Positions 1 to 64,000 of a DNA stretch of 64,000 nucleotides are shown here, piece after piece. Below the pieces are notes generated by a model. The model made no database searches, had not been told where the DNA came from, and worked only from the letters and a program-made list of their open reading frames with translations. The first letter of the stretch is position 1. Each line of letters opens with the position of its first letter. Position numbers and translations under genes: made by a program. Origin of the DNA: Klenkia taihuensis (lineage in GTDB: Bacteria; Actinomycetota; Actinomycetes; Mycobacteriales; Geodermatophilaceae); NCBI RefSeq assembly GCF_900112525.1, contig NZ_FOMD01000001.1, positions 496,001 through 560,000 on the forward strand. The letters are read 5' to 3'.

Positions 1-590
1 CCGCCGGCGGTGCGGGTGAAGTGCCGGTAGCTGCCGTCGCGGCGGTCCAGCACGCCCCGGAAGTCGCCGGCGATGCCGACCGGCCAGGTGAGCGGGGTGG
101 GCTGCAGGCCGGTGCGCTCGGCGATCTCGTCCATGAGCGCCAGCGCCTCGTTGCCGGGCCTGTCCCACTTGTTGATCACCGTGATGATCGGGATGCCGCG
201 GTGCTTGCAGACCGCGAACAGCTTCATGGTCTGGGTCTCCAGGCCCTTCGCCGCGTCCACCAGCATCACCGCGGCGTCGACGGCGGTGAGCACGCGGTAG
301 GTGTCCTCGGAGAAGTCCGCGTGGCCCGGGGTGTCCAGCAGGTTGACCACCGCGTCGCGGTAGGCGAACTGCAGCGCCGCGGAGGTGATGGAGATGCCGC
401 GGGCCTTCTCCATGTCCATCCAGTCCGACACGGTGGCACCCCGGCCGGCCTTGCCGTGCACCGCGCCGGCCCGCCCGATCACGTGCGCGTGCAGCGCCAG
501 CGCCTCGGTGAGGGTGGACTTCCCGGCGTCCGGGTGGCTGATGACCGCGAAGGTCCGACGGCGCGCGGCCTCGCCGGCGGCAGTGCTCAT
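1..590 (-). CDS. prfC: Peptide chain release factor 3 (N-terminal part, runs off window)
   Basis: This is the N-terminal 196 residues of a translational GTPase; the rest lies beyond the left edge. Reading leftward from the ATG at 590 gives the P-loop ISHPDAGKSTLTEAL (about residues 18-32), the DTPGH switch II motif and the NKWD guanine-specificity motif. The HPDAGKST form of the P-loop and the early WMDMEKARGISITSA segment are typical of RF3, which recycles RF1/RF2 from terminated ribosomes in the cytoplasm. The assignment over EF-G rests on these motifs only, since domains II and III are not in the window. It is transcribed away from the chemotaxis operon, so the 386-bp gap to cheA holds divergent promoters. 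Confidence 0.9.
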   Translation of the reverse strand, partial: MSTAAGEAARRRTFAVISHPDAGKSTLTEALALHAHVIGRAGAVHGKAGRGATVSDWMDMEKARGISITSAALQFAYRDAVVNLLDTPGHADFSEDTYRVLTAVDAAVMLVDAAKGLETQTMKLFAVCKHRGIPIITVINKWDRPGNEALALMDEIAERTGLQPTPLTWPVGIAGDFRGVLDRRDGSYRHFTRTAG

Positions 591-651
591 TCCGACGAGT
601 CTACGACCGGGACGCCGACCACCCCGCGCTGTGATCCCGGGCGCACTCCGG

Positions 652-841
652 GGAATGGTCCGCGGGCCCGTGTCGACAACGGTGACGGTCACCGTCCGCA
701 GGGGTGTCGACACGTCGACCCGGAATGGCGCCGACCATTCCACCCCATTGTGCGCAACCGCCCCCGACCTGCAGGTTCACCCCTCCGAGGGGGGTTTCCT
801 CCCGTGGTCGCCGAATGGCGCGGGAAGGGTCACCGGAATGG
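652..841. repeat. Cluster of GGAATGG heptamers upstream of cheA
   Basis: The 386-bp gap 591-976 has no gene. The heptamer GGAATGG occurs at 652-658, 722-728 and 835-841, in inverted form (CCATTCC) at 735-741, and as the near copy CGAATGG at 812-818. The 722 and 735 copies form an inverted pair 6 bp apart. The AT-rich core of the heptamer stands out in such GC-rich DNA. Spacing is irregular, so this is not a CRISPR. A regulator-binding array for the chemotaxis operon or prfC is an inference. Confidence 0.45.
670..694. promoter_or_regulatory. Motif shared with the distant receptor promoter (cheA copy)
   Basis: GTGTCGAC at 670-677 is followed after 6 bp by GACGGTCACCG at 684-694. The same two blocks, separated by 8 bp, stand upstream of the third chemoreceptor gene at 61880-61906. 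A second TGTCGACA palindrome lies at 705-712. Sharing between two separate motility promoter regions suggests a common regulator. No binding protein is identified. Confidence 0.45.
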
Positions 842-976
842 TGCCGGAGAACGGTCGCGCGCATCGGCAGAAAGGGGACGGAACTGGAGCGGTTCGAGTG
901 GAGGACGTGGCGGGGCTGCCGTAACCGGTCCTGACGACGCGGGGCGGACAGCGCCCCGCAGCAGGGGAGGACGACC

Positions 977-3265
977 GTGGACGGCTTGGACGACATCGTC
1001 GAGGACTTCCTCGTCGAGAGCCACGAGAACCTGGACCAGCTCGACCGCGACCTGGTCGCGCTGGAGCAGGACCCGGGTTCGCGGGAGCGGCTCTCGAGCA
1101 TCTTCCGCACGATCCACACGATCAAGGGCACCAGTGGCTTCCTGGCCTTCGGCAAGCTCGAGCAGGTCGCCCACGTCGGGGAGAACATGCTCTCCAAGCT
1201 GCGCGACGGGGTGCTGGAGCTGACCCCGCACCGCACCGACGCGCTGCTGGCGATGGTGGACACGGTGCGCGAGCTGCTGGGCTCCATCGAGACCGCCGGC
1301 GGCGAGGGCGCGGTCGACGTGACCCGCGCGGTCGAGCTGATCACCGCCGCGATGGACGACGAGCCGGCCCCCGCCGCCGAGCCGGCCGCCGCGGAGCCCG
1401 TGGTCGCGGAGGTGGTCGCCGAGGTGGTCGAGGCGCCCGTCGTGGTCCCGGCCCCGGTCGCGGTGGCCCCGGTCCCGGTCCCGGCCGCCGCCCCGGTCCC
1501 CGCCCCGGCGCCGGCCGCCGAGGACGAGCAGGCCCCCCGCCGGGCGGTCGCCGACTCCACCATCCGGGTGGACGTCGACCTGCTCGACGCCCTGATGCAG
1601 CTGGTCGGAGAGCTGGTGCTGACCCGCAACCAGATCGTGCAGTACGTCTCCCGGCAGACCGACACCGACCTGGTGCGCGCCGGCCAGCGGCTCAACCTCA
1701 TCGCCAGCGAGCTGCAGGAGGGCGTCATGAAGACGCGCATGCAGCCCATCGACCACATCTGGTCCAAGCTGCCGCGCGTCGTCCGCGACCTGGGCCAGCA
1801 GTGCGGCAAGTCCGTGCGGCTGGCGATGGAGGGCAACGAGACCGAGCTGGACAAGACGCTGCTCGAGGCGGTCAAGGACCCGCTGACCCACCTGGTCCGC
1901 AACTCCGTCGACCACGGCATCGAGACCCCCGAGGCCCGCCGCGCCGCCGGCAAGCCGGCCGAGGGCGTGCTGAGCCTGCGGGCCCGGCACGAGTCCGGCC
2001 AGGTCGTGGTCGAGGTCATCGACGACGGCGCCGGCATCGACCCGGCCAGGATCGGGGAGAGCGCGGTCCGCAAGGGCCTGGTGACGCCCGACGCGCTGGC
2101 CCGGATGGCCACCGCCGACGTCCTGCAGCTGATCTTCGCCCCGGGCTTCTCCACCGCCGCCGCGGTCACCAACGTCTCCGGCCGCGGCGTCGGCATGGAC
2201 GTGGTGAAGACCAACATCGAGGCCATCGGCGGCACCATCGAGATCGAGTCCGAGCCGGGCACCGGCACCTGCACCCGGCTGCGCATCCCGCTGACCCTGG
2301 CCATCGTCCCGGCGCTGACCGTGGAGTGCGCCGGCGACCGCTACGCCATCCCGCAGGTCAGCCTGCAGGAACTGGTCAGCCTGGACGCCGAGAAGGCCGC
2401 CGCCGCGGTCGAGGAGATCGGCGGGGCGCAGGTCTACCGGCTGCGCGGCGAGCTGCTGCCGCTGGTCCGGCTGGCCGACGTGTTCGGGCTGAGCTCCGAC
2501 CGGCACGACGGGCACGTGGTCATCGCCGTCCTGCGGTCCGAGGGCCGCCGCTTCGGCCTGGTCGTGGACCGGGTCATCAACACCGAGGAGATCGTGGTGA
2601 AGGCAGTCGGCGCCCAGCTGAAGTCCATCGGCCTCTACTCCGGGGCCACCGTCCTGGGCGACGGCACCGTCGCGCTCATCCTCGACGTGCAGGCCCTGGC
2701 CCGCCGGGCGCTGCGCGCCGAGACCGTCGAGCGGGCCGAGCAGCGCACCGCGGCCAGCGTCGCGGCGGCCACCGCCCGCGCCGGCGCCGAGCGGCAGCGG
2801 ATGCTGCTGGCCTCCATCGGCGGCGGCCGCCGGGTGGCGATCCCGCTGGACACCGTCACCCGGCTGGAGCAGATCCGCACCGCCTCGGTGGAACGGGTCG
2901 GCTCGCGGGAGGTGGTGCAGTACCGCGGCGCGATCCTGCCCATCGTCCGGCTGGACCGGCACCTGGGCGCGACGTCGTCCTACGGCTACGACGAGCCGGC
3001 CCCCGAGACGCTGGAGGTCATCGTCTACGCCGACCGCGACCGCAGCGTCGCGATCGTGGTCGAGGAGATCCTCGACATCATCGACGACAGCGAGGCCAAG
3101 CACTCCGACATCGACGACATGGGCCTGCTCGGCTCGGCGGTGTTCGGCGACAAGGTCACCGAGCTGCTCGACGTGCGCGCGGCGATCCTCGCCGCCGACC
3201 CCGGCTTCTACGCCTTCGACACCGCCGCCGGCTCGCCGGCCCGCGACGACCTGATGGTGGTCTGA
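977..3265 (+). CDS. cheA: Chemotaxis histidine kinase CheA with two CheW-like domains
   Basis: CheA is the cytoplasmic kinase that reads receptor state and phosphorylates CheY and CheB. The 762-residue product starts with an HPt domain whose phospho-histidine is His47 in RTIHTIKGTSGF. A Pro/Ala/Val-rich linker follows (about 128-190), then the dimerisation helix pair (about 194-260), then the ATPase domain with the N box HLVRNSVDHGIE, DDGAGIDP and GRGVGMDVVK (about 300-440). A CheW-like domain spans about 445-580. A second CheW-like segment (about 608-740, RMLLASIGGGRRVAIPLDTV onward) is unusual, because most CheA proteins have one. The GTG start is set by the AGGGGAGG ribosome site at 963-970. 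It leads the operon, and cheW begins one base after its stop. Confidence 0.96.
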   Translation: MDGLDDIVEDFLVESHENLDQLDRDLVALEQDPGSRERLSSIFRTIHTIKGTSGFLAFGKLEQVAHVGENMLSKLRDGVLELTPHRTDALLAMVDTVRELLGSIETAGGEGAVDVTRAVELITAAMDDEPAPAAEPAAAEPVVAEVVAEVVEAPVVVPAPVAVAPVPVPAAAPVPAPAPAAEDEQAPRRAVADSTIRVDVDLLDALMQLVGELVLTRNQIVQYVSRQTDTDLVRAGQRLNLIASELQEGVMKTRMQPIDHIWSKLPRVVRDLGQQCGKSVRLAMEGNETELDKTLLEAVKDPLTHLVRNSVDHGIETPEARRAAGKPAEGVLSLRARHESGQVVVEVIDDGAGIDPARIGESAVRKGLVTPDALARMATADVLQLIFAPGFSTAAAVTNVSGRGVGMDVVKTNIEAIGGTIEIESEPGTGTCTRLRIPLTLAIVPALTVECAGDRYAIPQVSLQELVSLDAEKAAAAVEEIGGAQVYRLRGELLPLVRLADVFGLSSDRHDGHVVIAVLRSEGRRFGLVVDRVINTEEIVVKAVGAQLKSIGLYSGATVLGDGTVALILDVQALARRALRAETVERAEQRTAASVAAATARAGAERQRMLLASIGGGRRVAIPLDTVTRLEQIRTASVERVGSREVVQYRGAILPIVRLDRHLGATSSYGYDEPAPETLEVIVYADRDRSVAIVVEEILDIIDDSEAKHSDIDDMGLLGSAVFGDKVTELLDVRAAILAADPGFYAFDTAAGSPARDDLMVV

Positions 3266-3266
3266 C

Positions 3267-3713
3267 ATGAGCACGGCAACCGCCCCCCGCACCGGCACCG
3301 CCCAGCTGGCCACCTTCTGGCTGGACGGCGACCTCTACGGCGTCGAGGTCGAGCACGTCCAGGAGGTGCTCCGGGCGCAGAAGCTCACCCGGGTGCCGCT
3401 GGCCCCGCCGGCCGTCGCCGGCCTGATCAACCTGCGCGGCCAGGTGGTCACCGCCATCGAGCTGCGCGAGCGGCTCGGCCGCCCGGCCCGCGCCGCCGAC
3501 GCCGAGTCCGTCGTCATCGTGGTCCGGATGCACGGCGAGGCCGTCAGCTTCCTGGTCGACGGGATCGCCGACGTCGTGCACGTCGACGCCGCGGACTTCG
3601 AGCAGCCGCCGGACACCCTCGACGGCCGGGCCCGGGAGCTCATCCTCGGCGCCTACAAGCTCGACGGCCGGCTGCTGCTGGCCCTGGACGTCTCCCGCGC
3701 CGTCGCCGCCTGA
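3267..3713 (+). CDS. cheW: Chemotaxis adaptor CheW
   Basis: CheW is the scaffold that joins receptors to CheA. The 148-residue protein is a single CheW/SH3-like domain: [20 protein letters not shown], then the conserved [20 protein letters not shown] (about residues 50-70), then [14 protein letters not shown]. Its length is typical of the family. The ATG lies one base after the cheA stop, so translation is probably coupled. The next gene starts 91 bp downstream behind a strong hairpin, which could lower expression of the receptors relative to cheA-cheW. Confidence 0.95.
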
Positions 3714-3748
3714 CGCGCCGGACCCGCCCGCCCCCTCCCGCACCGGAC

Positions 3749-3771
3749 CGCCGGCGACCCCGTCGCCGGCG
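3749..3771 (+). terminator. Stem-loop between cheW and the first receptor gene
   Basis: CGCCGGCGAC and GTCGCCGGCG form a perfect 10-bp stem around a 3-base CCC loop. There is no U tract, as is common in high-GC actinobacteria. Lying inside an operon, it may be an attenuator or an mRNA-stabilising hairpin rather than a full terminator. Confidence 0.5.
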
Positions 3772-3804
3772 ACCCGGCCCCACCCCTGCCCGGAAGGCCA
3801 TCCC

Positions 3805-5433
3805 GTGAGAACACCCGGACGCCGCCTCGCCGACCTCGGCCTGCGGACCCGCCTCGGACTCGCCTTCGGCGTCGTCGCCCTCGTCGTCCTCTGCTGCGCC
3901 GGTGGTGGCGTCGCCGCCGTCGCCCAGCAGCGCGAGCTCGCCGGCCAGGTCCGCGCCGTGGACGGCGTGCTCCGCGACGCGGAGACCATGCGCTTCCAGA
4001 TCGCCGACGCCACCGGCTGGCAGGGCTTCGTGCTGGCCGACGTCGCCGCCTTCGGGCCGGAGGAGTCGCTGCGCGACGACTCCTACAACCGGGCCGGGTT
4101 CCTGGCCAGCAAGGCCTCGATCTACGCGTGGCTGGACGGCGTCGACACCTCGGGCATGGACGCCACCGAGCGGGCCGCCTTCGACCAGCTGCGGCCGGCG
4201 TGGGACGACTACTACCGCTGGGACGACCAGGTGGTGGAGTGGGTCCGCCCGGGCACGCAGGCCGGGCTCGCCGAGGCGCAGACCTCGATCAACGGCGGTG
4301 AGGCCGGCGAGGCCTACACCGTGGTGCTGGGCATCGCCGACACCATCGCCGGCTCCGCGGAGGACCGGCTGACCGCACTGGGCGACCGGCAGTCGGCTGC
4401 GCAGACCCGCGCCACCTGGCTGCTGGTGGCCGCCGGCGTCCTCGGCCTGCTGCTGGCCGGCGGGCTGGCCTGGCACCTGACCCGCTCGCTGGTCGGGCCG
4501 CTGCACCGCATCCGGGACGTCGCCGAGGGCATCGGCAGCGGGGACCTCACCCGCCGCACCGGGCTGACCGGGGACGGCGAGATGGGCCGCGCCGGCGCCG
4601 CGCTGGACCGGGCCACCGAGCAGCTGGCCGGCGTGGTCGGCTCGGTCACCGGCTCGGCCGACGCGGTCGCCGCGGCCAGCACCGAGCTGTCGGCCTCGGC
4701 CGGGCGGATCGCCGCCTCGGCGGAGGAGACCAGCGCGCAGTCCGGCCTGGTGTCCGGCGCGGCCGACGAGGTCTCGCGCAGCGTCGCGACCGTCGCCGCC
4801 GGTGCGGAGGAGATGAGCGCCTCGATCCGGGAGATCGCGCAGAACGCGAACGAGGCCGCGCGGGTGGCCGCCGAGGCCGTCAGCGAGGCCGACGCGACCA
4901 CCGCGACCATCCAGAAGCTGGGCCAGTCCTCCCGCGAGATCGGCGACGTGGTCAAGGTGATCACCTCGATCGCGGAGCAGACCAACCTGCTGGCCCTGAA
5001 CGCGACCATCGAGGCGGCGCGGGCCGGTGAGGCGGGCAAGGGCTTCGCCGTCGTGGCGAACGAGGTCAAGGAGCTGGCGCAGGAGACCGCGCGGGCCACC
5101 GAAGACATCGCCCGCCGGGTGGAGGCCATCCAGGCCGACACCACCGGCGCCACCGAGGCGATCGGCCGGATCGGTGCGGTCATCGGCCAGATCAACGACT
5201 ACCAGCTCACCATCGCCTCCGCGGTGGAGGAGCAGACCGCCACCACCAACGAGATGTCCCGCAGCGTCGCCGAGGCCGCCGCCGGGACCACCGAGATCGC
5301 CGCCAACACCGCCGGCGTCTCCGGCGCCGCGTCGGCCACCACCCAGGCCCTGGGCCAGACGCGGGTGTCGGTCGACGAGCTCTCCCGCATGGCCACCGAC
5401 CTGCGCGCCGCCGTCGGCCGCTTCACCACCTGA
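3805..5433 (+). CDS. Methyl-accepting chemotaxis protein
   Basis: This is an inner-membrane chemoreceptor of 542 residues. A first membrane helix at about 15-39 and a second at about 203-226 bracket a roughly 160-residue extracytoplasmic sensor that I could not assign to a ligand class. A HAMP segment follows (about 226-280), then a long coiled-coil signalling domain with the hairpin tip [20 protein letters not shown] and [15 protein letters not shown]. The GTG start has GGAAGG upstream at 3791-3796. Its signalling half is nearly identical to those of the receptors at 5460 and 62042, while the sensor domains differ, so the three probably feed the same CheA. Confidence 0.95.
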
Positions 5434-5459
5434 CCGACCGACACCTCCCTGGAGCCCCC

Positions 5460-7070
5460 GTGACCACCCTCCGCCGCCACCTCGGCTCCCTCGGCGTCCG
5501 CGCCCAGGTCCTCGCCGCCGTCCTGGTCGCCGCGCTCGTCGCCGGCGCCGTCGGCCTGGCCGGGCTGACCGCCCTGTCCGCCTCCGCCGACCGCACCCAG
5601 TCGGTGTACTCCGACGACGTGCGCGGCGTCCTGCTCGCCCAGGAGATGCGTTTCCAGCTGGTCTCCATCCGCTTCGCGCAGTCCAGCCGCACCAACGCCG
5701 CCCGGGCCGGCGACACCGAGTCCCTGGCCCGGTGGACCACCACCCGCGGCGAGGCCGTGGACGGCCTGACCTCGGCCGGCGAGGAGCTGCTCGACACCGT
5801 CGAGCTGACCCCGGCCAACCGGGACACGGTGCAGGGCGCCGTCGACGGGGTGGGGGAGTACATCGACCTGACCGCGGAGCTGGACGCGCTGACCGCGGCC
5901 GGCGACACCGCGGGGTGGACCCGGCTGCGCGACGGCCAGGTGACCCCGCTGATGACCGGCCTGGTCGACTCCCTGGACGCCCTGGTGCAGGACCGCACCG
6001 CGTCCGCGGCCGACGACGCCGCGGCGGCCGCGGCGGCCTACCGGTCCACGCGCACCGAGCTCGCCGTGGTGCTGGTGCTCGGCGTCGGGCTGGCACTGGG
6101 CATCGGGTACGCGGTCGCCCGCTCCTTCGTCCGGCGGCTGGGCCGGCTGCAGGCCACCGCGACCGCGCTGGCCGGGGGTGACCTGACCGTGCAGACCGGC
6201 ATCACCAGCGCCGACGAGGTGGGGCAGACCGCGGCCCTGCTGGACAGCGCGCTGGTGGACCTGCGCGCCCTGATGGCCACCGTCGCCGGCTCCGCCGACT
6301 CCGTGGCCACCTCCAGCGAGGAGCTGTCCGCCTCGGCCGCCCAGATCTCGGCGTCGGCCCAGCAGACCAGCGCGCAGTCCGGTGCGGTGTCCGGTGCCGC
6401 CGACGAGGTCTCGCGCAGCGTCGCGACGGTCGCGGCGGGTGCGGAGGAGATGAGCGCCTCGATCCGGGAGATCGCGCAGAACGCGAACGAGGCGGCCCGG
6501 GTGGCGGCCGAGGCCGTCGCGGAGGCCGAGACCACCAACGCCACCATCACCAAGCTCGGCGTCTCGTCCAAGGAGATCGGCGACGTGGTCAAGGTGATCA
6601 CGAGCATCGCCGAGCAGACCAACCTGCTGGCGCTCAACGCCACCATCGAGGCCGCGCGGGCCGGCGAGGCGGGCAAGGGCTTCGCCGTCGTGGCGAACGA
6701 GGTCAAGGAGCTGGCCCAGGAGACCGCCCGCGCCACCGAGGACATCGCCCGCCGGGTGGAGGCCATCCAGGCCGACACGACCGGGGCCACCGAGGCGATC
6801 GGCCGGATCGGTGCGGTCATCGGGCAGATCAACGACTACCAGCTGACCATCGCCAGCGCCGTCGAGGAGCAGACCGCCACGACCAACGAGATGTCGCGCA
6901 GCGTGGCCGAGGCCGCCGGTGGCACCACCGAGATCGCGGCCACCATCACCGGCGTCTCCACCGCCGCGGACTCCACCACGCAGGCGCTGTCGCAGACCCG
7001 TGTCGCCGTCGACGAGCTGTCCCGGATGGCCAGCGACCTGCGCACCACCGTCGGCCGCTTCACCCACTGA
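5460..7070 (+). CDS. Methyl-accepting chemotaxis protein
   Basis: This is the second receptor of the operon, 536 residues. The first membrane helix is at about 13-37, the sensor at about 38-197, the second helix at about 198-218, then a HAMP domain and the signalling domain containing [20 protein letters not shown]. The sensor is rich in helix-forming residues ([19 protein letters not shown]), like four-helix-bundle sensors, but no ligand can be named. Its GTG start lies 26 bp after the preceding receptor, behind a GGAG at 5451-5454. It is a probable tandem duplicate, with the sensor diverged and the cytoplasmic half kept. Confidence 0.95.
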
Positions 7071-7072
7071 CC

Positions 7073-7978
7073 ATGCCCTACTCCCTGGTCAGCGCGGCCA
7101 CGATCGGCTTCGACCTGGTCCGCCTCCCCGGCGGGCCGGACGTCGCCACCGTGCTGCTCGCCGGCCTCGGCGCCGGACCGGACCACCTGCACGGGTGGGC
7201 CGCCGGGCACCCGGTGGTGTCCGGCAGCGCCGCCCAGCGGACCCGGTGGGCGGACCGGTCCGTCCGGGTGCGCGAGCTCGCCGCCGCCGGCGTGCCCGGC
7301 CTGCGCGACGTCCGCGCCGAGCACACCCGCAGCGAGGCGCTGGTGGCGCTGCTCGAGCAGGGCATGCTCGGCGACGCCGCCGCCGTGGAGCGGGTGCTCC
7401 GCGACGACGTGCTCGGACCCGAGTCGGCCGCGGTGGCCGCGGTGCCCCCCGAGGTCGCCCAGCTGGCCGCCGACGTGCTCGCCGACGCCGCCGTCGCCGG
7501 CTGGGCCTCGGCCACGGTCCCCGAGCGCGACCGGAGGGCCCTCGCCCAGGTGCTCGACCGGGTCGGCGCCGTACCGCTGCCCGACCTGGGCCCGGCCACC
7601 ACCGCCCTGCTCGGCATGCTCGACCACCTCGCCGCCGCCGACCCCGTCGTGCTGGGCCGGTGGCGGGTGGCCGTCGACGAGGTCCGCGACACCCGGCAGG
7701 ACTGGGCCGCGGCCATGCACGGCGCCTCCTGGGCCGCGCACGTCTCCGGCCGCACCCGGGCCCTGGCCGCCGCGCTGCTGGCCGCCGTCCGGGCCTTCCG
7801 CGCCGCCGGCTTCACTCCCGGGGACGGCGCCCGCGGGGTCTGGAACGCCGTCGCCGGCTGCGTGCAGGGCGTCGCCATGGCCGACCTGGTCGACGGCGCC
7901 GCGCTGGACCAGCTGCTGCTGCCCTGGCTGCTGGCCGAGGGCGACCACCCGTCGGGGGTGCTGCCGCCCGCCGGTTGA
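7073..7978 (+). CDS. Protein of unknown function embedded in the chemotaxis operon
   Basis: I do not recognise this 301-residue product. It starts with an ATG two bases after the receptor stop, so it is almost certainly co-translated with the receptor and belongs to the operon. The protein is Ala/Val/Leu-rich and has no signal peptide, membrane helix, Cys cluster or P-loop. The N-terminus (FDLVRLPGGPDVATVLLAGL) looks like an alternating beta-strand pattern, and the rest is mostly helical (for example RTRALAAALLAAVRAFRAAG). Position between receptors and cheB suggests a role in signalling or receptor adaptation, but this is context only. Confidence 0.75.
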   Translation: MPYSLVSAATIGFDLVRLPGGPDVATVLLAGLGAGPDHLHGWAAGHPVVSGSAAQRTRWADRSVRVRELAAAGVPGLRDVRAEHTRSEALVALLEQGMLGDAAAVERVLRDDVLGPESAAVAAVPPEVAQLAADVLADAAVAGWASATVPERDRRALAQVLDRVGAVPLPDLGPATTALLGMLDHLAAADPVVLGRWRVAVDEVRDTRQDWAAAMHGASWAAHVSGRTRALAAALLAAVRAFRAAGFTPGDGARGVWNAVAGCVQGVAMADLVDGAALDQLLLPWLLAEGDHPSGVLPPAG

Positions 7979-7988
7979 GCGACCCGGC

Positions 7989-8016
7989 TCAACTCCTGAC
8001 GATCCCGTGCCGAAAC
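7989..8016 (+). promoter_or_regulatory. Candidate FliA/WhiG-type promoter upstream of cheB
   Basis: TCAA at 7989-7992 is followed after 16 bp by GCCGAAAC at 8009-8016. This resembles the TAAA-N15/16-GCCGATAA layout of FliA/WhiG-class sigma promoters. The same TCAA-N16-GCCG layout lies upstream of the receptor at 62042. A start of transcription just downstream would exclude the GTG at 8007 as the cheB start and favour the GTG at 8061. Confidence 0.4.
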
Positions 8017-8060
8017 CAACCCCACGGCCGAACCCCGGCCCGAGCAGAGAGCAGGACACC

Positions 8061-9152
8061 GTGCCCCCGATCCGCGTGATGGTGGTCGACGACTCGGTCG
8101 TCGTCCGCAAGATCGTCACCGACGTGCTCGGCGCGGACCCCGCCATCGAGGTCGTCGGCACCGCGGTCAACGGCAAGGTCGCCCTGGCCAAGGTCGACCA
8201 GCTGCGCCCCGACGTCATCACGATGGACATCGAGATGCCGGAGATGGACGGCATCGCCGCGGTCCGGGCGCTGCGCGCCGCCGGCCGCCGCACGCCGATC
8301 ATCATGTTCTCCACGCTCACCGAGCGCGGCGCGTCCGCCACCTTCGACGCGCTGGCCGCCGGCGCCGACGACTACGTCACCAAGCCCGCCAACGTCGGCA
8401 GCGTGCAGCAGTCGATGGAGAGCGTCCGGGCCCAGCTGATCCCCCGGATCAAGGTGCTCACCGGCCGCCCCGTCGGGCTGCCCGCCGCCCCGGCCGCCGC
8501 CCCCCGGCCGGCCACCCCCGCGCCCGCCCCGGTCGCCCGCGGCGTCCGCAAGGCCCCCGCCGTGCTGGTCATCGGGTCCTCCACCGGCGGCCCCGACGCG
8601 CTGACCCGCGTCCTGCCCCGGCTGCCGAAGGACTTCCCGCTCCCGGTGCTGGTCGTGCAGCACATGCCCCCGGTGTTCACCACCCAGTTCGCCGCCCGGC
8701 TCGACCGGCTCAGCGCGCTGCGCGTCGTCGAGGCCACCGCCGGCACCCCGGTCGCCCCGGGCACCGTGCACATCGCCCCCGGCGACTTCCACCTCACCGT
8801 CGCCGCCGGCGCCGGCCCGCGGCGCACCGCGCTGGACCAGGGTGCGCCGGAGAACTTCTGCCGCCCCGCCGTCGACGTGCTCTTCCGCTCCGCGGTGGCC
8901 GCCTACGACGGCGCCGTGCTCGCCGTCGTCCTCACCGGCATGGGGTCCGACGGCAAGGTCGGCACCGGCCAGGTCCGTGCCGCCGGCGGGACCGTCGTCG
9001 CCCAGGACCAGGCCACCTCCGTCGTCTGGGGGATGCCCGGTGCGGTCACCCAGGCCGGCCACGCCGACGAGGTCGTCCCGCTCGACCGGGTGGCCGACAC
9101 CGTCCTCCGCCTCACCACCCGATCCCCGTCCCTGGTCGGAGCCCGCCCATGA
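8061..9152 (+). CDS. cheB: Chemotaxis response regulator protein-glutamate methylesterase CheB
   Basis: CheB removes methyl groups from receptors and provides adaptation. With the GTG at 8061 the product has 363 residues: a receiver domain with phospho-acceptor Asp56 in VITMDIEMPEMDG, a Pro/Ala linker (about 137-165), and a methylesterase domain with the nucleophile region GSSTGGPDAL (Ser174), the His region VVQHMPPVFTTQFAARL, and the Asp region VLTGMGSDGKVG. An in-frame GTG at 8007 adds 18 Pro-rich residues unlike the family and overlaps the candidate promoter. The 8061 start has AGAGCAGG-like sequence just upstream. The end overlaps cheR by 4 bp. Confidence 0.95.
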   Translation: MPPIRVMVVDDSVVVRKIVTDVLGADPAIEVVGTAVNGKVALAKVDQLRPDVITMDIEMPEMDGIAAVRALRAAGRRTPIIMFSTLTERGASATFDALAAGADDYVTKPANVGSVQQSMESVRAQLIPRIKVLTGRPVGLPAAPAAAPRPATPAPAPVARGVRKAPAVLVIGSSTGGPDALTRVLPRLPKDFPLPVLVVQHMPPVFTTQFAARLDRLSALRVVEATAGTPVAPGTVHIAPGDFHLTVAAGAGPRRTALDQGAPENFCRPAVDVLFRSAVAAYDGAVLAVVLTGMGSDGKVGTGQVRAAGGTVVAQDQATSVVWGMPGAVTQAGHADEVVPLDRVADTVLRLTTRSPSLVGARP

Positions 9153-9979
9153 CCGCCAGCCTCGCCACGTCCGGCTTCGACTGGGTCTGCCAGCTCGTGC
9201 GCCGGGAGTCGGCCATCGTCCTCGCGCCCGGCAAGGAGTACCTGGTCGAGGCCCGGCTCATGCCGCTGGCCCGCCAGCTCGGGCTGTCCGGCGTCGCCGA
9301 GCTCGTCGAGCGGGTCCGCGCCCGGCCCGAGCCGGCGATCACCCGCGGCATCGTCGAGGCGCTCACCACCAACGAGACCTCGTGGTTCCGCGACGGCGAC
9401 CCGTTCACCGCGCTCACCGGCACCGTCGTCCCCGCCCTGCAGGCCGCCCGCCGGCCCGGCGAGCCGATCAGCATCTGGTCGGCCGCCTGCTCCAGCGGGC
9501 AGGAGGCGTACACGATCGCGATGCTGCTGGCCGACTCCCTGCCGTCGGCGACCACCCGCGTGCGGATCACCGCGACCGACCTCTCCCGCGCGATGGTCGA
9601 CCGCACCCGGGCCGGCCGGTTCAGCCAGCTCGAGGTCAACCGGGGCCTGCCGGCCCCCATGCTCGTCCGGCACTTCAGCCGGGTGGGCGCGGAGTGGGAG
9701 ATCTCGCCCGCCCTGCGCCAGATGGTGACCGCCAGCGAGCTCAACCTCGCTGGGCCCCTGCCCCGGCTCGGTCCCTTCGACGTGGTCTACCTGCGCAACG
9801 TCCTCATCTACTTCGACCCGCCCACCAAGCGCGAGGTGCTGCGCAAGGTGCGGCAGGTGATGCGCCCGGACGGCTGGCTGTTCCTGGGTGCCGCCGAGAC
9901 GACGCTGGGCGTCGACGACTCCTGGGAGCGGGTCCCCTGCGGCCGCGGCTCCGCCTACCGACCGATGAAGGGGAAGTGA
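9149..9979 (+). CDS. cheR: Chemotaxis protein methyltransferase CheR
   Basis: CheR transfers methyl groups from S-adenosylmethionine to receptor glutamates and is the partner of CheB in adaptation. The 276-residue protein has the N-terminal all-helical segment (about 1-80, with EALTTNETSWFRDGDPF) and a Rossmann methyltransferase domain with the SAM-binding SIWSAACSSGQEAYTIAM and VVYLRNVLIYFD. No tetratricopeptide extension is present. The ATG sits inside the cheB stop (ATGA), so the two are translationally coupled. Confidence 0.95.
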   Translation: MTASLATSGFDWVCQLVRRESAIVLAPGKEYLVEARLMPLARQLGLSGVAELVERVRARPEPAITRGIVEALTTNETSWFRDGDPFTALTGTVVPALQAARRPGEPISIWSAACSSGQEAYTIAMLLADSLPSATTRVRITATDLSRAMVDRTRAGRFSQLEVNRGLPAPMLVRHFSRVGAEWEISPALRQMVTASELNLAGPLPRLGPFDVVYLRNVLIYFDPPTKREVLRKVRQVMRPDGWLFLGAAETTLGVDDSWERVPCGRGSAYRPMKGK

Positions 9980-9980
9980 C

Positions 9981-10358
9981 ATGCGAGCGCTGGTGATCGA
10001 CGACTCGCGCGCGATGCGCCGGATCGTCGCCTCCATCCTGGAGGGGTTCGGGTACGAGACCCGGCCCGCCGGGCACGGCCGCGAGGCCCTGGACGTCCTC
10101 GAGGAGGGCTGGGTCCCCGACCTGGCCTGCATCGACTGGAACATGCCGGTGATGGACGGGCTGCAGTTCGTCTCCGCCGTCCGGGCGGTCCCGGCCTGGC
10201 GGCAGGTGACGCTGATGATGGTCACCACCGAGAGCGAGCACGGCCAGATCGTCAAGGCGCTGGCCGCCGGCGCGCACGAGTACGTCATCAAGCCCTTCAC
10301 CGCCGACGCCATCGGCGACAAGCTGTCCCTGCTCGGCCTGATGCCGGTGCCGGCGTGA
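9981..10358 (+). CDS. cheY: Single-domain response regulator, CheY type
   Basis: This is a 125-residue receiver-only protein that would carry the CheA phosphoryl signal to the motility machinery. The acidic pair is in MRALVIDDSRAMRRI, the phospho-acceptor is Asp52 in ACIDWNMPVMDG, the Thr is in MMVTTESE, and the conserved Lys is in VIKPF. It starts one base after the cheR stop and overlaps the next gene by 4 bp. A second, more divergent receiver follows at 10846, so the operon has two CheY-like outputs. Confidence 0.93.
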   Translation: MRALVIDDSRAMRRIVASILEGFGYETRPAGHGREALDVLEEGWVPDLACIDWNMPVMDGLQFVSAVRAVPAWRQVTLMMVTTESEHGQIVKALAAGAHEYVIKPFTADAIGDKLSLLGLMPVPA

Positions 10359-10849
10359 GCGCCCCGATCACCGCCCTGCTCGACGGCGAGACCGTGACCG
10401 CGGTCGCCGGCGAGGTGTGGAGCGCGCTGGTCGGCGAGGGGGAGCTCCTCCTGCCCGGCCTCGGCCCGGTCGCCCCGGCGGTCGACGGCCCCAGCGCCTG
10501 GGTCACCGTCACCGGCCCCTGGGACGGCGTCGTCGTGCTCACCTGCGGCGCGTCCGGCACCGCCGACCTGACCCGGTCGGTGCTGCAGCTGGACGACGAC
10601 GAGCAGCCCACCGCCGAGGACGTCGACGACGTGCTCCGCGAGCTGGCCAACATCCTCGGCGGCAACGTCAAGTCGCTGCTCCCCGGACCGTCGGCCCTCG
10701 GGCTGCCGGAGACCGGACCGGCCCCGCTGCGCGCCGAGGACGAGGACACCTGCCGCGTGTCCGCGAGCTGGCGGGGCCACGACCTCGCCATCACCATCCA
10801 GGGCGCCTCGGAGGCGCCCGCCCACCACACCACGGAGGTCCCCAAGTGA
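10355..10849 (+). CDS. cheX: CheX-type chemotaxis phosphatase
   Basis: CheX proteins dephosphorylate CheY-P. The 164-residue product contains DDVLRELANILGGNVKSLLPG, which matches the CheC/CheX helix pattern (D/S)xxxExxN, with Glu96 and Asn99 as the likely catalytic pair. One such helix is visible, fitting CheX rather than the two-helix CheC. The GTG start overlaps the cheY stop (GTGA). It is placed immediately after its presumed substrate and immediately before another receiver gene. The family call rests on the motif, length and context. Confidence 0.75.
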   Translation: MSAPITALLDGETVTAVAGEVWSALVGEGELLLPGLGPVAPAVDGPSAWVTVTGPWDGVVVLTCGASGTADLTRSVLQLDDDEQPTAEDVDDVLRELANILGGNVKSLLPGPSALGLPETGPAPLRAEDEDTCRVSASWRGHDLAITIQGASEAPAHHTTEVPK

Positions 10850-11208
10850 AGATCCTGGTCGCCGACGACAGCCGGGTGATGCGGCAGATCGTCGTCCGCA
10901 CCCTCCGCCAGGCCGGCTACGACGACGTGGACGTCGTCGAGGCCGAGGACGGCGCCGACTGCCTGGCCAAGGTCGGCAGCGAGTCCCCCGACCTGGTCCT
11001 GTCGGACTGGAACATGCCGAACATGACCGGCATCGAGTGCCTGCGCGCGCTGCGCGCCCAGGGCTCGGCCGTGCCGTTCGGGTTCGTCACCTCGGAGGGC
11101 TCGCCGGAGATGCGCGAGACCGCCTCCGACGCCGGCGCGCTGTTCCTCATCGCCAAGCCGTTCACGCCGGACACCTTCCGCGACGCGCTCGACGCGGTGC
11201 TGGCGTGA
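10846..11208 (+). CDS. Second single-domain response regulator, CheY type
   Basis: This 120-residue receiver begins with a GTG at 10846, which overlaps the cheX stop and has ACGGAGG at 10832-10838. The acidic pocket is in MKILVADDSRVMRQI, the phospho-acceptor is Asp54 in LVLSDWNMPNMTG, the Thr/Ser is in FVTSEGS, and the Lys is in IAKPFTP. It differs clearly from the CheY at 9981, so the two may act on different targets, or one may be a phosphate sink. It overlaps the next gene by 4 bp. Confidence 0.9.
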   Translation: MKILVADDSRVMRQIVVRTLRQAGYDDVDVVEAEDGADCLAKVGSESPDLVLSDWNMPNMTGIECLRALRAQGSAVPFGFVTSEGSPEMRETASDAGALFLIAKPFTPDTFRDALDAVLA

Positions 11209-11693
11209 CCGCCCCGGCCAAGACCGGGCTGCCCAGCAACAAGGCGGTCCGCGACCTGCTGGAGGGCCTGCTCGGCCGCGACGTCACCGTCGGCCCGGGC
11301 GCCCCGGTGACGCCGAACCCGTCCCGGCCGGCGGCCGTGGCCGCCTACGTGGACCCGACCTCGCGGCTGAACGCGATCGTCCTGATCGACCTGCCGCTGT
11401 CGGCCTGGTGCGCCGGCGCGCTCGCGCTGCTGCCCAAGGGCGGCTGCGAGGACTCCGTCGAGGAGGGCGAGCTGACCGACATGCAGGTCGAGGTGCTGCA
11501 CGAGGTGGTCAACGTGGCCGCGTCGCTGTTCAACGCCGGTGGTGTCACGCACTCCAAGCTGGACCGGCTCTACGCCCCCGGCGAGGCGCTGCCCGGCGAC
11601 ATCGCCGGGCTGACCGCCTCCACCAACCGCGTCGACATCGACGTCACGGTGGCCGGCTACGGCAGCGGCTCGCTGTCGGTGGTCCTCGCCTAG
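11205..11693 (+). CDS. CheC/CheX-like protein, last gene of the chemotaxis operon
   Basis: The 162-residue product starts with GTG inside the preceding stop codon. It has VLHEVVNVAASLFNAGG, in which Glu100 and Asn103 match the ExxN catalytic pair of the CheC/CheX phosphatases, although the position four before the Glu is Glu96 rather than Asp/Ser. The C-terminal VDIDVTVAGYGSGSLSVVLA is beta-strand-like, as in CheX. It pairs with the receiver just upstream exactly as cheX pairs with cheY, so it is probably a second phosphatase. An enzymatically inactive relative is possible. It ends 3 bp from the convergent metX stop with no terminator between. Confidence 0.55.
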   Translation: MTAPAKTGLPSNKAVRDLLEGLLGRDVTVGPGAPVTPNPSRPAAVAAYVDPTSRLNAIVLIDLPLSAWCAGALALLPKGGCEDSVEEGELTDMQVEVLHEVVNVAASLFNAGGVTHSKLDRLYAPGEALPGDIAGLTASTNRVDIDVTVAGYGSGSLSVVLA

Positions 11694-11696
11694 GGG

Positions 11697-12707
11697 TCAG
11701 TCCAGCAGTTCGCGGAGGAGGGCCCCCACGGCCGCTGTCTCGACCAGGAAGCCGTCGTGGCCGTAGGGGCTCTCCACCACCCGCAGCGGGACGCCGAGCG
11801 CGTCGGCCACCCGCTGCTGCTCCTCGATCCGGTACAGCCGGTCGGAGTCGATGCCGGCGACCAGGCTGCGCGCGGTGACCCGCGCCAGCGCCGCCTCCAC
11901 CCCGCCGCGGCCGCGGCCGACGTCCCAGGTGTTCATGGCCTGGGTGAGGACGACGTAGCTGTCCGGGTCGAACCGGCCGGCCAGCTTGGCGCCGTGGTGC
12001 TCCAGGTAGCTCGTGACGGCGAACCGGCCGTCGGGCTGCACCTCGTTCCCGAAGCGGGTCTGCAGCTCGAAGGCGCTGCGGTAGGTCAGGTGCGCGATGC
12101 GGCGGGCCACCTCCAGGCCGCCCACCGGGTCGAGGGCGACCGCGGCCTGCTGGGTGGTCTGCGTGCCGATCTGGTCGGCGGTGGCCACCGCGCCCGAGGC
12201 CAGGAAGAACAGCCGCGCCACCCGCTCGGGGTGCGCGACGGCCCACTCCATGGCCCGCATGCCGCCCATCGAGCCGCCGATGACCGCGTACCAGCGGTCG
12301 ATGCCCAGCGCGTCGGCCAGCGCCACCTCGACCGCGACCTGGTCGGCGATGGTGACCTCGGGGAACCGTGACCCCCACGGCCCGCCGTCGGGTGCGTCCG
12401 AGGCCGGACCCGTCGTCCCCTGGCAGCCGCCGAGCACGTTGGCGCAGACCACGAAGTGGCCGGTCACCCGCTGCTCCAGGGCCGCCCACCAGCCGGGTGT
12501 GGGGTGGCCGGGCCCGGTGTCGCCGAACAGGTGGCTGTCGCCGGTGAGGGCGTGCTCGACCAGCACCGGCGGGTCACCCGGGTCGCCCCAGGTCTCGTAG
12601 GCCACCCGGACACCCGGCAGCGACCCGCCGCGCTCGAGCTCCAGCGGGCCGAGGTCGAGGAACTGCCGGGCGCCGGACGGGTCCCCCTCCCGCCAGGCGC
12701 CCGCCAC
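11697..12707 (-). CDS. metX: Homoserine O-acetyltransferase
   Basis: MetX activates homoserine with acetyl-CoA, the committed step of direct-sulfurylation methionine synthesis. The 336-residue alpha/beta hydrolase has the nucleophile elbow GGSMGGMRAMEW (Ser146), the ANVLGGCQGTTGP segment typical of the family, RFGNEVQPDGRFAVTSYLEHHG, and the terminal catalytic His in YGHDGFLVE. The GTG start lies one base after the metY stop, so the two are translationally coupled and both are under the riboswitch upstream of metY. The length is normal. Confidence 0.95.
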   Translation of the reverse strand: MAGAWREGDPSGARQFLDLGPLELERGGSLPGVRVAYETWGDPGDPPVLVEHALTGDSHLFGDTGPGHPTPGWWAALEQRVTGHFVVCANVLGGCQGTTGPASDAPDGGPWGSRFPEVTIADQVAVEVALADALGIDRWYAVIGGSMGGMRAMEWAVAHPERVARLFFLASGAVATADQIGTQTTQQAAVALDPVGGLEVARRIAHLTYRSAFELQTRFGNEVQPDGRFAVTSYLEHHGAKLAGRFDPDSYVVLTQAMNTWDVGRGRGGVEAALARVTARSLVAGIDSDRLYRIEEQQRVADALGVPLRVVESPYGHDGFLVETAAVGALLRELLD

Positions 12708-12708
12708 C

Positions 12709-13995
12709 TCAGGCGCCCTTCGCTGCGCGGAAACCCGCCTCGAGGTCGGCCAGGATGTCCTCGATGCCCTCCAGGCCCACGGCGAGCCGGACCAGGCCCG
12801 GGGTGACGCCGGTGGTCAGCTGCTCCTCAGGGGTCAGCTGGGAGTGCGTGGTGGAGGCCGGGTGGATGACCAGGCTGCGCACGTCGCCGATGTTGGCCAC
12901 GTGGCTGTGCAGCTCCAGGGCCTCCACGAACGCCTTGCCGGCGTCGACGCCGCCGGCGATCTCGAACGCGAGCACCGCGCCGGGGCCCTTGGGGGCGTAC
13001 TTCTGCGCGGCGGCGTGCCACGGGGAGGAGGGCAGGCCGGCGTAGTGCACCGACTCGACCTCGTCGCGGGCCTCGAGCCACTCGGCCACGGCCTGGGCGT
13101 TGGCCACGTGCCGGTCCAGCCGCAGCGACAGCGTCTCGATGCCCTGGACGACGAGGAAGGCGTTGAACGGGCTGATCGCCGGGCCGAGGTCGCGCAGCAG
13201 CTGCACCCGGGCCTTGAGCGCGTAGGCGGGCGCGCCCAGGTCGGCGTAGACCACGCCGTGGTAGGTCGGGTCGGCGGTGGTGAACATCGGGTGCTTGCCC
13301 TGGGTCCAGTCGAAGTTGCCGCTGTCGACGATGACCCCGGCGACGGCGGTGCCGTGCCCGCCGAGGTACTTGGTCGCCGAGTGCACGACGACGTCGGCAC
13401 CGAACTCGATCGGGCGGATCAGGTAGGGCGTGGCGATGGTGTTGTCCACGATCAGCGGGACGCCGTTGCGGTGCGCCACCTCGCTGACCGCGGCGATGTC
13501 GAGGACGTCGCCCTTCGGGTTGCCGATGGTCTCGGCGTAGAAGGCGCGGGTGTTCTCCTGGACCAGGGCCTGCCAGGCCTGCGGGTCGTCGGGGTCCTCC
13601 ACGAAGGACACCGTGATGCCGAGCTTGGGCAGCGAGTGGTGCAGCAGGTTGTAGGTGCCGCCGTAGAGGCTGGCGGAGGCGACGACGTGGTCGCCGGCCT
13701 CGGCCAGGTTGAGGATCGACAGCGTCTCCGCGGCCTGCCCGCTGGCCACCGCCAGCGCGGCGACGCCGCCCTCGAGGGAGGCCACGCGCTGCTCCAGCGC
13801 GTCCTGCGTCGGGTTCATGATCCGGGTGTAGATGTTGCCCATCTCGGCGAGGGCGAACAGGTCCGCGGCGTGCTGGGAGTCGCGGAACTGGTAGCTGGTG
13901 GTCGCGTAGATCGGCAGCGCGCGGGCCCCGGTCGTGGGGTCGGGGCTGGTGCCGGCGTGGATCTGCCGGGTCTCGAAGCTCCAGGAATCGCTCAT
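12709..13995 (-). CDS. metY: O-acetylhomoserine aminocarboxypropyltransferase (sulfhydrylase)
   Basis: MetY is a PLP enzyme that joins sulfide to O-acetylhomoserine to make homocysteine. The 428-residue product is a Cys/Met-metabolism PLP protein: ARALPIYATTSYQFRD, the phosphate-binding VASGQAAETLSIL, NPKGDVLDI and the PLP lysine in VHSATKYLGGHGT. The C-terminal HSHVANIGDVRSLVIHPAST is typical of MetY rather than MetB. The ATG at 13995 has AGGAGG at 14005-14010, which can be masked by a leader hairpin. It is the first gene of metY-metX, 46 bp after the SAM-IV element. Confidence 0.95.
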   Translation of the reverse strand: MSDSWSFETRQIHAGTSPDPTTGARALPIYATTSYQFRDSQHAADLFALAEMGNIYTRIMNPTQDALEQRVASLEGGVAALAVASGQAAETLSILNLAEAGDHVVASASLYGGTYNLLHHSLPKLGITVSFVEDPDDPQAWQALVQENTRAFYAETIGNPKGDVLDIAAVSEVAHRNGVPLIVDNTIATPYLIRPIEFGADVVVHSATKYLGGHGTAVAGVIVDSGNFDWTQGKHPMFTTADPTYHGVVYADLGAPAYALKARVQLLRDLGPAISPFNAFLVVQGIETLSLRLDRHVANAQAVAEWLEARDEVESVHYAGLPSSPWHAAAQKYAPKGPGAVLAFEIAGGVDAGKAFVEALELHSHVANIGDVRSLVIHPASTTHSQLTPEEQLTTGVTPGLVRLAVGLEGIEDILADLEAGFRAAKGA

Positions 13996-14004
13996 CTGCG
14001 CCGT

Positions 14005-14023
14005 CCTCCTCGGTGTCGGGAGG
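14005..14023 (-). promoter_or_regulatory. Hairpin that can mask the metY ribosome-binding site
   Basis: On the metY message CCUCC (14023-14019) can pair with GGAGG (14009-14005) across a 9-base loop. The right arm is the metY Shine-Dalgarno sequence AGGAGG. This is a natural translational switch for the riboswitch just upstream. The pairing is seen; how it is coupled to SAM binding is inference. Confidence 0.5.
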
Positions 14024-14040
14024 GCCCGCGGCGCGCAGGC

Positions 14041-14160
14041 ACTCCGTCGTTTGCTCCCCCGGCGGGTGCCGGGCGGCCGGCTCTTCCCCTGGGAGCACCG
14101 CAGACGGAGTAGCGGTTGCCGGGCAGCAAGCCAGGTGCTTGTCGCTGCCTCTCGTGAGCC
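14041..14160 (-). promoter_or_regulatory. SAM-IV riboswitch upstream of metY-metX
   Basis: Read on the minus strand from 14160: P1 is GGCUC closing with GAGCC at 14083-14079; P2 is GGCAGC with GCUGCC and encloses CAAGC/GCUUG; the conserved CGGCAACC follows; P3 is ACCGC/GCGGU. A P5 hairpin CCCGGC-ACCC-GCCGGG (14073-14058) sits just outside P1. The P3 loop ACUCCGUC (14110-14103) pairs perfectly over 8 bp with GACGGAGU (14048-14041), matching the second pseudoknot expected of SAM-IV. This layout fits SAM-IV rather than SAM-I. High SAM should lower metY-metX expression. Confidence 0.9.
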
Positions 14161-14186
14161 AGGAGCGATGGTAGGTGATGCCCGGG

Positions 14187-15971
14187 TCAGGCGGCGAGGG
14201 CCACCGCACCCGCCAGCGCCGCGTACCGCCCACCGGCGGCGGCGAGCTCGTCGTGGGTGCCCTGCTCGACGACTCGGCCGTGCTCCAGGACGGCGATGGC
14301 GTCGGCGTGCCGCACGGTCGACAGCCGGTGCGCGATGGTGATCGTCGTCCGGCCCTGGGCGACCTCGTCCAGGGCGGCCTGCACGGCGCGCTCGGTCTCG
14401 TTGTCCAGCGCGCTGGTGGCCTCGTCCAGGACCAGCACCTTCGGGTCGCGCAGCAGCGTGCGGGCGATGGCCAGCCGCTGCTTCTCCCCGCCGGAGAACC
14501 GGTGGCCGCGGGCCCCGACCAGCGTGTCGTAGCCGTCGGGCAGCGCCGCGACGACGTCGTGCACCTGCGCCCGGCGGGCGGCGTCCTCGATCTCGGCGTC
14601 GGTGGCGTCGGGCTTGGCGTAGCGCAGGTTCTCCCGGATGGTGGTGTGCAGCAGGTAGGTCTCCTGGCTGACCACGCCGACCACCCGCGACAGCTCGGCC
14701 AGCGGCAGGTCGCGCACGTCGACGCCGTCCACGGTCACCCGGCCGGTGGTCACGTCGTTCAGCCGGCTGACCAGCGAGGCGAGGGTGGACTTGCCCGAGC
14801 CGGTCTCGCCGACCAGCGCCAGGGTCGTGCCGGCGGGGACCACGAGGTCGACGTCGGTGAGCGCGGGCCGGTCCCCGTAGGAGAACCCGACGCCCTCGAG
14901 CCGGACCTCGCCGCGGACCTCGGGCAGCACCACGGGCTCGGCGGGGTCGTCGATGTCGACGGGCAGGTCGAGGTACTGGAACACCCGGCTGAACAGGGCC
15001 ATCGAGGTGATGACCTGCCCGCCGACGTCGAGCAGGCCCATGAGCGGGCGGAACAGCGTGCCCTGCAGGGCGGTGAAGGCGACCAGCGTGCCGATGGTCA
15101 TGCCGCTCGACGTCGCCGGGAGCCCGGCGAACAGGTAGATCAGCGCGGGGATGCCGGCGAACACGATGCTCATCGAGGCCATCCGCCAGCGGCCGGCCAG
15201 CTGCGAGCGGACCTCGAGGGCGACCAGCTCCTGCGAGGTGCGGGCGAAGCGCTCGGACTGGGCCGGGCCGGTGCCCAGGGTCTTGCTCAGCTGGACGCCG
15301 GAGATCGACAGCCCCTCCTCGACCTGGGTCTGCATGTCGGCCATCCGCCGCTGCCGCTCGCCGGTGACCTCGCGGCGCATCAGCGCGACCTTGCGGGTCA
15401 GCCACACGGCCGGCGGGAGGACGACGAGGGACAGCAGCGACAGGCGCCAGCTCAGCGCGGCCATGGCGACCGCGGTGCCGACGACGGTGGTGGCGTTGGA
15501 GGCCAGGCTGGTGGCGGTGGTGGTGACCACCGACTGCATCGAGCCGATGTCGTTGGTCAGCCGGGACTGCACCTCACCGCCGCGGGTGCGGGTGAAGAAG
15601 CCCAGCGACTGGCGCTGCAGGTGGGTGAACACGGCGGTGCGCAGGCCGTGCATGACGCGCTGGCCCACGGTGGTGGAGATCCAGGTCTGCACGACGCCGA
15701 GCAGGGCGGTCGCCGCGGCGACGGCGACCATGCCGGCCACGGCCCAGGCCAGCAGCCGGACGTCGGAGTGCGGGAGGGCGTCGTCGATGACGGTGCGCAC
15801 CAGGAAGGGCGTGGCGAGGGCGATCAGCGAGCTGGTCACGATCAGCGCCACCACCGTGCCCACCTGGAGGTGGAAGGGTCGGAAGAGCGCGACCACCCGG
15901 CGCAGCGGCACGGGGGAGCGCTCGAGCTGGGTGCGGTCGGCGGGGTCGGTGCGGGTCCCGGGGCGTGGCAT
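14187..15971 (-). CDS. ABC exporter, fused permease and ATPase
   Basis: This is a half-transporter of 594 residues that would act as a dimer in the inner membrane. About six membrane helices span residues 25-310 (for example VGTVVALIVTSSLIALATPF). The nucleotide-binding domain has Walker A GETGSGKST (388-396), the signature FSGGEKQRLAIART, Walker B VLVLDEAT and the H-loop IAHRLSTV. The substrate is unknown; drug or lipid export is typical. The ATG at 15971 has a GAGAGGGGG ribosome site. It is divergent from a MarR gene across an 82-bp gap with a palindrome, so MarR control is likely. Confidence 0.92.
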   Translation of the reverse strand: MPRPGTRTDPADRTQLERSPVPLRRVVALFRPFHLQVGTVVALIVTSSLIALATPFLVRTVIDDALPHSDVRLLAWAVAGMVAVAAATALLGVVQTWISTTVGQRVMHGLRTAVFTHLQRQSLGFFTRTRGGEVQSRLTNDIGSMQSVVTTTATSLASNATTVVGTAVAMAALSWRLSLLSLVVLPPAVWLTRKVALMRREVTGERQRRMADMQTQVEEGLSISGVQLSKTLGTGPAQSERFARTSQELVALEVRSQLAGRWRMASMSIVFAGIPALIYLFAGLPATSSGMTIGTLVAFTALQGTLFRPLMGLLDVGGQVITSMALFSRVFQYLDLPVDIDDPAEPVVLPEVRGEVRLEGVGFSYGDRPALTDVDLVVPAGTTLALVGETGSGKSTLASLVSRLNDVTTGRVTVDGVDVRDLPLAELSRVVGVVSQETYLLHTTIRENLRYAKPDATDAEIEDAARRAQVHDVVAALPDGYDTLVGARGHRFSGGEKQRLAIARTLLRDPKVLVLDEATSALDNETERAVQAALDEVAQGRTTITIAHRLSTVRHADAIAVLEHGRVVEQGTHDELAAAGGRYAALAGAVALAA

Positions 15972-16004
15972 CCACGTCCCCCTCTCTGTCGCGGTTGATG
16001 CTGA

Positions 16005-16027
16005 GGTTACCTCACGGTGAGGCAACC
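16005..16027. promoter_or_regulatory. Near-perfect palindrome, likely MarR operator
   Basis: The arms are GGTTACCTCAC (16005-16015) and GTGAGGCAACC (16017-16027) around a central G, with one mismatched pair. The site lies in the 82-bp gap between the divergent ABC exporter and MarR genes and would overlap both promoters. Length and symmetry are typical of a MarR dimer site. Confidence 0.6.
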
Positions 16028-16053
16028 ACGCTGCTGCCGCTAGCATTCCCGCC

Positions 16054-16467
16054 GTGCCGACCGACGACGACCTGGGCGAGCTGATCGTCCGCGCGGCGCG
16101 CTCGCTGCGCGGTCGCTGGCGGGCGGTGCTCGAGCCGTGGGACCTCTCCCCGCACCAGGTCAGGGCGCTGATGACGGCCGGTCGGGACGACGGCCTGCGG
16201 CTGTCCGGGCTGGCCGAGCGGCTGCACATCGCGCCCCGGTCGGCGACCGAGGTGGTCGACGGACTGGCCGGGCGCGGGCTGGTCGAGCGGGTCCCCGACC
16301 CCACCGACCGGCGGGCCGTGCTGGTGCGGCTGACCGCCGAGGGCACCCGGGTGCGCGACGAGGTCGCCGCGGCGCGGGCGGCCGACGCGAAGGCAGCGCT
16401 GTCCCGGCTGCCGGCCGAGGACCGGGCCGAGCTGGCCCGGCTGCTCCGCCGCTTCCTGGACGGCTGA
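16054..16467 (+). CDS. MarR-family transcriptional regulator
   Basis: The 137-residue protein has the MarR winged-helix layout: [47 protein letters not shown] as the helix-turn-helix, then the wing [16 protein letters not shown], then C-terminal dimerisation helices. It starts with a GTG at 16054. It is divergent from the ABC exporter, and a 23-bp near-palindrome sits between them, so it probably represses the exporter and itself until a ligand (often a small phenolic or antibiotic) releases it. The ligand cannot be told from sequence. Confidence 0.9.
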
Positions 16468-16507
16468 CCGACAGCTGCCGTCCAGACGTGTGGTGCACCC
16501 TGGGGGC

Positions 16508-16789
16508 ATGAACCTGGGTGCACCCGAGATCGGCCTGATCATCCTGGCCGTCTTCGTCCTGTTCGGCTACAAGAAGCTGCCCGACGCCTCCCGGTCGCTG
16601 GGCCGCTCGCTGCGCATCTTCAAGGGCGAGATGGGCGGCATGGCCGACGACCAGCGCCGCGCCGCCGCGGCGCAGTCCTCCCCTCCGGCGTCCCCCGAGG
16701 ACCTGGAGGCCGCCGCGGCCGAGGCCGAGGCCGTGGCCCTGGAGGCCCGGGCCCGCGCGGCCCGCGCCCGCGCCGACGCCGCCCTCTGA
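16508..16789 (+). CDS. tatA: Twin-arginine translocase subunit TatA-like
   Basis: TatA forms the variable pore of the Tat export system. The 93-residue product has one N-terminal membrane helix ([20 protein letters not shown], about 5-24), then an amphipathic helix ([17 protein letters not shown]), then an acidic/Ala-rich tail. This is the standard TatA/E order; FGYKKLPD is the canonical hinge. The ATG at 16508 is preferred to an in-frame upstream GTG at 16490 because it puts the helix at the N-terminus. No tatB or tatC is nearby, so this may be an accessory paralogue. Confidence 0.88.
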
Positions 16790-16802
16790 CACCCTCTCGG
16801 GC

Positions 16803-17819
16803 GTGCGCGCCCTGGTGTTCGAGGAGTTCGGCGGCCCGCTGACGGTGCAGCAGGTGCCCGACCCGGCACCCGCCCCCGACGGCGTGGTGGTCGAGGTGGG
16901 GGCCAGCGGCGTGTGCCGCAGCGACTGGCACGCCTGGTCCGGCCACGACCCCGACGTCGTCCTGCCGCACGTGCCCGGGCACGAGCTGGCCGGGACCGTC
17001 GCCGCCGTGGGCGACCGGGTGCGCGGCTGGTCGGTGGGCGACCGCGTGACGGTGCCCTTCGTCTGCGCCTGCGGGACCTGCCCGCCCTGCCGGGACGGCG
17101 ACGGCCAGGTGTGCCTGCGCCAGACCCAGCCCGGGTTCACCCACTGGGGCTCGTTCGCGCAGTACGTCGCCCTCGACGCCGCCGACGTCAACCTGGTCGC
17201 GCTGCCCGAGGACATGTCCTTCCCGGTCGCCGCCGCCCTGGGCTGCCGGTTCGCCACCGCCTTCCGCGCGGTCACCGGCGTCGGCCGGGCCGCGCCGGGG
17301 GAGTGGGTCGCGGTCGTCGGCTGCGGCGGCGTGGGCCTGTCGGCCGTGCAGGTCGCCGTCGGGGTGGGCGCCCGGGTGGTCGCCGTCGACCCCTCGCCGG
17401 GTGCCCGTGAGCTCGCCGTCGCCATGGGGGCCGAGCACGTGCTGGCCTCGACCGGGGGCGTGGTCGAACTGACCGGCGGCGGGGCGCACGTGGCGCTGGA
17501 CTGCCTGGGCTCGCCCGCCACCTGCGAGGCGTCGATCCGGTCGCTGCGCCCGCGGGGCCGGCACGTGCAGGTCGGGCTGCTGCCGCCGGCGCAGGGCCGG
17601 GCCGCCGTGCCGATGGAGCTGGTGGTGGCCCGCGAGCTCGCCGTGCTGGGCAGCCACGGCATGGCCGCGCAGGACTACCCCGCGATGCTGTCGATGATCA
17701 CCGCCGGCCGGCTGCGGCCGCAGGACCTGGTCACCCGCGAGCTGCCGCTCACCGAGGCAGGCCCGGCGCTGGTCGACGTGGGTCGCATCTCCGGCGTCAC
17801 GGTGCTCACCTCGTTCTGA
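16803..17819 (+). CDS. Zinc-dependent alcohol dehydrogenase family protein
   Basis: This is a medium-chain dehydrogenase of 338 residues. Catalytic-zinc ligands appear in GVCRSDWH (Cys38) and GHELAGTVAAVG. The structural-zinc loop CACGTCPPCRDGDGQVC is complete. The cofactor domain has VVGCGGVGLSAVQVAV, and an acidic residue at the end of the second strand (VVAVDPSPGA) suggests NAD. The substrate is unknown. It starts with a GTG 13 bp after tatA and could be co-transcribed, but functional linkage is not evident. A small hairpin follows it. Confidence 0.85.
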   Translation: MRALVFEEFGGPLTVQQVPDPAPAPDGVVVEVGASGVCRSDWHAWSGHDPDVVLPHVPGHELAGTVAAVGDRVRGWSVGDRVTVPFVCACGTCPPCRDGDGQVCLRQTQPGFTHWGSFAQYVALDAADVNLVALPEDMSFPVAAALGCRFATAFRAVTGVGRAAPGEWVAVVGCGGVGLSAVQVAVGVGARVVAVDPSPGARELAVAMGAEHVLASTGGVVELTGGGAHVALDCLGSPATCEASIRSLRPRGRHVQVGLLPPAQGRAAVPMELVVARELAVLGSHGMAAQDYPAMLSMITAGRLRPQDLVTRELPLTEAGPALVDVGRISGVTVLTSF

Positions 17820-17839
17820 CCCTCGTCGCCCGCCCACCC

Positions 17840-17872
17840 CGGTTCTCGTTGATCTTGCAGAACCGCAAGATC
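17840..17872. terminator. Intergenic hairpin with GTTGATC edge
   Basis: GATCTTGC (17851-17858) and GCAAGATC (17865-17872) form a perfect 8-bp stem with loop AGAACC. An alternative 7-bp stem pairs CGGTTCT (17840-17846) with AGAACCG (17859-17865), so the two are mutually exclusive. It follows the alcohol dehydrogenase and may end its transcript. It resembles the GTTGATC-bordered hairpins at 53179 and 55797. Confidence 0.45.
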
Positions 17873-18010
17873 ACGCCCCGGTGGGCGCGGGTCTGGCCTG
17901 AGTGGTGCGTGAGCGTCATACGACGGTTGACCTGGGGATTCACCTCGCGGGTGGCGGCTCGACGCGGTAGACTTCGAACACCTGATCGAACGGGTGGGTG
18001 GAGGTGCCTG

Positions 18011-19408
18011 GTGGGTCTCGACGAGACGCAGCCCTGGGTGCCCGAACCCCTCGCCCCCGGCGCGCTGGGCGCCGACCGTCCGCCGGCGCCCTCGCCGATG
18101 GCGGCAGCGTCCCGGCGGCCGGAGCCGCCGCCGGCAGATGTGTGTGCGGCGATCGAGGCAGTGCTCGCGGCCGGGCAGAGCCCGCTGGACGGCGGGACGT
18201 CGAGCGCGCAGTTGCTGGACCGTGCCCGTGGCCTGGCGCGCCTGGTCAACCTGGCCCAGGCCGAGCTGGCCCGCACCGCCGCGCACGCGGAGTCGGTGGA
18301 TGCCGCCTACGCCGATGGGTTGACCGGGATGAAGCCGTGGCTGCGCGGCCACGCCCACCTGTCCGGCCCGGAGGCTGCCGCGGTGCTGGCGGCGGGGCGG
18401 CTGGCCCGGCGGATGCCCGCCGTCGGTGCCGGGTCAGCTGCAGGCGGCATCACCGCCGGCCAGCTGGCGCTCATCGGGCGGATCCTGACCGACGACGTCT
18501 GGGCCACCGGCGCCGCGGTGGGTGCCGACCTGCCCGCGCTGGATGCGTTGGTCGCGCACACCGCGGTGCACGCGCCCCGCACGCTGGCCGATGTGTGCCG
18601 GCGGATCGCCGACGCGATCGACCCCGACGGGCCACCGCAGGTCGATCCCACCGAGGGTCGGGGGCTGCGCATCAGCCGCCGTGCCGACGGGTCCCGCGGC
18701 ATCCGCGGGCAGCTCGACGCCGCCGGCGGGGAGCAGGTCGAGGCCGCGCTCGAGGCGATCGCGGCCGCCGGGCGCTGCGAAGGTGACCTGCGCTCCCGCG
18801 AGCAGCGGGCCGCCGACGCCCTGGTGCAGTTGGCGGCGCTGCACCTGGCCGCCGGGGACCTGCCGATGCTGCGCAAGACCAAGCCGCAGGTGACCGCGCT
18901 GATCCAGCTGGAGGACCTGGCCGACCCCGACACCCGCCCCGCCGCCACCCGCCTGGGCTCCGGCGCGACGACGTCGAACACGGTGGCCCGGCAGGCCGCG
19001 TGCGACGGCGACGTGGCCCGCATCCTGCTCGGCCCCGATGGCCTGCCGCTGGACGTCGGCCGGGCCCACCGGCTGGTGCCCGCCCACATCCGGCGGGCCG
19101 CCGAGGTCCGCGACGGTGGCTGCGTGTTCGCCGGCTGCCACGCACCGGCCTGGTGGTGCGACGCCCACCACCTGGTGCACTGGATCGACGACGGCGAGAC
19201 GTCGCTGGCCAACACGGCGTTGCTGTGCGAACGGCACCACACCCAGGTCCACCACGGCTACCGCCTGGAACGGGACCCCGACGACGGGTGCTGGCGCACC
19301 TACCGCCCCGACGGCCGGGAAATCATCACCGGCGTCCTCACCGACACCACCGGCGAGCCGATCGACCACCGCCGAGAACCCGACCCGCCCCTGTCCGACC
19401 ACACCTGA
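18011..19408 (+). CDS. DUF222 and HNH endonuclease domain protein
   Basis: This 465-residue product belongs to the abundant actinobacterial family with an N-terminal DUF222 helical domain (about 40-330) and a C-terminal HNH nuclease motif (about 371-415: CVFAGCHAP, CDAHHLVHW, NTALLCERHH and QVHHG). Members occur in many copies per genome, and their biological role is not established; a mobile or selfish origin has been proposed for related repeats. The GTG at 18011 is chosen because GGAGG lies 7-11 bp upstream and the DUF222 region begins soon after. An upstream TTG start at 17849 would overlap the hairpin. Confidence 0.85.
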   Translation: MGLDETQPWVPEPLAPGALGADRPPAPSPMAAASRRPEPPPADVCAAIEAVLAAGQSPLDGGTSSAQLLDRARGLARLVNLAQAELARTAAHAESVDAAYADGLTGMKPWLRGHAHLSGPEAAAVLAAGRLARRMPAVGAGSAAGGITAGQLALIGRILTDDVWATGAAVGADLPALDALVAHTAVHAPRTLADVCRRIADAIDPDGPPQVDPTEGRGLRISRRADGSRGIRGQLDAAGGEQVEAALEAIAAAGRCEGDLRSREQRAADALVQLAALHLAAGDLPMLRKTKPQVTALIQLEDLADPDTRPAATRLGSGATTSNTVARQAACDGDVARILLGPDGLPLDVGRAHRLVPAHIRRAAEVRDGGCVFAGCHAPAWWCDAHHLVHWIDDGETSLANTALLCERHHTQVHHGYRLERDPDDGCWRTYRPDGREIITGVLTDTTGEPIDHRREPDPPLSDHT

Positions 19409-19415
19409 GCGCCTC

Positions 19416-19443
19416 GCAACCTCCTGGTGGTCCCACCGCGTCT
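19416..19443 (+). promoter_or_regulatory. Candidate ECF-sigma promoter in front of the broken sigma gene
   Basis: GCAACC at 19416-19421 and CGTCT at 19439-19443 are separated by 17 bp. This matches the AAC/CGTC pattern of ECF sigma promoters, which often drive their own gene. The sigma gene starts at 19476. The match is short, so it is tentative. Confidence 0.4.
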
Positions 19444-19475
19444 TGGATGCAGGGACGAGGGCGGGGAGGAACCGG

Positions 19476-19990
19476 GTGGACGACGAGCGGGACGACGCGT
19501 TCGACGCGTTCGTCGTCCGGCGGTACGGGGCGCTGCTGCGCACCGCGCACCTGCTCACCGGGGACCGCGGGCTGGCCGAGGACCTGCTGCAGACCTGCTG
19601 CAGACCTCGCTCCTGCAGACCTACCGCCGCTGGGACGGCCTCGACGACCAGATCGACCCCGTCGGGTACGTGCGGCGGGTGCTGGTCACCACGCAGACCA
19701 GCTGGGCGCGGCGGTTCTCCTTCCGCGAGCAGGTCGTCGCCGCGCCGCCGGACACCTGGCGGGAGGACACCGGGCCGGCCGACCGGCTCGACCTGTGGCG
19801 GGCGCTGACCGCCCTGCCCGCCCGCATGCGTGCGGTCCTTGTCCTCCGCTTCTACGAGGACCTCAGCGAGGCTGCCACCGCCGAGCTGCTCGGCTGCTCC
19901 GTCGGCACCGTCAAGAGCCAGACCTCCCGCGGCCTCGCCCGGCTGCGCACCCACCTGCCCGCCGACGACCTCGTGGAGGAGAACCGGTGA
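19476..19990 (+). pseudogene. SigE-type ECF sigma factor, frameshifted by an 11-bp duplication
   Basis: The GTG at 19476 follows a GGGGAGGA ribosome site and encodes a good sigma region 2 start (DDAFDAFVVRRYGALLRTAHLLTGDRGLAEDLLQT). The frame then breaks. Region 2 continues in another frame as LLQTYRRWDGLDDQIDPVGY, followed by region 4 (ALPARMRAVLVLRFYEDLSEAATAELLGCSVGTVKSQTSRGLARL) to a stop at 19990. The break is at two tandem copies of an 11-bp unit (19584-19605). Removing one copy restores EDLLQTSLLQTYRRW and one frame of about 168 residues. The frame from 19476 as given stops at 19808. It could be a true mutation, a reversible switch or a sequence error. Confidence 0.85.
19584..19605 (+). 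repeat. Two tandem copies of CTGCTGCAGAC that break the sigma gene
   Basis: CTGCTGCAGAC occurs at 19584-19594 and again at 19595-19605 with no gap. Eleven is not a multiple of three, so the extra copy shifts the reading frame. Such repeats can gain or lose a copy by replication slippage. Confidence 0.9.
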
Positions 19991-21426
19991 CCGTCGAGGA
20001 CCAGCTCCGCACCGCCCTGCGGCACGCCGCCGACGACCTGGGCGAACCGGTCGTGCCCCATCGCGTGCTGGCCGCCGGGCTCCGGCTGACCGCGCAGCGG
20101 CGTCGGCGTCGCCGTCTCGGCTCCATCACCGTAGGGGTGGCCGTCGCCGCGGTCGTCGTCGCCGTGCCGGTCGGGCTCGGTTCGTTGCGCACCGACCCAC
20201 CGACGGTCGCCGCGCCGTCGACCTCGGCCGTCGATGTGCTGGCCGGTCCGACCCGGGGCTCCCTCGCCGGCGACCAGGCCTTCCTGGACGGCCTCGTCCA
20301 GCGGGGCTGGGGCGACGTCCCGGCCGACGCGCCGGTCGCCGAGGTGGGCAGCCGGCGGGTCGTGTTCGCCGGCGACGTCGGCACCGGACGGTGGGCGCTC
20401 GTCGTCGGCACCAACCCGGCGCCGTCCACCCTCCCGGCCGAGCAGCAGACCGACCTGGGCGCGATGAGCGCGGTGACCGGTGTGTGGTTCGTCGGCCCCG
20501 CCGGGGCCACGCCCGAGGAGATGCAGCCGGTCACCTACCCGCGCGGGCTGGACCCGGAGCAGGTGCAGACCCTCGGCGACCCGCTGACCGGGGACGTGGT
20601 GGTGCTGGCCGCCCCCGGGGACGACGTGGCGTTGTCCGACCGGCCCGAGGTGCGCGCCGACGGCACGGTGACCCGGGCCTGGCGCCAGGCCGAGGTCACC
20701 GACGGTCTCGCCGTCGACCGCTTCGAGGTCGCCGCACCGACGTCCACCTACAGCAGGGCCGGGCACGTGCGGGTCACCCGCGACGGCATCCAGGTGCTCG
20801 ACCGGTCGCCCGACCAGTTCGGCCCGGCCGACGGGTTCACGGTGGTCGACGTGCCGATCGCCTACCCGCGCGGCCGGGTCGAGGGGCCCGACGTGCTGGA
20901 CCAGGACCGTGCCGGGGACGTGCTGAGCCTGACCGGGCTGCCGGCCGACCAGGTCCGGTTCGAGGTCGTCTGGTCCGGCGCGGTCCCGGGGCCGGGCGAC
21001 GACCCGACCTGGGCGTCGTTCATGGTGGCCACCCTCCCGAGCGGGGCCCGGATCGTTCAGGGCAGCGACGTCCGGCTCCTCTCCGCGGGCACGAGCGCCA
21101 CCGACGCGCCCACCTACGGAGCGGGCCAGTCGGTGTTCCAGGTGCTCCCGGCCGGGGGCCCGGCCACCGACCTGGTGCTGCCCATGGAGGCCGCCGTGAG
21201 CGGCAACGGCGGCGAGGGCACCGTCCGCAGCCTGGTCGTCGCCGTCCCCGACGGGGTCACCGCGGTCACCGCGCTGGACGAGGACGGCACGACGCTGGCG
21301 ACCCTGGTCCCGTCCGGCGGTGCCGCGGTCGGGCCGTTCCCCGACGGCACCACCTCGGTCGCGGCCGCCTTCCCCGAAGGCGTCGTGCAGACCTTCCCGC
21401 TCGGCAGCTACACGGGGGACCTCTAG
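19987..21426 (+). CDS. Membrane-anchored protein paired with the ECF sigma gene, possible anti-sigma factor
   Basis: The 479-residue protein starts at GTG 19987, overlapping the sigma-gene stop by 4 bp. A short cytoplasmic N-terminus (about 1-45, ending in the Arg-rich RRRRRRLGS) precedes one membrane helix (ITVGVAVAAVVVAVPVGLG, about 46-64) and a large exported part of beta-rich character. This order is typical of the membrane proteins encoded after SigE-family sigma genes, some of which are anti-sigma factors; no zinc-binding HxxxCxxC is present, so that role is inferred from context only. Because the upstream frame stops at 19808, translational coupling to the sigma gene should be lost in this sequence. 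Confidence 0.65.
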   Translation: MTVEDQLRTALRHAADDLGEPVVPHRVLAAGLRLTAQRRRRRRLGSITVGVAVAAVVVAVPVGLGSLRTDPPTVAAPSTSAVDVLAGPTRGSLAGDQAFLDGLVQRGWGDVPADAPVAEVGSRRVVFAGDVGTGRWALVVGTNPAPSTLPAEQQTDLGAMSAVTGVWFVGPAGATPEEMQPVTYPRGLDPEQVQTLGDPLTGDVVVLAAPGDDVALSDRPEVRADGTVTRAWRQAEVTDGLAVDRFEVAAPTSTYSRAGHVRVTRDGIQVLDRSPDQFGPADGFTVVDVPIAYPRGRVEGPDVLDQDRAGDVLSLTGLPADQVRFEVVWSGAVPGPGDDPTWASFMVATLPSGARIVQGSDVRLLSAGTSATDAPTYGAGQSVFQVLPAGGPATDLVLPMEAAVSGNGGEGTVRSLVVAVPDGVTAVTALDEDGTTLATLVPSGGAAVGPFPDGTTSVAAAFPEGVVQTFPLGSYTGDL

Positions 21427-21896
21427 CCCGTCGGGCTGCTGGTGGGCTCGGGGGCCGTGGTGGTCGGCGGGGCCGGCGTGGTGGTGGCCGGGGGTGCGGT
21501 CGTGGTCGTCGGCGCCGTCGTGGTGGGGTCGTCGTCCTCGGTGGTGGTGCTCGGCGCCGTGGTGGTCGGCCGGGACGTCGTGGTCGGCACCGACGACGGG
21601 GTGGTCCCCTCCGGCGTGGTGGTCGGCACCTCGGACGTCGTGGTCGGCGCCGGGGTCTCCCTGGTGGGCGCGGGCTGTTCGGTGGTGGCCGGCGCAGGGC
21701 TGGTGAACGACGCGGACATCGCGGAGGGGTCCCAGGCGAAGAACAGCGCCACGAACAGCACCGCGAGGACGACGGTCGAGGTGCGGGCCCGGCCGATCCG
21801 CGCGGGCACCCGCTTCGGCAGCAGCCGCGGACGGCGGCGGGTGGCGGGCTCGGCGGTCACGGTCGGCACCGGGGTGGTCGGCTGACGGTCGGTCAC
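21423..21896 (-). CDS. Thr/Pro-rich single-pass membrane protein
   Basis: I do not recognise a family. The 157-residue product has a basic N-terminus (RRRPRLLPKRVPARIGRAR), one membrane helix (about 40-56, TVVLAVLFVALFFAW) and a long extracytoplasmic tail made almost wholly of Thr, Pro, Ala and Ser. Such tails act as wall-spanning stalks or glycosylation targets. Its GTG overlaps the mscS stop (GTGA), so it is co-translated with the channel. Its stop overlaps the convergent gene's stop by 4 bp. Confidence 0.7.
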   Translation of the reverse strand: MTDRQPTTPVPTVTAEPATRRRPRLLPKRVPARIGRARTSTVVLAVLFVALFFAWDPSAMSASFTSPAPATTEQPAPTRETPAPTTTSEVPTTTPEGTTPSSVPTTTSRPTTTAPSTTTEDDDPTTTAPTTTTAPPATTTPAPPTTTAPEPTSSPTG

Positions 21897-22798
21897 GAGC
21901 TCACCTCGCGGGGGTCGTGGCTGGTCACCGGGTCGTCGGGGCTCTGCGGGCGCACCACGATGCCCTCCCGACGGAACGCCAGCGCGATGCGCGAGCGCAG
22001 GTCACGGCCGACGTCGAACTGCTTGCCGGGCAGGGTCCGCGCGACGATGCGCACGTTCACCTCGTCCAGGCCCAGACTGGTCACGCCCATCACGCTCGGG
22101 GCGTCGAGCAGCAGCCTGGCCAGCTGCTCGTCGGCGAAGGCCTGCTCGCCGACCTCGCGCAGCACGTCCTGCACGTGGCTGACGTCGGTGGACGCGGGCA
22201 CCGGGACGTCGATGACCGCCCGGGCCCAGTCGCGGGACAGGTTGATCACCTTGACGATCTGGCCGTTCGGGATGATCACCACCTCGCCGTTTATCGACCG
22301 CATCCGGGTGATCCGCAGCGTGACGTCCTCGACGGTGCCCTCGGCCGGGTCGCCGCCGCCGACGACGGCGATCGAGACGACGTCGCCGAAGCCGTACTGC
22401 CGCTCGGTGATCAGGAAGAACCCGGCGAGCACGTCCTGCACCACCCGCTGCGCGCCGAACCCGAGCCCGACACCGAGCACGGTGGCGGGGGCGACCAGGC
22501 TGGTCACGGGCAGGCCCAGCGTGGACAGCACGGTCACCGTGGCGACGGTGTAGATCACCACCACCGCGACCCACTGCAGCACCTGGGTCAGCGAGTGCCG
22601 GTGCTTGGCGGCCTCCGAGCGCACCAGGGCGTCCCCGCCGCCGGCGCTGGCGTCGATGCGGGAGGTGACCTTGCCGCCCACCCAGGTGACCAGGCGGGCC
22701 AGCAGCACCGCGCCGATGACGATGAGCAGCACCGCCAGACCCCGGCCGCGGACCCAATCGCCCAGGCCGGACAGCGGTGCGAGCGCGACGACGTCCAT
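21893..22798 (-). CDS. mscS: Small-conductance mechanosensitive channel (MscS family)
   Basis: MscS channels open under membrane tension and release solutes on osmotic downshock. The 301-residue product has three membrane helices (about 17-38, 72-95 and 102-130). The pore helix region VAPATVLGVGLGFGAQRVVQDVLAGF and following beta domain (GTVEDVTLRITRMRSINGEVVIIPNGQI) are standard for the family, and the length is close to E. coli MscS. The ATG at 22798 is preferred, as upstream frames lack family similarity. It is coupled to the Thr/Pro-rich protein gene and divergent from the gene at 22842. Confidence 0.92.
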   Translation of the reverse strand: MDVVALAPLSGLGDWVRGRGLAVLLIVIGAVLLARLVTWVGGKVTSRIDASAGGGDALVRSEAAKHRHSLTQVLQWVAVVVIYTVATVTVLSTLGLPVTSLVAPATVLGVGLGFGAQRVVQDVLAGFFLITERQYGFGDVVSIAVVGGGDPAEGTVEDVTLRITRMRSINGEVVIIPNGQIVKVINLSRDWARAVIDVPVPASTDVSHVQDVLREVGEQAFADEQLARLLLDAPSVMGVTSLGLDEVNVRIVARTLPGKQFDVGRDLRSRIALAFRREGIVVRPQSPDDPVTSHDPREVSS

Positions 22799-22841
22799 CC
22801 ACCCCAGTGTGCCGCCGTCCGGGCCGGGGCAGCATGTCCGG

Positions 22842-23828
22842 GTGTCCGACATCGTCGCCCGTGCCCGGGTCCTCGCCGACGACGTGCTGTTCCCCCAGGC
22901 CGGAGCGGTGGACGACGCCGGCGCCGTCCCCTCCGTGACCCTGGACACCCTCGCCCGGGAGGGCCTCTACGGCCTCACCGGACCGGCCTCGCACGGGGGC
23001 CTGGCCGCCGACCCCGCCACCGTGCACGCCGTCGCCGAGGCGATGGCCGGCGGGGACCTCTCCACCGCCTTCATCTGGCTGCAGCACCTCACCGTGCCGG
23101 CCATGGTCACCGGCTCCCCGCTGGCCGACGAGTGGCTGGCCGACCTCTGCGCCGGGCGGCGCCGGTCGGGCATCGCGCTGCTCGCGGCCACCCGCCCCCA
23201 GCCGGTGGCCATCACCGCCCGCCGGGAGGGGGACACGTTCGTGCTGGACGGCGGGGTCCCCTGGGTCACCGGCTGGGAGCACGTGGACGTCGTCCTGGTC
23301 GCCGCCCGCGACGACGACGACGTCGTGCACTTCCTGCTGGTCGACGCCGAGGAGGGCCCGACGCTGACCGCGGTGCCCCAGCAGCTGGTCGCGGTGCAGG
23401 CCAGCTCCACGGTGGAGTTCCGGGTGTCCGGGCACGTCGTCCCCGCCTCCCGGCTGGTCCGCTCCGTGCCGCTGGCCGCGTGGCAGGCCCGCGACCCGGG
23501 GAACCTGCGCGCCAACGGGTCGCTGGCCCTGGGCCTGGCCGCCCGCTGCGCCCGGCTGGCGGAGCTGCCGCAGCTGGACGCCGACCTGGCCGCCGTCCGG
23601 GCCCGGCTGGACGCCGCCGGACCCGACCAGCTGCCCGACGCCCGCGCCGCCGCGGCCGCGCTGGCGCACCGGGCCGCCGGCCTGCTGGCGGTCGCCGTCG
23701 GCAGCGGGTCGGTCTCGGCCGGGCACCCGGCGGAGCGGCTGGCACGCGAGGCGCACTTCCTGCTCGTCTTCGGGTCCCGCCCGGCCATCAAGGCGGCGCT
23801 GCTGCACCGGCTCGGCGGGGTGGGTTGA
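22842..23828 (+). CDS. Acyl-CoA dehydrogenase-like flavoprotein
   Basis: The 328-residue product resembles the acyl-CoA dehydrogenase fold: N-terminal helices (ARARVLADDVLFPQAGAVDD), a middle beta domain (GDTFVLDGGVPWVTGWEHVDVVLVAA) and C-terminal helices ending REAHFLLVFGSRPAIKAALL. It is about 50 residues shorter than usual, and no IFEGTNQ-type catalytic segment is visible. It may therefore be a monooxygenase-like or divergent member rather than a true acyl-CoA dehydrogenase. The GTG at 22842 is chosen from alignment of the N-terminal helix. No clear partner is nearby. Confidence 0.7.
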   Translation: MSDIVARARVLADDVLFPQAGAVDDAGAVPSVTLDTLAREGLYGLTGPASHGGLAADPATVHAVAEAMAGGDLSTAFIWLQHLTVPAMVTGSPLADEWLADLCAGRRRSGIALLAATRPQPVAITARREGDTFVLDGGVPWVTGWEHVDVVLVAARDDDDVVHFLLVDAEEGPTLTAVPQQLVAVQASSTVEFRVSGHVVPASRLVRSVPLAAWQARDPGNLRANGSLALGLAARCARLAELPQLDADLAAVRARLDAAGPDQLPDARAAAAALAHRAAGLLAVAVGSGSVSAGHPAERLAREAHFLLVFGSRPAIKAALLHRLGGVG

Positions 23829-23878
23829 TCACGATCCGGTCTCGGCGGGCGGAGGGACCTGGTCAGGACGAAGGGGTC

Positions 23879-23897
23879 AGGTGAGGCTAGCCTTACC
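23879..23897 (+). promoter_or_regulatory. IdeR/DtxR-type iron box before the siderophore-binding genes
   Basis: The 19-mer AGGTGAGGCTAGCCTTACC matches the core of the actinobacterial iron box (TTAGGTTAGGCTAACCTAA); its GGTGAGGCT/AGCCTTACC arms are complementary except at one pair. It lies 23 bp before the GTG of the first binding-protein gene. Iron-loaded IdeR would repress the genes. Confidence 0.8.
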
Positions 23898-23920
23898 GTC
23901 CGCCCACTCCGAGGAGATCC

Positions 23921-24922
23921 GTGTCCCGCCGCACCACCCTGGCCGCGCTCGCCGCCGTCACCGCCCTCGCCCTGACCGCCTGCGGCGGCTCCCCCGAGGA
24001 GACCGACCCCGCGGCCGGCCCGACGGCGGGCGACGACGCCTTCCCGGTCACCGTCGAGCACATCTGGGGCGAGACCACCGTCCCCGACCGGCCCGAGCGG
24101 GTGGTGGCGCTGGGCGTGACCGACACCGACCCCCTGCTCGCGCTGGGCGTGGTGCCCGTCGCGGTCACCCCGTTCGTCTTCTACGCCGACTCCAAGGGCG
24201 TCGGGCCCTGGGCCGAGGACCGCTTCGGCGACGTCGAGCCCGAGGTGTTCACCTCCGCCGAGGTCGACGTCGAGGCGGTCGCCGCGCTGGCGCCGGACCT
24301 GATCGTGGGTGTCTCCGCCGGCTTCGACGAGGCCGTCTACGCGCAGCTGTCGGAGATCGCGCCCACGCTGGTGCGCCCCGAGGGGACGGTGGCCTACGGC
24401 GTGGACCGGGACACCGCCACCCGGATGATCGCCCAGGCGGTCGGTGAGGAGGCGCGCGGCGAGGAGCTGATCGCCGAGGCCGACCAGGCCTTCGCCGACG
24501 CCCTGGCCGAGCACCCCGAGCTGGAGGGCGCCACCGGCACCGCCGCGCTCTACTCCGGCGGCACCTACTACGCCTTCCTGCCCGCCGACGCCCGCGGACG
24601 GGTGCTCGGCGACCTCGGCATCACCGCGCCCGAGGCCGTGCTCGCCGAGGACACCGGCGACAGCTTCTACGTCGAGCTGTCCGCCGAGCGGCTGGACCTG
24701 CTCGACGGGGACGTGCTCGTCGTCCTCACCGACCCCGACTCGGTCGCCACGGTCGAGTCCGACGCCCTGCTCGCGCAGGTGCCCGTGGTCGCCGGCGGCG
24801 GCCTGCTCGTCGACGCCGGTGACGTCCGCGGCGCGATGTCCTACAACACCGTGCTCTCCGCGCCCTACCTGGCGCAGAACCTGACCCCGCTGCTGGCCTC
24901 GGCGCTGGCTGCGACCGCCTGA
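23921..24922 (+). CDS. Iron-siderophore ABC transporter, substrate-binding lipoprotein
   Basis: This is a 333-residue class III binding protein. A lipoprotein signal ends in LTACG (Cys about residue 21), so the protein is anchored outside the membrane. The mature part has PERVVALGVTDTDPLLALGV, LAPDLIVGVSAGFDEAVYAQL and the C-terminal AMSYNTVLSAPYLAQNL, all typical of FepB/FhuD-like proteins. The GTG follows GAGGAG. An iron box precedes it. It stands in tandem with a paralogue at 24940, and the permeases and ATPase are encoded at 28829-31947 on the other strand. Confidence 0.9.
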   Translation: MSRRTTLAALAAVTALALTACGGSPEETDPAAGPTAGDDAFPVTVEHIWGETTVPDRPERVVALGVTDTDPLLALGVVPVAVTPFVFYADSKGVGPWAEDRFGDVEPEVFTSAEVDVEAVAALAPDLIVGVSAGFDEAVYAQLSEIAPTLVRPEGTVAYGVDRDTATRMIAQAVGEEARGEELIAEADQAFADALAEHPELEGATGTAALYSGGTYYAFLPADARGRVLGDLGITAPEAVLAEDTGDSFYVELSAERLDLLDGDVLVVLTDPDSVATVESDALLAQVPVVAGGGLLVDAGDVRGAMSYNTVLSAPYLAQNLTPLLASALAATA

Positions 24923-24939
24923 CCGGAGGAAGACCGACC

Positions 24940-25971
24940 ATGACACACCGCACCACCCTCGCCGCGCTCGCCGCGGTCACCGCCCTCGCCCTGTCCGCCT
25001 GCGGCGGCTCCTCCGGCGGGAGCTCGTCCGAGGAGGCCGGTGGCTCCGCGGCCGCCGACGGCGCCTTCCCGGTCACCATCCCCAACGCGTTCGGCGAGAC
25101 CACGATCGACGCCGAGCCCGAGCGCATCGTCGTCATCGGCTACACCGAGGTCGACACCCTGCTGGCCCTGGGCGTGCAGCCGGTGGCCTTCCAGGAGTTC
25201 GTCACCTTCCCCGACGCCGCCGTTCCGGGCCTGGGCCCGTGGGCGGAGGACCTGGCCGGCGAGGCCGAGATGCAGGTCTTCCCGGTCTCCTCCCCGCCCG
25301 GGGTCGAGGAGGTCCTGGCGCTGCAGCCCGACCTCGTCGTCGCCGTCGGCAGCGGCATCGAGCAGGACGAGTACGACCAGCTCTCCGCGGTGGTCCCGGT
25401 GCTCGCCCGGCCCGAGGGCTCGACGGCCTACCTGGTCGACCGGGACGACGCGACCCTGGCCATCGGCCAGGCGCTCGGCAAGGAGGACCAGGCGCAGGAG
25501 CTCGTCGACGGCGTCGAGGACGCCTTCACCGAGGCCCGCGACGCCAACCCCGACTTCGCCGGCAAGACCGTCGTGGTCACCCTGCCCGCCACCGACGGCA
25601 GCGGCGGCTACTCCGCCTACGTCAGCGGCGACACCCGCGTCTCCTTCTTCGAGGACCTCGGCTTCGAGCTCACCCCCGGCATCGCCGACATCGACGCCGA
25701 GGGCGGCTTCTTCGTGACGATCTCCGCCGAGCAGGTGCAGCTGCTGGACGCCGACCTGGTGGTGGTGCTCGCGCTGGACAGCGTCGAGGAGACCCGCGCC
25801 ACGCTGGAGGCCGACCCGGTGTTCGCCACCGTCCCGGCCGTGCAGGCCGGCCGGGTCATCTACACCGACCCGCTGTCCGGCGGTGGCGCGATCAGCTACA
25901 ACGACGTGGTCAGCGTGCCGTTCGCGCTCGACCAGCTGGTGCCGCAGATCCAGGACGCGCTCGGCTCCTGA
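24940..25971 (+). CDS. Second iron-siderophore ABC transporter, substrate-binding lipoprotein
   Basis: This 343-residue paralogue of the preceding gene has the lipobox LSACG and the same fold signatures: PERIVVIGYTEVDTLLALGV, LQPDLVVAVGSGIEQDEYDQL and AISYNDVVSVPFALDQL. The ATG follows GGAGGAAG 17 bp after the first gene, so the two share the iron-box promoter. Two binding proteins with one permease set would widen the range of iron chelates taken up. A strong terminator follows. Confidence 0.9.
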   Translation: MTHRTTLAALAAVTALALSACGGSSGGSSSEEAGGSAAADGAFPVTIPNAFGETTIDAEPERIVVIGYTEVDTLLALGVQPVAFQEFVTFPDAAVPGLGPWAEDLAGEAEMQVFPVSSPPGVEEVLALQPDLVVAVGSGIEQDEYDQLSAVVPVLARPEGSTAYLVDRDDATLAIGQALGKEDQAQELVDGVEDAFTEARDANPDFAGKTVVVTLPATDGSGGYSAYVSGDTRVSFFEDLGFELTPGIADIDAEGGFFVTISAEQVQLLDADLVVVLALDSVEETRATLEADPVFATVPAVQAGRVIYTDPLSGGGAISYNDVVSVPFALDQLVPQIQDALGS

Positions 25972-25980
25972 GCCCCACCG

Positions 25981-26014
25981 CGACGCCCCGCCCCGGCTCC
26001 GGGGCGGGGCGTCG
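25981..26014 (+). terminator. Terminator after the siderophore-binding genes
   Basis: CGACGCCCCGCCCC (25981-25994) pairs perfectly with GGGGCGGGGCGTCG (26001-26014) around GGCTCC. It begins 10 bp after the preceding stop. Confidence 0.8.
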
Positions 26015-26142
26015 TCGTGTCACGGAAGGGTTGCTGTGACCCTTCTCGGTTTGCGCTGTGGTGCAGGTGGGGCGGACGGTGGGAGACCGCAATTGGTTCC
26101 CCGACCCGGACAGGAGAGCGCCGAGACCGTGCGCCGCGCATC

Positions 26143-27969
26143 GTGAGCACCACCGCAGACAGCCCCGAGAGCACCGGCTCCCACCCCGCCATCGCCGACC
26201 CGCCCCCCGCGCGGGCCGACGAGAAGGGCCACCTGGACACCGTGGTGTTCGGGGTCGCCGCCGTCCTCGCGCTCGCCTTCGTGGCCTGGGGCTTCGCCAG
26301 CCCGGCCGGCCTGGGCTCGGCGAGCTCGTCCGCACTGGGCTGGATCGAGTCGAACCTGGGCTGGTTCTTCGTGCTCGCCGCGTCCTCGTTCGTGGTCTAC
26401 GTGATCTGGTTGGCCGCCTCCCGCTACGGGCGCATCCCGCTCGGCCGCGACGACGAGGGGCCGGAGTTCCGCACGGTCTCCTGGATCGCGATGATGTTCA
26501 GCGCCGGCATGGGCATCGGGCTGATGTTCTTCGGCGTCGCCGAGCCGCTGGCGCACTACACCGAGCCGCCGCCGGGCACCGTCGAGGGCCAGAGCGCCGA
26601 CGCCGTCTCCACCGCCATGGCCACCACGCTGTTCCACTGGACGCTGCACCCGTGGGCGATCTACGCCGTCGTCGGGCTGGCCATCGCCTACGGCACGTTC
26701 CGGCGCGGCCGCAAGCAGCTGATCAGCGCCGCCTTCGCCCCGCTGCTGGGTGAGCGGCGCACCGAGGGCCCGGCCGGGAAGGTCATCGACGTCCTGGCCA
26801 TCTTCGCCACCCTGTTCGGCTCGGCGGCGTCGCTGGGCCTGGGTGCCCTGCAGATCGGCTCGGGGGTCGAGATCCTCGGCTGGGCCGGCGACGTCGGCAG
26901 CGGCGTCCTCGTGGTGATCATCGCCGTGCTGACCATGGCCTTCGTGGCATCCGCGGTGTCCGGGATCTCCCGCGGCATCCAGTGGCTGTCCAACACCAAC
27001 ATGGTGCTGGCCCTGGTGCTGGCCGTGTTCGTGTTCGTGGTCGGCCCGACCGTGCTGATCCTGAACCTGCTGCCGACCGCTCTCGGCAGCTACTTCTCCG
27101 ACCTCGGCGAGATGGCCGCCCGCACCGAGGCCTCCGGCGGTGACGCCATGGCGACCTGGTTGCAGGGCTACACCGTCTTCTACTGGGCCTGGTGGATCAG
27201 CTGGACGCCGTTCGTCGGGCTGTTCATCGCCCGGATCAGCCGCGGCCGCACCATCCGGCAGTTCGTCACCGGCGTGCTGCTGGTGCCCAGCGTGGTCAGC
27301 CTCGTCTGGTTCGCCGTCTTCGGCGGCGCGGGGATCGCCGCGCAGCAGGACGGTGCCGACATCGCCGGGCAGGCCACCGAGGAGGGCAAGCTGTTCGGCG
27401 TCCTCGAGCAGTACCCGCTGGCCACCGTCGCGACGGTGCTGGTCATGGTGCTGGTGGCGATCTTCTTCGTGTCCGGCGCCGACGCCGCCTCGATCGTGAT
27501 GGGGTCCCTGTCGCAGCGCGGCACGCTGGAGCCCTCGCGCTGGGTGGTCGTGTTCTGGGGCGTCGTGATGGGCTCGGTCGCGGCGATCATGCTGCTCATC
27601 GGCGGCGACGAGGCGCTCACCGGCCTGCAGAACCTGACCATCATCGTGGCGCTGCCGTTCGTGCTGGTCATGGTCGGGCTGGCCGTCTCGCTGGCCAAGG
27701 ACCTGCGCAGCGACCCGATGGTGCTGCGCAGCGTGGTCGCCACCGAGGCGGTCGAGCAGGCCGTGGTGCACGGGCTGCAGACCCACGGCGACGACTTCGT
27801 CCTCACCGTGCAGCACGCCCCGGACGAGGACGGCGACGGCGTCGCCGACGGCCCGACCCCGTCGCGCACCGTGCAGGCCCGCACCGGGCGGCCCAACACT
27901 GCGTCCGACGTCGACCTGATGGCCCAGGAGCCGGTGGGCGCCGGCCGCCCGCAGGAGCCCCGGGACTGA
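26143..27969 (+). CDS. BCCT-family betaine/choline/carnitine transporter
   Basis: BCCT carriers import compatible solutes such as glycine betaine, usually with sodium. The 608-residue product has about twelve membrane helices and the family hallmarks AGMGIGLMFFGVAEPLAHY (about 121-139), HWTLHPWAIYA (about 165-175), and WWISWTPFVGLFIARISRG (about 351-369) with the Trp-rich substrate cage. A hydrophilic C-terminal tail of about 80 residues could sense osmotic state, as in BetP. The GTG at 26143 gives a short polar N-terminus but has a weak ribosome site, so the start is uncertain. It is not obviously linked to the iron genes on either side. Confidence 0.92.
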   Translation: MSTTADSPESTGSHPAIADPPPARADEKGHLDTVVFGVAAVLALAFVAWGFASPAGLGSASSSALGWIESNLGWFFVLAASSFVVYVIWLAASRYGRIPLGRDDEGPEFRTVSWIAMMFSAGMGIGLMFFGVAEPLAHYTEPPPGTVEGQSADAVSTAMATTLFHWTLHPWAIYAVVGLAIAYGTFRRGRKQLISAAFAPLLGERRTEGPAGKVIDVLAIFATLFGSAASLGLGALQIGSGVEILGWAGDVGSGVLVVIIAVLTMAFVASAVSGISRGIQWLSNTNMVLALVLAVFVFVVGPTVLILNLLPTALGSYFSDLGEMAARTEASGGDAMATWLQGYTVFYWAWWISWTPFVGLFIARISRGRTIRQFVTGVLLVPSVVSLVWFAVFGGAGIAAQQDGADIAGQATEEGKLFGVLEQYPLATVATVLVMVLVAIFFVSGADAASIVMGSLSQRGTLEPSRWVVVFWGVVMGSVAAIMLLIGGDEALTGLQNLTIIVALPFVLVMVGLAVSLAKDLRSDPMVLRSVVATEAVEQAVVHGLQTHGDDFVLTVQHAPDEDGDGVADGPTPSRTVQARTGRPNTASDVDLMAQEPVGAGRPQEPRD

Positions 27970-27990
27970 CCGTCGACAGGACGGGTGGGG

Positions 27991-28009
27991 CGAGGTTAGC
28001 CTTACCTCA
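27991..28009 (+). promoter_or_regulatory. IdeR/DtxR-type iron box before a small orphan gene
   Basis: CGAGGTTAGCCTTACCTCA has the AGGTTAG and TTACCT arms of the iron box. It lies 19 bp before the GTG at 28029. This places the unrecognised gene downstream in the iron regulon. Confidence 0.75.
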
Positions 28010-28028
28010 TCCGTCCTGGAGGTCCTGC

Positions 28029-28448
28029 GTGTCCCTGAAGCTGCCCGTCTCGTCCGTCGTCGCCCTGCTCGGCCCCGCCCCCGTGCGGTCGGCCGTGTGC
28101 GGCGCGCTCGACGAGGGCAGCGCGCGCTGCGCCGACGGGCACGGCGGCCTGGGCGTCGTCCGCCTGACCGCCCCGGCGCACGAGCCGCTGGCCGACCGGC
28201 TGGCCCGGGTGGACGGCGTCGACGCCGCGGTCGTGCTGGTGCAGCGGTTCACCGACGGCCTGCCCGCGGCGCAGCGGCGCACCCTGCTCGGTGCCCTGCG
28301 CGCGCTGGCCGGCCACGGCGCCACCGTGCTGGTGGACGACGTCGACCCGGTGGCCGCGCTCGCGGTGGCCGACACGGCGCTGCGCGCGCACGCCGACGGC
28401 CGCGTCGAGCTGGAGCCGCTGCCCGACGTGGCGGCGCTGCTGGCCTAG
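28029..28448 (+). CDS. Small protein of unknown function, predicted iron-repressed
   Basis: I do not recognise this 139-residue product. The GTG at 28029 follows GGAGG at 28018-28022. The protein alternates hydrophobic strands and helices (VVALLGPAPVRSAVCGAL, DAAVVLVQRFTDGLP, GATVLVDDVDPVAALAVADTAL), suggesting a small alpha/beta fold without membrane helices. It contains two Cys residues and no metal-binding cluster. The IdeR-type box immediately upstream, and its place among siderophore genes, predict expression in iron starvation. It could serve in siderophore reduction or handling, but nothing in the sequence proves this. Confidence 0.7.
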   Translation: MSLKLPVSSVVALLGPAPVRSAVCGALDEGSARCADGHGGLGVVRLTAPAHEPLADRLARVDGVDAAVVLVQRFTDGLPAAQRRTLLGALRALAGHGATVLVDDVDPVAALAVADTALRAHADGRVELEPLPDVAALLA

Positions 28449-28458
28449 CGGCCGGAGG

Positions 28459-28749
28459 TCAGCGGGCGGAGTAGGTCAGGCAGTCGGCCTGGTCCGACGC
28501 CGACCCCACCTGCACGGCCGACGCGGTGCACTCGAGCTTCTCGTTGTGCCGGCAGTCGGTGCGGTGGCACGCGCCGACGACGCCGGTGCGCTCCATGCCG
28601 GCGCGGAACGAGATCTCGACGAACGTGCCGCAGTGGGCGTGGTCGCCGCCGATGGTGATGGCCCCGGCGTGGCAGCCGGAGTCGGCGTTGTAGGAGCAGG
28701 CGCTCACCGAGCAGTCCTGGACCTGGGGCATCTCCTGGGTGCTGGTCAT
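28459..28749 (-). CDS. DUF1540 double-domain small Cys-rich protein
   Basis: The 96-residue protein carries two DUF1540-like units with eight Cys in all. The first is DCSVSACSYNADSGCHAGAITI followed by HAHCGTF; the second is GACHRTDCRHNEKLECTASAV followed by DQADCLTY. The family is thought to bind metal, but its function is not known. Its gene lies 79 bp downstream of the siderophore ATPase gene on the same strand. A weak iron-box-like sequence upstream (28788-28806) was not accepted. Confidence 0.85.
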   Translation of the reverse strand: MTSTQEMPQVQDCSVSACSYNADSGCHAGAITIGGDHAHCGTFVEISFRAGMERTGVVGACHRTDCRHNEKLECTASAVQVGSASDQADCLTYSAR

Positions 28750-28828
28750 GGGCTGACGGTGACAGAGGTGCGCGCACTCCGCCAGCGAAGGAAGGCTGCC
28801 CTCACCAGCGGTTATGCGGTTGACGAGG

Positions 28829-29662
28829 TCAACGGAGCCGGCGGACGGGGACCACCATGGGGGTCCCCGAGACCGGGTCGGTGATGACCCGCGCCTCGAG
28901 GTCGAACACGTCGGCCAGCAGCTGCTCGGTGAGCACCTCGGCGGGGGTGCCCGCGGCGACGACCACGCCGTCCTTCATGGCGACCAGGCGGTGGGCGTAG
29001 CGGGCGGCGAGGTTGAGGTCGTGCAGCACGACGGCGACGGTGCGGCCGCGCTCGGCGTGCAGCCGGGCGACCAGCTCCAGCACGTCGATCTGGTGCGAGA
29101 GGTCCAGGTAGGTGGTGGGCTCGTCGAGCAGCAGCAGGTCGGTGCCCTGCGCCAGCGCCATCGAGATCCAGGCCCGCTGCCGCTGACCGCCCGACAGCGC
29201 GTCCACCGGGCGGTCGGCGAACTCCTCCATGTCGGTCCAGCGCAGCGCCTCGGCCACGACGTCCTCGTCGTCCCGGGACCACTGCCGCAGCCAGGACTGG
29301 TGCGGGTGCCGGCCGCGGGCCACCAGGTCGGCGACGGTCAGGCCCTCGGGGGCGATCGGGGTCTGCGGCAGCATGCCCAGCACCCGGGCGACCTCGCGGG
29401 TGGGGGTCTTGGCGATCGGCCGGCCGTCGAGCACGACCTGGCCCGAGGTCGGGCGCAGCAGCCGGCCCAGGGCGCGCAGCAGGGTGGACTTGCCGCAGCC
29501 GTTGGGGCCCACGATCGCGGTGAACGAGCCGTCGGTCAGCTCGAGGTCCAGGCCGTCGACGACCACGTGCTCGCCGTAGGCCAGCCGCACCTGCTCGGCG
29601 GCCAGCCGCACCCGGGGCGTGGCGGACGAGCGCAGGTCGGGGTGGGCCAGCGTGGCGGTCAT
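28829..29662 (-). CDS. Iron-siderophore ABC transporter ATP-binding protein
   Basis: This is the 277-residue ATPase of the uptake system. It has Walker A GPNGCGKST, Q-loop LGMLPQTP, signature LSGGQRQRAWI, Walker B LLLLDEPTTYLDL and H-loop VLHDLNLAARY, closest to FecE/FepC. The ATG at 29662 is preferred to an upstream in-frame start because the upstream 26 residues are not family-like and GAGG lies just before 29662. It is the third gene of the permease-permease-ATPase operon driven from the iron box at 31986, 94 bp after the second permease. Confidence 0.93.
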   Translation of the reverse strand: MTATLAHPDLRSSATPRVRLAAEQVRLAYGEHVVVDGLDLELTDGSFTAIVGPNGCGKSTLLRALGRLLRPTSGQVVLDGRPIAKTPTREVARVLGMLPQTPIAPEGLTVADLVARGRHPHQSWLRQWSRDDEDVVAEALRWTDMEEFADRPVDALSGGQRQRAWISMALAQGTDLLLLDEPTTYLDLSHQIDVLELVARLHAERGRTVAVVLHDLNLAARYAHRLVAMKDGVVVAAGTPAEVLTEQLLADVFDLEARVITDPVSGTPMVVPVRRLR

Positions 29663-29756
29663 GGCAGGTACCTCGTTCCGATGTGCGGTTCGGCCCGCAT
29701 GCAGGGACCCGCCGCGTGCGTAGCGCGTGGTGGGGGGCATGGGGGTCCTTCTTCCT

Positions 29757-30851
29757 TCACGCGGTGATCGATCGGCGGCCGCGGACGAGCAGCCAGAGCA
29801 GGTAGGGGGCCCCGACGACGGCGGTGACGATGCCGACGGGCAGGGCGACGGGCAGCACGGTGCGGGCCAGCAGGTCGGCCCCGACGACCAGGACCGCGCC
29901 CAGCAGGGCCGAGGCCAGCAGCGGCGGCCGGGACCCGCCGGCCAGCCGGACGGCGACCTGCGGTACGACCAGCGCGACGAACTGCACCGGTCCGGCGGCG
30001 GCCACCGCGGCGGCGGCCAGTGCGACGGAGACCAGGACGACGACCGCCTGGGTGGCGCCGACCCGGACGCCGAGCGCGCGGGCGGTGTCGTCGCCGAACT
30101 GCAGCACCCCCAGCTGGCGGGACAGCGCCAGGGCCACCGGCAGCAGCACGGCCAGCGCGAGCCCGAGCGGCCAGGCCTGGTCCCAGGTGCGGGCGTTGAG
30201 CGAGCCGGTCAGCCAGACGGTGGCGGCTGCGGCCTCGGTGATGTCGGAGCGGGTGAGCAGCCAGTCGACCAGGGCGAACCCGACCGCGGACAGGCCGACG
30301 CCGACCAGCACCAGCCGGTAGCCGTCGACGCCGCCCCGCCAGGCCAGCGCGAAGATCAGCAGCGCGACCAGCAGGCCGCCCAGCAGTGCCGCGAGGGGCA
30401 GGCCGAGCCCGCCGAGCAGGCCCGCGGCGGCGCCGGAGCCCCCGCCGAGCACGATGACGCCGACCGCGGCGGCCGAGGCCCCGGCGTTGATGCCGAGGGT
30501 GTCGGGGGAGGCCAGCGGGTTGCGGGCGAAGGTCTGGATGAGCGCGCCGGACAGGCCGAGCGCCAGGCCGACCAGCACGCCGACGACGATCCGGGGGGCG
30601 CGCAGCTCGGTGACGATGAACTGCTGCGTCGGGTCGCCGAGGCCGACCAGGGTGCGCAGCACGTCGCCCAGGCCGATCGGGTAGTCGCCCCGGCCCAGGC
30701 TCACCGCGCTGACCAGCACCAGGACGACCAGGGCCACCACCGGCAGCAGCAGCTGGCGGGTGCGCACGACGCCGGAGAACGGGCCGACCCGGACGGTGCG
30801 CCGCCGGTCGGTGCGCACCCCGGGCCCGCGGGTGGTGATCGTCGACGTCAT
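29757..30851 (-). CDS. Iron-siderophore ABC transporter permease (FecCD family)
   Basis: This 364-residue membrane protein has about ten helices and the FecCD signatures LRAPRIVVGVLVGLALGLSGALIQ and NPLASPDTLGINAGA. It would form a heterodimeric channel with the permease encoded just upstream. The ATG at 30851 is 10 bp after the preceding permease stop, so the two are co-translated. The N-terminal 30 residues are polar and Arg-rich (RTDRRRTVRVG). Confidence 0.93.
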   Translation of the reverse strand: MTSTITTRGPGVRTDRRRTVRVGPFSGVVRTRQLLLPVVALVVLVLVSAVSLGRGDYPIGLGDVLRTLVGLGDPTQQFIVTELRAPRIVVGVLVGLALGLSGALIQTFARNPLASPDTLGINAGASAAAVGVIVLGGGSGAAAGLLGGLGLPLAALLGGLLVALLIFALAWRGGVDGYRLVLVGVGLSAVGFALVDWLLTRSDITEAAAATVWLTGSLNARTWDQAWPLGLALAVLLPVALALSRQLGVLQFGDDTARALGVRVGATQAVVVLVSVALAAAAVAAAGPVQFVALVVPQVAVRLAGGSRPPLLASALLGAVLVVGADLLARTVLPVALPVGIVTAVVGAPYLLWLLVRGRRSITA

Positions 30852-30861
30852 CGCAGCACCG

Positions 30862-31947
30862 TCACAGCGCGACCAGCCGGCGGCGGCGGACCAGGGCGAT
30901 GAAGAACGGCGCGCCGACCAGGGCCAGCACGATGCCCACCTGCAGCTCGCCCGGCCGGACGACGACCCGGCCCACCACGTCGGCGACCAGCAGCAGCACG
31001 ACCCCGAGCAGCCCGGAGTAGGGCACCAGCCAGCGGTGGTCGGGGCCGGTGATCGCCCGGGCGATGTGCGGCACCACCAGGCCGACGAACCCGATCGGCC
31101 CGCAGGCCGCGGTGGCCGCGCCGGTGAGCAGGGTGATCGCGGTGATGCCGGTGACCCGGGCGAGCAGCACGTGCTGGCCCAGCCCGCGGGCGACGTCCTC
31201 GCCCATGCCGAGCAGGTTCAGCGCCGGGGCGTTGACCATCGCCAGCACCAGGCCGACGACGACGAAGGGCAGCACCTGCCAGGCGACGGCGGAGTCGCGG
31301 CCGGCCAGCGAGCCGACCACCCAGAACCGGAAGCTGTCGAGGGTCTGCTGGTCGGTGATCAGCACGGTGCGGATGAGGGCGTACAGCAGCGCGCTGAGCG
31401 CGGCGCCGGCCAGCGCGAGGCTGACCGGGGTGGCGCCGCCGCGGCCGCTGGAGCCGATGAGGAAGACCGCGACCGAGCCGAGCAGCGCGCCCAGGAAGGC
31501 GAACCAGACGTAGCCCGAGGGCGTGGTGATGCCGAGCAGGAAGATCGCGCCGACGACGGCGGCCGACGCACCGGCGGCGACGCCGAGCAGGCCCGGGTCG
31601 CCGAGCGGGTTGCGGGTGTGGCCCTGCATGAGCGCGCCGGCCACGCCGAGCGAGAGCCCGACGAGGATGCCGAGCACGGTGCGGGGCACCCGCAGCTCGC
31701 GGATGACCACGACGTCGTCGCCGGTGGCGGAGGAGTCGGTGAGGGCGTGCCAGACGGTGCCGAGGTCGACCGCGCGGGTGCCGACGGCGACGCTGAGCCC
31801 GGCGGCGACGACGACCAGGGCCAGCAGCAGCCACAGCCCGCCGATGCGGGTGGCGGGGCCGCGCAGCAGGCCGCGGCGGCGCTGCTCGGCGGCGACCTGC
31901 TCGGCCAGCTCAGCGGGCGCCGGGCGCACGGCTGAGGCCACGGGCAT
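30862..31947 (-). CDS. Iron-siderophore ABC transporter permease (FecCD family)
   Basis: This is the first gene of the operon, 361 residues, with about ten membrane helices and the motifs LRVPRTVLGILVGLSLGVAGALMQ and NPLGDPGLLGVAAGA. The ATG at 31947 directly abuts AGGAG, which is too close; the in-frame GTG at 31941 stands 6 bp after AGGAG and may be the true start (two residues shorter). An IdeR-type box at 31986-32004 lies upstream, so the whole permease-permease-ATPase set should be repressed by iron. Confidence 0.93.
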   Translation of the reverse strand: MPVASAVRPAPAELAEQVAAEQRRRGLLRGPATRIGGLWLLLALVVVAAGLSVAVGTRAVDLGTVWHALTDSSATGDDVVVIRELRVPRTVLGILVGLSLGVAGALMQGHTRNPLGDPGLLGVAAGASAAVVGAIFLLGITTPSGYVWFAFLGALLGSVAVFLIGSSGRGGATPVSLALAGAALSALLYALIRTVLITDQQTLDSFRFWVVGSLAGRDSAVAWQVLPFVVVGLVLAMVNAPALNLLGMGEDVARGLGQHVLLARVTGITAITLLTGAATAACGPIGFVGLVVPHIARAITGPDHRWLVPYSGLLGVVLLLVADVVGRVVVRPGELQVGIVLALVGAPFFIALVRRRRLVAL

Positions 31948-31985
31948 CTCCTGGCACGGTCGCGGGCTGGCCCGGACGGACCATG

Positions 31986-32004
31986 GTCGGTAAGCCTCAC
32001 CTTA
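31986..32004 (-). promoter_or_regulatory. IdeR/DtxR-type iron box before the permease operon
   Basis: On the minus strand TAAGGTGAGGCTTACCGAC matches the iron-box consensus TTAGGTTAGGCTAACCTAA at 14 of 19 positions by eye. It lies 38 bp before the ATG at 31947, and it is also just downstream of the TetR gene stop. Confidence 0.75.
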
Positions 32005-32029
32005 CCCACGCGTCCCGCGCGGTCAAGGT

Positions 32030-32617
32030 TCAGCTGCGGTGCAGCCCCGCCACGACGAGGGCGGCGAGCTCGGCGTAGGCCGCGGCGTCGTCCAGGTCGG
32101 TGGCCGCGGCGATGCGGCCGGCGTGGATGGCGGCCATCACCTCGGTGACCGCGGCGCCGACGAACGAGGCGTGCGCTGGGCGCAGCTCCCCGGTGCCGAC
32201 CCCGGCGCTGACCAGCTCCTGCACCCGCCGGGCCGCCGTGCGGGTGTTGGCGGCGTAGACCTCGGCCGCGGGCGGGAAGGCGGCCAGGTCGGCGAAGAAG
32301 GCGGCCGACGCCGGGCGCAGCTGCTCGCTGACCGCGAGCAGGTAGGCCTCGATCCGCGCGCCCGCCGTGGCCGGTGCGGCGGCCCGCTCCTCGACCGCGA
32401 CCGTGGCCCGGGCGAAGAACCGGCGGACGGCGGCCACCACCAGCTGCTCCTTGCTGCCCGCGACGGCGTACAGCGTGGACTTCGAGCAGTGCAGCCGGCG
32501 GGCCAGCTCGTCGAGGGTGAACGCGGCGAAGCCCTCGGCCAGGAACACCTCGACGAGCTGGTCGAGCAGCTCGGCGCGACGGGCCGGACCGCGGGTGGCG
32601 GTCCTGGCGGCGGTCAT
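32030..32617 (-). CDS. TetR-family transcriptional regulator
   Basis: The 195-residue protein has an N-terminal TetR helix-turn-helix (LLDQLVEVFLAEGFAAFTLDELARRLHCSKSTLYAVAGSKEQLV, about 18-62) and a helical ligand domain. It is divergent from the acyl-CoA dehydrogenase gene at 32679. An inverted repeat lies between them. It probably represses that gene, and perhaps itself, until a fatty-acyl or related ligand binds. The ATG at 32617 is chosen because the family domain begins soon after. Confidence 0.9.
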   Translation of the reverse strand: MTAARTATRGPARRAELLDQLVEVFLAEGFAAFTLDELARRLHCSKSTLYAVAGSKEQLVVAAVRRFFARATVAVEERAAAPATAGARIEAYLLAVSEQLRPASAAFFADLAAFPPAAEVYAANTRTAARRVQELVSAGVGTGELRPAHASFVGAAVTEVMAAIHAGRIAAATDLDDAAAYAELAALVVAGLHRS

Positions 32618-32633
32618 GGCGCCCAGGCTATCT

Positions 32634-32663
32634 TCGGTACTGCGAAGCGTCCTGCAGTACTGA
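32634..32663. promoter_or_regulatory. Inverted repeat, likely TetR operator
   Basis: TCGGTACTGC (32634-32643) and GCAGTACTGA (32654-32663) are inverted, with one mismatched pair and a 10-bp spacer; the inner GTACTGC/GCAGTAC arms are perfect. The site lies between the divergent TetR and acyl-CoA dehydrogenase genes. Confidence 0.6.
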
Positions 32664-32678
32664 TGAGAGGTACCCGCC

Positions 32679-33851
32679 ATGCCGGTCCAGCGTCTGGTCC
32701 CCACCCAGGAGGCCGCCGACCTGCTCGAGCTCACCCGCGAGCTGGCCCGCGAGGAGCTCGCGCCGAAGGTGGTGCAGGCCGAGGCGGAGGAGGCGTTCCC
32801 CCGCGACGTCTTCCGCACCCTGGGCAGGGCGGGCCTGCTGGGCCTGCCCTACGACGAGGAGCTCGGCGGTGGCGGGCAGCCCTACGAGGTCTACCTGCAG
32901 GTCCTCGAGGAGATCGCCGCGGTCTGGGCCAGCGTCGGCGTGGGGGTGAGCGTGCACGGGCTGTCCTGCTTCGGGCTGGCCACGAAGGGCACCCGGGAGC
33001 AGCAGGAGCGCTGGCTGCCCGGGATGCTCGGCGGTGAGCTGCTGGGCGCCTACTGCCTCTCCGAGCCGCACGCCGGCTCCGACCCGGCCGCGATGCGCAC
33101 GAGGGCCGTGCGGGACGGCGACTCGTACGTGGTCACCGGCGAGAAGGCATGGACCACCCACGGCGGCCAGGCCGACTTCTACAAGGTCATGGTCCGGACG
33201 TCGGACCACCGCTCCCGCGGCATCTCCTGCTTCCTGGTGCCCGGCGACGCCGAGGGCCTGTCCGCCGACCCGGCCGAGCGGAAGATGGGCCTGACCGGCT
33301 CGACCACCGCGCTCGTGCGGTTCGAGGGCGTGCGGGTCGACGCCGACCGCCGGCTGGGTGAGGAGGGCGAGGGTCTGCCGATCGCGCTGTCCGGCCTGGA
33401 CGCCGGCCGGCTGGGCATCGCCGCGGTCGCCGTCGGCCTGGCCCAGGGCGCGCTGGACGACGCGCTGGCATACGCGAAGGAGCGCGAGACCTTCGGCGTC
33501 CCGATCATCGACCACCAGGGTCTGGCGTTCCTGCTGGCCGACATGGCCGCCGGCACCGAGACCGCCCGGGCGATGACGCTGCACGCGGCGCGGCTCAAGG
33601 ACGCCGGCCTGCCCTACTCGCGGCAGGCCTCCATCGCCAAGCTGGTGGCCACCGACAACGCGATGAAGGTGACCACCGACGCCGTCCAGGTGCTCGGGGG
33701 GTACGGCTACACCCGCGACTTCCCGGTCGAGCGCTACATGCGCGAGGCCAAGGTCATGCAGATCTTCGAGGGCACCAACCAGATCCAGCGGCTGGTGGTC
33801 AGCCGGGCGCTGGCGAAGGGTGTCCCGGCGCAGACCGCCGTCCTAGCCTGA
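32679..33851 (+). CDS. Acyl-CoA dehydrogenase
   Basis: This FAD enzyme oxidises acyl-CoA thioesters at the alpha-beta position. The 390-residue product has the three-domain fold: N-terminal helices, the FAD-binding YCLSEPHAGSDPAAM and VVTGEKAWTTHGGQADFY, and C-terminal VLGGYGYTRDFPVERYMREAK. The catalytic base is Glu364 in IFEGTNQIQR. The length is standard. The ATG follows GAGAGG. It is divergent from a TetR gene that probably controls it. The chain length of its substrate cannot be told. Confidence 0.93.
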   Translation: MPVQRLVPTQEAADLLELTRELAREELAPKVVQAEAEEAFPRDVFRTLGRAGLLGLPYDEELGGGGQPYEVYLQVLEEIAAVWASVGVGVSVHGLSCFGLATKGTREQQERWLPGMLGGELLGAYCLSEPHAGSDPAAMRTRAVRDGDSYVVTGEKAWTTHGGQADFYKVMVRTSDHRSRGISCFLVPGDAEGLSADPAERKMGLTGSTTALVRFEGVRVDADRRLGEEGEGLPIALSGLDAGRLGIAAVAVGLAQGALDDALAYAKERETFGVPIIDHQGLAFLLADMAAGTETARAMTLHAARLKDAGLPYSRQASIAKLVATDNAMKVTTDAVQVLGGYGYTRDFPVERYMREAKVMQIFEGTNQIQRLVVSRALAKGVPAQTAVLA

Positions 33852-33856
33852 GGGGC

Positions 33857-34126
33857 ATGTGCCGCAACATCCGCGTCCTGCACAACCTCGCCCCGGCCAC
33901 CACGCCCGACGAGGTCGACGCCGCCGCGCTGCAGTTCGTCCGCAAGGTGAGCGGGTCGGTCAAGCCCTCGCAGGCCAACCAGGCGGCGTTCGACCGCGCG
34001 GTCGCCGAGATCGCGCACGCCACCCGGCACCTGCTGGAGGACCTGGTGACCAGCGCACCGCCGCGCGACCGCGAGGTGCTCGCGGCCCGGGCGCGCGAGA
34101 AGGCCGCCGCCCGCTACGCGAGGTAG
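33857..34126 (+). CDS. DUF2277 family protein
   Basis: This is an 89-residue protein that starts with the family signature MCRNIRVLHNLAPATTPDEV and continues AALQFVRKVSGSVKPSQANQAAFDRAVAEI. The family is widespread in actinobacteria and has no known function. The ATG lies 5 bp after the acyl-CoA dehydrogenase stop, so it is probably co-transcribed. It faces the convergent alcohol dehydrogenase gene, 19 bp away. Confidence 0.88.
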   Translation: MCRNIRVLHNLAPATTPDEVDAAALQFVRKVSGSVKPSQANQAAFDRAVAEIAHATRHLLEDLVTSAPPRDREVLAARAREKAAARYAR

Positions 34127-34145
34127 CGGACGGCGGCCCCGTCCG

Positions 34146-35270
34146 TCAGTCGTCGAAGACGATGACGCCGCGGATGTTCTTGCCCTCGTGCATGTCCTCG
34201 TAGGCCTCGGTGACCTGGTCGAGGGTGTACTCCTTGGTGATCAGCTCGTCGAGCTTGAGCTGACCGGCCTGGTACATGCGCAGCAGCTTCGGGATGTCCG
34301 AGTGCGGCGACTGCGCACCGATGATCGCGCCCTGCAGCCGCTTCTGCATGAGGGTGAGGTCGAAGGCCGAGATCGGCGTCAGCTCGGTCATCTTGCCCAG
34401 GCCGGTGACGACGACGGTGCCGCCCTTGCGGATCGAGGCCAGGGCCTGGGCCGGGTGGTCGGCCTCGAGCACGCCCACGGTGACCAGGGCGACGTCGGCC
34501 CCCTGGCCCTCGGTGATCGACTGGGCGAACTCGGTCGCCTGCTCCATGTTCTCGAAGACGTCGGTGGCGCCGAACTCCTGCGCCATCTCGCGCTTGAACG
34601 GGGTGGGGTCGACGGCGATGACGCGGGTGGCGCCGGCGTGCGCGGCGCCCTGGACGGCGTTGATGCCGATGCCGCCGATGCCCATGACGATGACGACGTC
34701 GCCGGGCTTGACCCCGCCGGCCTTGACCGCGGTGCCGAAGCCGGTCGGGACACCGCAGCCCACGAGAGCGGCGGACTTGAGCGGGATGTCCTTGTCGATC
34801 TTGATGACCGAGGCGACGTCGGCGGTGGTGTACTCCGAGAACGTCGAGATGCCGCACATCTGGCCCACGTTCTGGCCGTCGAGCTTCATCCGGAAGTCCT
34901 CGGCGTCGTCGGCCCGCGAGCCGACCAGCAGCAGTGCGCCCTTGTCGCAGAGGTTGAAGTCGCCGCGACGACAGGCGGAGCACTGGCCGCACGAGGGCAC
35001 GAACGAGAAGACGACGTGGTCGCCGACCTCGAAGCCGGGGGTGTCGGGGCCGACCTTGGTGATGACACCGGAGCCCTCGTGGCCGCCGCAGAACGGGTAG
35101 GTCATGACCTGGAGGTCGCCGGTCTGCAGGTGGTCGTCGGAGTGGCACAGGCCCGAGGCGGCCATCTTGACCTGGACCTCGCCCTTCTTCGGGTCGTCCA
35201 GCTCGAGGGTGACCGTCTCGTACTCGCCGGGGGACTGGCGGATGATCGAGGCGCGGGTGGTCGTGGGCAT
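34146..35270 (-). CDS. NDMA-dependent alcohol dehydrogenase family protein
   Basis: The 374-residue medium-chain dehydrogenase resembles the Rxyl_3153-type family that keeps its nicotinamide cofactor tightly bound and, in other actinobacteria, needs mycofactocin as electron carrier. Zinc ligands appear in SGLCHSDDH and GGHEGSGV; the structural-zinc loop is CGQCSACRRGDFNLC; the cofactor motif is VMGIGGIGINAVQGA. The segment LLLVGSRADDAEDFRMKLDGQNVGQMCGISTFSEY is characteristic. The ATG at 35270 follows AGGAG. No mycofactocin genes are in the window, so dependence on it is an inference. Confidence 0.8.
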   Translation of the reverse strand: MPTTTRASIIRQSPGEYETVTLELDDPKKGEVQVKMAASGLCHSDDHLQTGDLQVMTYPFCGGHEGSGVITKVGPDTPGFEVGDHVVFSFVPSCGQCSACRRGDFNLCDKGALLLVGSRADDAEDFRMKLDGQNVGQMCGISTFSEYTTADVASVIKIDKDIPLKSAALVGCGVPTGFGTAVKAGGVKPGDVVIVMGIGGIGINAVQGAAHAGATRVIAVDPTPFKREMAQEFGATDVFENMEQATEFAQSITEGQGADVALVTVGVLEADHPAQALASIRKGGTVVVTGLGKMTELTPISAFDLTLMQKRLQGAIIGAQSPHSDIPKLLRMYQAGQLKLDELITKEYTLDQVTEAYEDMHEGKNIRGVIVFDD

Positions 35271-35397
35271 CGTTGCTCCTGCTTCGCTCGGCCTGGTGGC
35301 ACCTGGTGTCACGTGCCGGTGTGACCATAAACGCATTCGTCAGACGATGGTGACGGCGGTCACCACGAATTGCCTGTGTGCAACGTGCCGCAACGGT

Positions 35398-36138
35398 CTA
35401 CAGGCCGCCGGCCACCCGCAGCACCGTGCCGGTGACGTAACCGGCGTCGGGGCCCAGCAGCCAGACCACTGCCGGCGCCACCTCGTCCGGCTCGCCGGGC
35501 CGGCCCATCGGCACCCGCGCGGTCACCCGCTGCAGCCGGTCCGGGTCACCGGCGCCGGCGTGGATGCCGGTGCGCACCAGGCCCGGCGCCACGCCGTTGA
35601 CCCGCACGCCCGACGTGGCCAGCTCCTTGGCCAGCCCCACCACCAGGGCGTCGACGCCGGCCTTGGCCGCGGCGTAGTGCACGTACTCGTGCGCCGAGCC
35701 CAGGGTGGCGGCGGCGGAGGAGACGCAGACCACCGCGCCGCCGGCACCGCCGCGGTCGGTGGCCATCACCTGCGCGGCCCGGCGGCAGCAGAGCACCGCG
35801 CCGAGCAGGTTGACGTCCAGCACGTGCCGGACGACGTCCACCGGGGTGTCGGCCAGGTCGCCGAGGTGGGCGGTGAGCCCGGCGTCGGCGACCAGCCCGG
35901 TCGGCGTCCCCAGGTGGGTGTCGAACAGGCGGTCGACGTCGTCGGGGTCGGTGACGTCGGCCCGCACCGCCACCGCCCGGACCCCGGCGGCCTCGGCGTC
36001 GGCGACCACCCGCGCGGCCTCCTCCGCGCCGGACCGGTAGCCGACCACGACGTCGTGGCCGGCGCGGGCGAGCGCGGCGACGGTGGCGGCGCCGATGCCG
36101 CGGCTGCCCCCGGTGACGACGGTGAGCGGGCGGTCCAT
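35398..36138 (-). CDS. Short-chain dehydrogenase/reductase
   Basis: This 246-residue Rossmann enzyme has TGGSRGIGAATVAAL (about 9-23), NAG-equivalent ADAGLTAHLG, and the catalytic Ser/Tyr/Lys in VCVSSAAATLG and YVHYAAAKAGVDAL. The acidic residue expected for NAD preference after the second strand is replaced (VVVGYRSGAEE), which favours NADP. It is FabG-like, but no fatty-acid genes are near, so the substrate is unknown. The start at 36138 begins just before the first strand. A terminator separates it from the PTS gene. Confidence 0.87.
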   Translation of the reverse strand: MDRPLTVVTGGSRGIGAATVAALARAGHDVVVGYRSGAEEAARVVADAEAAGVRAVAVRADVTDPDDVDRLFDTHLGTPTGLVADAGLTAHLGDLADTPVDVVRHVLDVNLLGAVLCCRRAAQVMATDRGGAGGAVVCVSSAAATLGSAHEYVHYAAAKAGVDALVVGLAKELATSGVRVNGVAPGLVRTGIHAGAGDPDRLQRVTARVPMGRPGEPDEVAPAVVWLLGPDAGYVTGTVLRVAGGL

Positions 36139-36161
36139 GCCGGCATCCTGCCCCGGACGCA

Positions 36162-36195
36162 CAGCGGCCCCGGTCCAGGAGGACCGGGGCCGCTG
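36162..36195 (-). terminator. Terminator after the mannitol PTS gene
   Basis: CAGCGGCCCCGGTCC (36162-36176) and GGACCGGGGCCGCTG (36181-36195) form a perfect 15-bp stem with loop AGGA. It begins 13 bp past the PTS stop codon. Confidence 0.8.
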
Positions 36196-36207
36196 CGGGT
36201 GCACCTG

Positions 36208-38220
36208 TCAGGCGGGCTGCATGGCCCCCAGGACGGCGAGGACGTCGTCCTCGGTGCGGGCCTGCTCCAGGCGGGCCACCTGCGACTGGTCGCTGAACAC
36301 CTCGGCGATGCGGGCGAGCAGGGCCAGGTGGTCGTCGCCGGCGCCGGCGATGCCGATCACGAAGCGCACCTCCGAGCCGTTCCAGTCGACCCCGCGCGGG
36401 AAGCGGACGAAGGAGATCGCCGAGCGGCGGATCGCCGACTTGGCCTCGTTCGTGCCGTGCGGGATGGCCAGCAGGTTGCCCATGTAGGTCGACACCGAGG
36501 TCTCCCGCTCGTGCATGGCCTGCACGTAGGAGGACTCGACGGCCCCGGCGGCCACCAGCAGCTCACCGGCCTGCTGGATGGCGGCGGCGCGGTCACCGCT
36601 GGCGTCCAGCACGATCGACTCGCGGGCCAGCAGACCGCTCGCCCCGCCGGCGGCCGGGGCCGCCGCGGCTGCACCGGCACCGGCGCCGGCGCCGTTGCGC
36701 TCGCGCAGCAGCTCGACGATCTCGTCGTAGCGGGGGCTGCCCATGAAGTTGTCCACCGAGACGTGCGCGGCCGACGGCGACTTCGAGCGGGCGCGGTCGG
36801 TCAGGTCGCGGTGGGTGACCACCAGGTCGACGTCGTCGGCCAGGTTGGAGATGGCCTTGTTCACCACGGTGACGTCGGAGAACCCGGCGCTCTGGACCTT
36901 CTTGCGCAGCACCGAGGCGCCCATGGCCGAGGAGCCCATGCCGGCGTCGCAGGCGAACACGATGGAGTGGATGGGGCCGGTCGAGCCCGCCGCGGCCGAG
37001 CCGCCGAGCATGCCGGCGACCGAGGACTTCTTGCCCTTGTTGGCCTCCATCTGCGCGGTGGCGGCGGCCAGGTCGCCGTCGTCGTCGCTCTTGTCGATCT
37101 TCAGCAGGAAGGAGGCGACCACGAAGCAGACGCCGGCCGCCACGACCACGGACGCGGTGACGCCCAGCAGGCTGCTCGGCGGCGACGACGCCCAGACGGC
37201 GATGATCGAGCCGGGCGAGGCCGGGGACCGCAGGCCGGAGGAGAAGGCCAGGTTGGTGGCCACGCCGGCCATGCCGCCGAGGATCAGCGCGACGATCAGC
37301 TTCGGCTTGGCGAGCACGTACGGGAAGTAGATCTCGTGGATGCCGCCGATGAACTGGATGAGGATCGCGCCGGGGGCCGAGGACTTGGCCGCGCCCCGGC
37401 CGAACAGCGCGAAGGCGAGCAGCAGGCCCAGACCGGGGCCGGGGTTGGCCTCGAGCAGGAAGAGGATCGACTGGCCGGCGCTGGCCGCCTCGTTGGTGCC
37501 CAGCGGGGTCAGGATGCCCTGGTTGATGGCGTTGTTGAGGAACAGCACCTTGGCCGGCTCGATGAAGATCGAGGTCAGCGGAAGCAGGTTGCGCTCGACG
37601 AGGAAGTCGACGACGTTGCCGGCAGCGGTGCTGAAGGCGCTGACGAACGGGCCGGCGATGACGAAGCCGACGACGGCGAGGAAGCCGCCCCAGATGCCGG
37701 CGGAGAAGTTGTTGACCAGCATCTCGAAGCCCGGGCGGATCTTGTGCGCCCACAGCGCGTCGAGCTTCTTCATCGACCAGCCGCCGAGCGGGCCCATGAT
37801 CATGGCGCCCAGGAACATCGGGGTGCCCGCGGCGCCGGCGATGGCGCCCATGGTCGCGATGGCGCCGACGACACCGCCGCGCAGGTTGTCGTTGTAGGTC
37901 ATCCGGCCGCCGGTGTAGCCGATGAGCAGCGGCAGGAGGTACGTGATCATCGGGCCGACGATCCCGGTGCCCTCGTGCATCGGGGTGCCGTCGGCGTTGG
38001 TCCACGCACCCAGCTGCGAGACGAAGCCGTAGCTGCCCTCGTAGCCGAAGGCGTCGCCGATCAGCTTGATCCAGCCGGTCTGGATGAACAGGGCCGTGAT
38101 CAGGCCCCAGGCGATGAACGCGCCGATGTTCGGCAGGACCATGTTCGACAGGAACGTGCCGAACCGCTGCACGCGCAGGCGGGCCGAACCCCGCTGCGCG
38201 GTGTCGGTGCTTGTGGCCAT
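36208..38220 (-). CDS. mtlA: Mannitol-type PTS transporter, EIICBA single chain
   Basis: This 670-residue permease imports and phosphorylates a hexitol using HPr-derived phosphate. The membrane IIC domain (about 18-370) has FLSNMVLPNIGAFIAWGLITALF and GGIHEIYFPYVL, typical of mannitol EIIC. The IIB domain has the phospho-cysteine Cys424 in VFACDAGMGSSAMG. The IIA domain has the phospho-histidine His588 in AIPHGTNEAK. All three are joined through an Ala/Gly-rich linker (about 510-530). It is divergent from a zinc polyol-type dehydrogenase. No EI or HPr gene is in the window. The substrate could be another hexitol. Confidence 0.92.
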   Translation of the reverse strand: MATSTDTAQRGSARLRVQRFGTFLSNMVLPNIGAFIAWGLITALFIQTGWIKLIGDAFGYEGSYGFVSQLGAWTNADGTPMHEGTGIVGPMITYLLPLLIGYTGGRMTYNDNLRGGVVGAIATMGAIAGAAGTPMFLGAMIMGPLGGWSMKKLDALWAHKIRPGFEMLVNNFSAGIWGGFLAVVGFVIAGPFVSAFSTAAGNVVDFLVERNLLPLTSIFIEPAKVLFLNNAINQGILTPLGTNEAASAGQSILFLLEANPGPGLGLLLAFALFGRGAAKSSAPGAILIQFIGGIHEIYFPYVLAKPKLIVALILGGMAGVATNLAFSSGLRSPASPGSIIAVWASSPPSSLLGVTASVVVAAGVCFVVASFLLKIDKSDDDGDLAAATAQMEANKGKKSSVAGMLGGSAAAGSTGPIHSIVFACDAGMGSSAMGASVLRKKVQSAGFSDVTVVNKAISNLADDVDLVVTHRDLTDRARSKSPSAAHVSVDNFMGSPRYDEIVELLRERNGAGAGAGAAAAAPAAGGASGLLARESIVLDASGDRAAAIQQAGELLVAAGAVESSYVQAMHERETSVSTYMGNLLAIPHGTNEAKSAIRRSAISFVRFPRGVDWNGSEVRFVIGIAGAGDDHLALLARIAEVFSDQSQVARLEQARTEDDVLAVLGAMQPA

Positions 38221-38299
38221 GGATGACCTTCTTCTCGGGAGGGTGCAGCCGCGGCCAGCTGTCCGCGGACGGCGGTGGATCGGATCGTAGGCACAGTCT

Positions 38300-38337
38300 G
38301 TGACAGCTGTCACGGATCTGCGTTTGAGTTTGTACAA
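38300..38337. promoter_or_regulatory. Palindromes in the PTS/dehydrogenase divergent promoter
   Basis: The 258-bp gap 38221-38478 has no gene. It holds a perfect 14-bp palindrome GTGACAGCTGTCAC at 38300-38313 and TTGTACAA at 38330-38337. Both lie between divergent sugar-alcohol genes and are candidate operators for a regulator not encoded nearby. AT content rises in this stretch, as expected for a promoter. Confidence 0.45.
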
Positions 38338-38478
38338 GTTGTTTCCGGCCCGGTCAAGGGGTCCGGTCCGACCAACCCGGGCCGACCCGGGGCCCGGATG
38401 CGTACGATCGGATGCGAAGAGCCCCGTCACTACAGTGATCGCGGGCACATCCGCGCGATCGCACCCTGTGGAGGACAC

Positions 38479-39537
38479 ATGAAGGCCTTGCGTTTCTACG
38501 CCCCGGAGGACGTCCGCCTCGAGGACGTGCCGGAGCCGGAGTGCGGTCCGCGCGAGGTGAAGATCAAGGTGCGCAACTGCTCGACCTGCGGCACCGACGT
38601 CAAGATCTTCCACAACGGGCACCAGAACCTCAGCCCGCCGCGCACCATCGGTCACGAGATCGCCGGCGAGGTCGTCGAGGTCGGCGCCGAGGTGGAGAGC
38701 GCCTTCGGCACCAGCTGGGCCCCCGGCGACCGGGTGCAGGTCATCGCCGCCGTGCCGTGCGGTGAGTGCCACGAGTGCCGCAAGGGCTGGATGGCCGTCT
38801 GCGAGAACCAGACCTCCGTGGGCTACCAGTACGACGGCGGCTTCGCCGAGTACATGGTCGTGCCCGAGCAGGTGCTCAAGGTCGACGGGCTCAACCGCAT
38901 CCCCGAGGGCGTCGGCTTCGACGAGGCCTCGGCCGCCGAGCCCTTCGCCTGCGCGATCAACGCCCAGGAGCTGCTCGACATCGAGGAGGGCGACACCCTC
39001 GTCGTCTTCGGCGCCGGCCCGATCGGGTGCATGCACATCCGCATCGCCCGCGGCGTGCACAAGGTCGGCAAGGTGTTCCTGGTCGACGTCAACGCCGAGC
39101 GGCTGCAGATGAGCGCCGACGCCGTGCAGCCCGACGAGGTCATCAACGGCGCCGAGGTCGACGTCGTCGAGCGGGTCATGGAGCTGACCGGGGGCCGCGG
39201 GGCCGACGTGGTCATCACCGCCACCGCCGCGAACGTGACCCAGGAGCAGGCCATCGCCATGGCGGCCCGCAACGGCCGCATCTCCTTCTTCGGCGGGCTG
39301 CCCAAGACCAACCCGACGATCACCTGCGACTCCAACGTCGTGCACTACCGGCAGCTGCACATCCACGGCGCCAACGGCTCGGCCCCCGAGCACAACAAGC
39401 GCGCGCTGGAGTACATCGCCTCCGGTCAGGTGCCGGTCAAGGACCTCATCACCGAGCGCATCCCGCTGGAGCGCGCGCTGGAGGCCTTCGACATCGTCAA
39501 GAGCGGCAAGGCCATCAAGGTCACCGTCGAACCCTGA
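38479..39537 (+). CDS. Zinc-dependent dehydrogenase, probably sugar-alcohol linked
   Basis: The 352-residue medium-chain dehydrogenase has NCSTCGTDVKIF and GHEIAGEVVEVG for the catalytic zinc, CGECHECRKGWMAVC for the structural zinc, and VVFGAGPIGCMHIRIAR for the cofactor. It resembles sorbitol/threonine dehydrogenase-type enzymes. The ATG follows GGAGGA. Being divergent from a mannitol-type PTS gene, it may oxidise the incoming polyol phosphate, though classical mannitol-1-phosphate dehydrogenases belong to another family. A long palindromic terminator follows. Confidence 0.82.
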   Translation: MKALRFYAPEDVRLEDVPEPECGPREVKIKVRNCSTCGTDVKIFHNGHQNLSPPRTIGHEIAGEVVEVGAEVESAFGTSWAPGDRVQVIAAVPCGECHECRKGWMAVCENQTSVGYQYDGGFAEYMVVPEQVLKVDGLNRIPEGVGFDEASAAEPFACAINAQELLDIEEGDTLVVFGAGPIGCMHIRIARGVHKVGKVFLVDVNAERLQMSADAVQPDEVINGAEVDVVERVMELTGGRGADVVITATAANVTQEQAIAMAARNGRISFFGGLPKTNPTITCDSNVVHYRQLHIHGANGSAPEHNKRALEYIASGQVPVKDLITERIPLERALEAFDIVKSGKAIKVTVEP

Positions 39538-39548
39538 CCTGCACGCGC

Positions 39549-39582
39549 GAGGGGCCCCGGGTGCGCGCACCCGGGGCCCCTC
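39549..39582. terminator. Bidirectional terminator, perfect 34-bp palindrome
   Basis: A 34-bp palindrome (17 bp per arm, starting GAGGGGCCCCGGGTGCG) lies 12 bp past the dehydrogenase stop and 7 bp from the convergent monooxygenase stop. It would terminate both transcripts. Confidence 0.85.
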
Positions 39583-39588
39583 GTCGTC

Positions 39589-40788
39589 TCAGTGGCGGAT
39601 GCCCGCCTGCACCATCAGCGGCAGGATGTCGCTCTCGAAGACGTCGAGCTCCTGCACCGGGTCGATGAGGCCCATGATCATGCCGTCCATGCCGGCCCGG
39701 TTGAGCTTCACCAGCTCCTCGGTCACCTGCTCCGGGGTGCCGACGATCGGGTAGCCGCCCCAGCCGGCGATGAAGCGCTCCTGGTACTCCTTCACCACGT
39801 GGTCGAAGGACTGCGAGGCGCCCGATCCGGCGATCTTGATGACGTTGCCGGCGGCGCCCCAGTCGCCCTCGTCGATCACGTTCTGGAACGCGGCCTTGGC
39901 CTCGGCCTCGGTGTCGCGGCAGACGATGAGCCCGTAGGTCATGGTCTGGATGTCCCGCTGGTGCTCGGTGCGGGCCTTCTCCTTGAGCGTCGAGGTGTAG
40001 GTGGTGACGTTCTCCAGGGTGTCCAGCGAGGCGAAGTTGACGTCGACGTTGCGGGCGGAGAACTCGATGCCGGCCTTGGAGTTGCCCGCGTTGATCAGCG
40101 CCGGCCGGGGCCCCTGCACCGGCTTGGGGTAGGCCTCGACGTCCATGCCGTTGAAGTACTTCCCGTCGACGTCGAAGCTGCCCTCCTCGGTCCACAGCTT
40201 GACCGCGTAGTCGATCCACTCCTGCCCGAAGGCGTAGCGCTCGTCGTGCTCGCGCTGCTCCCGGCCGAACATCTCCATCTCCGGGGTCACCCAGCCCATG
40301 ACCAGGTTGAGCACGAACCGCCCGCCGGAGATGTGGTCGATGGTCATCGCCTGCTTGGCCGAGACGATCGGGTGCATGGTGGGCAGGTGCGAGGTCGCGG
40401 CGATCGCGATGTTCTCGGTGGCCTCGGCCAGCCCCGCGGCCCAGGTGTAGGTCTCGAAGCAGTTGCCGTTGAAGTTGGTCGAACCGCCGAAGCCCTTCCA
40501 GCGCGCGACCGGCACCATCGCCTCGAAGCCCAGCCGGTCGGCCTTCTGCGCGATCGCCTTGGTGTGCTCCCAGGTGATCTCGTAGCTGCTGGCCGCGTGG
40601 CTCATGATCAGCCCGTAGGAGCAGTTCGTGCCGAACAGGCCCAGCTTCATGCCCTGGTCGTTGAACAGCGGGTTGGTCGTCGTGCGGTCCGCGCGCGGCT
40701 GGGTCTCGGCCGGCGGGCGCGGGTCGGTGGGGGCCAGCCCCAGACGCTCGTTGGCGCGCTGGGTGGGACGGTCGTCGGTGGTCGTCAC
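39589..40788 (-). CDS. LLM-class flavin-dependent monooxygenase, RutA/SfnG-like (copy 1)
   Basis: The 399-residue product is a luciferase-like TIM-barrel flavoenzyme that uses reduced FMN and oxygen. It has MKLGLFGTNCSYGLIMSHA, KADRLGFEAMVPVARWKGFGG, LAEATENIAIAATSHLPTMHP, TIDHISGGRFVLNLVMGW and PALINAGNSKAG. The pattern is close to RutA (uracil) and SfnG (dimethyl sulfone) types. RutB-F are absent, so uracil is unlikely, and the substrate is unknown. The GTG at 40788 has GAGGAG upstream. It has a close paralogue at 53281 and a 21-bp-spaced AraC-type site in its promoter. A flavin reductase is encoded in the neighbouring operon. Confidence 0.88.
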   Translation of the reverse strand: MTTTDDRPTQRANERLGLAPTDPRPPAETQPRADRTTTNPLFNDQGMKLGLFGTNCSYGLIMSHAASSYEITWEHTKAIAQKADRLGFEAMVPVARWKGFGGSTNFNGNCFETYTWAAGLAEATENIAIAATSHLPTMHPIVSAKQAMTIDHISGGRFVLNLVMGWVTPEMEMFGREQREHDERYAFGQEWIDYAVKLWTEEGSFDVDGKYFNGMDVEAYPKPVQGPRPALINAGNSKAGIEFSARNVDVNFASLDTLENVTTYTSTLKEKARTEHQRDIQTMTYGLIVCRDTEAEAKAAFQNVIDEGDWGAAGNVIKIAGSGASQSFDHVVKEYQERFIAGWGGYPIVGTPEQVTEELVKLNRAGMDGMIMGLIDPVQELDVFESDILPLMVQAGIRH

Positions 40789-40850
40789 GCGGGGCTCCTC
40801 AACAGGTCGGCGGGCCGCGCGCGGTGTGCGCTGGGCCACGTTCAGCACCG

Positions 40851-40905
40851 ACGCTAGGAGCCGTGGACGGCGCCCGACAGCCGCCCAGCGCACCCGCCTG
40901 ACCGT
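40851..40905 (-). promoter_or_regulatory. Regulon promoter: AraC-type site and -10 of monooxygenase copy 1
   Basis: Read on the minus strand, ACGGTCA (40905-40899) and GCGGCTG (40884-40878) are direct half-sites with 14 bp between, a 21-bp period. TAGCGT (40856-40851) follows 21 bp after the site, fitting an actinobacterial -10. Five other promoters in the cluster have the same arrangement. Confidence 0.65.
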
Positions 40906-40942
40906 TCGCCGCAGACCTCGATACGGCGCCCTGACCTGGGCT

Positions 40943-42202
40943 TCAGGTGCCGGCGACGGGGAGGTCGACGACGGTGGACAGCCCGGGCGCCGGCGCCCCC
41001 GCGTGGCCCATCCGTTCGCGCTTGGTGCGCAGGTAGCGGAGGTTGTGGGGGGTCTCGGCGGTGGGCAGGTGGACCCGGCCGGTGATGGTGAGGCCGTAGC
41101 CCTCCAGGCCGCCGTACTTGGCCGGGTTGTTGGTGATCAGCCGGATCCGGGTGGCGCCCAGGTCGCCGAGGATCTGCGCGCCGACGCCGTAGGAGCGGCT
41201 GTCGACGGGCAGGCCCTGGGCGGTGTTGGCGTCCACGGTGTCCAGGCCCTGCTCCTGCAGGGCGTAGGCGCGGATCTTGTGTCCCAGGCCGATGCCGCGG
41301 CCCTCGTGCCCGCGCAGGTAGACCACCGCCCCGACCCCCTCGGCAGCGATGGTGGCCAGGGCCTGCTCGAGCTGGGCGCCGCAGTCGCAGCGCAGCGAGC
41401 CGAGGATGTCGCCGGTCAGGCACTCCGAGTGCACCCGCACCAGCGCGCCGGCGCCGGTGCGGGAGGCCGCGGCCAGGTCGCCCATGACCAGCGCGAGGTG
41501 CTCGGTGCCGTCGAGGGTGGTGCGGTAGGCCAGGGCCCGGAACTCGCCGAACTCGGTGGGCATCTGTGCCGACCCGACCAGCTCGACGAGGGTCTCGGTG
41601 GCCCGGCGGTGCCGCACCAGGTCCGCGATCGCCAGCACCGGCAGCCCGTGCTCGGCCGCGAAGTCGGTGAGGGAGGCCCCGGCGCGCATGGAGCCGTCCT
41701 CGTCGACGATCTCCCCGATCACCCCGACCCCGGACAACCCGGCCATGGTGGTGAGGTCGACGGCGGCCTCGGTGTGCCCGGCGCGCACCAGCACCCCGCC
41801 CTCCCGGGCGATCAGCGGGAACACGTGCCCGGGACGGCGGAACTCCTCCGCCGGCGCCGAGGTCAGCGAGCGGACGGTGAGCGCCCGGTCGGCCGCCGAC
41901 ACCCCGGTGGAGGTGCCGAGGTGGTCCACGGTCACGGTGAACGCCGTCCCGTGGGCGTCGGTGTTGTCGGTGACCATCAGCGGCAGCTGCAGCTCCCGGG
42001 CCCGCGCGGCGGGCATGGGCGCGCAGACGATGCCGGTGGTGTGCCGCACCACGAAGGCCATCTGCTCCGGGGTGCACAGCTCGGCGGCCACGATGAGGTC
42101 GCCCTCGTTCTCCCGGTCCTCGTCGTCGACCACGACGACCATGCCGCCGGCGGCCAGCGCGGCGACGGCGGTCTGCACGGCCTCGGTCGGGGTGCGCTTC
42201 AC
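40943..42202 (-). CDS. ribBA: Bifunctional DHBP synthase / GTP cyclohydrolase II
   Basis: RibBA makes both precursors of riboflavin, from ribulose 5-phosphate and from GTP. The 419-residue product has an N-terminal DHBP synthase (VVVVDDEDRENEGDLIVAAE, RPGHVFPLIAREGGVLVRAGHTEAAVD) and a C-terminal GTP cyclohydrolase II with the zinc cysteines in SECLTGDILGSLRCDCG and GHEGRGIGLGHKIRAYALQ. Both halves look intact. The GTG overlaps the stop of the flavin reductase gene (GTGA), so it is co-translated with it. Linkage to a flavin reductase and monooxygenases, and not to other rib genes, suggests it is a pathway-dedicated copy that raises FMN supply. Confidence 0.93.
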   Translation of the reverse strand: MKRTPTEAVQTAVAALAAGGMVVVVDDEDRENEGDLIVAAELCTPEQMAFVVRHTTGIVCAPMPAARARELQLPLMVTDNTDAHGTAFTVTVDHLGTSTGVSAADRALTVRSLTSAPAEEFRRPGHVFPLIAREGGVLVRAGHTEAAVDLTTMAGLSGVGVIGEIVDEDGSMRAGASLTDFAAEHGLPVLAIADLVRHRRATETLVELVGSAQMPTEFGEFRALAYRTTLDGTEHLALVMGDLAAASRTGAGALVRVHSECLTGDILGSLRCDCGAQLEQALATIAAEGVGAVVYLRGHEGRGIGLGHKIRAYALQEQGLDTVDANTAQGLPVDSRSYGVGAQILGDLGATRIRLITNNPAKYGGLEGYGLTITGRVHLPTAETPHNLRYLRTKRERMGHAGAPAPGLSTVVDLPVAGT

Positions 42203-42681
42203 GGTGCGACCTCCAGTGCGGCGTGGGTGCCGAACACCCGGGAGTGGTAGGTCAGCGGCTGCCCGTCGACGGTGGCCGCGGCCCGGACGAGGCCGAAGGC
42301 GACGACGTGGTCGCCGCCCTCGACCAGGGACTCCACGTCGCAGGCCAGCCACCCGGGAGCGCCGGGCAGCCGGGGCAGGCCGGAGTCGGGCACCCAGTCG
42401 ACGTCGGCGAACTTGTCCGGGCCCTTGCGGGCGAAGGACAGCGCCAGCGCCGACTGGGTGGAGCCGAGCACGTTCACGCCGAACCGGCCGGTGCCCCGGA
42501 CCAGGGCCAGCAGGTCCGAGCCGCGGTCGAGGGAGACCAGCACCATCGGCGGGTCCATCGACAGCGACGCGAACGCCGACACCGTCGTCCCGTGCGGGAC
42601 GCCGTCGGCCGACACCGCGGTGATGACCGAGACCGGGGTGGCGACCCCGGCCATCACCTCGCGGAACGCCTCGGCCAGCAC
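42199..42681 (-). CDS. Flavin reductase (two-component monooxygenase partner)
   Basis: This 160-residue protein has the split-barrel flavin-reductase fold: FREVMAGVATPVSVITAVSADGVPHGTTVSAFASLSMDPPMVLVSLDRGSDLL and GRFGVNVLGSTQSALALSFA. Such enzymes reduce FMN or FAD with NAD(P)H and hand it to luciferase-like monooxygenases. The GTG start lies 3 bp past the aldehyde dehydrogenase stop and its end overlaps ribBA by 4 bp. It is the likely reductant source for the two monooxygenases of the cluster. Confidence 0.92.
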   Translation of the reverse strand: MLAEAFREVMAGVATPVSVITAVSADGVPHGTTVSAFASLSMDPPMVLVSLDRGSDLLALVRGTGRFGVNVLGSTQSALALSFARKGPDKFADVDWVPDSGLPRLPGAPGWLACDVESLVEGGDHVVAFGLVRAAATVDGQPLTYHSRVFGTHAALEVAP

Positions 42682-42684
42682 GGC

Positions 42685-44175
42685 TCAGCCCAGCTGGAAC
42701 GGGTCGCGGGTCCCGCCGGTCAGCTCGATGAACACCGACTTGTTCTCGGTGTACTCGTTGACCGCGTCCACGCCGTTCTCCCGGCCGATGCCGGAGTTGC
42801 CGAACCCGCCGAAGGGCATGTTGGGCGCGACCACGCGGTAGGCGTTCACCCACACCGTGCCGGCCCGCAGCTTCGCGGCCACCCGGTGCGCCCGGTGCAC
42901 GTCCTTGGTCCAGACCGCCCCGGCCAGGCCGTAGGGGGTGTCGTTGGCCAGCTTCAGCGCCTCGTCCTCGTCGGTGAAGGTGTAGGCGGCGAGCACCGGC
43001 CCGAACACCTCCTCGCGGACGATGGTGTTCTCCGGCGTCACGTTGGTGACCACGGTCGGCTTGACGAACAGCCCGCCCAGCTCGGCGGCCGGCTCGCCGC
43101 CGCAGGCGAAGGTGGCGCCCTCGGCCGCGGCGCCCTCGAGGTAGCCGAGCACCTTCTCGTACTGGGGCCGGTTGGCGACCGGGCCCATCTCGGTGTCGGC
43201 GTCGTTGGGGTCGCCCAGCACGATCTCGTTCGCCCGGGCGGCGATCTTCTCCACCAGGGCGTCGTGCACGTCGGCGTGCACGATCAGCCGCGAGCCGGCC
43301 ATGCAGGTCTGCCCGGTGGCCGCGAAGACACCCGCCACCAGGCCGTTGGCGGCGGCGTCGAGGTCGGCGTCGGGGAAGACGATCTGGGGGCTCTTGCCGC
43401 CGAGCTCCAGGGTGACCCGGTTGAGGTTGCTCACCGCGGCCCGGGCGACGGCGGCACCGGTGGCGGTGGAGCCGGTGAACGCGACCTTGTCCACGCCCTC
43501 GTGGGAAGCGAGCGCCTCACCGGTGGAGCGGTCCCAGCCGGTGACCACGTTGAGCACGCCCGCGGGCAGCCCGGCCTCGTGCAGCACCTGGGCGAAGGCG
43601 ACGGTGGAGGCGGGGGAGTGCTCCGAGGGCTTGACCACGCAGGTGTTGCCGGCGGCCAGCAGCGGGGCCAGCTTGAAGGTCAGCAGCAGCAGCGGGGAGT
43701 TCCACGGCGTGATGGCGCCGACGACGCCGACCGGCTCGCGCACGGTGTAGCCGAAGTAGTTCGGGTTGACCGGCGGGACGGTGCGGCCCTCGATCTTGTC
43801 GGCCAGCCCGGCGAAGTAGTAGTACCAGTTCGGCAGCCCCTTGAGCTGGCCGAGCATCTCGCGCATCAGCTTGCCGGAGTCGTTGACCTCGAGCTGGGCC
43901 AGCCGCTCGGCGTTGGCCAGGATCGCGTCGCCGCACTTGCGCATGATCGCGCTGCGCTGGAAGCCGGTCATCTGGCCCCACTCGCCCTCGAAGGCGGTGC
44001 GGGCCGAGGCCACGGCCTCGTCGACGTCCTCGGGGGCGCCGTCGGCGAGCACCGCCCAGGCCTGGCCGGTGTAGGGGTTCTGCGACTCGAAGGTCTTGCC
44101 CGAGCGGGCGTCGACGGTCTTGCCGCCGATGAACAGCCCGAAGGACTCGAGCTCGGTGGACGTCGCGGTCGTCAT
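42685..44175 (-). CDS. Aldehyde dehydrogenase (NAD(P)-dependent)
   Basis: The 496-residue enzyme oxidises an aldehyde to the acid. It has the Rossmann cofactor domain, VVGAITPWNSPLL, KPSEHSP, FTGSTATGAAVA, the general base in LELGGKSPQIV and the catalytic Cys291 in GQTCMAGSRL, plus EEVFGPVLAAY. It is closest in pattern to betaine/gamma-semialdehyde dehydrogenases, but the specific substrate is not readable. The ATG follows AAGGAG. It leads the operon aldehyde dehydrogenase, flavin reductase, ribBA. Its promoter has the AraC-type direct repeat. Confidence 0.93.
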   Translation of the reverse strand: MTTATSTELESFGLFIGGKTVDARSGKTFESQNPYTGQAWAVLADGAPEDVDEAVASARTAFEGEWGQMTGFQRSAIMRKCGDAILANAERLAQLEVNDSGKLMREMLGQLKGLPNWYYYFAGLADKIEGRTVPPVNPNYFGYTVREPVGVVGAITPWNSPLLLLTFKLAPLLAAGNTCVVKPSEHSPASTVAFAQVLHEAGLPAGVLNVVTGWDRSTGEALASHEGVDKVAFTGSTATGAAVARAAVSNLNRVTLELGGKSPQIVFPDADLDAAANGLVAGVFAATGQTCMAGSRLIVHADVHDALVEKIAARANEIVLGDPNDADTEMGPVANRPQYEKVLGYLEGAAAEGATFACGGEPAAELGGLFVKPTVVTNVTPENTIVREEVFGPVLAAYTFTDEDEALKLANDTPYGLAGAVWTKDVHRAHRVAAKLRAGTVWVNAYRVVAPNMPFGGFGNSGIGRENGVDAVNEYTENKSVFIELTGGTRDPFQLG

Positions 44176-44211
44176 CGACTGCTCCTTCTCGGTGTAGTGC
44201 CGGTCACGGCA

Positions 44212-44267
44212 ACGGTAGGGAGACGTGCCGGTCGGCGACCATCCGTTGTCCGCCGACCTGTGTCCGC
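44212..44267 (-). promoter_or_regulatory. Regulon promoter: AraC-type site and -10 of the aldehyde dehydrogenase operon
   Basis: On the minus strand GCGGACA (44267-44261) and ACGGATG (44246-44240) are direct half-sites 21 bp apart. TACCGT (44217-44212) follows 22 bp later as a likely -10. About 70 bp here align almost base for base with the CoA-transferase promoter at 46963-47017. Confidence 0.7.
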
Positions 44268-44273
44268 GCAGCG

Positions 44274-44807
44274 CTAGACCTGCGGTTGCAGTGCGCGGAT
44301 GGCCGCCGACCCCTGGACGGCACGGGTCAGGTCGACCAGCGCGCGCCCGTGGGAGGCGGCCAGCTCGGCGGCGTCGGCGGTGAGCTCGGTGCCGTCGAAG
44401 TGCGGGTGGGTGAGCACCAGGCCGGGGCTGAGCACCTGGCAGCCGTAGAACCCGGCGAGCAGGCTGCGCAGCGAGTCCTGTGCGAGGAAGTGCTCGGCGG
44501 CGTTGCACGTCATCACGACCGCGGCCGTCGTGCCGGCCAGGTGGGCCTTGGTCTCGGTTGTGTACCGGCCGCGCTCGGCGGACTCGAACAGGCTGCGGAG
44601 CAGCGCGGAGAACGACGCCCGGTAGGTGGGGCTGCCGAAGACGACGGCGTCGGCGGCCTCCACCGCGTCGAGCACGGTGGCGATGTCGGTGTCGGCCAGG
44701 CTGAGCCGATCGGTCTCCGCACCCTCGCAGCCGGCCAGCACGCCGGCGACGCCGGCGTCGGTGCGGCCCCCGACCGAGGGGCTGCCGACGACGCCCAGCA
44801 CCTTCAC
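44274..44807 (-). CDS. NAD(P)H-dependent FMN reductase (SsuE-like)
   Basis: The 177-residue protein has the flavodoxin-like fold of SsuE/MsuE reductases: VKVLGVVGSPSVGGRTDAGV binds the FMN phosphate, and ADAVVFGSPTYRASFSALLRSLF is typical. It would supply reduced FMN to a monooxygenase. Its GTG overlaps the stop of the HMG-CoA-lyase-like gene by 4 bp. The cluster thus has two unrelated flavin reductases, one in each operon, matching the two monooxygenases. Confidence 0.85.
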   Translation of the reverse strand: MKVLGVVGSPSVGGRTDAGVAGVLAGCEGAETDRLSLADTDIATVLDAVEAADAVVFGSPTYRASFSALLRSLFESAERGRYTTETKAHLAGTTAAVVMTCNAAEHFLAQDSLRSLLAGFYGCQVLSPGLVLTHPHFDGTELTADAAELAASHGRALVDLTRAVQGSAAIRALQPQV

Positions 44808-45724
44808 GACCGGTACTCCCCGCGCGGCTGGTTCGCCCCGCCCGCCCGGTACAGCGAGCTCGGCAACGGGTGCTCGACGGCCCGCTCGGTGACGGCGGCC
44901 GCGGCCAGCACCCGGTCCAGGTCGATGCCGGTCTCCACGCCGGAGTCGGCGAGCCAGTAGACGAGCTCCTCGGTGGCGATGTTGCCGCTGGCCCCGGGGG
45001 CGAACGGGCACCCACCGAGCCCGCCGACCGACGCGTCCAGCTGGGTCACCCCCGCCTGGACGGCGGCCAGCGCGTTGGCCTGGCCGGTGCCGCGGGTGTC
45101 GTGGAAGTGCGCGCCCAGCGGCAGACCCGGTGCGGCCGCGCGGACGGCATCCAGCAGGTCGACGGTGCGCCGCGGGGTGACCGTGCCGATCGTGTCGCCC
45201 AGGCACAGCTGGTCGGCACCGTTCGCCACCGCGGTGGCGACGACCTCCAGGGTGCGGGACGGATCGGTCCGTCCGTCGAACGGGCAGTCCCACGCGGTGG
45301 CGATGATGACCTCGAGCGACCCGCCGGCGGCGTGCGAGACCTCGGCGATGGCGCCGATGGCGTCGGCGGCCTCGGTGGTGGGCTTGCCGGCGTTGGCCCG
45401 GGAGTGCGAGTCGGCGGCGCTGACCACGTACTCCAGGTGCGGGATCCCGGCGTCCACCGCGCGCTGCGCGCCGCGCAGGTTGGCCACCAGCGCGGAGAAG
45501 TGCACACCCTCGTACCGGCCCAGCGCCGCGGCGACCTGGTCGGCGTCGGCCAGGGCGGGCACCGCCTTCGGGGACACGAAGGAGGTCACCTCGATGCGCT
45601 GCACGCCGGTGGCGACGAGGGCCTCCAGCATCTCGAGCTTGGCCTCCAGCGGGACCGGGTCCTCCAGCTGCAGGCCGTCGCGCATCCCGACCTCGCGGAC
45701 GTCGACCCTCGGTGGCAGCTGCAC
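44804..45724 (-). CDS. Hydroxymethylglutaryl-CoA lyase family enzyme
   Basis: This 306-residue TIM-barrel lyase cleaves a 3-hydroxyacyl-CoA; the classical substrate is HMG-CoA, giving acetyl-CoA and acetoacetate. It has VDVREVGMRDGLQ, the metal-binding HFHDTRGTGQAN, and GGLGGCPFAPGASGN with the conserved active-site Cys. These signatures are strong for true HMG-CoA lyases. The GTG directly follows the CoA-transferase stop, so the two enzymes probably act in sequence on one acid. No leucine-degradation carboxylase is nearby. Confidence 0.9.
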   Translation of the reverse strand: MQLPPRVDVREVGMRDGLQLEDPVPLEAKLEMLEALVATGVQRIEVTSFVSPKAVPALADADQVAAALGRYEGVHFSALVANLRGAQRAVDAGIPHLEYVVSAADSHSRANAGKPTTEAADAIGAIAEVSHAAGGSLEVIIATAWDCPFDGRTDPSRTLEVVATAVANGADQLCLGDTIGTVTPRRTVDLLDAVRAAAPGLPLGAHFHDTRGTGQANALAAVQAGVTQLDASVGGLGGCPFAPGASGNIATEELVYWLADSGVETGIDLDRVLAAAAVTERAVEHPLPSSLYRAGGANQPRGEYRS

Positions 45725-46927
45725 TCAGATCACCCCTTCGGCGGCCAGTGCCGCCACGTCGGACTCGGAGAGGCCCAGCAGTTCCCCGTAGACCTCGGTG
45801 TTGTGCCACCCCGGCCTCGGCGGGCCCGCCCACTTCACCGTCCCCGGTGTCGCCGACAGCTGCGGCACCACACCGGGGCCGAGCACGTCGGCGTCCACGC
45901 CGAGGTCGTGGTGGTCCACCAGCATGCCCCGGGCCAGGAACTGCTCGTCCACCGCGACGTCGGCGACCGTGGCCACCGGGCCGACGACGACGCCGGCGCC
46001 GCTGCAGCGGGCCACCACCTCCTCGGGCGGGAGCTGCACCGCCCAGGCGCCGATGAGGTCGTCGAGCTCGTCCTGGTGCCGGGCGCGGGCGGTGTGCGTG
46101 GCGTAGCGCTCGTCGTCGGCGAGCTCGGGCCGCCCCATCGCGGTGCACAGCCGGCGGAACAGGGTGTCCTGGTTGGCCGCGATGATGACGAAGGTGCCGT
46201 CGGCGGTCCGGTAGCTGTTGGACGGCGCGATCGCGTCCAGCCGGGTGCCGCTGGGCTGGCGCACCAACCCGGCGCGGGAGTAGTCCGGGACCATCGACTC
46301 GGTGACGGCCAGGCAGGAGTCGGTCAGCGCGGCGTCGACCACCTGGCCGCGGCCGGTGCGGGCCCGGGCGACCAGCGCGGTGAGGATGCCCTGGCAGGCG
46401 AACATGCCGGCCAGCGAGTCGCCGATCGACAGCGCCATCCGCACCGGCGGCTGGCCCGGGAAGCCGGTGACGAACCGCAGGCCGGCGCGGGCCTCGGCGA
46501 CGCTGGCGTAGCCGGGCTGGGCGGCCATCGGCCCGGTCTGCCCGTAGCCCGACACCCGGGCGAGCACCAGGCCGGGGTTGGCCGCCGACAACCGGTCGTA
46601 GCCCAGGCCCCAGCGCTCGAGCGTGCCGGGCCGGAAGCTCTCCACCACCACGTCGGCGTCGGCGGCGAGGGCCAGGAAGAGCTCCTGGCCCCGCGCGCTC
46701 CGCAGGTCCAGGGTGATGCAGCGCTTGTTGCGGGCGTGCACGGTCCAGAAGAAGCCGCGGCCGTCCTCGTGGGCCTGGCCCCAGGTGCGCAGCGGGTCGG
46801 GCCGGTCGGGGGCCTCGACCTTGATCACGTCGGCACCCTGGTCACCCAGGAGACGCCCCGCGAACGGCCCGGCGATCAGGGTGCCGATCTCCAGCACCCG
46901 GATGCCCTCCAGCGCTCCGGCGGTCAT
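45725..46927 (-). CDS. CaiB/BaiF-family CoA-transferase
   Basis: The 400-residue class III CoA-transferase moves CoA between acids. It has LEGIRVLEIGTLIAGPFAGRLLGDQGADVIKVE at the start, the family motif NKRCITLDLRSARGQELF and VVVESFRPGTLERWGLGY. The ATG at 46927 follows GAGGAG. It heads the operon CoA-transferase, HMG-CoA-lyase-like, FMN reductase. The promoter carries the AraC-type repeat. Working with the lyase, it could activate a hydroxy-dicarboxylic acid; this is inferred from order only. Confidence 0.9.
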   Translation of the reverse strand: MTAGALEGIRVLEIGTLIAGPFAGRLLGDQGADVIKVEAPDRPDPLRTWGQAHEDGRGFFWTVHARNKRCITLDLRSARGQELFLALAADADVVVESFRPGTLERWGLGYDRLSAANPGLVLARVSGYGQTGPMAAQPGYASVAEARAGLRFVTGFPGQPPVRMALSIGDSLAGMFACQGILTALVARARTGRGQVVDAALTDSCLAVTESMVPDYSRAGLVRQPSGTRLDAIAPSNSYRTADGTFVIIAANQDTLFRRLCTAMGRPELADDERYATHTARARHQDELDDLIGAWAVQLPPEEVVARCSGAGVVVGPVATVADVAVDEQFLARGMLVDHHDLGVDADVLGPGVVPQLSATPGTVKWAGPPRPGWHNTEVYGELLGLSESDVAALAAEGVI

Positions 46928-46962
46928 CGAGCTCCTCACGTCGTCGTGCGGGGACGGGGCCG

Positions 46963-47017
46963 ACGGTAGGGAGGCCGCCGGGCCCGGACCATCCGCGCCC
47001 GGCGGACCTGCATCCGC
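46963..47017 (-). promoter_or_regulatory. Regulon promoter: AraC-type site and -10 of the CoA-transferase operon
   Basis: On the minus strand GCGGATG (47017-47011) and GCGGATG (46996-46990) are identical direct half-sites 21 bp apart. TACCGT (46968-46963) follows after 21 bp. This is the clearest copy of the repeat. The divergent DinB gene may share it. Confidence 0.75.
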
Positions 47018-47118
47018 AGAGCGCACGCCTGCGGAGGCCCTCTGGACCCCACATGCGTTGCGCCCTACCTTTCCCCGTGACGCCGGGCACCGCAGCCCGG
47101 CCAGACGACGGGAGCACC

Positions 47119-47640
47119 ATGTCCGACATCGTCGAGACGCAGACGCGGATCGCCGACCGCACCCTGACCGCCGTCGAGGAGCTGCTGCGCAGCATCCCGG
47201 ACGGCGACCTGCACGTGGCCGACCCGGGCGGCGGCTGGACCGGCGCCACCGTGGTCAGCCACATGACCCTGGCCGGGCTGCTCTGGGTGGCCGACGTCGC
47301 CCGGCTGCAGGCCGACCCCGACCTGGACTTCTTCTTCCGGGAGGAGATCGGTCACGACACCATCGGGGCCATCCCGCCCACCGCAGCCGAGGCCGCGGAC
47401 AAGATCGCCTCGCTGCGCCGCACGATGGTCTCGACGATGCCCAACCACACCCCGGAGATCCTCGAGCGCTCGGTGGAGATCACCACGCTGGGCCGGATGA
47501 CGGTGGCCGAGTGGCTGCCGATCATCGTCGGCCACGTCGTGCACCACCGCGACCAGCTGCACGCCGTCCTCGCCTCCCGCGGCAAGCTGCCCGAGCGGTT
47601 CGTCGTCCCCGAGGGGTACACCGGCGAGGACGCCGCGTGA
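47119..47640 (+). CDS. DinB/maleylpyruvate-isomerase-like metal-binding protein
   Basis: The 173-residue product has the four-helix DinB fold with its metal-binding His residues in TVVSHMTLAGLLW and IIVGHVVHHRDQLHAVL. In actinobacteria, many members use mycothiol or bacillithiol as co-substrate for isomerase or transferase reactions. The ATG at 47119 follows GGGAG. It overlaps the next dehydrogenase by 4 bp, so the two probably act together. A detoxification or thiol-transfer step in the flavin pathway is possible but unproven. Confidence 0.8.
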   Translation: MSDIVETQTRIADRTLTAVEELLRSIPDGDLHVADPGGGWTGATVVSHMTLAGLLWVADVARLQADPDLDFFFREEIGHDTIGAIPPTAAEAADKIASLRRTMVSTMPNHTPEILERSVEITTLGRMTVAEWLPIIVGHVVHHRDQLHAVLASRGKLPERFVVPEGYTGEDAA

Positions 47641-48656
47641 AGGCCGTCGTCCTCACCGGGGTCGGGCAGGTCGAGGTCCAGGAGCGCCCGGACCCCACCG
47701 CCGACCCGCTGCACGTGGTGGTGCACGTCGACGTCGCCTCGCTGTGCGGCACCGACGCCCACCAGTTCGAGGGCCGCATCGACTCGCCCTTCCCCCGGGT
47801 GCCCGGGCACGACTTCGCCGGCACCGTGGTCTCGGTCGGCGAGGGCGTCGACGAGTCGCTGGTGGGCCAGCAGTTCGCGGTCAAGCCCTCGCTGCCGTGC
47901 GGGAACTGCGCGGCCTGCGTCGACGGGCCCTCGCTGGACTGCCCGAACAAGAAGCTCATCGGGCTGTGGAGCGACGGCTGCTTCGCCGAGCTGGTCGCCG
48001 TCCCGCGGGTGAACCTGGTGCCCATCCCCGACGGCGTGCCGATCTGGGGCGCGGCGCTGCTGGAGCCCTTCGCCGTCGCGCTGAACTGCATCGACCGGCT
48101 GCAGATCAAGCTGGGCGACTCGGTGCTGGTGCTCGGCCAGGGCCCGATCGGGCTGGCCGTGGCGCGGTTCGCCGCGCTCTCCGGGGCCGGCCGGCTGACC
48201 GTGACCGATGTCCGCGAGGAGGTCTTCGAGGTCTCCCGGGCCTTCGGGGCGACCGACTGCCTGGACAGCCGCACCGACGGCCTGGTCGACCGGGTGCTGG
48301 AGATGCACGGCGGGCGCGGTGCCGACATCGTCGTGGAGACCTCGGGCGCGCCCGCGGCGTCGGCGTCGGTGATCGACCTGGTGCGCAAGGAGGGCAAGGC
48401 CAGCTTCATCGGCTACGCCAACGACCTCCCGGGCATCCCCGTCGTCCCGATGATGCTCAAGACCGCGACCGTGTTCGGGGTCGGCGGCAACGGCGGGCGC
48501 GGGCAGTACGAGCGCTCGCTGGAGCTCATCCGCGCCGGCCGGGTCGACCTGTCCCCGCTGGTCACGCACCGGTTCTCCCTCGACGAGGCCCCGGAGGCCT
48601 TCGAGGTCGCCAGCACCAAGCGGGACGGCGCCATCAAGGTCCTGCTCGAGCCCTGA
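47637..48656 (+). CDS. Zinc-dependent alcohol dehydrogenase
   Basis: This 339-residue medium-chain dehydrogenase has VASLCGTDAHQFEG and GHDFAGTVVSVG for the catalytic zinc, CGNCAACVDGPSLDC for the structural zinc, and VLGQGPIGLAVARFAA for the cofactor. The GTG lies in the preceding stop codon (GTGA). It could produce the aldehyde used by the dehydrogenase encoded at 42685, but the substrate is unknown. It is followed by a large hairpin before the convergent SCO6745-family gene. Confidence 0.88.
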   Translation: MKAVVLTGVGQVEVQERPDPTADPLHVVVHVDVASLCGTDAHQFEGRIDSPFPRVPGHDFAGTVVSVGEGVDESLVGQQFAVKPSLPCGNCAACVDGPSLDCPNKKLIGLWSDGCFAELVAVPRVNLVPIPDGVPIWGAALLEPFAVALNCIDRLQIKLGDSVLVLGQGPIGLAVARFAALSGAGRLTVTDVREEVFEVSRAFGATDCLDSRTDGLVDRVLEMHGGRGADIVVETSGAPAASASVIDLVRKEGKASFIGYANDLPGIPVVPMMLKTATVFGVGGNGGRGQYERSLELIRAGRVDLSPLVTHRFSLDEAPEAFEVASTKRDGAIKVLLEP

Positions 48657-48669
48657 CGCCCCCGCTCCA

Positions 48670-48736
48670 CCAGGCATGGGAGCCCATGCACCCGCTCACG
48701 AGGCCCGTGGCCGGGTGCATGGGCTCCTCTGCCTGG
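48670..48736. terminator. Large bidirectional hairpin
   Basis: A 16-bp perfect stem (GGAGCCCATGCACCCG at 48679-48694 with its complement at 48712-48727) is extended by an outer 7-bp stem (CCAGGCA at 48670-48676, TGCCTGG at 48730-48736). The loop is 17 bases. It separates two convergent genes. Confidence 0.8.
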
Positions 48737-48741
48737 GTCGG

Positions 48742-49656
48742 CTACCCGCTGACGCGCTTGTAGGGGTCGGACGGCGCCGCGCCCGCGGCGACGATGCGGT
48801 TGCTCCACCCGTCCAGCTGCGCGGTCAGCGACGCGATGTCGTCGCCGATCGGGGCCAGCACCCGGGTCATCGCCTCGTCGGTGACCTGCTCGATGCGGTC
48901 GCGCTCGGCCCGGCCGGTGGCGGTCAGCTCGCCGTCGGCCAGCCAGCCGCGCTCGCGCAGGTCGGCGTCGGCGGCGTCCATGACCTCCGGGGCCCAGGCG
49001 CGGGTGCCGGCGTAGGCGCGGGGCTCCCAGCCGATCCAGTACTCGGTCACCAGGTTCATCTGCACGCCCGAGAGCCCCGCGGCGACGTTGGCCGCCTGGT
49101 GGGTGTCGCCGCGGTACTCGCGCAGGATGTTCAGCGCGTGCCACAGCTGGCCCCACGGGTCGGTCGGCCACTCCAGCGAGGCCAGGCCCGCCACCAGCGG
49201 CCGGCCGGTGACGTCGGCGACGGCGACGTCGGTGGCCCGGCGCAGCTGCGCGACGGCGGTCTCGACCTCGCCGGTCGGGACGTCGCCGAGCACCTCGTGC
49301 AGCGAGTCCACCGCGCCCTTCTCCCGGGCGGCCAGCACGTCCTCGCGCGAGGCGATCCCGCGGGCCTGGTCGTACAGGGAGGCGATCAGCCCGGGCTCGA
49401 ACACCCCGAACGCGGCGACGACGACCGGCGGGGTGGGCTCGCCCATGGGCGCGGTGCGGCCCCAGACGTAGCCGGTCAGGAACTCCAGGCCGAGGGCCTC
49501 CATCGCGGCGTAGGCCGGCTTGCCCCAGAAGCCGATGGTGGCCAGCGGCTCGGCGGCGTCCCGCAGTGACCGGGCGGCGCCGGTGGGGATGCGCGGGGCG
49601 GGCCGGCCGGCGGAGGGCTCGGCGAGGAAGGCGGCGGACAGTTCGTCGTAGTCCAC
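48742..49656 (-). CDS. SCO6745-family protein (SalK-type)
   Basis: The 304-residue protein matches a Streptomyces family often annotated as SalK or as a helix-turn-helix protein, in segments such as AAYAAMEALGLEFLTGYVWGR and GQLWHALNILREYRGDTH. The function is unknown; a C-terminal winged-helix-like portion (DLRERGWLADGELTATGRAERDRIE) suggests nucleic-acid or ligand binding. The GTG at 49656 follows GGGAG. It lies 17 bp after the AraC regulator stop, so the two share a transcript and perhaps a regulatory function. Confidence 0.7.
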   Translation of the reverse strand: MDYDELSAAFLAEPSAGRPAPRIPTGAARSLRDAAEPLATIGFWGKPAYAAMEALGLEFLTGYVWGRTAPMGEPTPPVVVAAFGVFEPGLIASLYDQARGIASREDVLAAREKGAVDSLHEVLGDVPTGEVETAVAQLRRATDVAVADVTGRPLVAGLASLEWPTDPWGQLWHALNILREYRGDTHQAANVAAGLSGVQMNLVTEYWIGWEPRAYAGTRAWAPEVMDAADADLRERGWLADGELTATGRAERDRIEQVTDEAMTRVLAPIGDDIASLTAQLDGWSNRIVAAGAAPSDPYKRVSG

Positions 49657-49673
49657 GAGTGTGGTCTCCCGGG

Positions 49674-50651
49674 TCAGTGGCGGAGGGTGGCGGACGGGAG
49701 CTCGCCGAAGCGGTCCCGGTACTGCTGGGCGAAGCGGCTCTGGTGGAAGAAGCCCCAGCGCACGGCGACGTCGGTGACCCGCACCGTGCTGGGGTCGGCG
49801 TGCACGAGCTCGGTGCGCACCCGGTCCAGCCGGACCCGGCGCAGGTAGCTCATCGGGGACTCGCCGTACTGCTGCTGGAAGGCCGCGTGCAGGGTGCGCA
49901 CGCTCATGCAGCCCACCCGCGCCAGCTCCTGCGGGGTGAGCGCCTCGTCGGCGTGCTCCTCGAGGTAGGCGACCACCGGGGCGAGCCGGCCGTGCTCGAG
50001 GGCCCGGGCGGGGGCGGCGAGGGCGTCGGAGAACTGGTGCCGGCCGGCGTGCAGCAGCTGGGTCATCACGAACGCCTCGAGCTGCTCGCGGGCCAGCGGC
50101 ATCTCCGCGAGCCCACCGGGGCGGTCGAGCTCGCGGGCCAGGAACTCCACCGAGTTCAGCAGCGACTGCCCGGCCGGGTCGGTGAGGTCCAGGCCGAAGT
50201 CGAAGTCGACCACCTCGGCCACCGACCGGCCGATCAGGTCGCCGAGGTGGGACTCCAGGCTGGCACGGGGGATCTTCAGGATCAGCTGCTCGGCGTCGGG
50301 GGTCCAGCGCACGGTGTTGCGCTGCTTGGGGTTGAGCACCGCCCCCGAGGTGCGGGCCTCGGTGCGGGTGCGGGCGCCGTCGGACCTGTCGGCGTCGGTG
50401 GAGCCCGCGGTGGTGAGGTTGACGTGGTAGCAGTCCTCGGTGGGTGGCATGACCAGCTCGGTCTGCGCACCGTAGGTCAGGTACCCGAGGGTGAAGTTCC
50501 GGTCCGTGACGGCGTTGAGGTGCATCGCGACCTGGTCCCCGCGTGCGGTCAGGTCGTGCTGGAGGTAGACCCGGGTGACGGCGTCCTGCGCCTCCTCGAG
50601 GCTGCGCGTGCCGACCACCGGGAACCGCGACAGGGGCTGGTCCACGGTCAC
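49674..50651 (-). CDS. AraC-family transcriptional regulator, proposed master of the cluster
   Basis: The 325-residue regulator has an N-terminal ligand-sensing part of AraC-binding-like type (about 1-200) and a C-terminal double helix-turn-helix (about 220-325: LTPQELARVGCMSVRTLHAAFQQQYGESPMSYLRRVRLDRV, then VTDVAVRWGFFHQSRFAQQYRDRFGELPS). The GTG at 50651 abuts GGAGG; the in-frame GTG at 50645 has better spacing. AraC proteins bind direct half-sites about 21 bp apart, exactly the spacing found in six promoters here, including its own. It is divergent from the E1 gene. Confidence 0.9.
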   Translation of the reverse strand: MTVDQPLSRFPVVGTRSLEEAQDAVTRVYLQHDLTARGDQVAMHLNAVTDRNFTLGYLTYGAQTELVMPPTEDCYHVNLTTAGSTDADRSDGARTRTEARTSGAVLNPKQRNTVRWTPDAEQLILKIPRASLESHLGDLIGRSVAEVVDFDFGLDLTDPAGQSLLNSVEFLARELDRPGGLAEMPLAREQLEAFVMTQLLHAGRHQFSDALAAPARALEHGRLAPVVAYLEEHADEALTPQELARVGCMSVRTLHAAFQQQYGESPMSYLRRVRLDRVRTELVHADPSTVRVTDVAVRWGFFHQSRFAQQYRDRFGELPSATLRH

Positions 50652-50705
50652 CTCCGCACGGACGACGTCGTCTCGGATGTGGCACGGGCCACAGCTGGCG
50701 CCCGC

Positions 50706-50760
50706 AATCTAGGTCGTGCACCACCGGAACGCCAGCCGCTGGGCGCGCGGCGGTGTCCGC
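50706..50760 (-). promoter_or_regulatory. Regulon promoter: AraC-type site and -10 of the regulator's own gene
   Basis: On the minus strand GCGGACA (50760-50754) and GCGGCTG (50739-50733) are direct half-sites 21 bp apart. TAGATT (50711-50706) follows after 21 bp. This predicts autoregulation. Confidence 0.65.
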
Positions 50761-50772
50761 GCAGCGCACGGG

Positions 50773-50827
50773 GCGGATGCCGGGCTGCAGCATGCGGCTG
50801 GCCGGGGGCCCGGACGGTCGGTCAAGC
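50773..50827 (+). promoter_or_regulatory. Regulon promoter: AraC-type site of the E1 gene
   Basis: GCGGATG (50773-50779) and GCGGCTG (50794-50800) are direct half-sites 21 bp apart. The -10 position (about 50822-50827) is a poor match. If spacing is as in the other copies, transcription would begin at or next to the ATG at 50835, giving a leaderless message, which fits the lack of a good ribosome site. Confidence 0.6.
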
Positions 50828-50834
50828 TGGGTGC

Positions 50835-53159
50835 ATGACCGCCACCCTCGCCAACGCTGCCGGCACCAGCACCGACGACGCCGCCCTCCGCGAGGTCGAG
50901 CAGCGGGTGCTCTGGCTGGCCAGCGCGATCGTGGACCACGCCAACCGGGTGCGGCCCAACCCGACCGGGCTCAAGGTGGGCGGCCACCAGGCGTCGTCGG
51001 CGTCGATCACCACGATCATGACCGCGCTGTGGCTGGAGACCCTGGGCCCGGAGGACCGGGTGTCGGTGAAGCCGCACGCCTCGCCGGTGCTGCACGCCCT
51101 GGAGTACCTGCTCGGCCAGCTGCCGGCGTCGGCGCTGACCACGTTGCGTGAGTTCGGCGGCCTGCAGTCCTACCCCTCGCGGCTCAAGGACCCGGTGCCC
51201 GCCGACTACTCCACCGGCTCGGTCGGCATCGGGGCCACCGCGCCGATCTGGGGCGCGATCGCCCGCCGCTACGTCAACACCCAGTTCGGCACGGGCGGCG
51301 CGGGCCGGCAGTGGTCGCTGGTCGGCGACGCCGAGCTCGACGAGGGCGCGGTGTGGGAGGCCGTGGTCGACCCGATGGTGGCCGAGCTGGGCGAGGTCTG
51401 CTGGGTCGTCGACCTCAACCGGCAGTCCCTGGACCGCGTCGTCCCGACCTTCGGCGCGACCCGGCTGCAGGGCATGTTCGCCGCGGCCGGCTGGCAGGTG
51501 CTCACCGTGAAGTACGGCGCCCTGCTCGAGGAGCTCTACACCCGCGAGGGCGGCCCCGAGCTGCGCGACCGGATCGACGAGATGACCAACCCCGAGTACC
51601 AGCGGATGCTGCGCCGCTCGGCCGGCGAGCTGCGCGAGCACCTGCCCGGGGACGGCGCCGGGGCCGCCGCGATCGCCGGCCTGATCGCCGGGGTCGCCGA
51701 CGACGACCTGGTCGCCGCGGTGCGCAACCTCGGCGGGCACGACCTGGCAGCGCTGCGGACGGCGTTCGCCCAGATCGACGACACCCGCCCCACCGTGGTG
51801 CTGGCGTACACGCTCAAGGGCTACGGCCTGGCCATCGAGGGCCACCCGCAGAACCACTCCGCGCTGCTCACCGAGGCCCAGCTGCACGAGCTGGCCGACC
51901 GGGTGGGCGTGGACCCGGCCGACCCGTGGCAGCGCTTCGACCCGGCATCGGGCCCCGGCCGGCTGCTGGCCGCGGCCGCCGACCGGCTGCACCGCACCCC
52001 GCACCAGGGCGCACCGGCGCCGTCGGTCCCCGGTGACCTGGGCCGGACGCCGAACGGCACCGGCACCACCCAGGCCGCGCTGGGCCGCACGCTGCTGGAC
52101 CTGAACCGGGCCGCGCCCGAGGCCGGCGCCCGCATCGTGACCGTCAGCCCCGACGTCTCGAGCTCCACCAACCTGGGCGGCTGGGTGAACAAGGTCGGCG
52201 TGTGGGCCGCCGAGGACCGGCGCGACTGGTTCTCCGACGACCCCGAGACGATCCTGCACTGGCGGGAGCGGCCCAGCGGCCAGCACGTGGAGCTGGGCAT
52301 CGCCGAGGTCAACCTGGTCGGGCTGATGGGTGAGTTGGGTTCCACGTGGAACCGGTGGGAGCAGCCGCTGCTGCCGATCGGCGTCATGTACGACCCGTTC
52401 GTCTCCCGGGCGCTGGAGCCGTGGAGCTTCGGGGTCTACGCCGGGGGCCAGTCGATCCTGGTCGGGACGCCGTCGGGGGTGACGCTGGCCGGCGAGGGTG
52501 GCGCGCACCAGTCGATCACCACGCCGTCCATCGGGCTGGAGCAGCCCGGCGTCGTCACCTACGAACCCGCCTTCGCCCTGGACACCGAGTGGTGCCTGCT
52601 GGCCTCGCTGGGTCGGCTGGGCAAGCCGGGCGGGACCAGCGCCTACCTGCGGCTGTCGACCCGGCCGGTGGACCAGAGCCTGGCCGCGGTGCCGGAGGAC
52701 CCGGCGGCCCGCGAGCGCCGCCGTCGTCAGGTGGTGGCCGGGGCGTACGCGCTGCGGCGGGTGCCCGACCCCGCGGTCACCGTGGTGACGATGGGTGCGC
52801 TCGTCCCCGAGGGGATCCAGGCCGCCGACCGGCTCACCGGCCTGGGCCACCCCGCCGACGTCGTGGTGCTCACCTCGCCGGGGCTGCTGTTCCGCGCGCT
52901 GCAGGCCCGCCGCGGCCAGGACGACGCCCCCACCGCGGTGCTCGACCAGGCCTTCCCCGCCGACCGGGCCGCACCGATGGTCACCGTGCTCGACGGGCAC
53001 CCGCACACGCTGGCGTTCCTCGCGGGCATCCACCGGGTCCCGGCCGTGCACCTGGGCGTGACGCGGTTCGGGCAGTCCGGCGACCTGGCCAGCGTCTACC
53101 GGCACCACGGCATCGACACCGACTCGGTGGTCGCCGCCGCCCTCGACCTCCTCGACTGA
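50835..53159 (+). CDS. AceE-like thiamine-diphosphate E1 (transketolase superfamily)
   Basis: This 774-residue product aligns with homodimeric pyruvate dehydrogenase E1: HASPVLHALEYLLG, the ThDP motif GDAELDEGAVWEAV (from residue 164) through VVDLNRQSLDRVVP, then GEGGAHQSITTPSIGLEQPGV in the pyrimidine domain and a C-terminal transketolase domain. It is shorter than AceE (about 900 residues). The third residue of the GDG motif is Ala. No E2 or E3 gene is near. It may act on another 2-oxo acid, use the housekeeping E2, or work as a lyase. It is divergent from the AraC gene and shares the 21-bp repeat. Confidence 0.82.
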   Translation: MTATLANAAGTSTDDAALREVEQRVLWLASAIVDHANRVRPNPTGLKVGGHQASSASITTIMTALWLETLGPEDRVSVKPHASPVLHALEYLLGQLPASALTTLREFGGLQSYPSRLKDPVPADYSTGSVGIGATAPIWGAIARRYVNTQFGTGGAGRQWSLVGDAELDEGAVWEAVVDPMVAELGEVCWVVDLNRQSLDRVVPTFGATRLQGMFAAAGWQVLTVKYGALLEELYTREGGPELRDRIDEMTNPEYQRMLRRSAGELREHLPGDGAGAAAIAGLIAGVADDDLVAAVRNLGGHDLAALRTAFAQIDDTRPTVVLAYTLKGYGLAIEGHPQNHSALLTEAQLHELADRVGVDPADPWQRFDPASGPGRLLAAAADRLHRTPHQGAPAPSVPGDLGRTPNGTGTTQAALGRTLLDLNRAAPEAGARIVTVSPDVSSSTNLGGWVNKVGVWAAEDRRDWFSDDPETILHWRERPSGQHVELGIAEVNLVGLMGELGSTWNRWEQPLLPIGVMYDPFVSRALEPWSFGVYAGGQSILVGTPSGVTLAGEGGAHQSITTPSIGLEQPGVVTYEPAFALDTEWCLLASLGRLGKPGGTSAYLRLSTRPVDQSLAAVPEDPAARERRRRQVVAGAYALRRVPDPAVTVVTMGALVPEGIQAADRLTGLGHPADVVVLTSPGLLFRALQARRGQDDAPTAVLDQAFPADRAAPMVTVLDGHPHTLAFLAGIHRVPAVHLGVTRFGQSGDLASVYRHHGIDTDSVVAAALDLLD

Positions 53160-53178
53160 GGCCCCCGCGCGGCCAGCG

Positions 53179-53260
53179 TTGATCAGGGGAGTTGATCGAA
53201 GTCCGTCCTCCTGCACGAAATCTGGTGCAGGAGGACGAACCTTGATCAGGGAGGTTGATC
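53179..53260. terminator. Hairpin flanked by 19-bp GATC-rich direct repeats
   Basis: GTCCTCCTGCAC (53205-53216) and GTGCAGGAGGAC (53225-53236) form a perfect stem around GAAATCTG, with one more pair outside. TTGATCAGGGGAGTTGATC (53179-53197) and TTGATCAGGGAGGTTGATC (53242-53260) flank it as near-identical direct repeats. It lies between convergent genes and probably ends both transcripts. Confidence 0.7.
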
Positions 53261-53280
53261 CACGCTGCGGCCGCGGGAGG

Positions 53281-54420
53281 TCAGTGGCGCAGGCCGTTCT
53301 TCTTCATGATCGGCATGACCTCGGCGCCGAACTCCTCGAGCTCCTTGGCGTAGTCGTGGAAGCCGAAGATGGCCCCGCCCATGCCGGCCTCGCTCAGCTC
53401 GTGGAACTGCTCGGCGACCTGCTCCGGCGTGCCGACCAGGTTGGGTCCGCCCCAGCCGGCGATGAAGCGCTCCTGGAACTGCTTGATCTGGCTGCCGAAG
53501 CTCTGCGACTGGATGCCCAGGACGTCCATGATGATGTTGGCGCCCGGCCAGTCGCCGGCGTCGATGATCGCCTGCTGCGCGGCCTTGGCCTCCTTCTCGG
53601 TCTCCCGGCAGATGACCAGGCAGTAGGTCCAGACGTCGATGTCGCGCTCGTACTCGTCGTTGGCCATCTGCTTGATGCCCTTGATGTAGGCCGGGGCCTC
53701 CTCGGTGGGCAGCGCGATGAGGTTGATGTCGACGTTCTTCGCGGAGAAGCGCTGGCCGGCGGGTGAGGCGCCGGCGTTCAGCAGCGCCGGACGGGGTGCC
53801 TGCACGGGCTTGGGGAAGGCCTTGGCGCCGTGGGAGGTGAAGTACGTCCCGTCGACGTCGAAGGTTCCCTCCTCGTTCCACAGCTTCATGGCGAAGTCCA
53901 GCCACTCCTGGCCGAACGCGTACCGCTCGTCGTGCTCCAGCTGCTTCTTGCCGAACAGCTCCATCTCGGGCGTGAACCAGCCCATCACCACGTTCATCCC
54001 GAACCGGCCGTTGGAGATGTGGTCGATGGTGGCGGCCATCTTGGCGCCGACGATGGGGTGGATCGTGGGCAGGTGGGTGGTGGTGAAGATGCCGATGTTC
54101 TCCGTCGCCTGCGCCAGGCCCGCGGCCCAGGTGTAGGTCTCGAAGCAGACGCCGTTGAAGTCGGTGTTGCCGCCGAAGCCGGTCCAGCGGCCCACCGGGA
54201 CCATCGCCTCCATGCCCAGCCGGTCCGCCGTCCGGGCGATCTCGAGCTGCTGGTCCCAGGTGACCCGGAAGCCGGTGGGCGCGTCGCTCATGATCACGCC
54301 ACCGGAGCAGTTGGACGAGAACACCCCCAGCTTCAGCTTCTGGTCGTTGAAGACCGGATTCTCGGTGACCGGCTTGTAGTGGCCGAGCAGTCCGTCGGCC
54401 TGGTGCATGGGCAGCGTCAT
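53281..54420 (-). CDS. LLM-class flavin-dependent monooxygenase, RutA/SfnG-like (copy 2)
   Basis: This 379-residue paralogue of the gene at 39589 keeps the same landmarks: LKLGVFSSNCSGGVIMSDA, ADRLGMEAMVPVGRWTGFGGNTDFNGVCFETYTWAAGLAQATENI split over the barrel, TIDHISNGRFGMNVVMGW and PALLNAGASPAGQRFSAKN. The ATG at 54420 has GGAGG upstream. The two copies, about 13 kb apart and both behind the AraC-type repeat, may take two related substrates, form a hetero-oligomer or act in sequence. The N-terminal extension TLPMHQADGLLGHYKPVTENPVFNDQ is shared in part with copy 1. Confidence 0.88.
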   Translation of the reverse strand: MTLPMHQADGLLGHYKPVTENPVFNDQKLKLGVFSSNCSGGVIMSDAPTGFRVTWDQQLEIARTADRLGMEAMVPVGRWTGFGGNTDFNGVCFETYTWAAGLAQATENIGIFTTTHLPTIHPIVGAKMAATIDHISNGRFGMNVVMGWFTPEMELFGKKQLEHDERYAFGQEWLDFAMKLWNEEGTFDVDGTYFTSHGAKAFPKPVQAPRPALLNAGASPAGQRFSAKNVDINLIALPTEEAPAYIKGIKQMANDEYERDIDVWTYCLVICRETEKEAKAAQQAIIDAGDWPGANIIMDVLGIQSQSFGSQIKQFQERFIAGWGGPNLVGTPEQVAEQFHELSEAGMGGAIFGFHDYAKELEEFGAEVMPIMKKNGLRH

Positions 54421-54495
54421 CGATGACCTCCGCATCAGGGCGGCCGCGTCTCGACCGCCGCGGCCCGATGGTGTCGACGGTCACACCTGCCGCAC

Positions 54496-54523
54496 CATCC
54501 GTTGCGCGCGACCCGGTGGCCGC
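54496..54523 (-). promoter_or_regulatory. Regulon promoter: AraC-type site of monooxygenase copy 2
   Basis: On the minus strand GCGGCCA (54523-54517) and ACGGATG (54502-54496) are direct half-sites 21 bp apart. No TANNNT hexamer lies at the expected -10. The site is directly downstream of the convergently placed end of the ilvA coding region. Confidence 0.6.
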
Positions 54524-54535
54524 CGCGCGCAGGGT

Positions 54536-55771
54536 TCAGACCAGGAAGCGGTAGGCCGTCGTGCCCGGGGCCAGGTGCTGGATGCGCAGCGGGCCGGCGG
54601 CGATGCGGGCCAGCAGCGGGGTGAGCCCGGCGGCGGCGCCGAGCTCGATGCCGACCAGCGCCGCGCCGGTCTCCCGGTTGTCGCGCTTCTGGTACTCGAA
54701 CAGCACGATGTCGTCGTCCGGGCCGAGCACCTCGTCCAGGAACCGGCGCAGCGCGCCCGGCTCCTGGGGGAACTCGACCAGGAAGTAGTGCTTGAGCCCG
54801 CGGTGCACCAGCGAGCGCTCGACCACCTCGGCGTACCGGCTGACGTCGTTGTTGCCGCCGCTCAGCAGTGCCAGCACCGTCTGCCCCGGCTCCACGGCCA
54901 CCGCGCCGCTGGCCAGCGCCGCCGTCGCGAGGGCCCCGGCGGGCTCGGCGATCACGCCGTCCACCTGGTACAGCTCGAGCATCTCGGTGCAGACCGCGCC
55001 CTCGGGGACGGCGACCAGCTCCACCCCGGCGTCCCGGATCAACGGGAAGGTGACCTCGCCGGCCCGGCGCACCGCGGCCCCGTCGACGAAGGTGTCGATC
55101 TCGGCCAGCGTGACCGGCTCGCCCGCCGTGAGCGCGGCGGCCATCCCGGCGGCCCCGGCGGGCTCCACGCCGACCACCCGGGTGGCGGGGGAGTGCTCCC
55201 GCAGCCAGGTCGCGCAGCCGGCCAGCAGGCCGCCACCGCCGACCGGCAGGACGACGACGTCGGGCGCGACCGGCAGCTGGGCCAGGAACTCGACGGCGAC
55301 GGTGGCCTGCCCGGCGACCGTGGACAGCGCGTCGAAGGCGGGGACGACGACGGCGCCCGACGCGGTGGCCAGCTCGGCGGCGACCCGGGCCGAGTCGTCG
55401 TAGGTGTCGCCCTCGACCCGCAGCGTGATCGCGTCGCCGCCGAGGGCCGCGATGCGCTGCCGCTTCTGCTTGGGCGTGGTGCCGGGGACGACGACGGTGC
55501 CCCGGACGCCGAGGGAGGCGCAGGCGTACGCGAACCCCTGGGCGTGGTTGCCCGCGCTGGCGGTGACCACCGTGGTGCCCGGGTCGAGCTGGGCGATCGT
55601 GTTGTAGGCGCCGCGCACCTTGTACGAGCGGCCCACCTGCAGGTCCTCGCGCTTGGTCCAGACCTCGGCGCCGGTCAGCTGCGACAACCGCGGGAGCCGC
55701 TGCACCGGCGTCGGCAGCGCGATGCCGTCGAGCCGGTCGACGGCGTCGCGGACGAGGCGGGTGAAGTCCAC
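54536..55771 (-). CDS. ilvA: Threonine ammonia-lyase
   Basis: IlvA converts threonine to 2-oxobutanoate for isoleucine synthesis. The 411-residue PLP enzyme has the cofactor lysine Lys51 in RSYKVRGAYN, VTASAGNHAQGFAYA, the phosphate loop VLPVGGGGLLAG and a C-terminal ACT-like regulatory part (LKHYFLVEFPQEPGALRRFLDEVLGPDDDIVLFEYQKRDNRETG, about 330-375). One such regulatory segment, as in the shorter IlvA forms, is seen. The GTG at 55771 has GGGGAC-like sequence upstream; no other branched-chain gene is near. Confidence 0.92.
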   Translation of the reverse strand: MDFTRLVRDAVDRLDGIALPTPVQRLPRLSQLTGAEVWTKREDLQVGRSYKVRGAYNTIAQLDPGTTVVTASAGNHAQGFAYACASLGVRGTVVVPGTTPKQKRQRIAALGGDAITLRVEGDTYDDSARVAAELATASGAVVVPAFDALSTVAGQATVAVEFLAQLPVAPDVVVLPVGGGGLLAGCATWLREHSPATRVVGVEPAGAAGMAAALTAGEPVTLAEIDTFVDGAAVRRAGEVTFPLIRDAGVELVAVPEGAVCTEMLELYQVDGVIAEPAGALATAALASGAVAVEPGQTVLALLSGGNNDVSRYAEVVERSLVHRGLKHYFLVEFPQEPGALRRFLDEVLGPDDDIVLFEYQKRDNRETGAALVGIELGAAAGLTPLLARIAAGPLRIQHLAPGTTAYRFLV

Positions 55772-55796
55772 GAGGGGACATCTTCCCCTGCCCGCA

Positions 55797-55869
55797 GTTG
55801 ATCATCGTCAGGTGCAGGCCGGACGCGCCCGGCGCCGCGTGTCCTCAGCTGCGGATGACGATGATCAAC
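55797..55869. terminator. Long GTTGATC-bordered hairpin
   Basis: GTTGATCATCGTCA (55797-55810) is the perfect inverse of TGACGATGATCAAC (55856-55869). Shorter complementary blocks lie inside (for example GCAG and CTGC). The right arm includes the stop codon of the DUF2236 gene. It probably ends that transcript before ilvA. Confidence 0.6.
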
Positions 55870-56803
55870 GGGGCGGGGGAGGGGTGCGTGCGGCCCAGGC
55901 GGGGGCGGGGCCCACCCCCAGGCGCCATCTGGCTGCCTCCTCGCTGGGGCTGTGCGAGCCCAGGGCCAGGTTGAGGGCGCGCAGCTGGGCCTCGGTGACC
56001 AGGAGCTGGGCGCGGTCGCGCGGGGTGCGCGACGCCCGGCCCGGCACCCGGGCCAGCGGGGCGATGGTGGGGGAGACCAGCCGGGCGGCCCCGGCGGAGA
56101 ACCCGGCGTAGACCACCTTCTCCGGCGCCGACAGCCCGGGCGGGCCCTGCAGGAAGGCCAGCAGGGCGTCGGGCACCGGCTCCAGCACCGGCGCACAGGC
56201 ACGGATGGCCTCGGCCAGCTCGGCGCGGGTGTGCGGCAGGTCGGTGGCGCCCAACCGCTCGGCCGAGCGCGCCCAGTCGTGCACGTAGTCGTCGTGCCAG
56301 CGGCGGCCGTAGCGGGTCATCGACCGGCCGACGGCGTCCTGCGCGGCGAGGAAGGCGTCGGTGAAGGCCAGGTGCACCCAGCGCAGCAGGTCGGGGTCGC
56401 CGGCGGAGTAGGCGCGGCCGTCGGGGAGCGTGCCCTTCACCCGGCGGTGCATGCCGCGCACCCGGGCGGACTCCCGCTCGGCCAGCTCGGCCGAGCCGAA
56501 GGTGGTCACCACCAGCCAGCGGGCGGTGCCGGCCAGCCGCTTCCACGGGTCCTCGCGGTAGGCCGAGTGCCGCTGCACCCCGGCCAGCGCCAGCGGGTGC
56601 GCGCCCTGGCCCAGCAACGCCGCCACCCCGCCGACCAGCGTCGACAGGTCGCCGTGCACCCGCCACACCACGCCGTCCGGGTCGTACCAGCCCGCGCCGG
56701 AGCCGACCGTGGCGATCTCCCGGACCCAGTCCGGTGCGCCGGTGGGGTCCCCGGACACCCGTCCGCGGAAGGCGGCCCGCGCCGCGTCGAAGGGGTTCAC
56801 CAC
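55865..56803 (-). CDS. DUF2236 / MpaB-type oxygenase-like protein
   Basis: The 312-residue protein resembles the DUF2236 family (related to latex-clearing protein and MpaB): WRVHGDLSTLVGGVAALLGQGAHPLALAGV, then RLAGTARWLVVTTFGSAELAER and LRWVHLAFTDAFLAAQDAVGR with the expected His residues for haem. Members are putative haem oxygenases or peptidases of unknown substrate. The GTG at 56803 is one of two adjacent candidates behind GGGGAGG. It follows a DUF1772 gene closely on the same strand. Confidence 0.82.
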   Translation of the reverse strand: MVNPFDAARAAFRGRVSGDPTGAPDWVREIATVGSGAGWYDPDGVVWRVHGDLSTLVGGVAALLGQGAHPLALAGVQRHSAYREDPWKRLAGTARWLVVTTFGSAELAERESARVRGMHRRVKGTLPDGRAYSAGDPDLLRWVHLAFTDAFLAAQDAVGRSMTRYGRRWHDDYVHDWARSAERLGATDLPHTRAELAEAIRACAPVLEPVPDALLAFLQGPPGLSAPEKVVYAGFSAGAARLVSPTIAPLARVPGRASRTPRDRAQLLVTEAQLRALNLALGSHSPSEEAARWRLGVGPAPAWAARTPPPPR

Positions 56804-56820
56804 CTCCCCATCGTGCGGGT

Positions 56821-57231
56821 TCAGCCGAGCAGCAGCAGGACGGCGGCGGCAGTCGCGGCGGCGGTGCGCAGCGTGTTCCACCGCGTCCACAGGCGCAGGT
56901 AGCGCGGCCAGGTGCCCGGGTCGCGCTCCAGCGCGTCGTTGAGCGGCACGTTCGCCGCGATGGTCACCCCGCCCGTGCCCACCAGGTACAGCGCGGCGCC
57001 CACCCGGTCCAGCGCCTCGGGGCCGACCACCAGCACCGCGACGCAGGCGGCCGCCGTCCCGAACAGCAGCACCATGAGCGGCGGGCGGACGGCGGCCACG
57101 TTCACCGCCCGCATCGCGCCGGCGCCGTCCGGGGCCCGGGCGAGGGCGGGCACGACGAACCCGCTGAAGGCGAAGAACACCCCGCCGACCAACGCGCACC
57201 CGACCGCGGTCAGCGTGCCCAGCAGCTCCAC
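56821..57231 (-). CDS. DUF1772 (anthrone-oxygenase-like) membrane protein
   Basis: The 136-residue product has about four membrane helices and the family pattern GGVFFAFSGFVVPALARAP, with RPPLMVLLFGTAAACVAVLVVG, VTIAANVPLNDAL and RYLRLWTRWNTLRTAAATAAAVLLLL. Fungal relatives are called anthrone oxygenases, but bacterial ones are uncharacterised. The GTG at 57231 places the first helix at the N-terminus. It is probably co-transcribed with the SDR gene upstream (19 bp gap) and the DUF2236 gene downstream. Confidence 0.85.
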   Translation of the reverse strand: MELLGTLTAVGCALVGGVFFAFSGFVVPALARAPDGAGAMRAVNVAAVRPPLMVLLFGTAAACVAVLVVGPEALDRVGAALYLVGTGGVTIAANVPLNDALERDPGTWPRYLRLWTRWNTLRTAAATAAAVLLLLG

Positions 57232-57249
57232 GCCCGCACCGTAGCGGGG

Positions 57250-58119
57250 TCAGAGGTCGTGCCAGGGGCCCTTCTCGGCGTTCCTGCCCGGCACCGAGGC
57301 GAACACGTTGCCCTCGGTGGCGGGCACCGAGTCGCGGGCCATGCCGAACACCTTCAGCAGCGGCCCGACCAGCGCGTCGTACACCGGCGGCGCCAGCCGG
57401 AAACCGGCGATGACCAGCGGGTTGGCGAACCCGGACTGGCGCAGCCGGCGGTGCGACCCGGCGACGTCGAGCACCGCGCGGGCGACCCGGCGCGGGGAGT
57501 ACACCGGCGGCGGTGGGTGACCGGTGTTCCCGAGCACCGTCGCGGCCTGGTAGTAGATCGGGGTGTTCACCCCGCCCGGGGCGACCGCGCCGACCCGGAT
57601 GCCGGGCACGTCCCGGGTCTCCTGCTGCAGCGTGCGGATCAGCCCCAGCTGGCCCCACTTCGCGGTGCAGTAGGCGCCCATCGTGGGCGCGGTGACCGAG
57701 GCCAGCAGCGAGCTGACGATGACCAGGTCCCCGCGCTGCTGGCGGCGGAAGGTCGCCAGCACGGGGCGGGCCAGGTTCGCCGTCCCCTTGATCGCGGTGT
57801 CGACCACGTGGTCGAACACGTCGGCGGGCAGGTCCTCCACGTCGCCATAGGCCATCACGGTGGCCGAGTGCACGACCAGGTCCAGCGCCCCGGCCCGGCG
57901 GACGACGTCGGCGACGGCCTCGCGGTCGTTGACGTCGCACGGCTCGACCACGACGTCGGCGGCGCCGGCGGCACGGCACTCCTGCGCCGTGGCCTCCAGC
58001 GCGGGGCGGCCGCGGGCGAGCAGCACGAGCGAGGCGCCCTCGGCGGCCAGGAGCAGGGCGGTGGCCCGGCCGATGCCGCTGGAGGCGCCGGTGATCAGGG
58101 CCGTGCGGGGAGAGGTCAC
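57250..58119 (-). CDS. Short-chain dehydrogenase/reductase
   Basis: The 289-residue enzyme has TALITGASSGIGRATALLLAAEG, the catalytic region VIVSSLLASV and YCTAKWGQLGLIRTL, and a C-terminal extension (about 240-289) beyond the classical fold, as in extended bacterial SDRs. The Arg of LLARGRPAL after the second strand favours NADP. The substrate is unknown. The GTG at 58119 follows AGGGG. It is divergent from pyruvate carboxylase, with 55 bp between. Confidence 0.87.
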   Translation of the reverse strand: MTSPRTALITGASSGIGRATALLLAAEGASLVLLARGRPALEATAQECRAAGAADVVVEPCDVNDREAVADVVRRAGALDLVVHSATVMAYGDVEDLPADVFDHVVDTAIKGTANLARPVLATFRRQQRGDLVIVSSLLASVTAPTMGAYCTAKWGQLGLIRTLQQETRDVPGIRVGAVAPGGVNTPIYYQAATVLGNTGHPPPPVYSPRRVARAVLDVAGSHRRLRQSGFANPLVIAGFRLAPPVYDALVGPLLKVFGMARDSVPATEGNVFASVPGRNAEKGPWHDL

Positions 58120-58174
58120 CGCTGGCCCCTGCCCGGCCGCTACCGTGCCCACACACGGATCACCGGAGGCGCGC

Positions 58175-61100
58175 GTGTTCACCAAGGTCCTGGTCGCCAA
58201 CCGCGGGGAGATCGCCGTCCGGGCGTTCCGCGCCGCCTACGAGCTGGGCGCGGGCACGGTCGCGGTCTTCCCGCACGAGGACCGGAACTCGGTGCACCGG
58301 CTCAAGGCCGACGAGTCCTACGAGATCGGCGAGCCCGGCCACCCGGTGCGGGCCTACCTCGACGTGCAGGCCGTGGTGGCCGCCGCCCGCCGGGCCGGCG
58401 CCGACGCCGTGTACCCCGGCTACGGCTTCCTCTCGGAGAACCCGGACCTGGCCGCGGCCTGCGCCGAGGCCGGCATCACCTTCGTCGGCCCCAGCGCCGA
58501 GGTGCTGGAGCTGACCGGCAACAAGGCCCGCGCGATCGCCGCCGCCCAGGACGCCGGCCTGCCGGTCCTGGGCTCCACCGAGCCCAGCGACGACGTCGAC
58601 GCCCTGCTCGCCGCCGCCCGCGGCATGGACTTCCCCGTCTTCGTCAAGGCCGTCGCCGGCGGTGGCGGCCGGGGCATGCGCAAGGTCGACGAGGCCGAGA
58701 AGCTGCAGGGCGCCATCGAGGCGGCCATGCGCGAGGCCGAGTCCGCCTTCGGCGACGCCACCGTGTTCATCGAGCAGGCCGTGGTGAACCCGCGGCACAT
58801 CGAGGTGCAGATCCTCGCCGACACCACCGGTGAGGTCATCCACCTGTTCGAGCGCGACTGCTCGGTGCAGCGCCGCCACCAGAAGGTCATCGAGCTGGCG
58901 CCCGCGCCCAACCTCGACCCCGAGCTGCGGGAGCGGATCTGCGCCGACGCGGTCGCCTTCGCCCGGGCCATCGGCTACTCCTGCGCCGGCACGGTCGAGT
59001 TCCTGCTCGACGAGTCGGGCAAGCACGTGTTCATCGAGATGAACCCGCGCATCCAGGTCGAGCACACGGTCACCGAGGAGGTCACCGACGTCGACCTGGT
59101 GCAGGCCCAGCTGCGCATCGCCTCGGGCGAGACCCTCGCCGACCTCGGCCTGTCCCAGGACACCGTGCACCTGCGGGGCGCGGCGCTGCAGTGCCGGATC
59201 ACCACCGAGGACCCGGCCAACGGCTTCCGCCCCGACACCGGCCGGATCACCGCCTACCGCTCGCCCGGCGGTGCCGGCGTCCGGCTGGACGGCGGCTCGT
59301 CGATGGGCGCCGAGGTGGGCGCGCACTTCGACTCGATGCTGGTCAAGCTGACCTGCCGCGGGCGCGACTTCGGCGTCGCGGTGGCCCGGGCCCGGCGGGC
59401 GGTGGCGGAGTTCCGGATCCGCGGGGTGGCCACCAACATCCCGTTCCTGCAGGCGGTGCTGGACGACCCGGACTTCCGCGCCGGCCGGGTGACGACGTCC
59501 TTCATCGAGGAGCGGCCCGAGCTGCTCACCGCGCGGCAGTCCGCCGACCGCGGCACCCGGCTGCTGGCCTACCTGGCCGACGTCACCGTCAACGCCCCGC
59601 ACGGCGAGCGGCCGCACCTGGTCGACCCCACCGACAAGCTGCCCGCCGCCGACCTCGCGGCGCAGCCCCCGGCCGGGTCGCGGCAGCGGCTGCGCGACCT
59701 CGGCCCGGTCGGGTTCGCCCGCGCCCTGCGGGAGCAGACCGCGCTGGCGGTCACCGACACCACCTTCCGCGACGCGCACCAGTCGCTGCTGGCCACCCGG
59801 GTGCGCACCAAGGACCTGATCGCCGTCGCCCCGCACGTCGCCCGCACCACCCCGCAGCTGCTCAGCCTGGAGTGCTGGGGCGGGGCCACCTACGACGTCG
59901 CGCTGCGGTTCCTGCACGAGGACCCGTGGGAGCGGCTGGCCGCGCTGCGCGAGGCGGTGCCCAACGTGGCGCTGCAGATGCTGCTGCGCGGCCGCAACAC
60001 CGTCGGCTACACCCCCTACCCGACCGAGGTCACGACGGCGTTCGTGGACGAGGCCGCCCGCACCGGCATCGACGTCTTCCGGGTGTTCGACGCGCTCAAC
60101 GACGTGTCGCAGATGCGGCCGGCGATCGAGGCGGTCCGGGAGACCGGGACGGCGCTGGCCGAGGTGGCGCTCTGCTACACCGGCGACCTGTCCGACCCCG
60201 CCGAGCCGCTGTACACGCTGGACTACTACCTGCGGCTGGCCGAGCAGATCGTCGCCGCCGGGGCGCACGTGCTGGCCATCAAGGACATGGCCGGCCTGCT
60301 GCGCCCGCCGGCCGCGGCCACCCTGGTGAGCGCGCTGCGCGAGCGCTTCGACCTGCCGGTGCACCTGCACACCCACGACACCGCCGGCGGTCAGCTGGCC
60401 ACCCTGATGGCGGCCTGGCAGGCCGGGGTGGACGCCGTCGACGGCGCGGTCGCCTCGATGGCGGGGACGACGTCGCAGCCGCCGCTGAGCGCGGTCGTGG
60501 CGGCCACCGACCACACCGAGCGGGCCACCGGCCTGGACCTGGCCGCGGTCAACGACCTCGAGCCGTACTGGGAGGCCGTGCGGCGGGTGTACGCGCCTTT
60601 CGAGTCCGGGCTGCCCAGCCCCACCGGGCGGGTGTACACGCACGAGATCCCGGGCGGGCAGCTGTCCAACCTGCGCCAGCAGGCCATCGCGCTCGGCCTG
60701 GGCCAGCGGTTCGAGGAGGTGGAGGACGCCTACGCCGCGGCCGACCGGCTGCTCGGCCACCTGGTCAAGGTCACCCCGTCGTCGAAGGTGGTCGGCGACC
60801 TGGCACTGCAGCTGGTCGGCGCAGGGGTCGACGTCACCGCCTTCGCCGAGGACCCCGGGAAGTTCGACCTGCCCGACTCCGTCGTCGGCTTCCTGCGCGG
60901 CGAGCTGGGCGACCCGCCGGGCGGCTGGCCCGAGCCCTTCCGCAGCAGGGCGCTGGAGGGCCGGCGCGCCGCCGAGCCCGCCGCGGAGCTGTCCGACGGC
61001 GACCGGGCCGGGTTGCGGGACACCCCCCGACCGACGCTGAACCGCCTGCTGTTCCCCGCGCCCACCCGGGAGTTCGAGGCGCACCGGGAGACCTACGGCG

Positions 61101-61549
61101 ACACCTCGGTGCTGCCCAGCAAGGAGTTCCTCTACGGCCTGCGGCGGGGCACCGAGCACGCCGTCGACCTCGAGCCCGGTGTCCGGCTGCTCATCGGGGT
61201 CGAGGCGGTCAGCGAGCCCGACGAGCGCGGCATGCGCACCGTCATGTGCACCCTCAACGGCCAGCTGCGGCCGGTGAGCGTGCGCGACCGGTCGGTGGAC
61301 TCCGCCGTGAAGGCCGCGGAGAAGGCCGACCGCGCCGACCCCGGCCAGGTGCCCGCGCCGTTCGCCGGCGTGGTGACGCTGCAGGTGGCCGAGGGCGACC
61401 AGGTCGCCGCCGGGGACACCCTGGCCACCATCGAGGCGATGAAGATGGAGGCCGGCATCACCGCACCGCGGGCCGGCACCGTCTCCCGCGTCGCGATCGG
61501 GCAGGTGCAGCAGGTCGAGGGCGGGGACCTGCTCGTCGTCCTGGGCTGA
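58175..61549 (+). CDS. pyc: Pyruvate carboxylase
   Basis: Pyc carboxylates pyruvate to oxaloacetate with ATP and biotin. The 1124-residue single chain has the biotin carboxylase domain (KVLVANRGEIAVRAFRAA at the start, FVKAVAGGGGRGMR, FIEMNPRIQVEHTVTEE), the carboxyltransferase TIM barrel (AVTDTTFRDAHQSLLATRVR) and the biotin carrier domain with Lys1090 in TIEAMKMEAGI. Length and order are normal. The GTG follows CGGAGG. It stands alone as a transcription unit. Confidence 0.96.
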   Translation: MFTKVLVANRGEIAVRAFRAAYELGAGTVAVFPHEDRNSVHRLKADESYEIGEPGHPVRAYLDVQAVVAAARRAGADAVYPGYGFLSENPDLAAACAEAGITFVGPSAEVLELTGNKARAIAAAQDAGLPVLGSTEPSDDVDALLAAARGMDFPVFVKAVAGGGGRGMRKVDEAEKLQGAIEAAMREAESAFGDATVFIEQAVVNPRHIEVQILADTTGEVIHLFERDCSVQRRHQKVIELAPAPNLDPELRERICADAVAFARAIGYSCAGTVEFLLDESGKHVFIEMNPRIQVEHTVTEEVTDVDLVQAQLRIASGETLADLGLSQDTVHLRGAALQCRITTEDPANGFRPDTGRITAYRSPGGAGVRLDGGSSMGAEVGAHFDSMLVKLTCRGRDFGVAVARARRAVAEFRIRGVATNIPFLQAVLDDPDFRAGRVTTSFIEERPELLTARQSADRGTRLLAYLADVTVNAPHGERPHLVDPTDKLPAADLAAQPPAGSRQRLRDLGPVGFARALREQTALAVTDTTFRDAHQSLLATRVRTKDLIAVAPHVARTTPQLLSLECWGGATYDVALRFLHEDPWERLAALREAVPNVALQMLLRGRNTVGYTPYPTEVTTAFVDEAARTGIDVFRVFDALNDVSQMRPAIEAVRETGTALAEVALCYTGDLSDPAEPLYTLDYYLRLAEQIVAAGAHVLAIKDMAGLLRPPAAATLVSALRERFDLPVHLHTHDTAGGQLATLMAAWQAGVDAVDGAVASMAGTTSQPPLSAVVAATDHTERATGLDLAAVNDLEPYWEAVRRVYAPFESGLPSPTGRVYTHEIPGGQLSNLRQQAIALGLGQRFEEVEDAYAAADRLLGHLVKVTPSSKVVGDLALQLVGAGVDVTAFAEDPGKFDLPDSVVGFLRGELGDPPGGWPEPFRSRALEGRRAAEPAAELSDGDRAGLRDTPRPTLNRLLFPAPTREFEAHRETYGDTSVLPSKEFLYGLRRGTEHAVDLEPGVRLLIGVEAVSEPDERGMRTVMCTLNGQLRPVSVRDRSVDSAVKAAEKADRADPGQVPAPFAGVVTLQVAEGDQVAAGDTLATIEAMKMEAGITAPRAGTVSRVAIGQVQQVEGGDLLVVLG

Positions 61550-61589
61550 CGGGCCGACACGCCGCCGTTTGCGGTCGGGGTTGTCCCGG

Positions 61590-61865
61590 ATGTCGGGCAG
61601 ACTCGATCGCGCACCGCCGGGTGGCGTGCGTCCCGAGCTGGAAGACGGTGCTGGTGTGTCGGCTGCTGCCGTGGAACCCCTGACCCATGTCCTCGCGCGC
61701 TTCCAGCAGGTCCTGGGCGCGGGCCGCGAGGCCGACGAGGGCGCGCTGTCGGTGGCCGTCCGGTTCCTCCGGGGCGAGGAGCCCACCTGGCTGCGCCGCC
61801 GTCCCGACGCCGTCCGGCTCGACGTCCTGGTGGTCTGCGAGCTGCTGGCCCGCCGCCGCGGCTGA
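61590..61865 (+). CDS. Small unrecognised protein
   Basis: The reading frame ends at 61865 and could start at ATG 61590 (91 residues) or at GTG 61656 (69 residues, better ribosome site GGAAG upstream). I do not recognise it. The C-terminal part, [60 protein letters not shown], is helical and charged. It lies 40 bp after pyc on the same strand. It may be a real small gene, but evidence is limited to frame and length. Confidence 0.4.
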
Positions 61866-61879
61866 CCCACCCGGTCGAC

Positions 61880-61906
61880 GTGTCGACCGGCCGCGGACGG
61901 TCACCG
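61880..61906. promoter_or_regulatory. Motif shared with the cheA promoter region (receptor copy)
   Basis: GTGTCGAC (61880-61887) and GACGGTCACCG (61896-61906), 8 bp apart, repeat the two blocks found at 670-694 upstream of cheA. It lies 136 bp before the third receptor gene. Confidence 0.45.
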
Positions 61907-61936
61907 AGGAACTTCCAGCGGCCTCCCAGGTTGCGC

Positions 61937-61964
61937 TCAACACCGGAACGACTTCGGCCGTTCA
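61937..61964 (+). promoter_or_regulatory. Candidate FliA/WhiG-type promoter of the third receptor gene
   Basis: TCAA (61937-61940), a 16-bp spacer and GCCGTTCA (61957-61964) repeat the layout upstream of cheB at 7989. The match to GCCGATAA is partial. The receptor starts 77 bp downstream. Confidence 0.4.
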
Positions 61965-62041
61965 CGGGGACGCCCGGGCGCTGGCCCGGGGATGCCGGGA
62001 CCCCAGCCACGGGTCGGCATCGCGACCCGGAGGAGATCCCC

Positions 62042-63652
62042 GTGCCCCACCTGACCGGCCCCGCCCGCTTCTGGGCCGACCGCAGCGTCCGCGTCAAGGT
62101 CCTGACCGCCGTCACCGCGGCGTCGACCGTCGCCGTGACGATCGGCCTGGTGGGCGTCGACGCGCTGCAGGACAGCGCCAGCACCACCGAGCAGATGTAC
62201 TCCGAGAGCCTCGTCGCGGTCAGCGCGATCGCCTCGCTGGAGAACGACGTCCAGTCCATCCGGGTGCAGAACCGCAACGCCATCCTGGCCGGCGACGCCG
62301 CCGGGACGCGGGCCGCCCTGGACGCCGTCGACGCCGCCCGCGCCCAGTTCGACGAGACGGTCGAGGCCTACCGCGCCACCGGCCTGGACGCCGAGCAGGA
62401 GCGCCTGGTCTCCGACGCGGTCTCGAAGCTCGACGACGCCGCTGCCGTCAGCGACCGGGTGCTCGTGCCCCTGGCCGAGGCCAAGGACTACGCCGGCTGG
62501 GTCGACGCCAACTCCCAGCAGGTCGGCCCGCTGTTCGACGCCGCCCAGGACGACCTGCAGCAGCTGGACACCATGGAGAACGAGGCCGCGGCCCAGGCCG
62601 CCGAGGACGCGCGGTCGTCGGCCACGTCGGCGCAGACCACCGACCTGGTGGTGCTGGTGCTCGGCGTGCTGCTCGCGCTGGCCATCGGCTGGTGGGTCGC
62701 CGCCGGCGTGGCCGGCCGGGTCCGCCAGGTGCAGGTCGCGGCCGACCGGCTCGCGGCCGGCGACCTCACCGTGCAGGTGGGCCTGACCAGCAAGGACGAG
62801 CTGGGCCGGATGGGGGCGTCGCTGGACCAGGCGCTGGCCCACCTGCGGGTGGTGATGGCCCAGGTCGCCGGGTCGGCCGACGCGGTGGCCGCCTCCAGCG
62901 AGGAGCTGTCGGCCTCGGCGGCGCAGATCGCGGCGTCGTCGGAGGAGACGTCGGTGCAGTCCGGCGCGGTCTCCGGTGCCGCGGAGGAGGTCTCGCGCAG
63001 CGTCGCCACCGTCGCCGCCGGCGCGGAGGAGATGAACGCGTCGATCCGGGAGATCGCGCAGAACGCGAACCAGGCCGCCCGGGTCGCCGCCGAGGCGGTC
63101 ACCGAGGCCGAGGCGACCAACGCCACCATCACCAAGCTCGGCGTCTCCTCGAAGGAGATCGGCGACGTGGTCAAGGTGATCACCAGCATCGCGGAGCAGA
63201 CCAACCTGCTGGCGCTCAACGCCACCATCGAGGCCGCGCGGGCGGGCGAGGCGGGCAAGGGCTTCGCGGTGGTGGCGAACGAGGTCAAGGAGCTGGCGCA
63301 GGAGACCGCGCGGGCGACGGAGGACATCGCGCGGCGGGTGGAGGCGATCCAGGCCGACACCGGGGGTGCGGTGGCCGCGATCGGGCGGATCGGCGAGGTG
63401 ATCGGGCAGATCAACGACTACCAGCTGACCATCGCCAGCGCGGTCGAGGAGCAGACGGCGACCACCAACGAGATGTCGCGCAGCGTGGCCGAGGCCGCGG
63501 GCGGGACGACGGAGATCGCCGCCAACATCACCGGCGTCTCCACCGCCGCGGACTCCACCACCCAGGCGCTGTCGCAGACCCGGGTGGCCGTCGACGAGCT
63601 GTCCCGGATGGCCGCCGACCTGCGCACCAGCGTGGGCGCCTTCACCTACTGA
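62042..63652 (+). CDS. Methyl-accepting chemotaxis protein
   Basis: This third receptor has 536 residues, with membrane helices at about 15-37 and 198-220, a sensor between them ([21 protein letters not shown] and following helices), a HAMP domain and the signalling tip [20 protein letters not shown]. The signalling half is almost the same as in the receptors at 3805 and 5460, while the sensor differs. The GTG follows GGAGGAGA. It stands outside the main operon but shares two putative promoter elements with it. Confidence 0.95.
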
Positions 63653-63657
63653 GGCGC

Positions 63658-63960
63658 TCAGCCGCCGGGGCGGACCTCCACGTGGGCCCGCACCCGGCGG
63701 CCGGTGGTGTCCAGCCAGCCGGCCCCGGCGGCGTACTGCACCATCGCGGCGAACCCGTCCGCCCAGGCCGGGTCCCCGGTGTCGGCGCGGGAGCGCAGCT
63801 CGTCCACGTCGAGCCAGACGTGGTCCCCGTCCAGCTCGCCCAGCGGCCCGAGGGCGGCCTGCCACCCGTCGCCGTCGGGCGCGCTGACCCGCAGGTCGGT
63901 CAGGACGTCGGGGGCCTGCACGGTCACCGTCGTCCGGTCGTCGTCCACGTGCACGATCAC
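63658..63960 (-). CDS. Small protein of unknown function
   Basis: I do not recognise this 100-residue acidic protein. It has no membrane helix; strand-like runs (MIVHVDDDRTTVTVQAP, VRAHVEVRPGG) flank a helical middle (DELRSRADTGDPAWADGFAAMVQYAAGAGW). The GTG at 63960 has GGAGG upstream, so it is likely a real gene. It ends 5 bp from the receptor stop on the other strand. Nothing beyond 63960 to the window end was identified. Confidence 0.7.
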   Translation of the reverse strand: MIVHVDDDRTTVTVQAPDVLTDLRVSAPDGDGWQAALGPLGELDGDHVWLDVDELRSRADTGDPAWADGFAAMVQYAAGAGWLDTTGRRVRAHVEVRPGG

Positions 63961-64000
63961 GGGTGCCTCCAGGGGGATCGGCTGGACCCCGGGCCCTACC

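Follow-up and report, generated by a model that had tools for sequence, protein, structure and literature searches.

Tandem repeats before six promoters of a Klenkia flavin-monooxygenase cluster: predicted sites of an AraC/XylS-family regulator

The cluster and its six tandem sites

The stretch of Klenkia taihuensis DNA analysed here (64,000 nucleotides, referred to as the window) carries a cluster encoding two luciferase-like flavin monooxygenases, flavin-supplying enzymes, several further enzymes and an AraC/XylS-family regulator. The cluster is also present in Klenkia brasiliensis DSM 44526 (L048). The features of the window's copy are listed below; −10 distances are counted from the proximal half-site.

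39589..40788, minus: LLM1, luciferase-like flavin monooxygenase (Bac_luciferase; nearest NCBIfam families SfnG/RutA, below cut-off)
40851..40856, minus: putative LLM1 −10 box TAGCGT, 21 bp from the site
40878..40913, minus: LLM1 tandem site (A box and B box, twice; core 40878-40905); PWM 17.2, window rank 6, genome rank 7
40943..42205, minus: RibBA, bifunctional riboflavin-precursor enzyme (one of three genome matches)
42199..42681, minus: FlRed, flavin reductase
42685..44175, minus: ALDH, aldehyde dehydrogenase
44212..44217, minus: putative ALDH −10 box TACCGT, 22 bp from the site
44240..44275, minus: tandem site of the putative ALDH-FlRed-RibBA operon; PWM 27.6, window rank 1, genome rank 2
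44274..44810, minus: FMNred, NADPH-dependent FMN reductase-like
44804..45724, minus: HMGL, hydroxymethylglutaryl-CoA lyase subfamily (NF004283, above cut-off)
45725..46930, minus: CoAT, class III CoA-transferase
46963..46968, minus: putative CoAT −10 box TACCGT, 21 bp from the site
46990..47025, minus: tandem site of the putative CoAT-HMGL-FMNred operon; PWM 27.0, window rank 2, genome rank 1 (E 3.6e-4)
47119..48656, plus: DinB-superfamily protein and Zn alcohol dehydrogenase (DinB-ADH), within the cluster; no site found
48742..49656, minus: SCO6745-family (HTH_67) protein, 17 bp past AraC; without its own site
49674..50651, minus: AraC/XylS-family regulator (AraC_binding_2 and HTH_18)
50706..50711, minus: putative AraC −10 box TAGATT, 21 bp from the site
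50733..50768, minus: AraC tandem site (putative autoregulation); PWM 20.3, window rank 5, genome rank 4
50765..50800, plus: PDHE1-like tandem site, back to back with the AraC site; PWM 23.9, window rank 3, genome rank 5
50823..50828, plus: CAAGCT at the PDHE1-like −10 position (weak), 22 bp from the site
50835..53159, plus: PDHE1-like thiamine-diphosphate enzyme, related to homodimeric pyruvate dehydrogenase E1 and transketolase
53281..54420, minus: LLM2, second luciferase-like flavin monooxygenase
54468..54473, minus: CACCAT (not TANNNT) at the LLM2 −10 position, 22 bp from the site
54496..54531, minus: LLM2 tandem site; PWM 23.4, window rank 4, genome rank 3

Against the SfnG and RutA cut-offs of 383 and 498 bits, LLM1 scored 186 and 171 bits, and LLM2 184 and 166.

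An earlier note on this DNA had described the repeat RCGGNYR-N14-RCGGMTG before six genes. Pattern matching in the window recovered all six copies exactly, including the 14-bp gap, at the coordinates and on the strands that it gave, and the computed start-codon distances confirmed that each copy points toward the gene it precedes (117, 92, 87, 109, 62 and 103 bp from core start to start codon for LLM1, ALDH, CoAT, AraC, PDHE1-like and LLM2, respectively). Four of the six were also followed by the TANNNT hexamers that had been noted, at 21, 22, 21 and 21 bp (TAGCGT, TACCGT, TACCGT and TAGATT); at the remaining two, those of PDHE1-like and LLM2, no TANNNT was present at the −10 position and weak hexamers lay at 22 bp. 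The weak PDHE1-like hexamer ends 6 nt 5' of the ATG at 50835, and this transcript may have a leaderless start. The ALDH and CoAT promoters do resemble each other; the match over about 70 bp that had been claimed is loose, however, since in an ungapped comparison 44 of 90 positions agree, most of them within or close to the half-sites, with the −10 boxes displaced by 1 bp relative to each other.

The window contained eight matches to the short pattern, with two further copies at 16197 (plus) and 29582 (minus), compared to 0.60 expected; none of 100 dinucleotide shuffles gave eight or more. In the 4.3-Mb genome there were 55 matches, 49 of them outside the six-site set, and the reversed control pattern gave 130/131. 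The short pattern alone is thus unspecific for this genome, and it was dropped as genome-wide evidence. What is unusual is the clustering: six sites fall within 13.7 kb, where the rate outside the set predicts approximately 0.16 (Poisson P ~2e-8).

The full element and its conservation

The complete element is longer than the earlier pattern and consists of two half-sites of the form NGCR-N6-GGNYR with a period of 21 bp. The GG portion of the half-site had been described correctly, but the NGCR box was missed: in the window, GC stands nine bases 5' of GG in all 12 half-sites, and the 21-bp period is kept in all six sites.

A matrix was built from 38 sites in 17 loci of Pseudonocardia, Nakamurella and Mycolicibacterium only, each site differing from the core at no more than one position and followed by a TANNNT at 20-23 bp; sites were present in all 17 loci used. 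From the 22 loci available (L050-L071), the Geodermatophilaceae loci L050, L051 and L066 were omitted so that the model would stay independent of that family, L070 because it has the same sites as L069, and L056 because its AraC gene lies at a contig edge. The core columns of the matrix are partly circular, since the training sites were picked by the earlier core, but columns beyond the selection pattern were also conserved (G-7 in 36/38, C-6 in 38/38, C-4 in 36/38, G14 in 33/38 and C15 in 38/38), and the required TANNNT lay at 21 or 22 bp in all 38 sites, although 20-23 bp was permitted.

When applied to the window, the matrix ranked the six sites 1 to 6. In the 4.3-Mb genome, where the full model was applied to 150 of 14394 first-look candidates, five of them took ranks 1 to 5 and the LLM1 promoter took rank 7; LLM1 has the weakest site, and its genome-wide match was shifted one 21-bp repeat downstream. 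These rankings, together with the window shuffles, rule out the idea that six pairs were simply picked from the many that a degenerate pattern yields in GC-rich DNA, despite the abundance of short-pattern matches and their reversed forms.

One match within an open reading frame elsewhere (E 0.025) outranked the LLM1 site. Ranks 6, 8, 9 and 10 (C5:746834, C7:246528, C10:477627 and C10:638414) each lay within an open reading frame longer than 150 codons, and from these four a regulon extending beyond the cluster was rejected; their location is a weak argument, because in GC-rich DNA such frames occur frequently on every strand. At E≤0.02 the orthologue-bearing genome G101 gave no match and G133 gave one, while one or two were found in G004 and five other genomes lacking an orthologue (G018, G023, G113, G118 and G137). 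Among seven of the eleven off-cluster matches in other genomes (L080-L086; two in G113 and two in G008 lie outside this set), none had a TANNNT at 18-25 bp. A genome scan for the spaced pair before unrelated genes, which the earlier note had proposed as a check, favoured a regulon with the full-length model but not with the short pattern.

Sites recurred before orthologous genes in the window and in eight other genomes of the order, including G133, in which the gene order differs. The PWM cut-off was set at 9, the maximum among 3200 Markov-resampled 300-bp upstream regions being 8.9. With the window included, this cut-off was exceeded upstream of AraC in 9/9 cases, CoAT in 9/9, PDHE1-like in 7/8 (G101 had no site there), ALDH in 6/8, LLM1 in 6/7 and LLM2 in 5/7 (G104 included); the seventh LLM1 region nevertheless contained an exact core. 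An exact-core site at position 9807 of L062 was without a TANNNT. RibBA (1/7) and HMGL (1/8) exceeded the cut-off in G133 alone, and no upstream region did so for FlRed (0/8), FMNred (0/8), DinB (0/7), ADH (0/8, which takes in a 34% second copy of G000), SCO6745 (0/8), IlvA (0/7) or ADHthr (0/3). Excluded from these counts were four 47% identical AraC paralogues (10.4, 12.4, 10.3 and 16.2) and a 48% CoAT copy of G133 (−7.5). In G005 and G008 the ALDH gene starts approximately 40 bp after FMNred and its site is absent, as expected if ALDH had joined the upstream operon. Across the fetched stretches of the 14 loci compared, homologues were found in every locus for AraC, ALDH and LLM1 alone.

The regulator and its likely mode of action

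The protein encoded at 49674-50651 has an AraC-type C-terminal helix-turn-helix (HTH_18, 9.2e-22; 77.6 bits, cut-off 33.6) and an AraC_binding_2 N-terminal domain (PF14525, 7.7e-33, residues 21-200). Its best NCBIfam family was AndR, the anthranilate dioxygenase regulator (NF041686, residues 15-324), for which it scored 135.2 bits, far short of the cut-off of 350, so that it does not belong to AndR. XylS is a regulator of the same family as the Klenkia protein, and a one-sequence search gave 27% identity between the two over 275 aa (E 5e-31). In agreement with the earlier remark that AraC-type half-sites lie about 21 bp apart, the Pm promoter of Pseudomonas putida pWW0 has, as in Klenkia, direct half-sites whose two boxes are separated by 6 bp and a 21-bp period, and its −10 box (TAGGCT) lies 21 bp past the proximal half-site, compared to 21-22 bp here. 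The actinobacterial matrix, run on 31 kb of pWW0, placed the Pm site first (12.9; next 3.9). The letters differ: Pm has exact TGCA-N6-GGNTA, which was found in 0 of the 12 half-sites in the window, and the Klenkia sites are for this reason termed XylS-like in layout and not XylS sites. XylS acts at Pm alone, before a benzoate dioxygenase operon, whereas the Klenkia sites precede six promoters, including that of the regulator, and would serve monooxygenases of the LLM type and flavin supply.

An actinobacterial counterpart is CphR of Rhodococcus sp. YH-5B, an AraC-type activator of cphA2A1 (PMC6205950). Its site, tested by promoter mutations, is described there as two imperfect TGCA-N6-GGNTA repeats located between −35 and −69, with a two-base overlap between the proximal repeat and the −35 (PMC6205950). 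As printed in that source, the A boxes (CGCG and TGCG) fit NGCR, as in Klenkia, and the spacing of the repeats is 20 bp (−49 and −69), compared to 21 bp in Klenkia; the target given is one operon of chlorophenol monooxygenase genes, in contrast to the six Klenkia promoters (PMC6205950).

With recurrence before orthologues, top ranking by the outside-trained model, the XylS/Pm layout and an AraC gene that travels with the sites, the AraC regulon predicted earlier was supported. We are confident that the six repeats serve as binding sites for the protein encoded at 49674-50651, through which it would activate the cluster in the manner of XylS. One AraC-family switch very probably governs the flavin-monooxygenase cluster, its most likely targets being LLM1, ALDH-FlRed-RibBA, CoAT-HMGL-FMNred, PDHE1-like, LLM2 and AraC itself, whose gene lies in the middle of the set behind its own site, as had been noted. 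The prediction that 39.6-54.4 kb forms one regulated system has to be qualified for DinB-ADH, before which, as before IlvA, the window scan found no site. SCO6745, which also has no site of its own, could belong to the system only by co-transcription with AraC, which is probable.

It is unlikely that these co-regulated sites are bound by another protein, such as the SCO6745-family protein or an AraC paralogue encoded elsewhere in the genome. Co-occurrence cannot tell the members of one cluster apart, and a 47% identical AraC paralogue lies beside LLM2 in G005, G008, G074 and G104; its own gene is preceded by a similar site (0 or 1 core mismatch, PWM 10.3-16.2), so the two specificities may overlap. 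SCO6745, however, was matched only in L050, L051 and L066 among the 22 loci, and the others have sites too. The Klenkia genome gave six AraC matches, the best at 8.8e-217 and the next, among the matches listed, at 3.8e-22, and sites of XylS layout accompany a XylS relative. Slightly less probable still is repression by the AraC protein: a site beside the −35 region could block polymerase, but the layout is that of two activators, XylS and CphR, and the two promoters with weak −10 boxes would plausibly need one.

For activation by the AraC protein, binding of a pathway compound to the AraC_binding_2 domain would presumably release two protein subunits. These would occupy each site, with the proximal subunit beside the −35 region or overlapping it, 21-22 bp 5' of the −10 box, and would bring in RNA polymerase like XylS at Pm. 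LLM1 and LLM2 would then be switched on together, along with flavin synthesis and reduction (RibBA and flavin reductase), follow-up enzymes (ALDH, CoA-transferase and the HMG-CoA-lyase, FMN-reductase and PDH-E1 types) and the regulator's own gene.

Substrate, gene recruitment and flavin supply

The type of wiring is familiar; no paper describing this cluster was found in the open-licence literature. No substrate was named by plasmid relatives of LLM1, AraC and PDHE1-like, by solved structures or by the literature, and the idea of a pyridine-type pathway was dropped for want of evidence. With the cluster defined as a predicted regulon with mapped sites, the pathway becomes approachable, since a compound that induced one promoter would point to the substrate. 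The proteobacterial XylS/Pm layout is present in Klenkia, Modestobacter, Pseudonocardia, Nakamurella and Mycolicibacterium, and the matrix offers a means of finding regulons of this type in GC-rich DNA, for which the short pattern is inadequate.

We suggest tentatively, from sequence comparison, that one actinobacterial XylS-like regulator governs both a monooxygenase pathway and the FMN supply of that pathway, and that it has gone on adding genes to its set. The LLM2 promoter seems to have belonged to a paralogous regulator, since lost, before this one took it over: LLM2 sites scored 23.4, 24.7 and 23.4 in genomes without the paralogue (G000, G001 and G007), which are close relatives, so that this may be a single event, and 9.9, 4.0, 10.6 and 4.0 in those with it (G074, G005, G104 and G008). 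Flavin biosynthesis would be tied to a flavin-consuming pathway under one predicted switch. A separate site precedes RibBA in five Pseudonocardia loci and in G133, and in the cluster of G104, of the genus Modestobacter, a riboflavin kinase gene carries a strong site (23.7).

Six direct-repeat sites in a flavin-dependent gene cluster

The genes between 39.6 and 54.4 kb were assigned using Pfam and NCBIfam. From 39.6 kb the order is a luciferase-like monooxygenase (LLM1), RibBA, flavin reductase (FlRed), aldehyde dehydrogenase (ALDH), an FMN-reductase-like gene (FMNred), an HMG-CoA-lyase type gene (HMGL) and a class III CoA-transferase (CoAT). DinB-like and Zn alcohol dehydrogenase (ADH) genes follow on the opposite strand, then SCO6745-like, AraC (the regulator gene), PDH-E1-like (PDHE1-like) and a second monooxygenase (LLM2) up to 54.4 kb, with IlvA next. 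These product families suggest a putative pathway in which flavin-dependent oxidation yields an aldehyde that is converted to an acid, which is then activated with CoA before a lyase acts. The host genome is 4.32 Mb, and its nearest AraC orthologues among named genomes (97, 96 and 94% identity) are from Klenkia, a genus of the Geodermatophilaceae.

All six direct-repeat pairs described in an earlier note were found exactly in the sequence and, as claimed, were aimed at the start codons of their own genes. The pattern proposed there (RCGGNYR-N14-RCGGMTG) has 55 matches across the whole genome and therefore cannot alone define a regulon; the unusual feature is six pairs within 13.7 kb, all directed toward start codons.

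An independent model was built from named genomes. Scanning these identified 25 loci, of which 22 (L050-L071) were annotated; five were left out and 17 were used. These contained 38 sites (AraC 11, ALDH 12, CoAT 6, RibBA 5, FlRed 3, LLM1 1), whose alignment gave a sequence-only model and a matrix. The GC of the upstream box, outside the core used for selection, was conserved in both half-sites, and hence the half-site was defined as NGCR-N6-GGNYR. When the model was searched against the host genome (150 of 14394 first-look candidates fully scored), the top five matches were the CoAT, ALDH, LLM2, AraC and PDHE1-like sites (E 3.6e-4 to 5.3e-3), followed by a contig 5 match within an open reading frame (E 0.025) and the LLM1 promoter (E 0.031), aligned one repeat further downstream. 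By matrix, the six sites ranked first to sixth in the window (27.6, 27.0, 23.9, 23.4, 20.3 and 17.2; next score 8.1). The original finding stands, and is stronger than first stated.

Recurrence of the site in other genomes

In a search of 196 genomes, the host included, eight further genomes from the same order proved to carry AraC orthologues (75-98% identity); their clusters were retrieved and annotated and the upstream regions compared. With exceptions, the pair recurred in the host and these eight genomes upstream of the LLM1, ALDH, CoAT, AraC, PDHE1-like and LLM2 orthologues; in the same comparison it was absent upstream of IlvA and most genes inside presumed operons. Gene order differs in G133, a member of another family, where RibBA lies on the opposite strand to LLM1, ALDH and AraC, and PDHE1-like, LLM2, DinB and SCO6745 were not found within the 35 kb retrieved. 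There, sites precede LLM1, ALDH, CoAT, RibBA and an HMGL homologue, and, by matrix, AraC. ALDH starts approximately 40 bp past FMNred in G005 and G008 and has no site; in G007 and G003 these two genes lie 2.2-2.5 kb apart, with other sequence in between, and the ALDH site scores 12.8 and 15.2, respectively. The reduced cluster of G069 has an AraC match to residues 223-324 only; neither ALDH nor PDHE1-like retains an upstream site scoring above 6, and one 18.3 match, with only its proximal half good, precedes SCO6745.

AraC matches limited to the DNA-binding domain were seen at L088 10921-11226 (G069, 78%) and L089 9963-10271 (G106, 81%); in G069 the approximately 300 bp between this match and the PDHE1-like start is too short for a sensor domain. 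In G003 (L035 11881-14730) a gene that by eye resembles a nitrilase lies between ADH and SCO6745, beside another regulator-like gene.

The model was also searched against 26 genomes (E<=0.02). Where an AraC orthologue was present, matches (at the cluster, in brackets) numbered 5 (5) in G001, 3 (3) in G003, 3 (3) in G005, 5 (4) in G007, 4 (2) in G008, 3 (2) in G074, 0 (0) in G101 and 1 (1) in G133. Same-genus genomes without an orthologue gave 0 (G002), 1 (G004) and 0 (G006); the partial Modestobacter genome G104, where only a paralogue was found, gave one, at the cluster; and 5 of the remaining 14 gave one or two. This distribution is evidence of co-occurrence, not of binding.

Flavin-supply genes

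RibBA and FlRed would belong to the regulon here through the ALDH operon, and in some other genomes they have their own sites. In G104 a riboflavin kinase gene (Flavokinase domain, PF01687) following the PDHE1-like gene has its own strong site (23.7 by matrix). A second FlRed-RibBA pair on contig 6 of the host genome (88% DNA identity over 1686 bp) adjoins another gene resembling, by eye, an LLM enzyme, and no site above 7 was found by matrix in 20 kb. FlRed-RibBA is perhaps a portable flavin-supply cassette.

L045 (G104:C37) 1121-1543: riboflavin kinase gene
L087 11343-13060: second FlRed-RibBA pair, aligned to window 41000-42667 (RibBA part, host contig 6:33330-34565)

On Variovorax sp. RA8 plasmid 2 (L077 8965-18939) genes for RibBA and flavin reductase likewise lie close to an LLM1 relative (49.6%), accompanied by a GntR-family gene.

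Likeness to XylS/Pm and individual promoters

This type of regulation is already known, and the novelty lies in the regulon rather than in its mechanism. Pm of plasmid pWW0, upstream of the benzoate dioxygenase genes, has two TGCA-N6-GGNTA half-sites 21 bp apart, with TAGGCT starting 21 bp past the second, and the actinobacterial matrix gave the Pm site the top score within 31 kb of pWW0. The AraC protein and XylS share 75 of 275 residues (27%; E 5e-31 in a one-sequence BLASTP search). XylS has been reviewed (PMC5481539), the CphR report from Rhodococcus describes tests of such half-sites by promoter mutations (PMC6205950), and a study of the anthranilate promoter reports no such site there (PMC1360089).

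An AraC paralogue (47%) is divergent from LLM2 in four genomes:

L066 5037-5972: AraC paralogue
G005:C1:1704859-1705794: AraC paralogue
G008:C229:11021-11956: AraC paralogue
L045 2938-3894: AraC paralogue

It was not seen in the host, G001 or G007, and these three have an LLM2 site that agrees far more closely with the main AraC matrix. In the window, CAAGCT (50823-50834 region) ends 6 nt ahead of the PDHE1-like ATG, and this spacing makes a leaderless transcript likely. The G104 riboflavin kinase gene has the same arrangement upstream (TGCACT, 6 nt, GTG).
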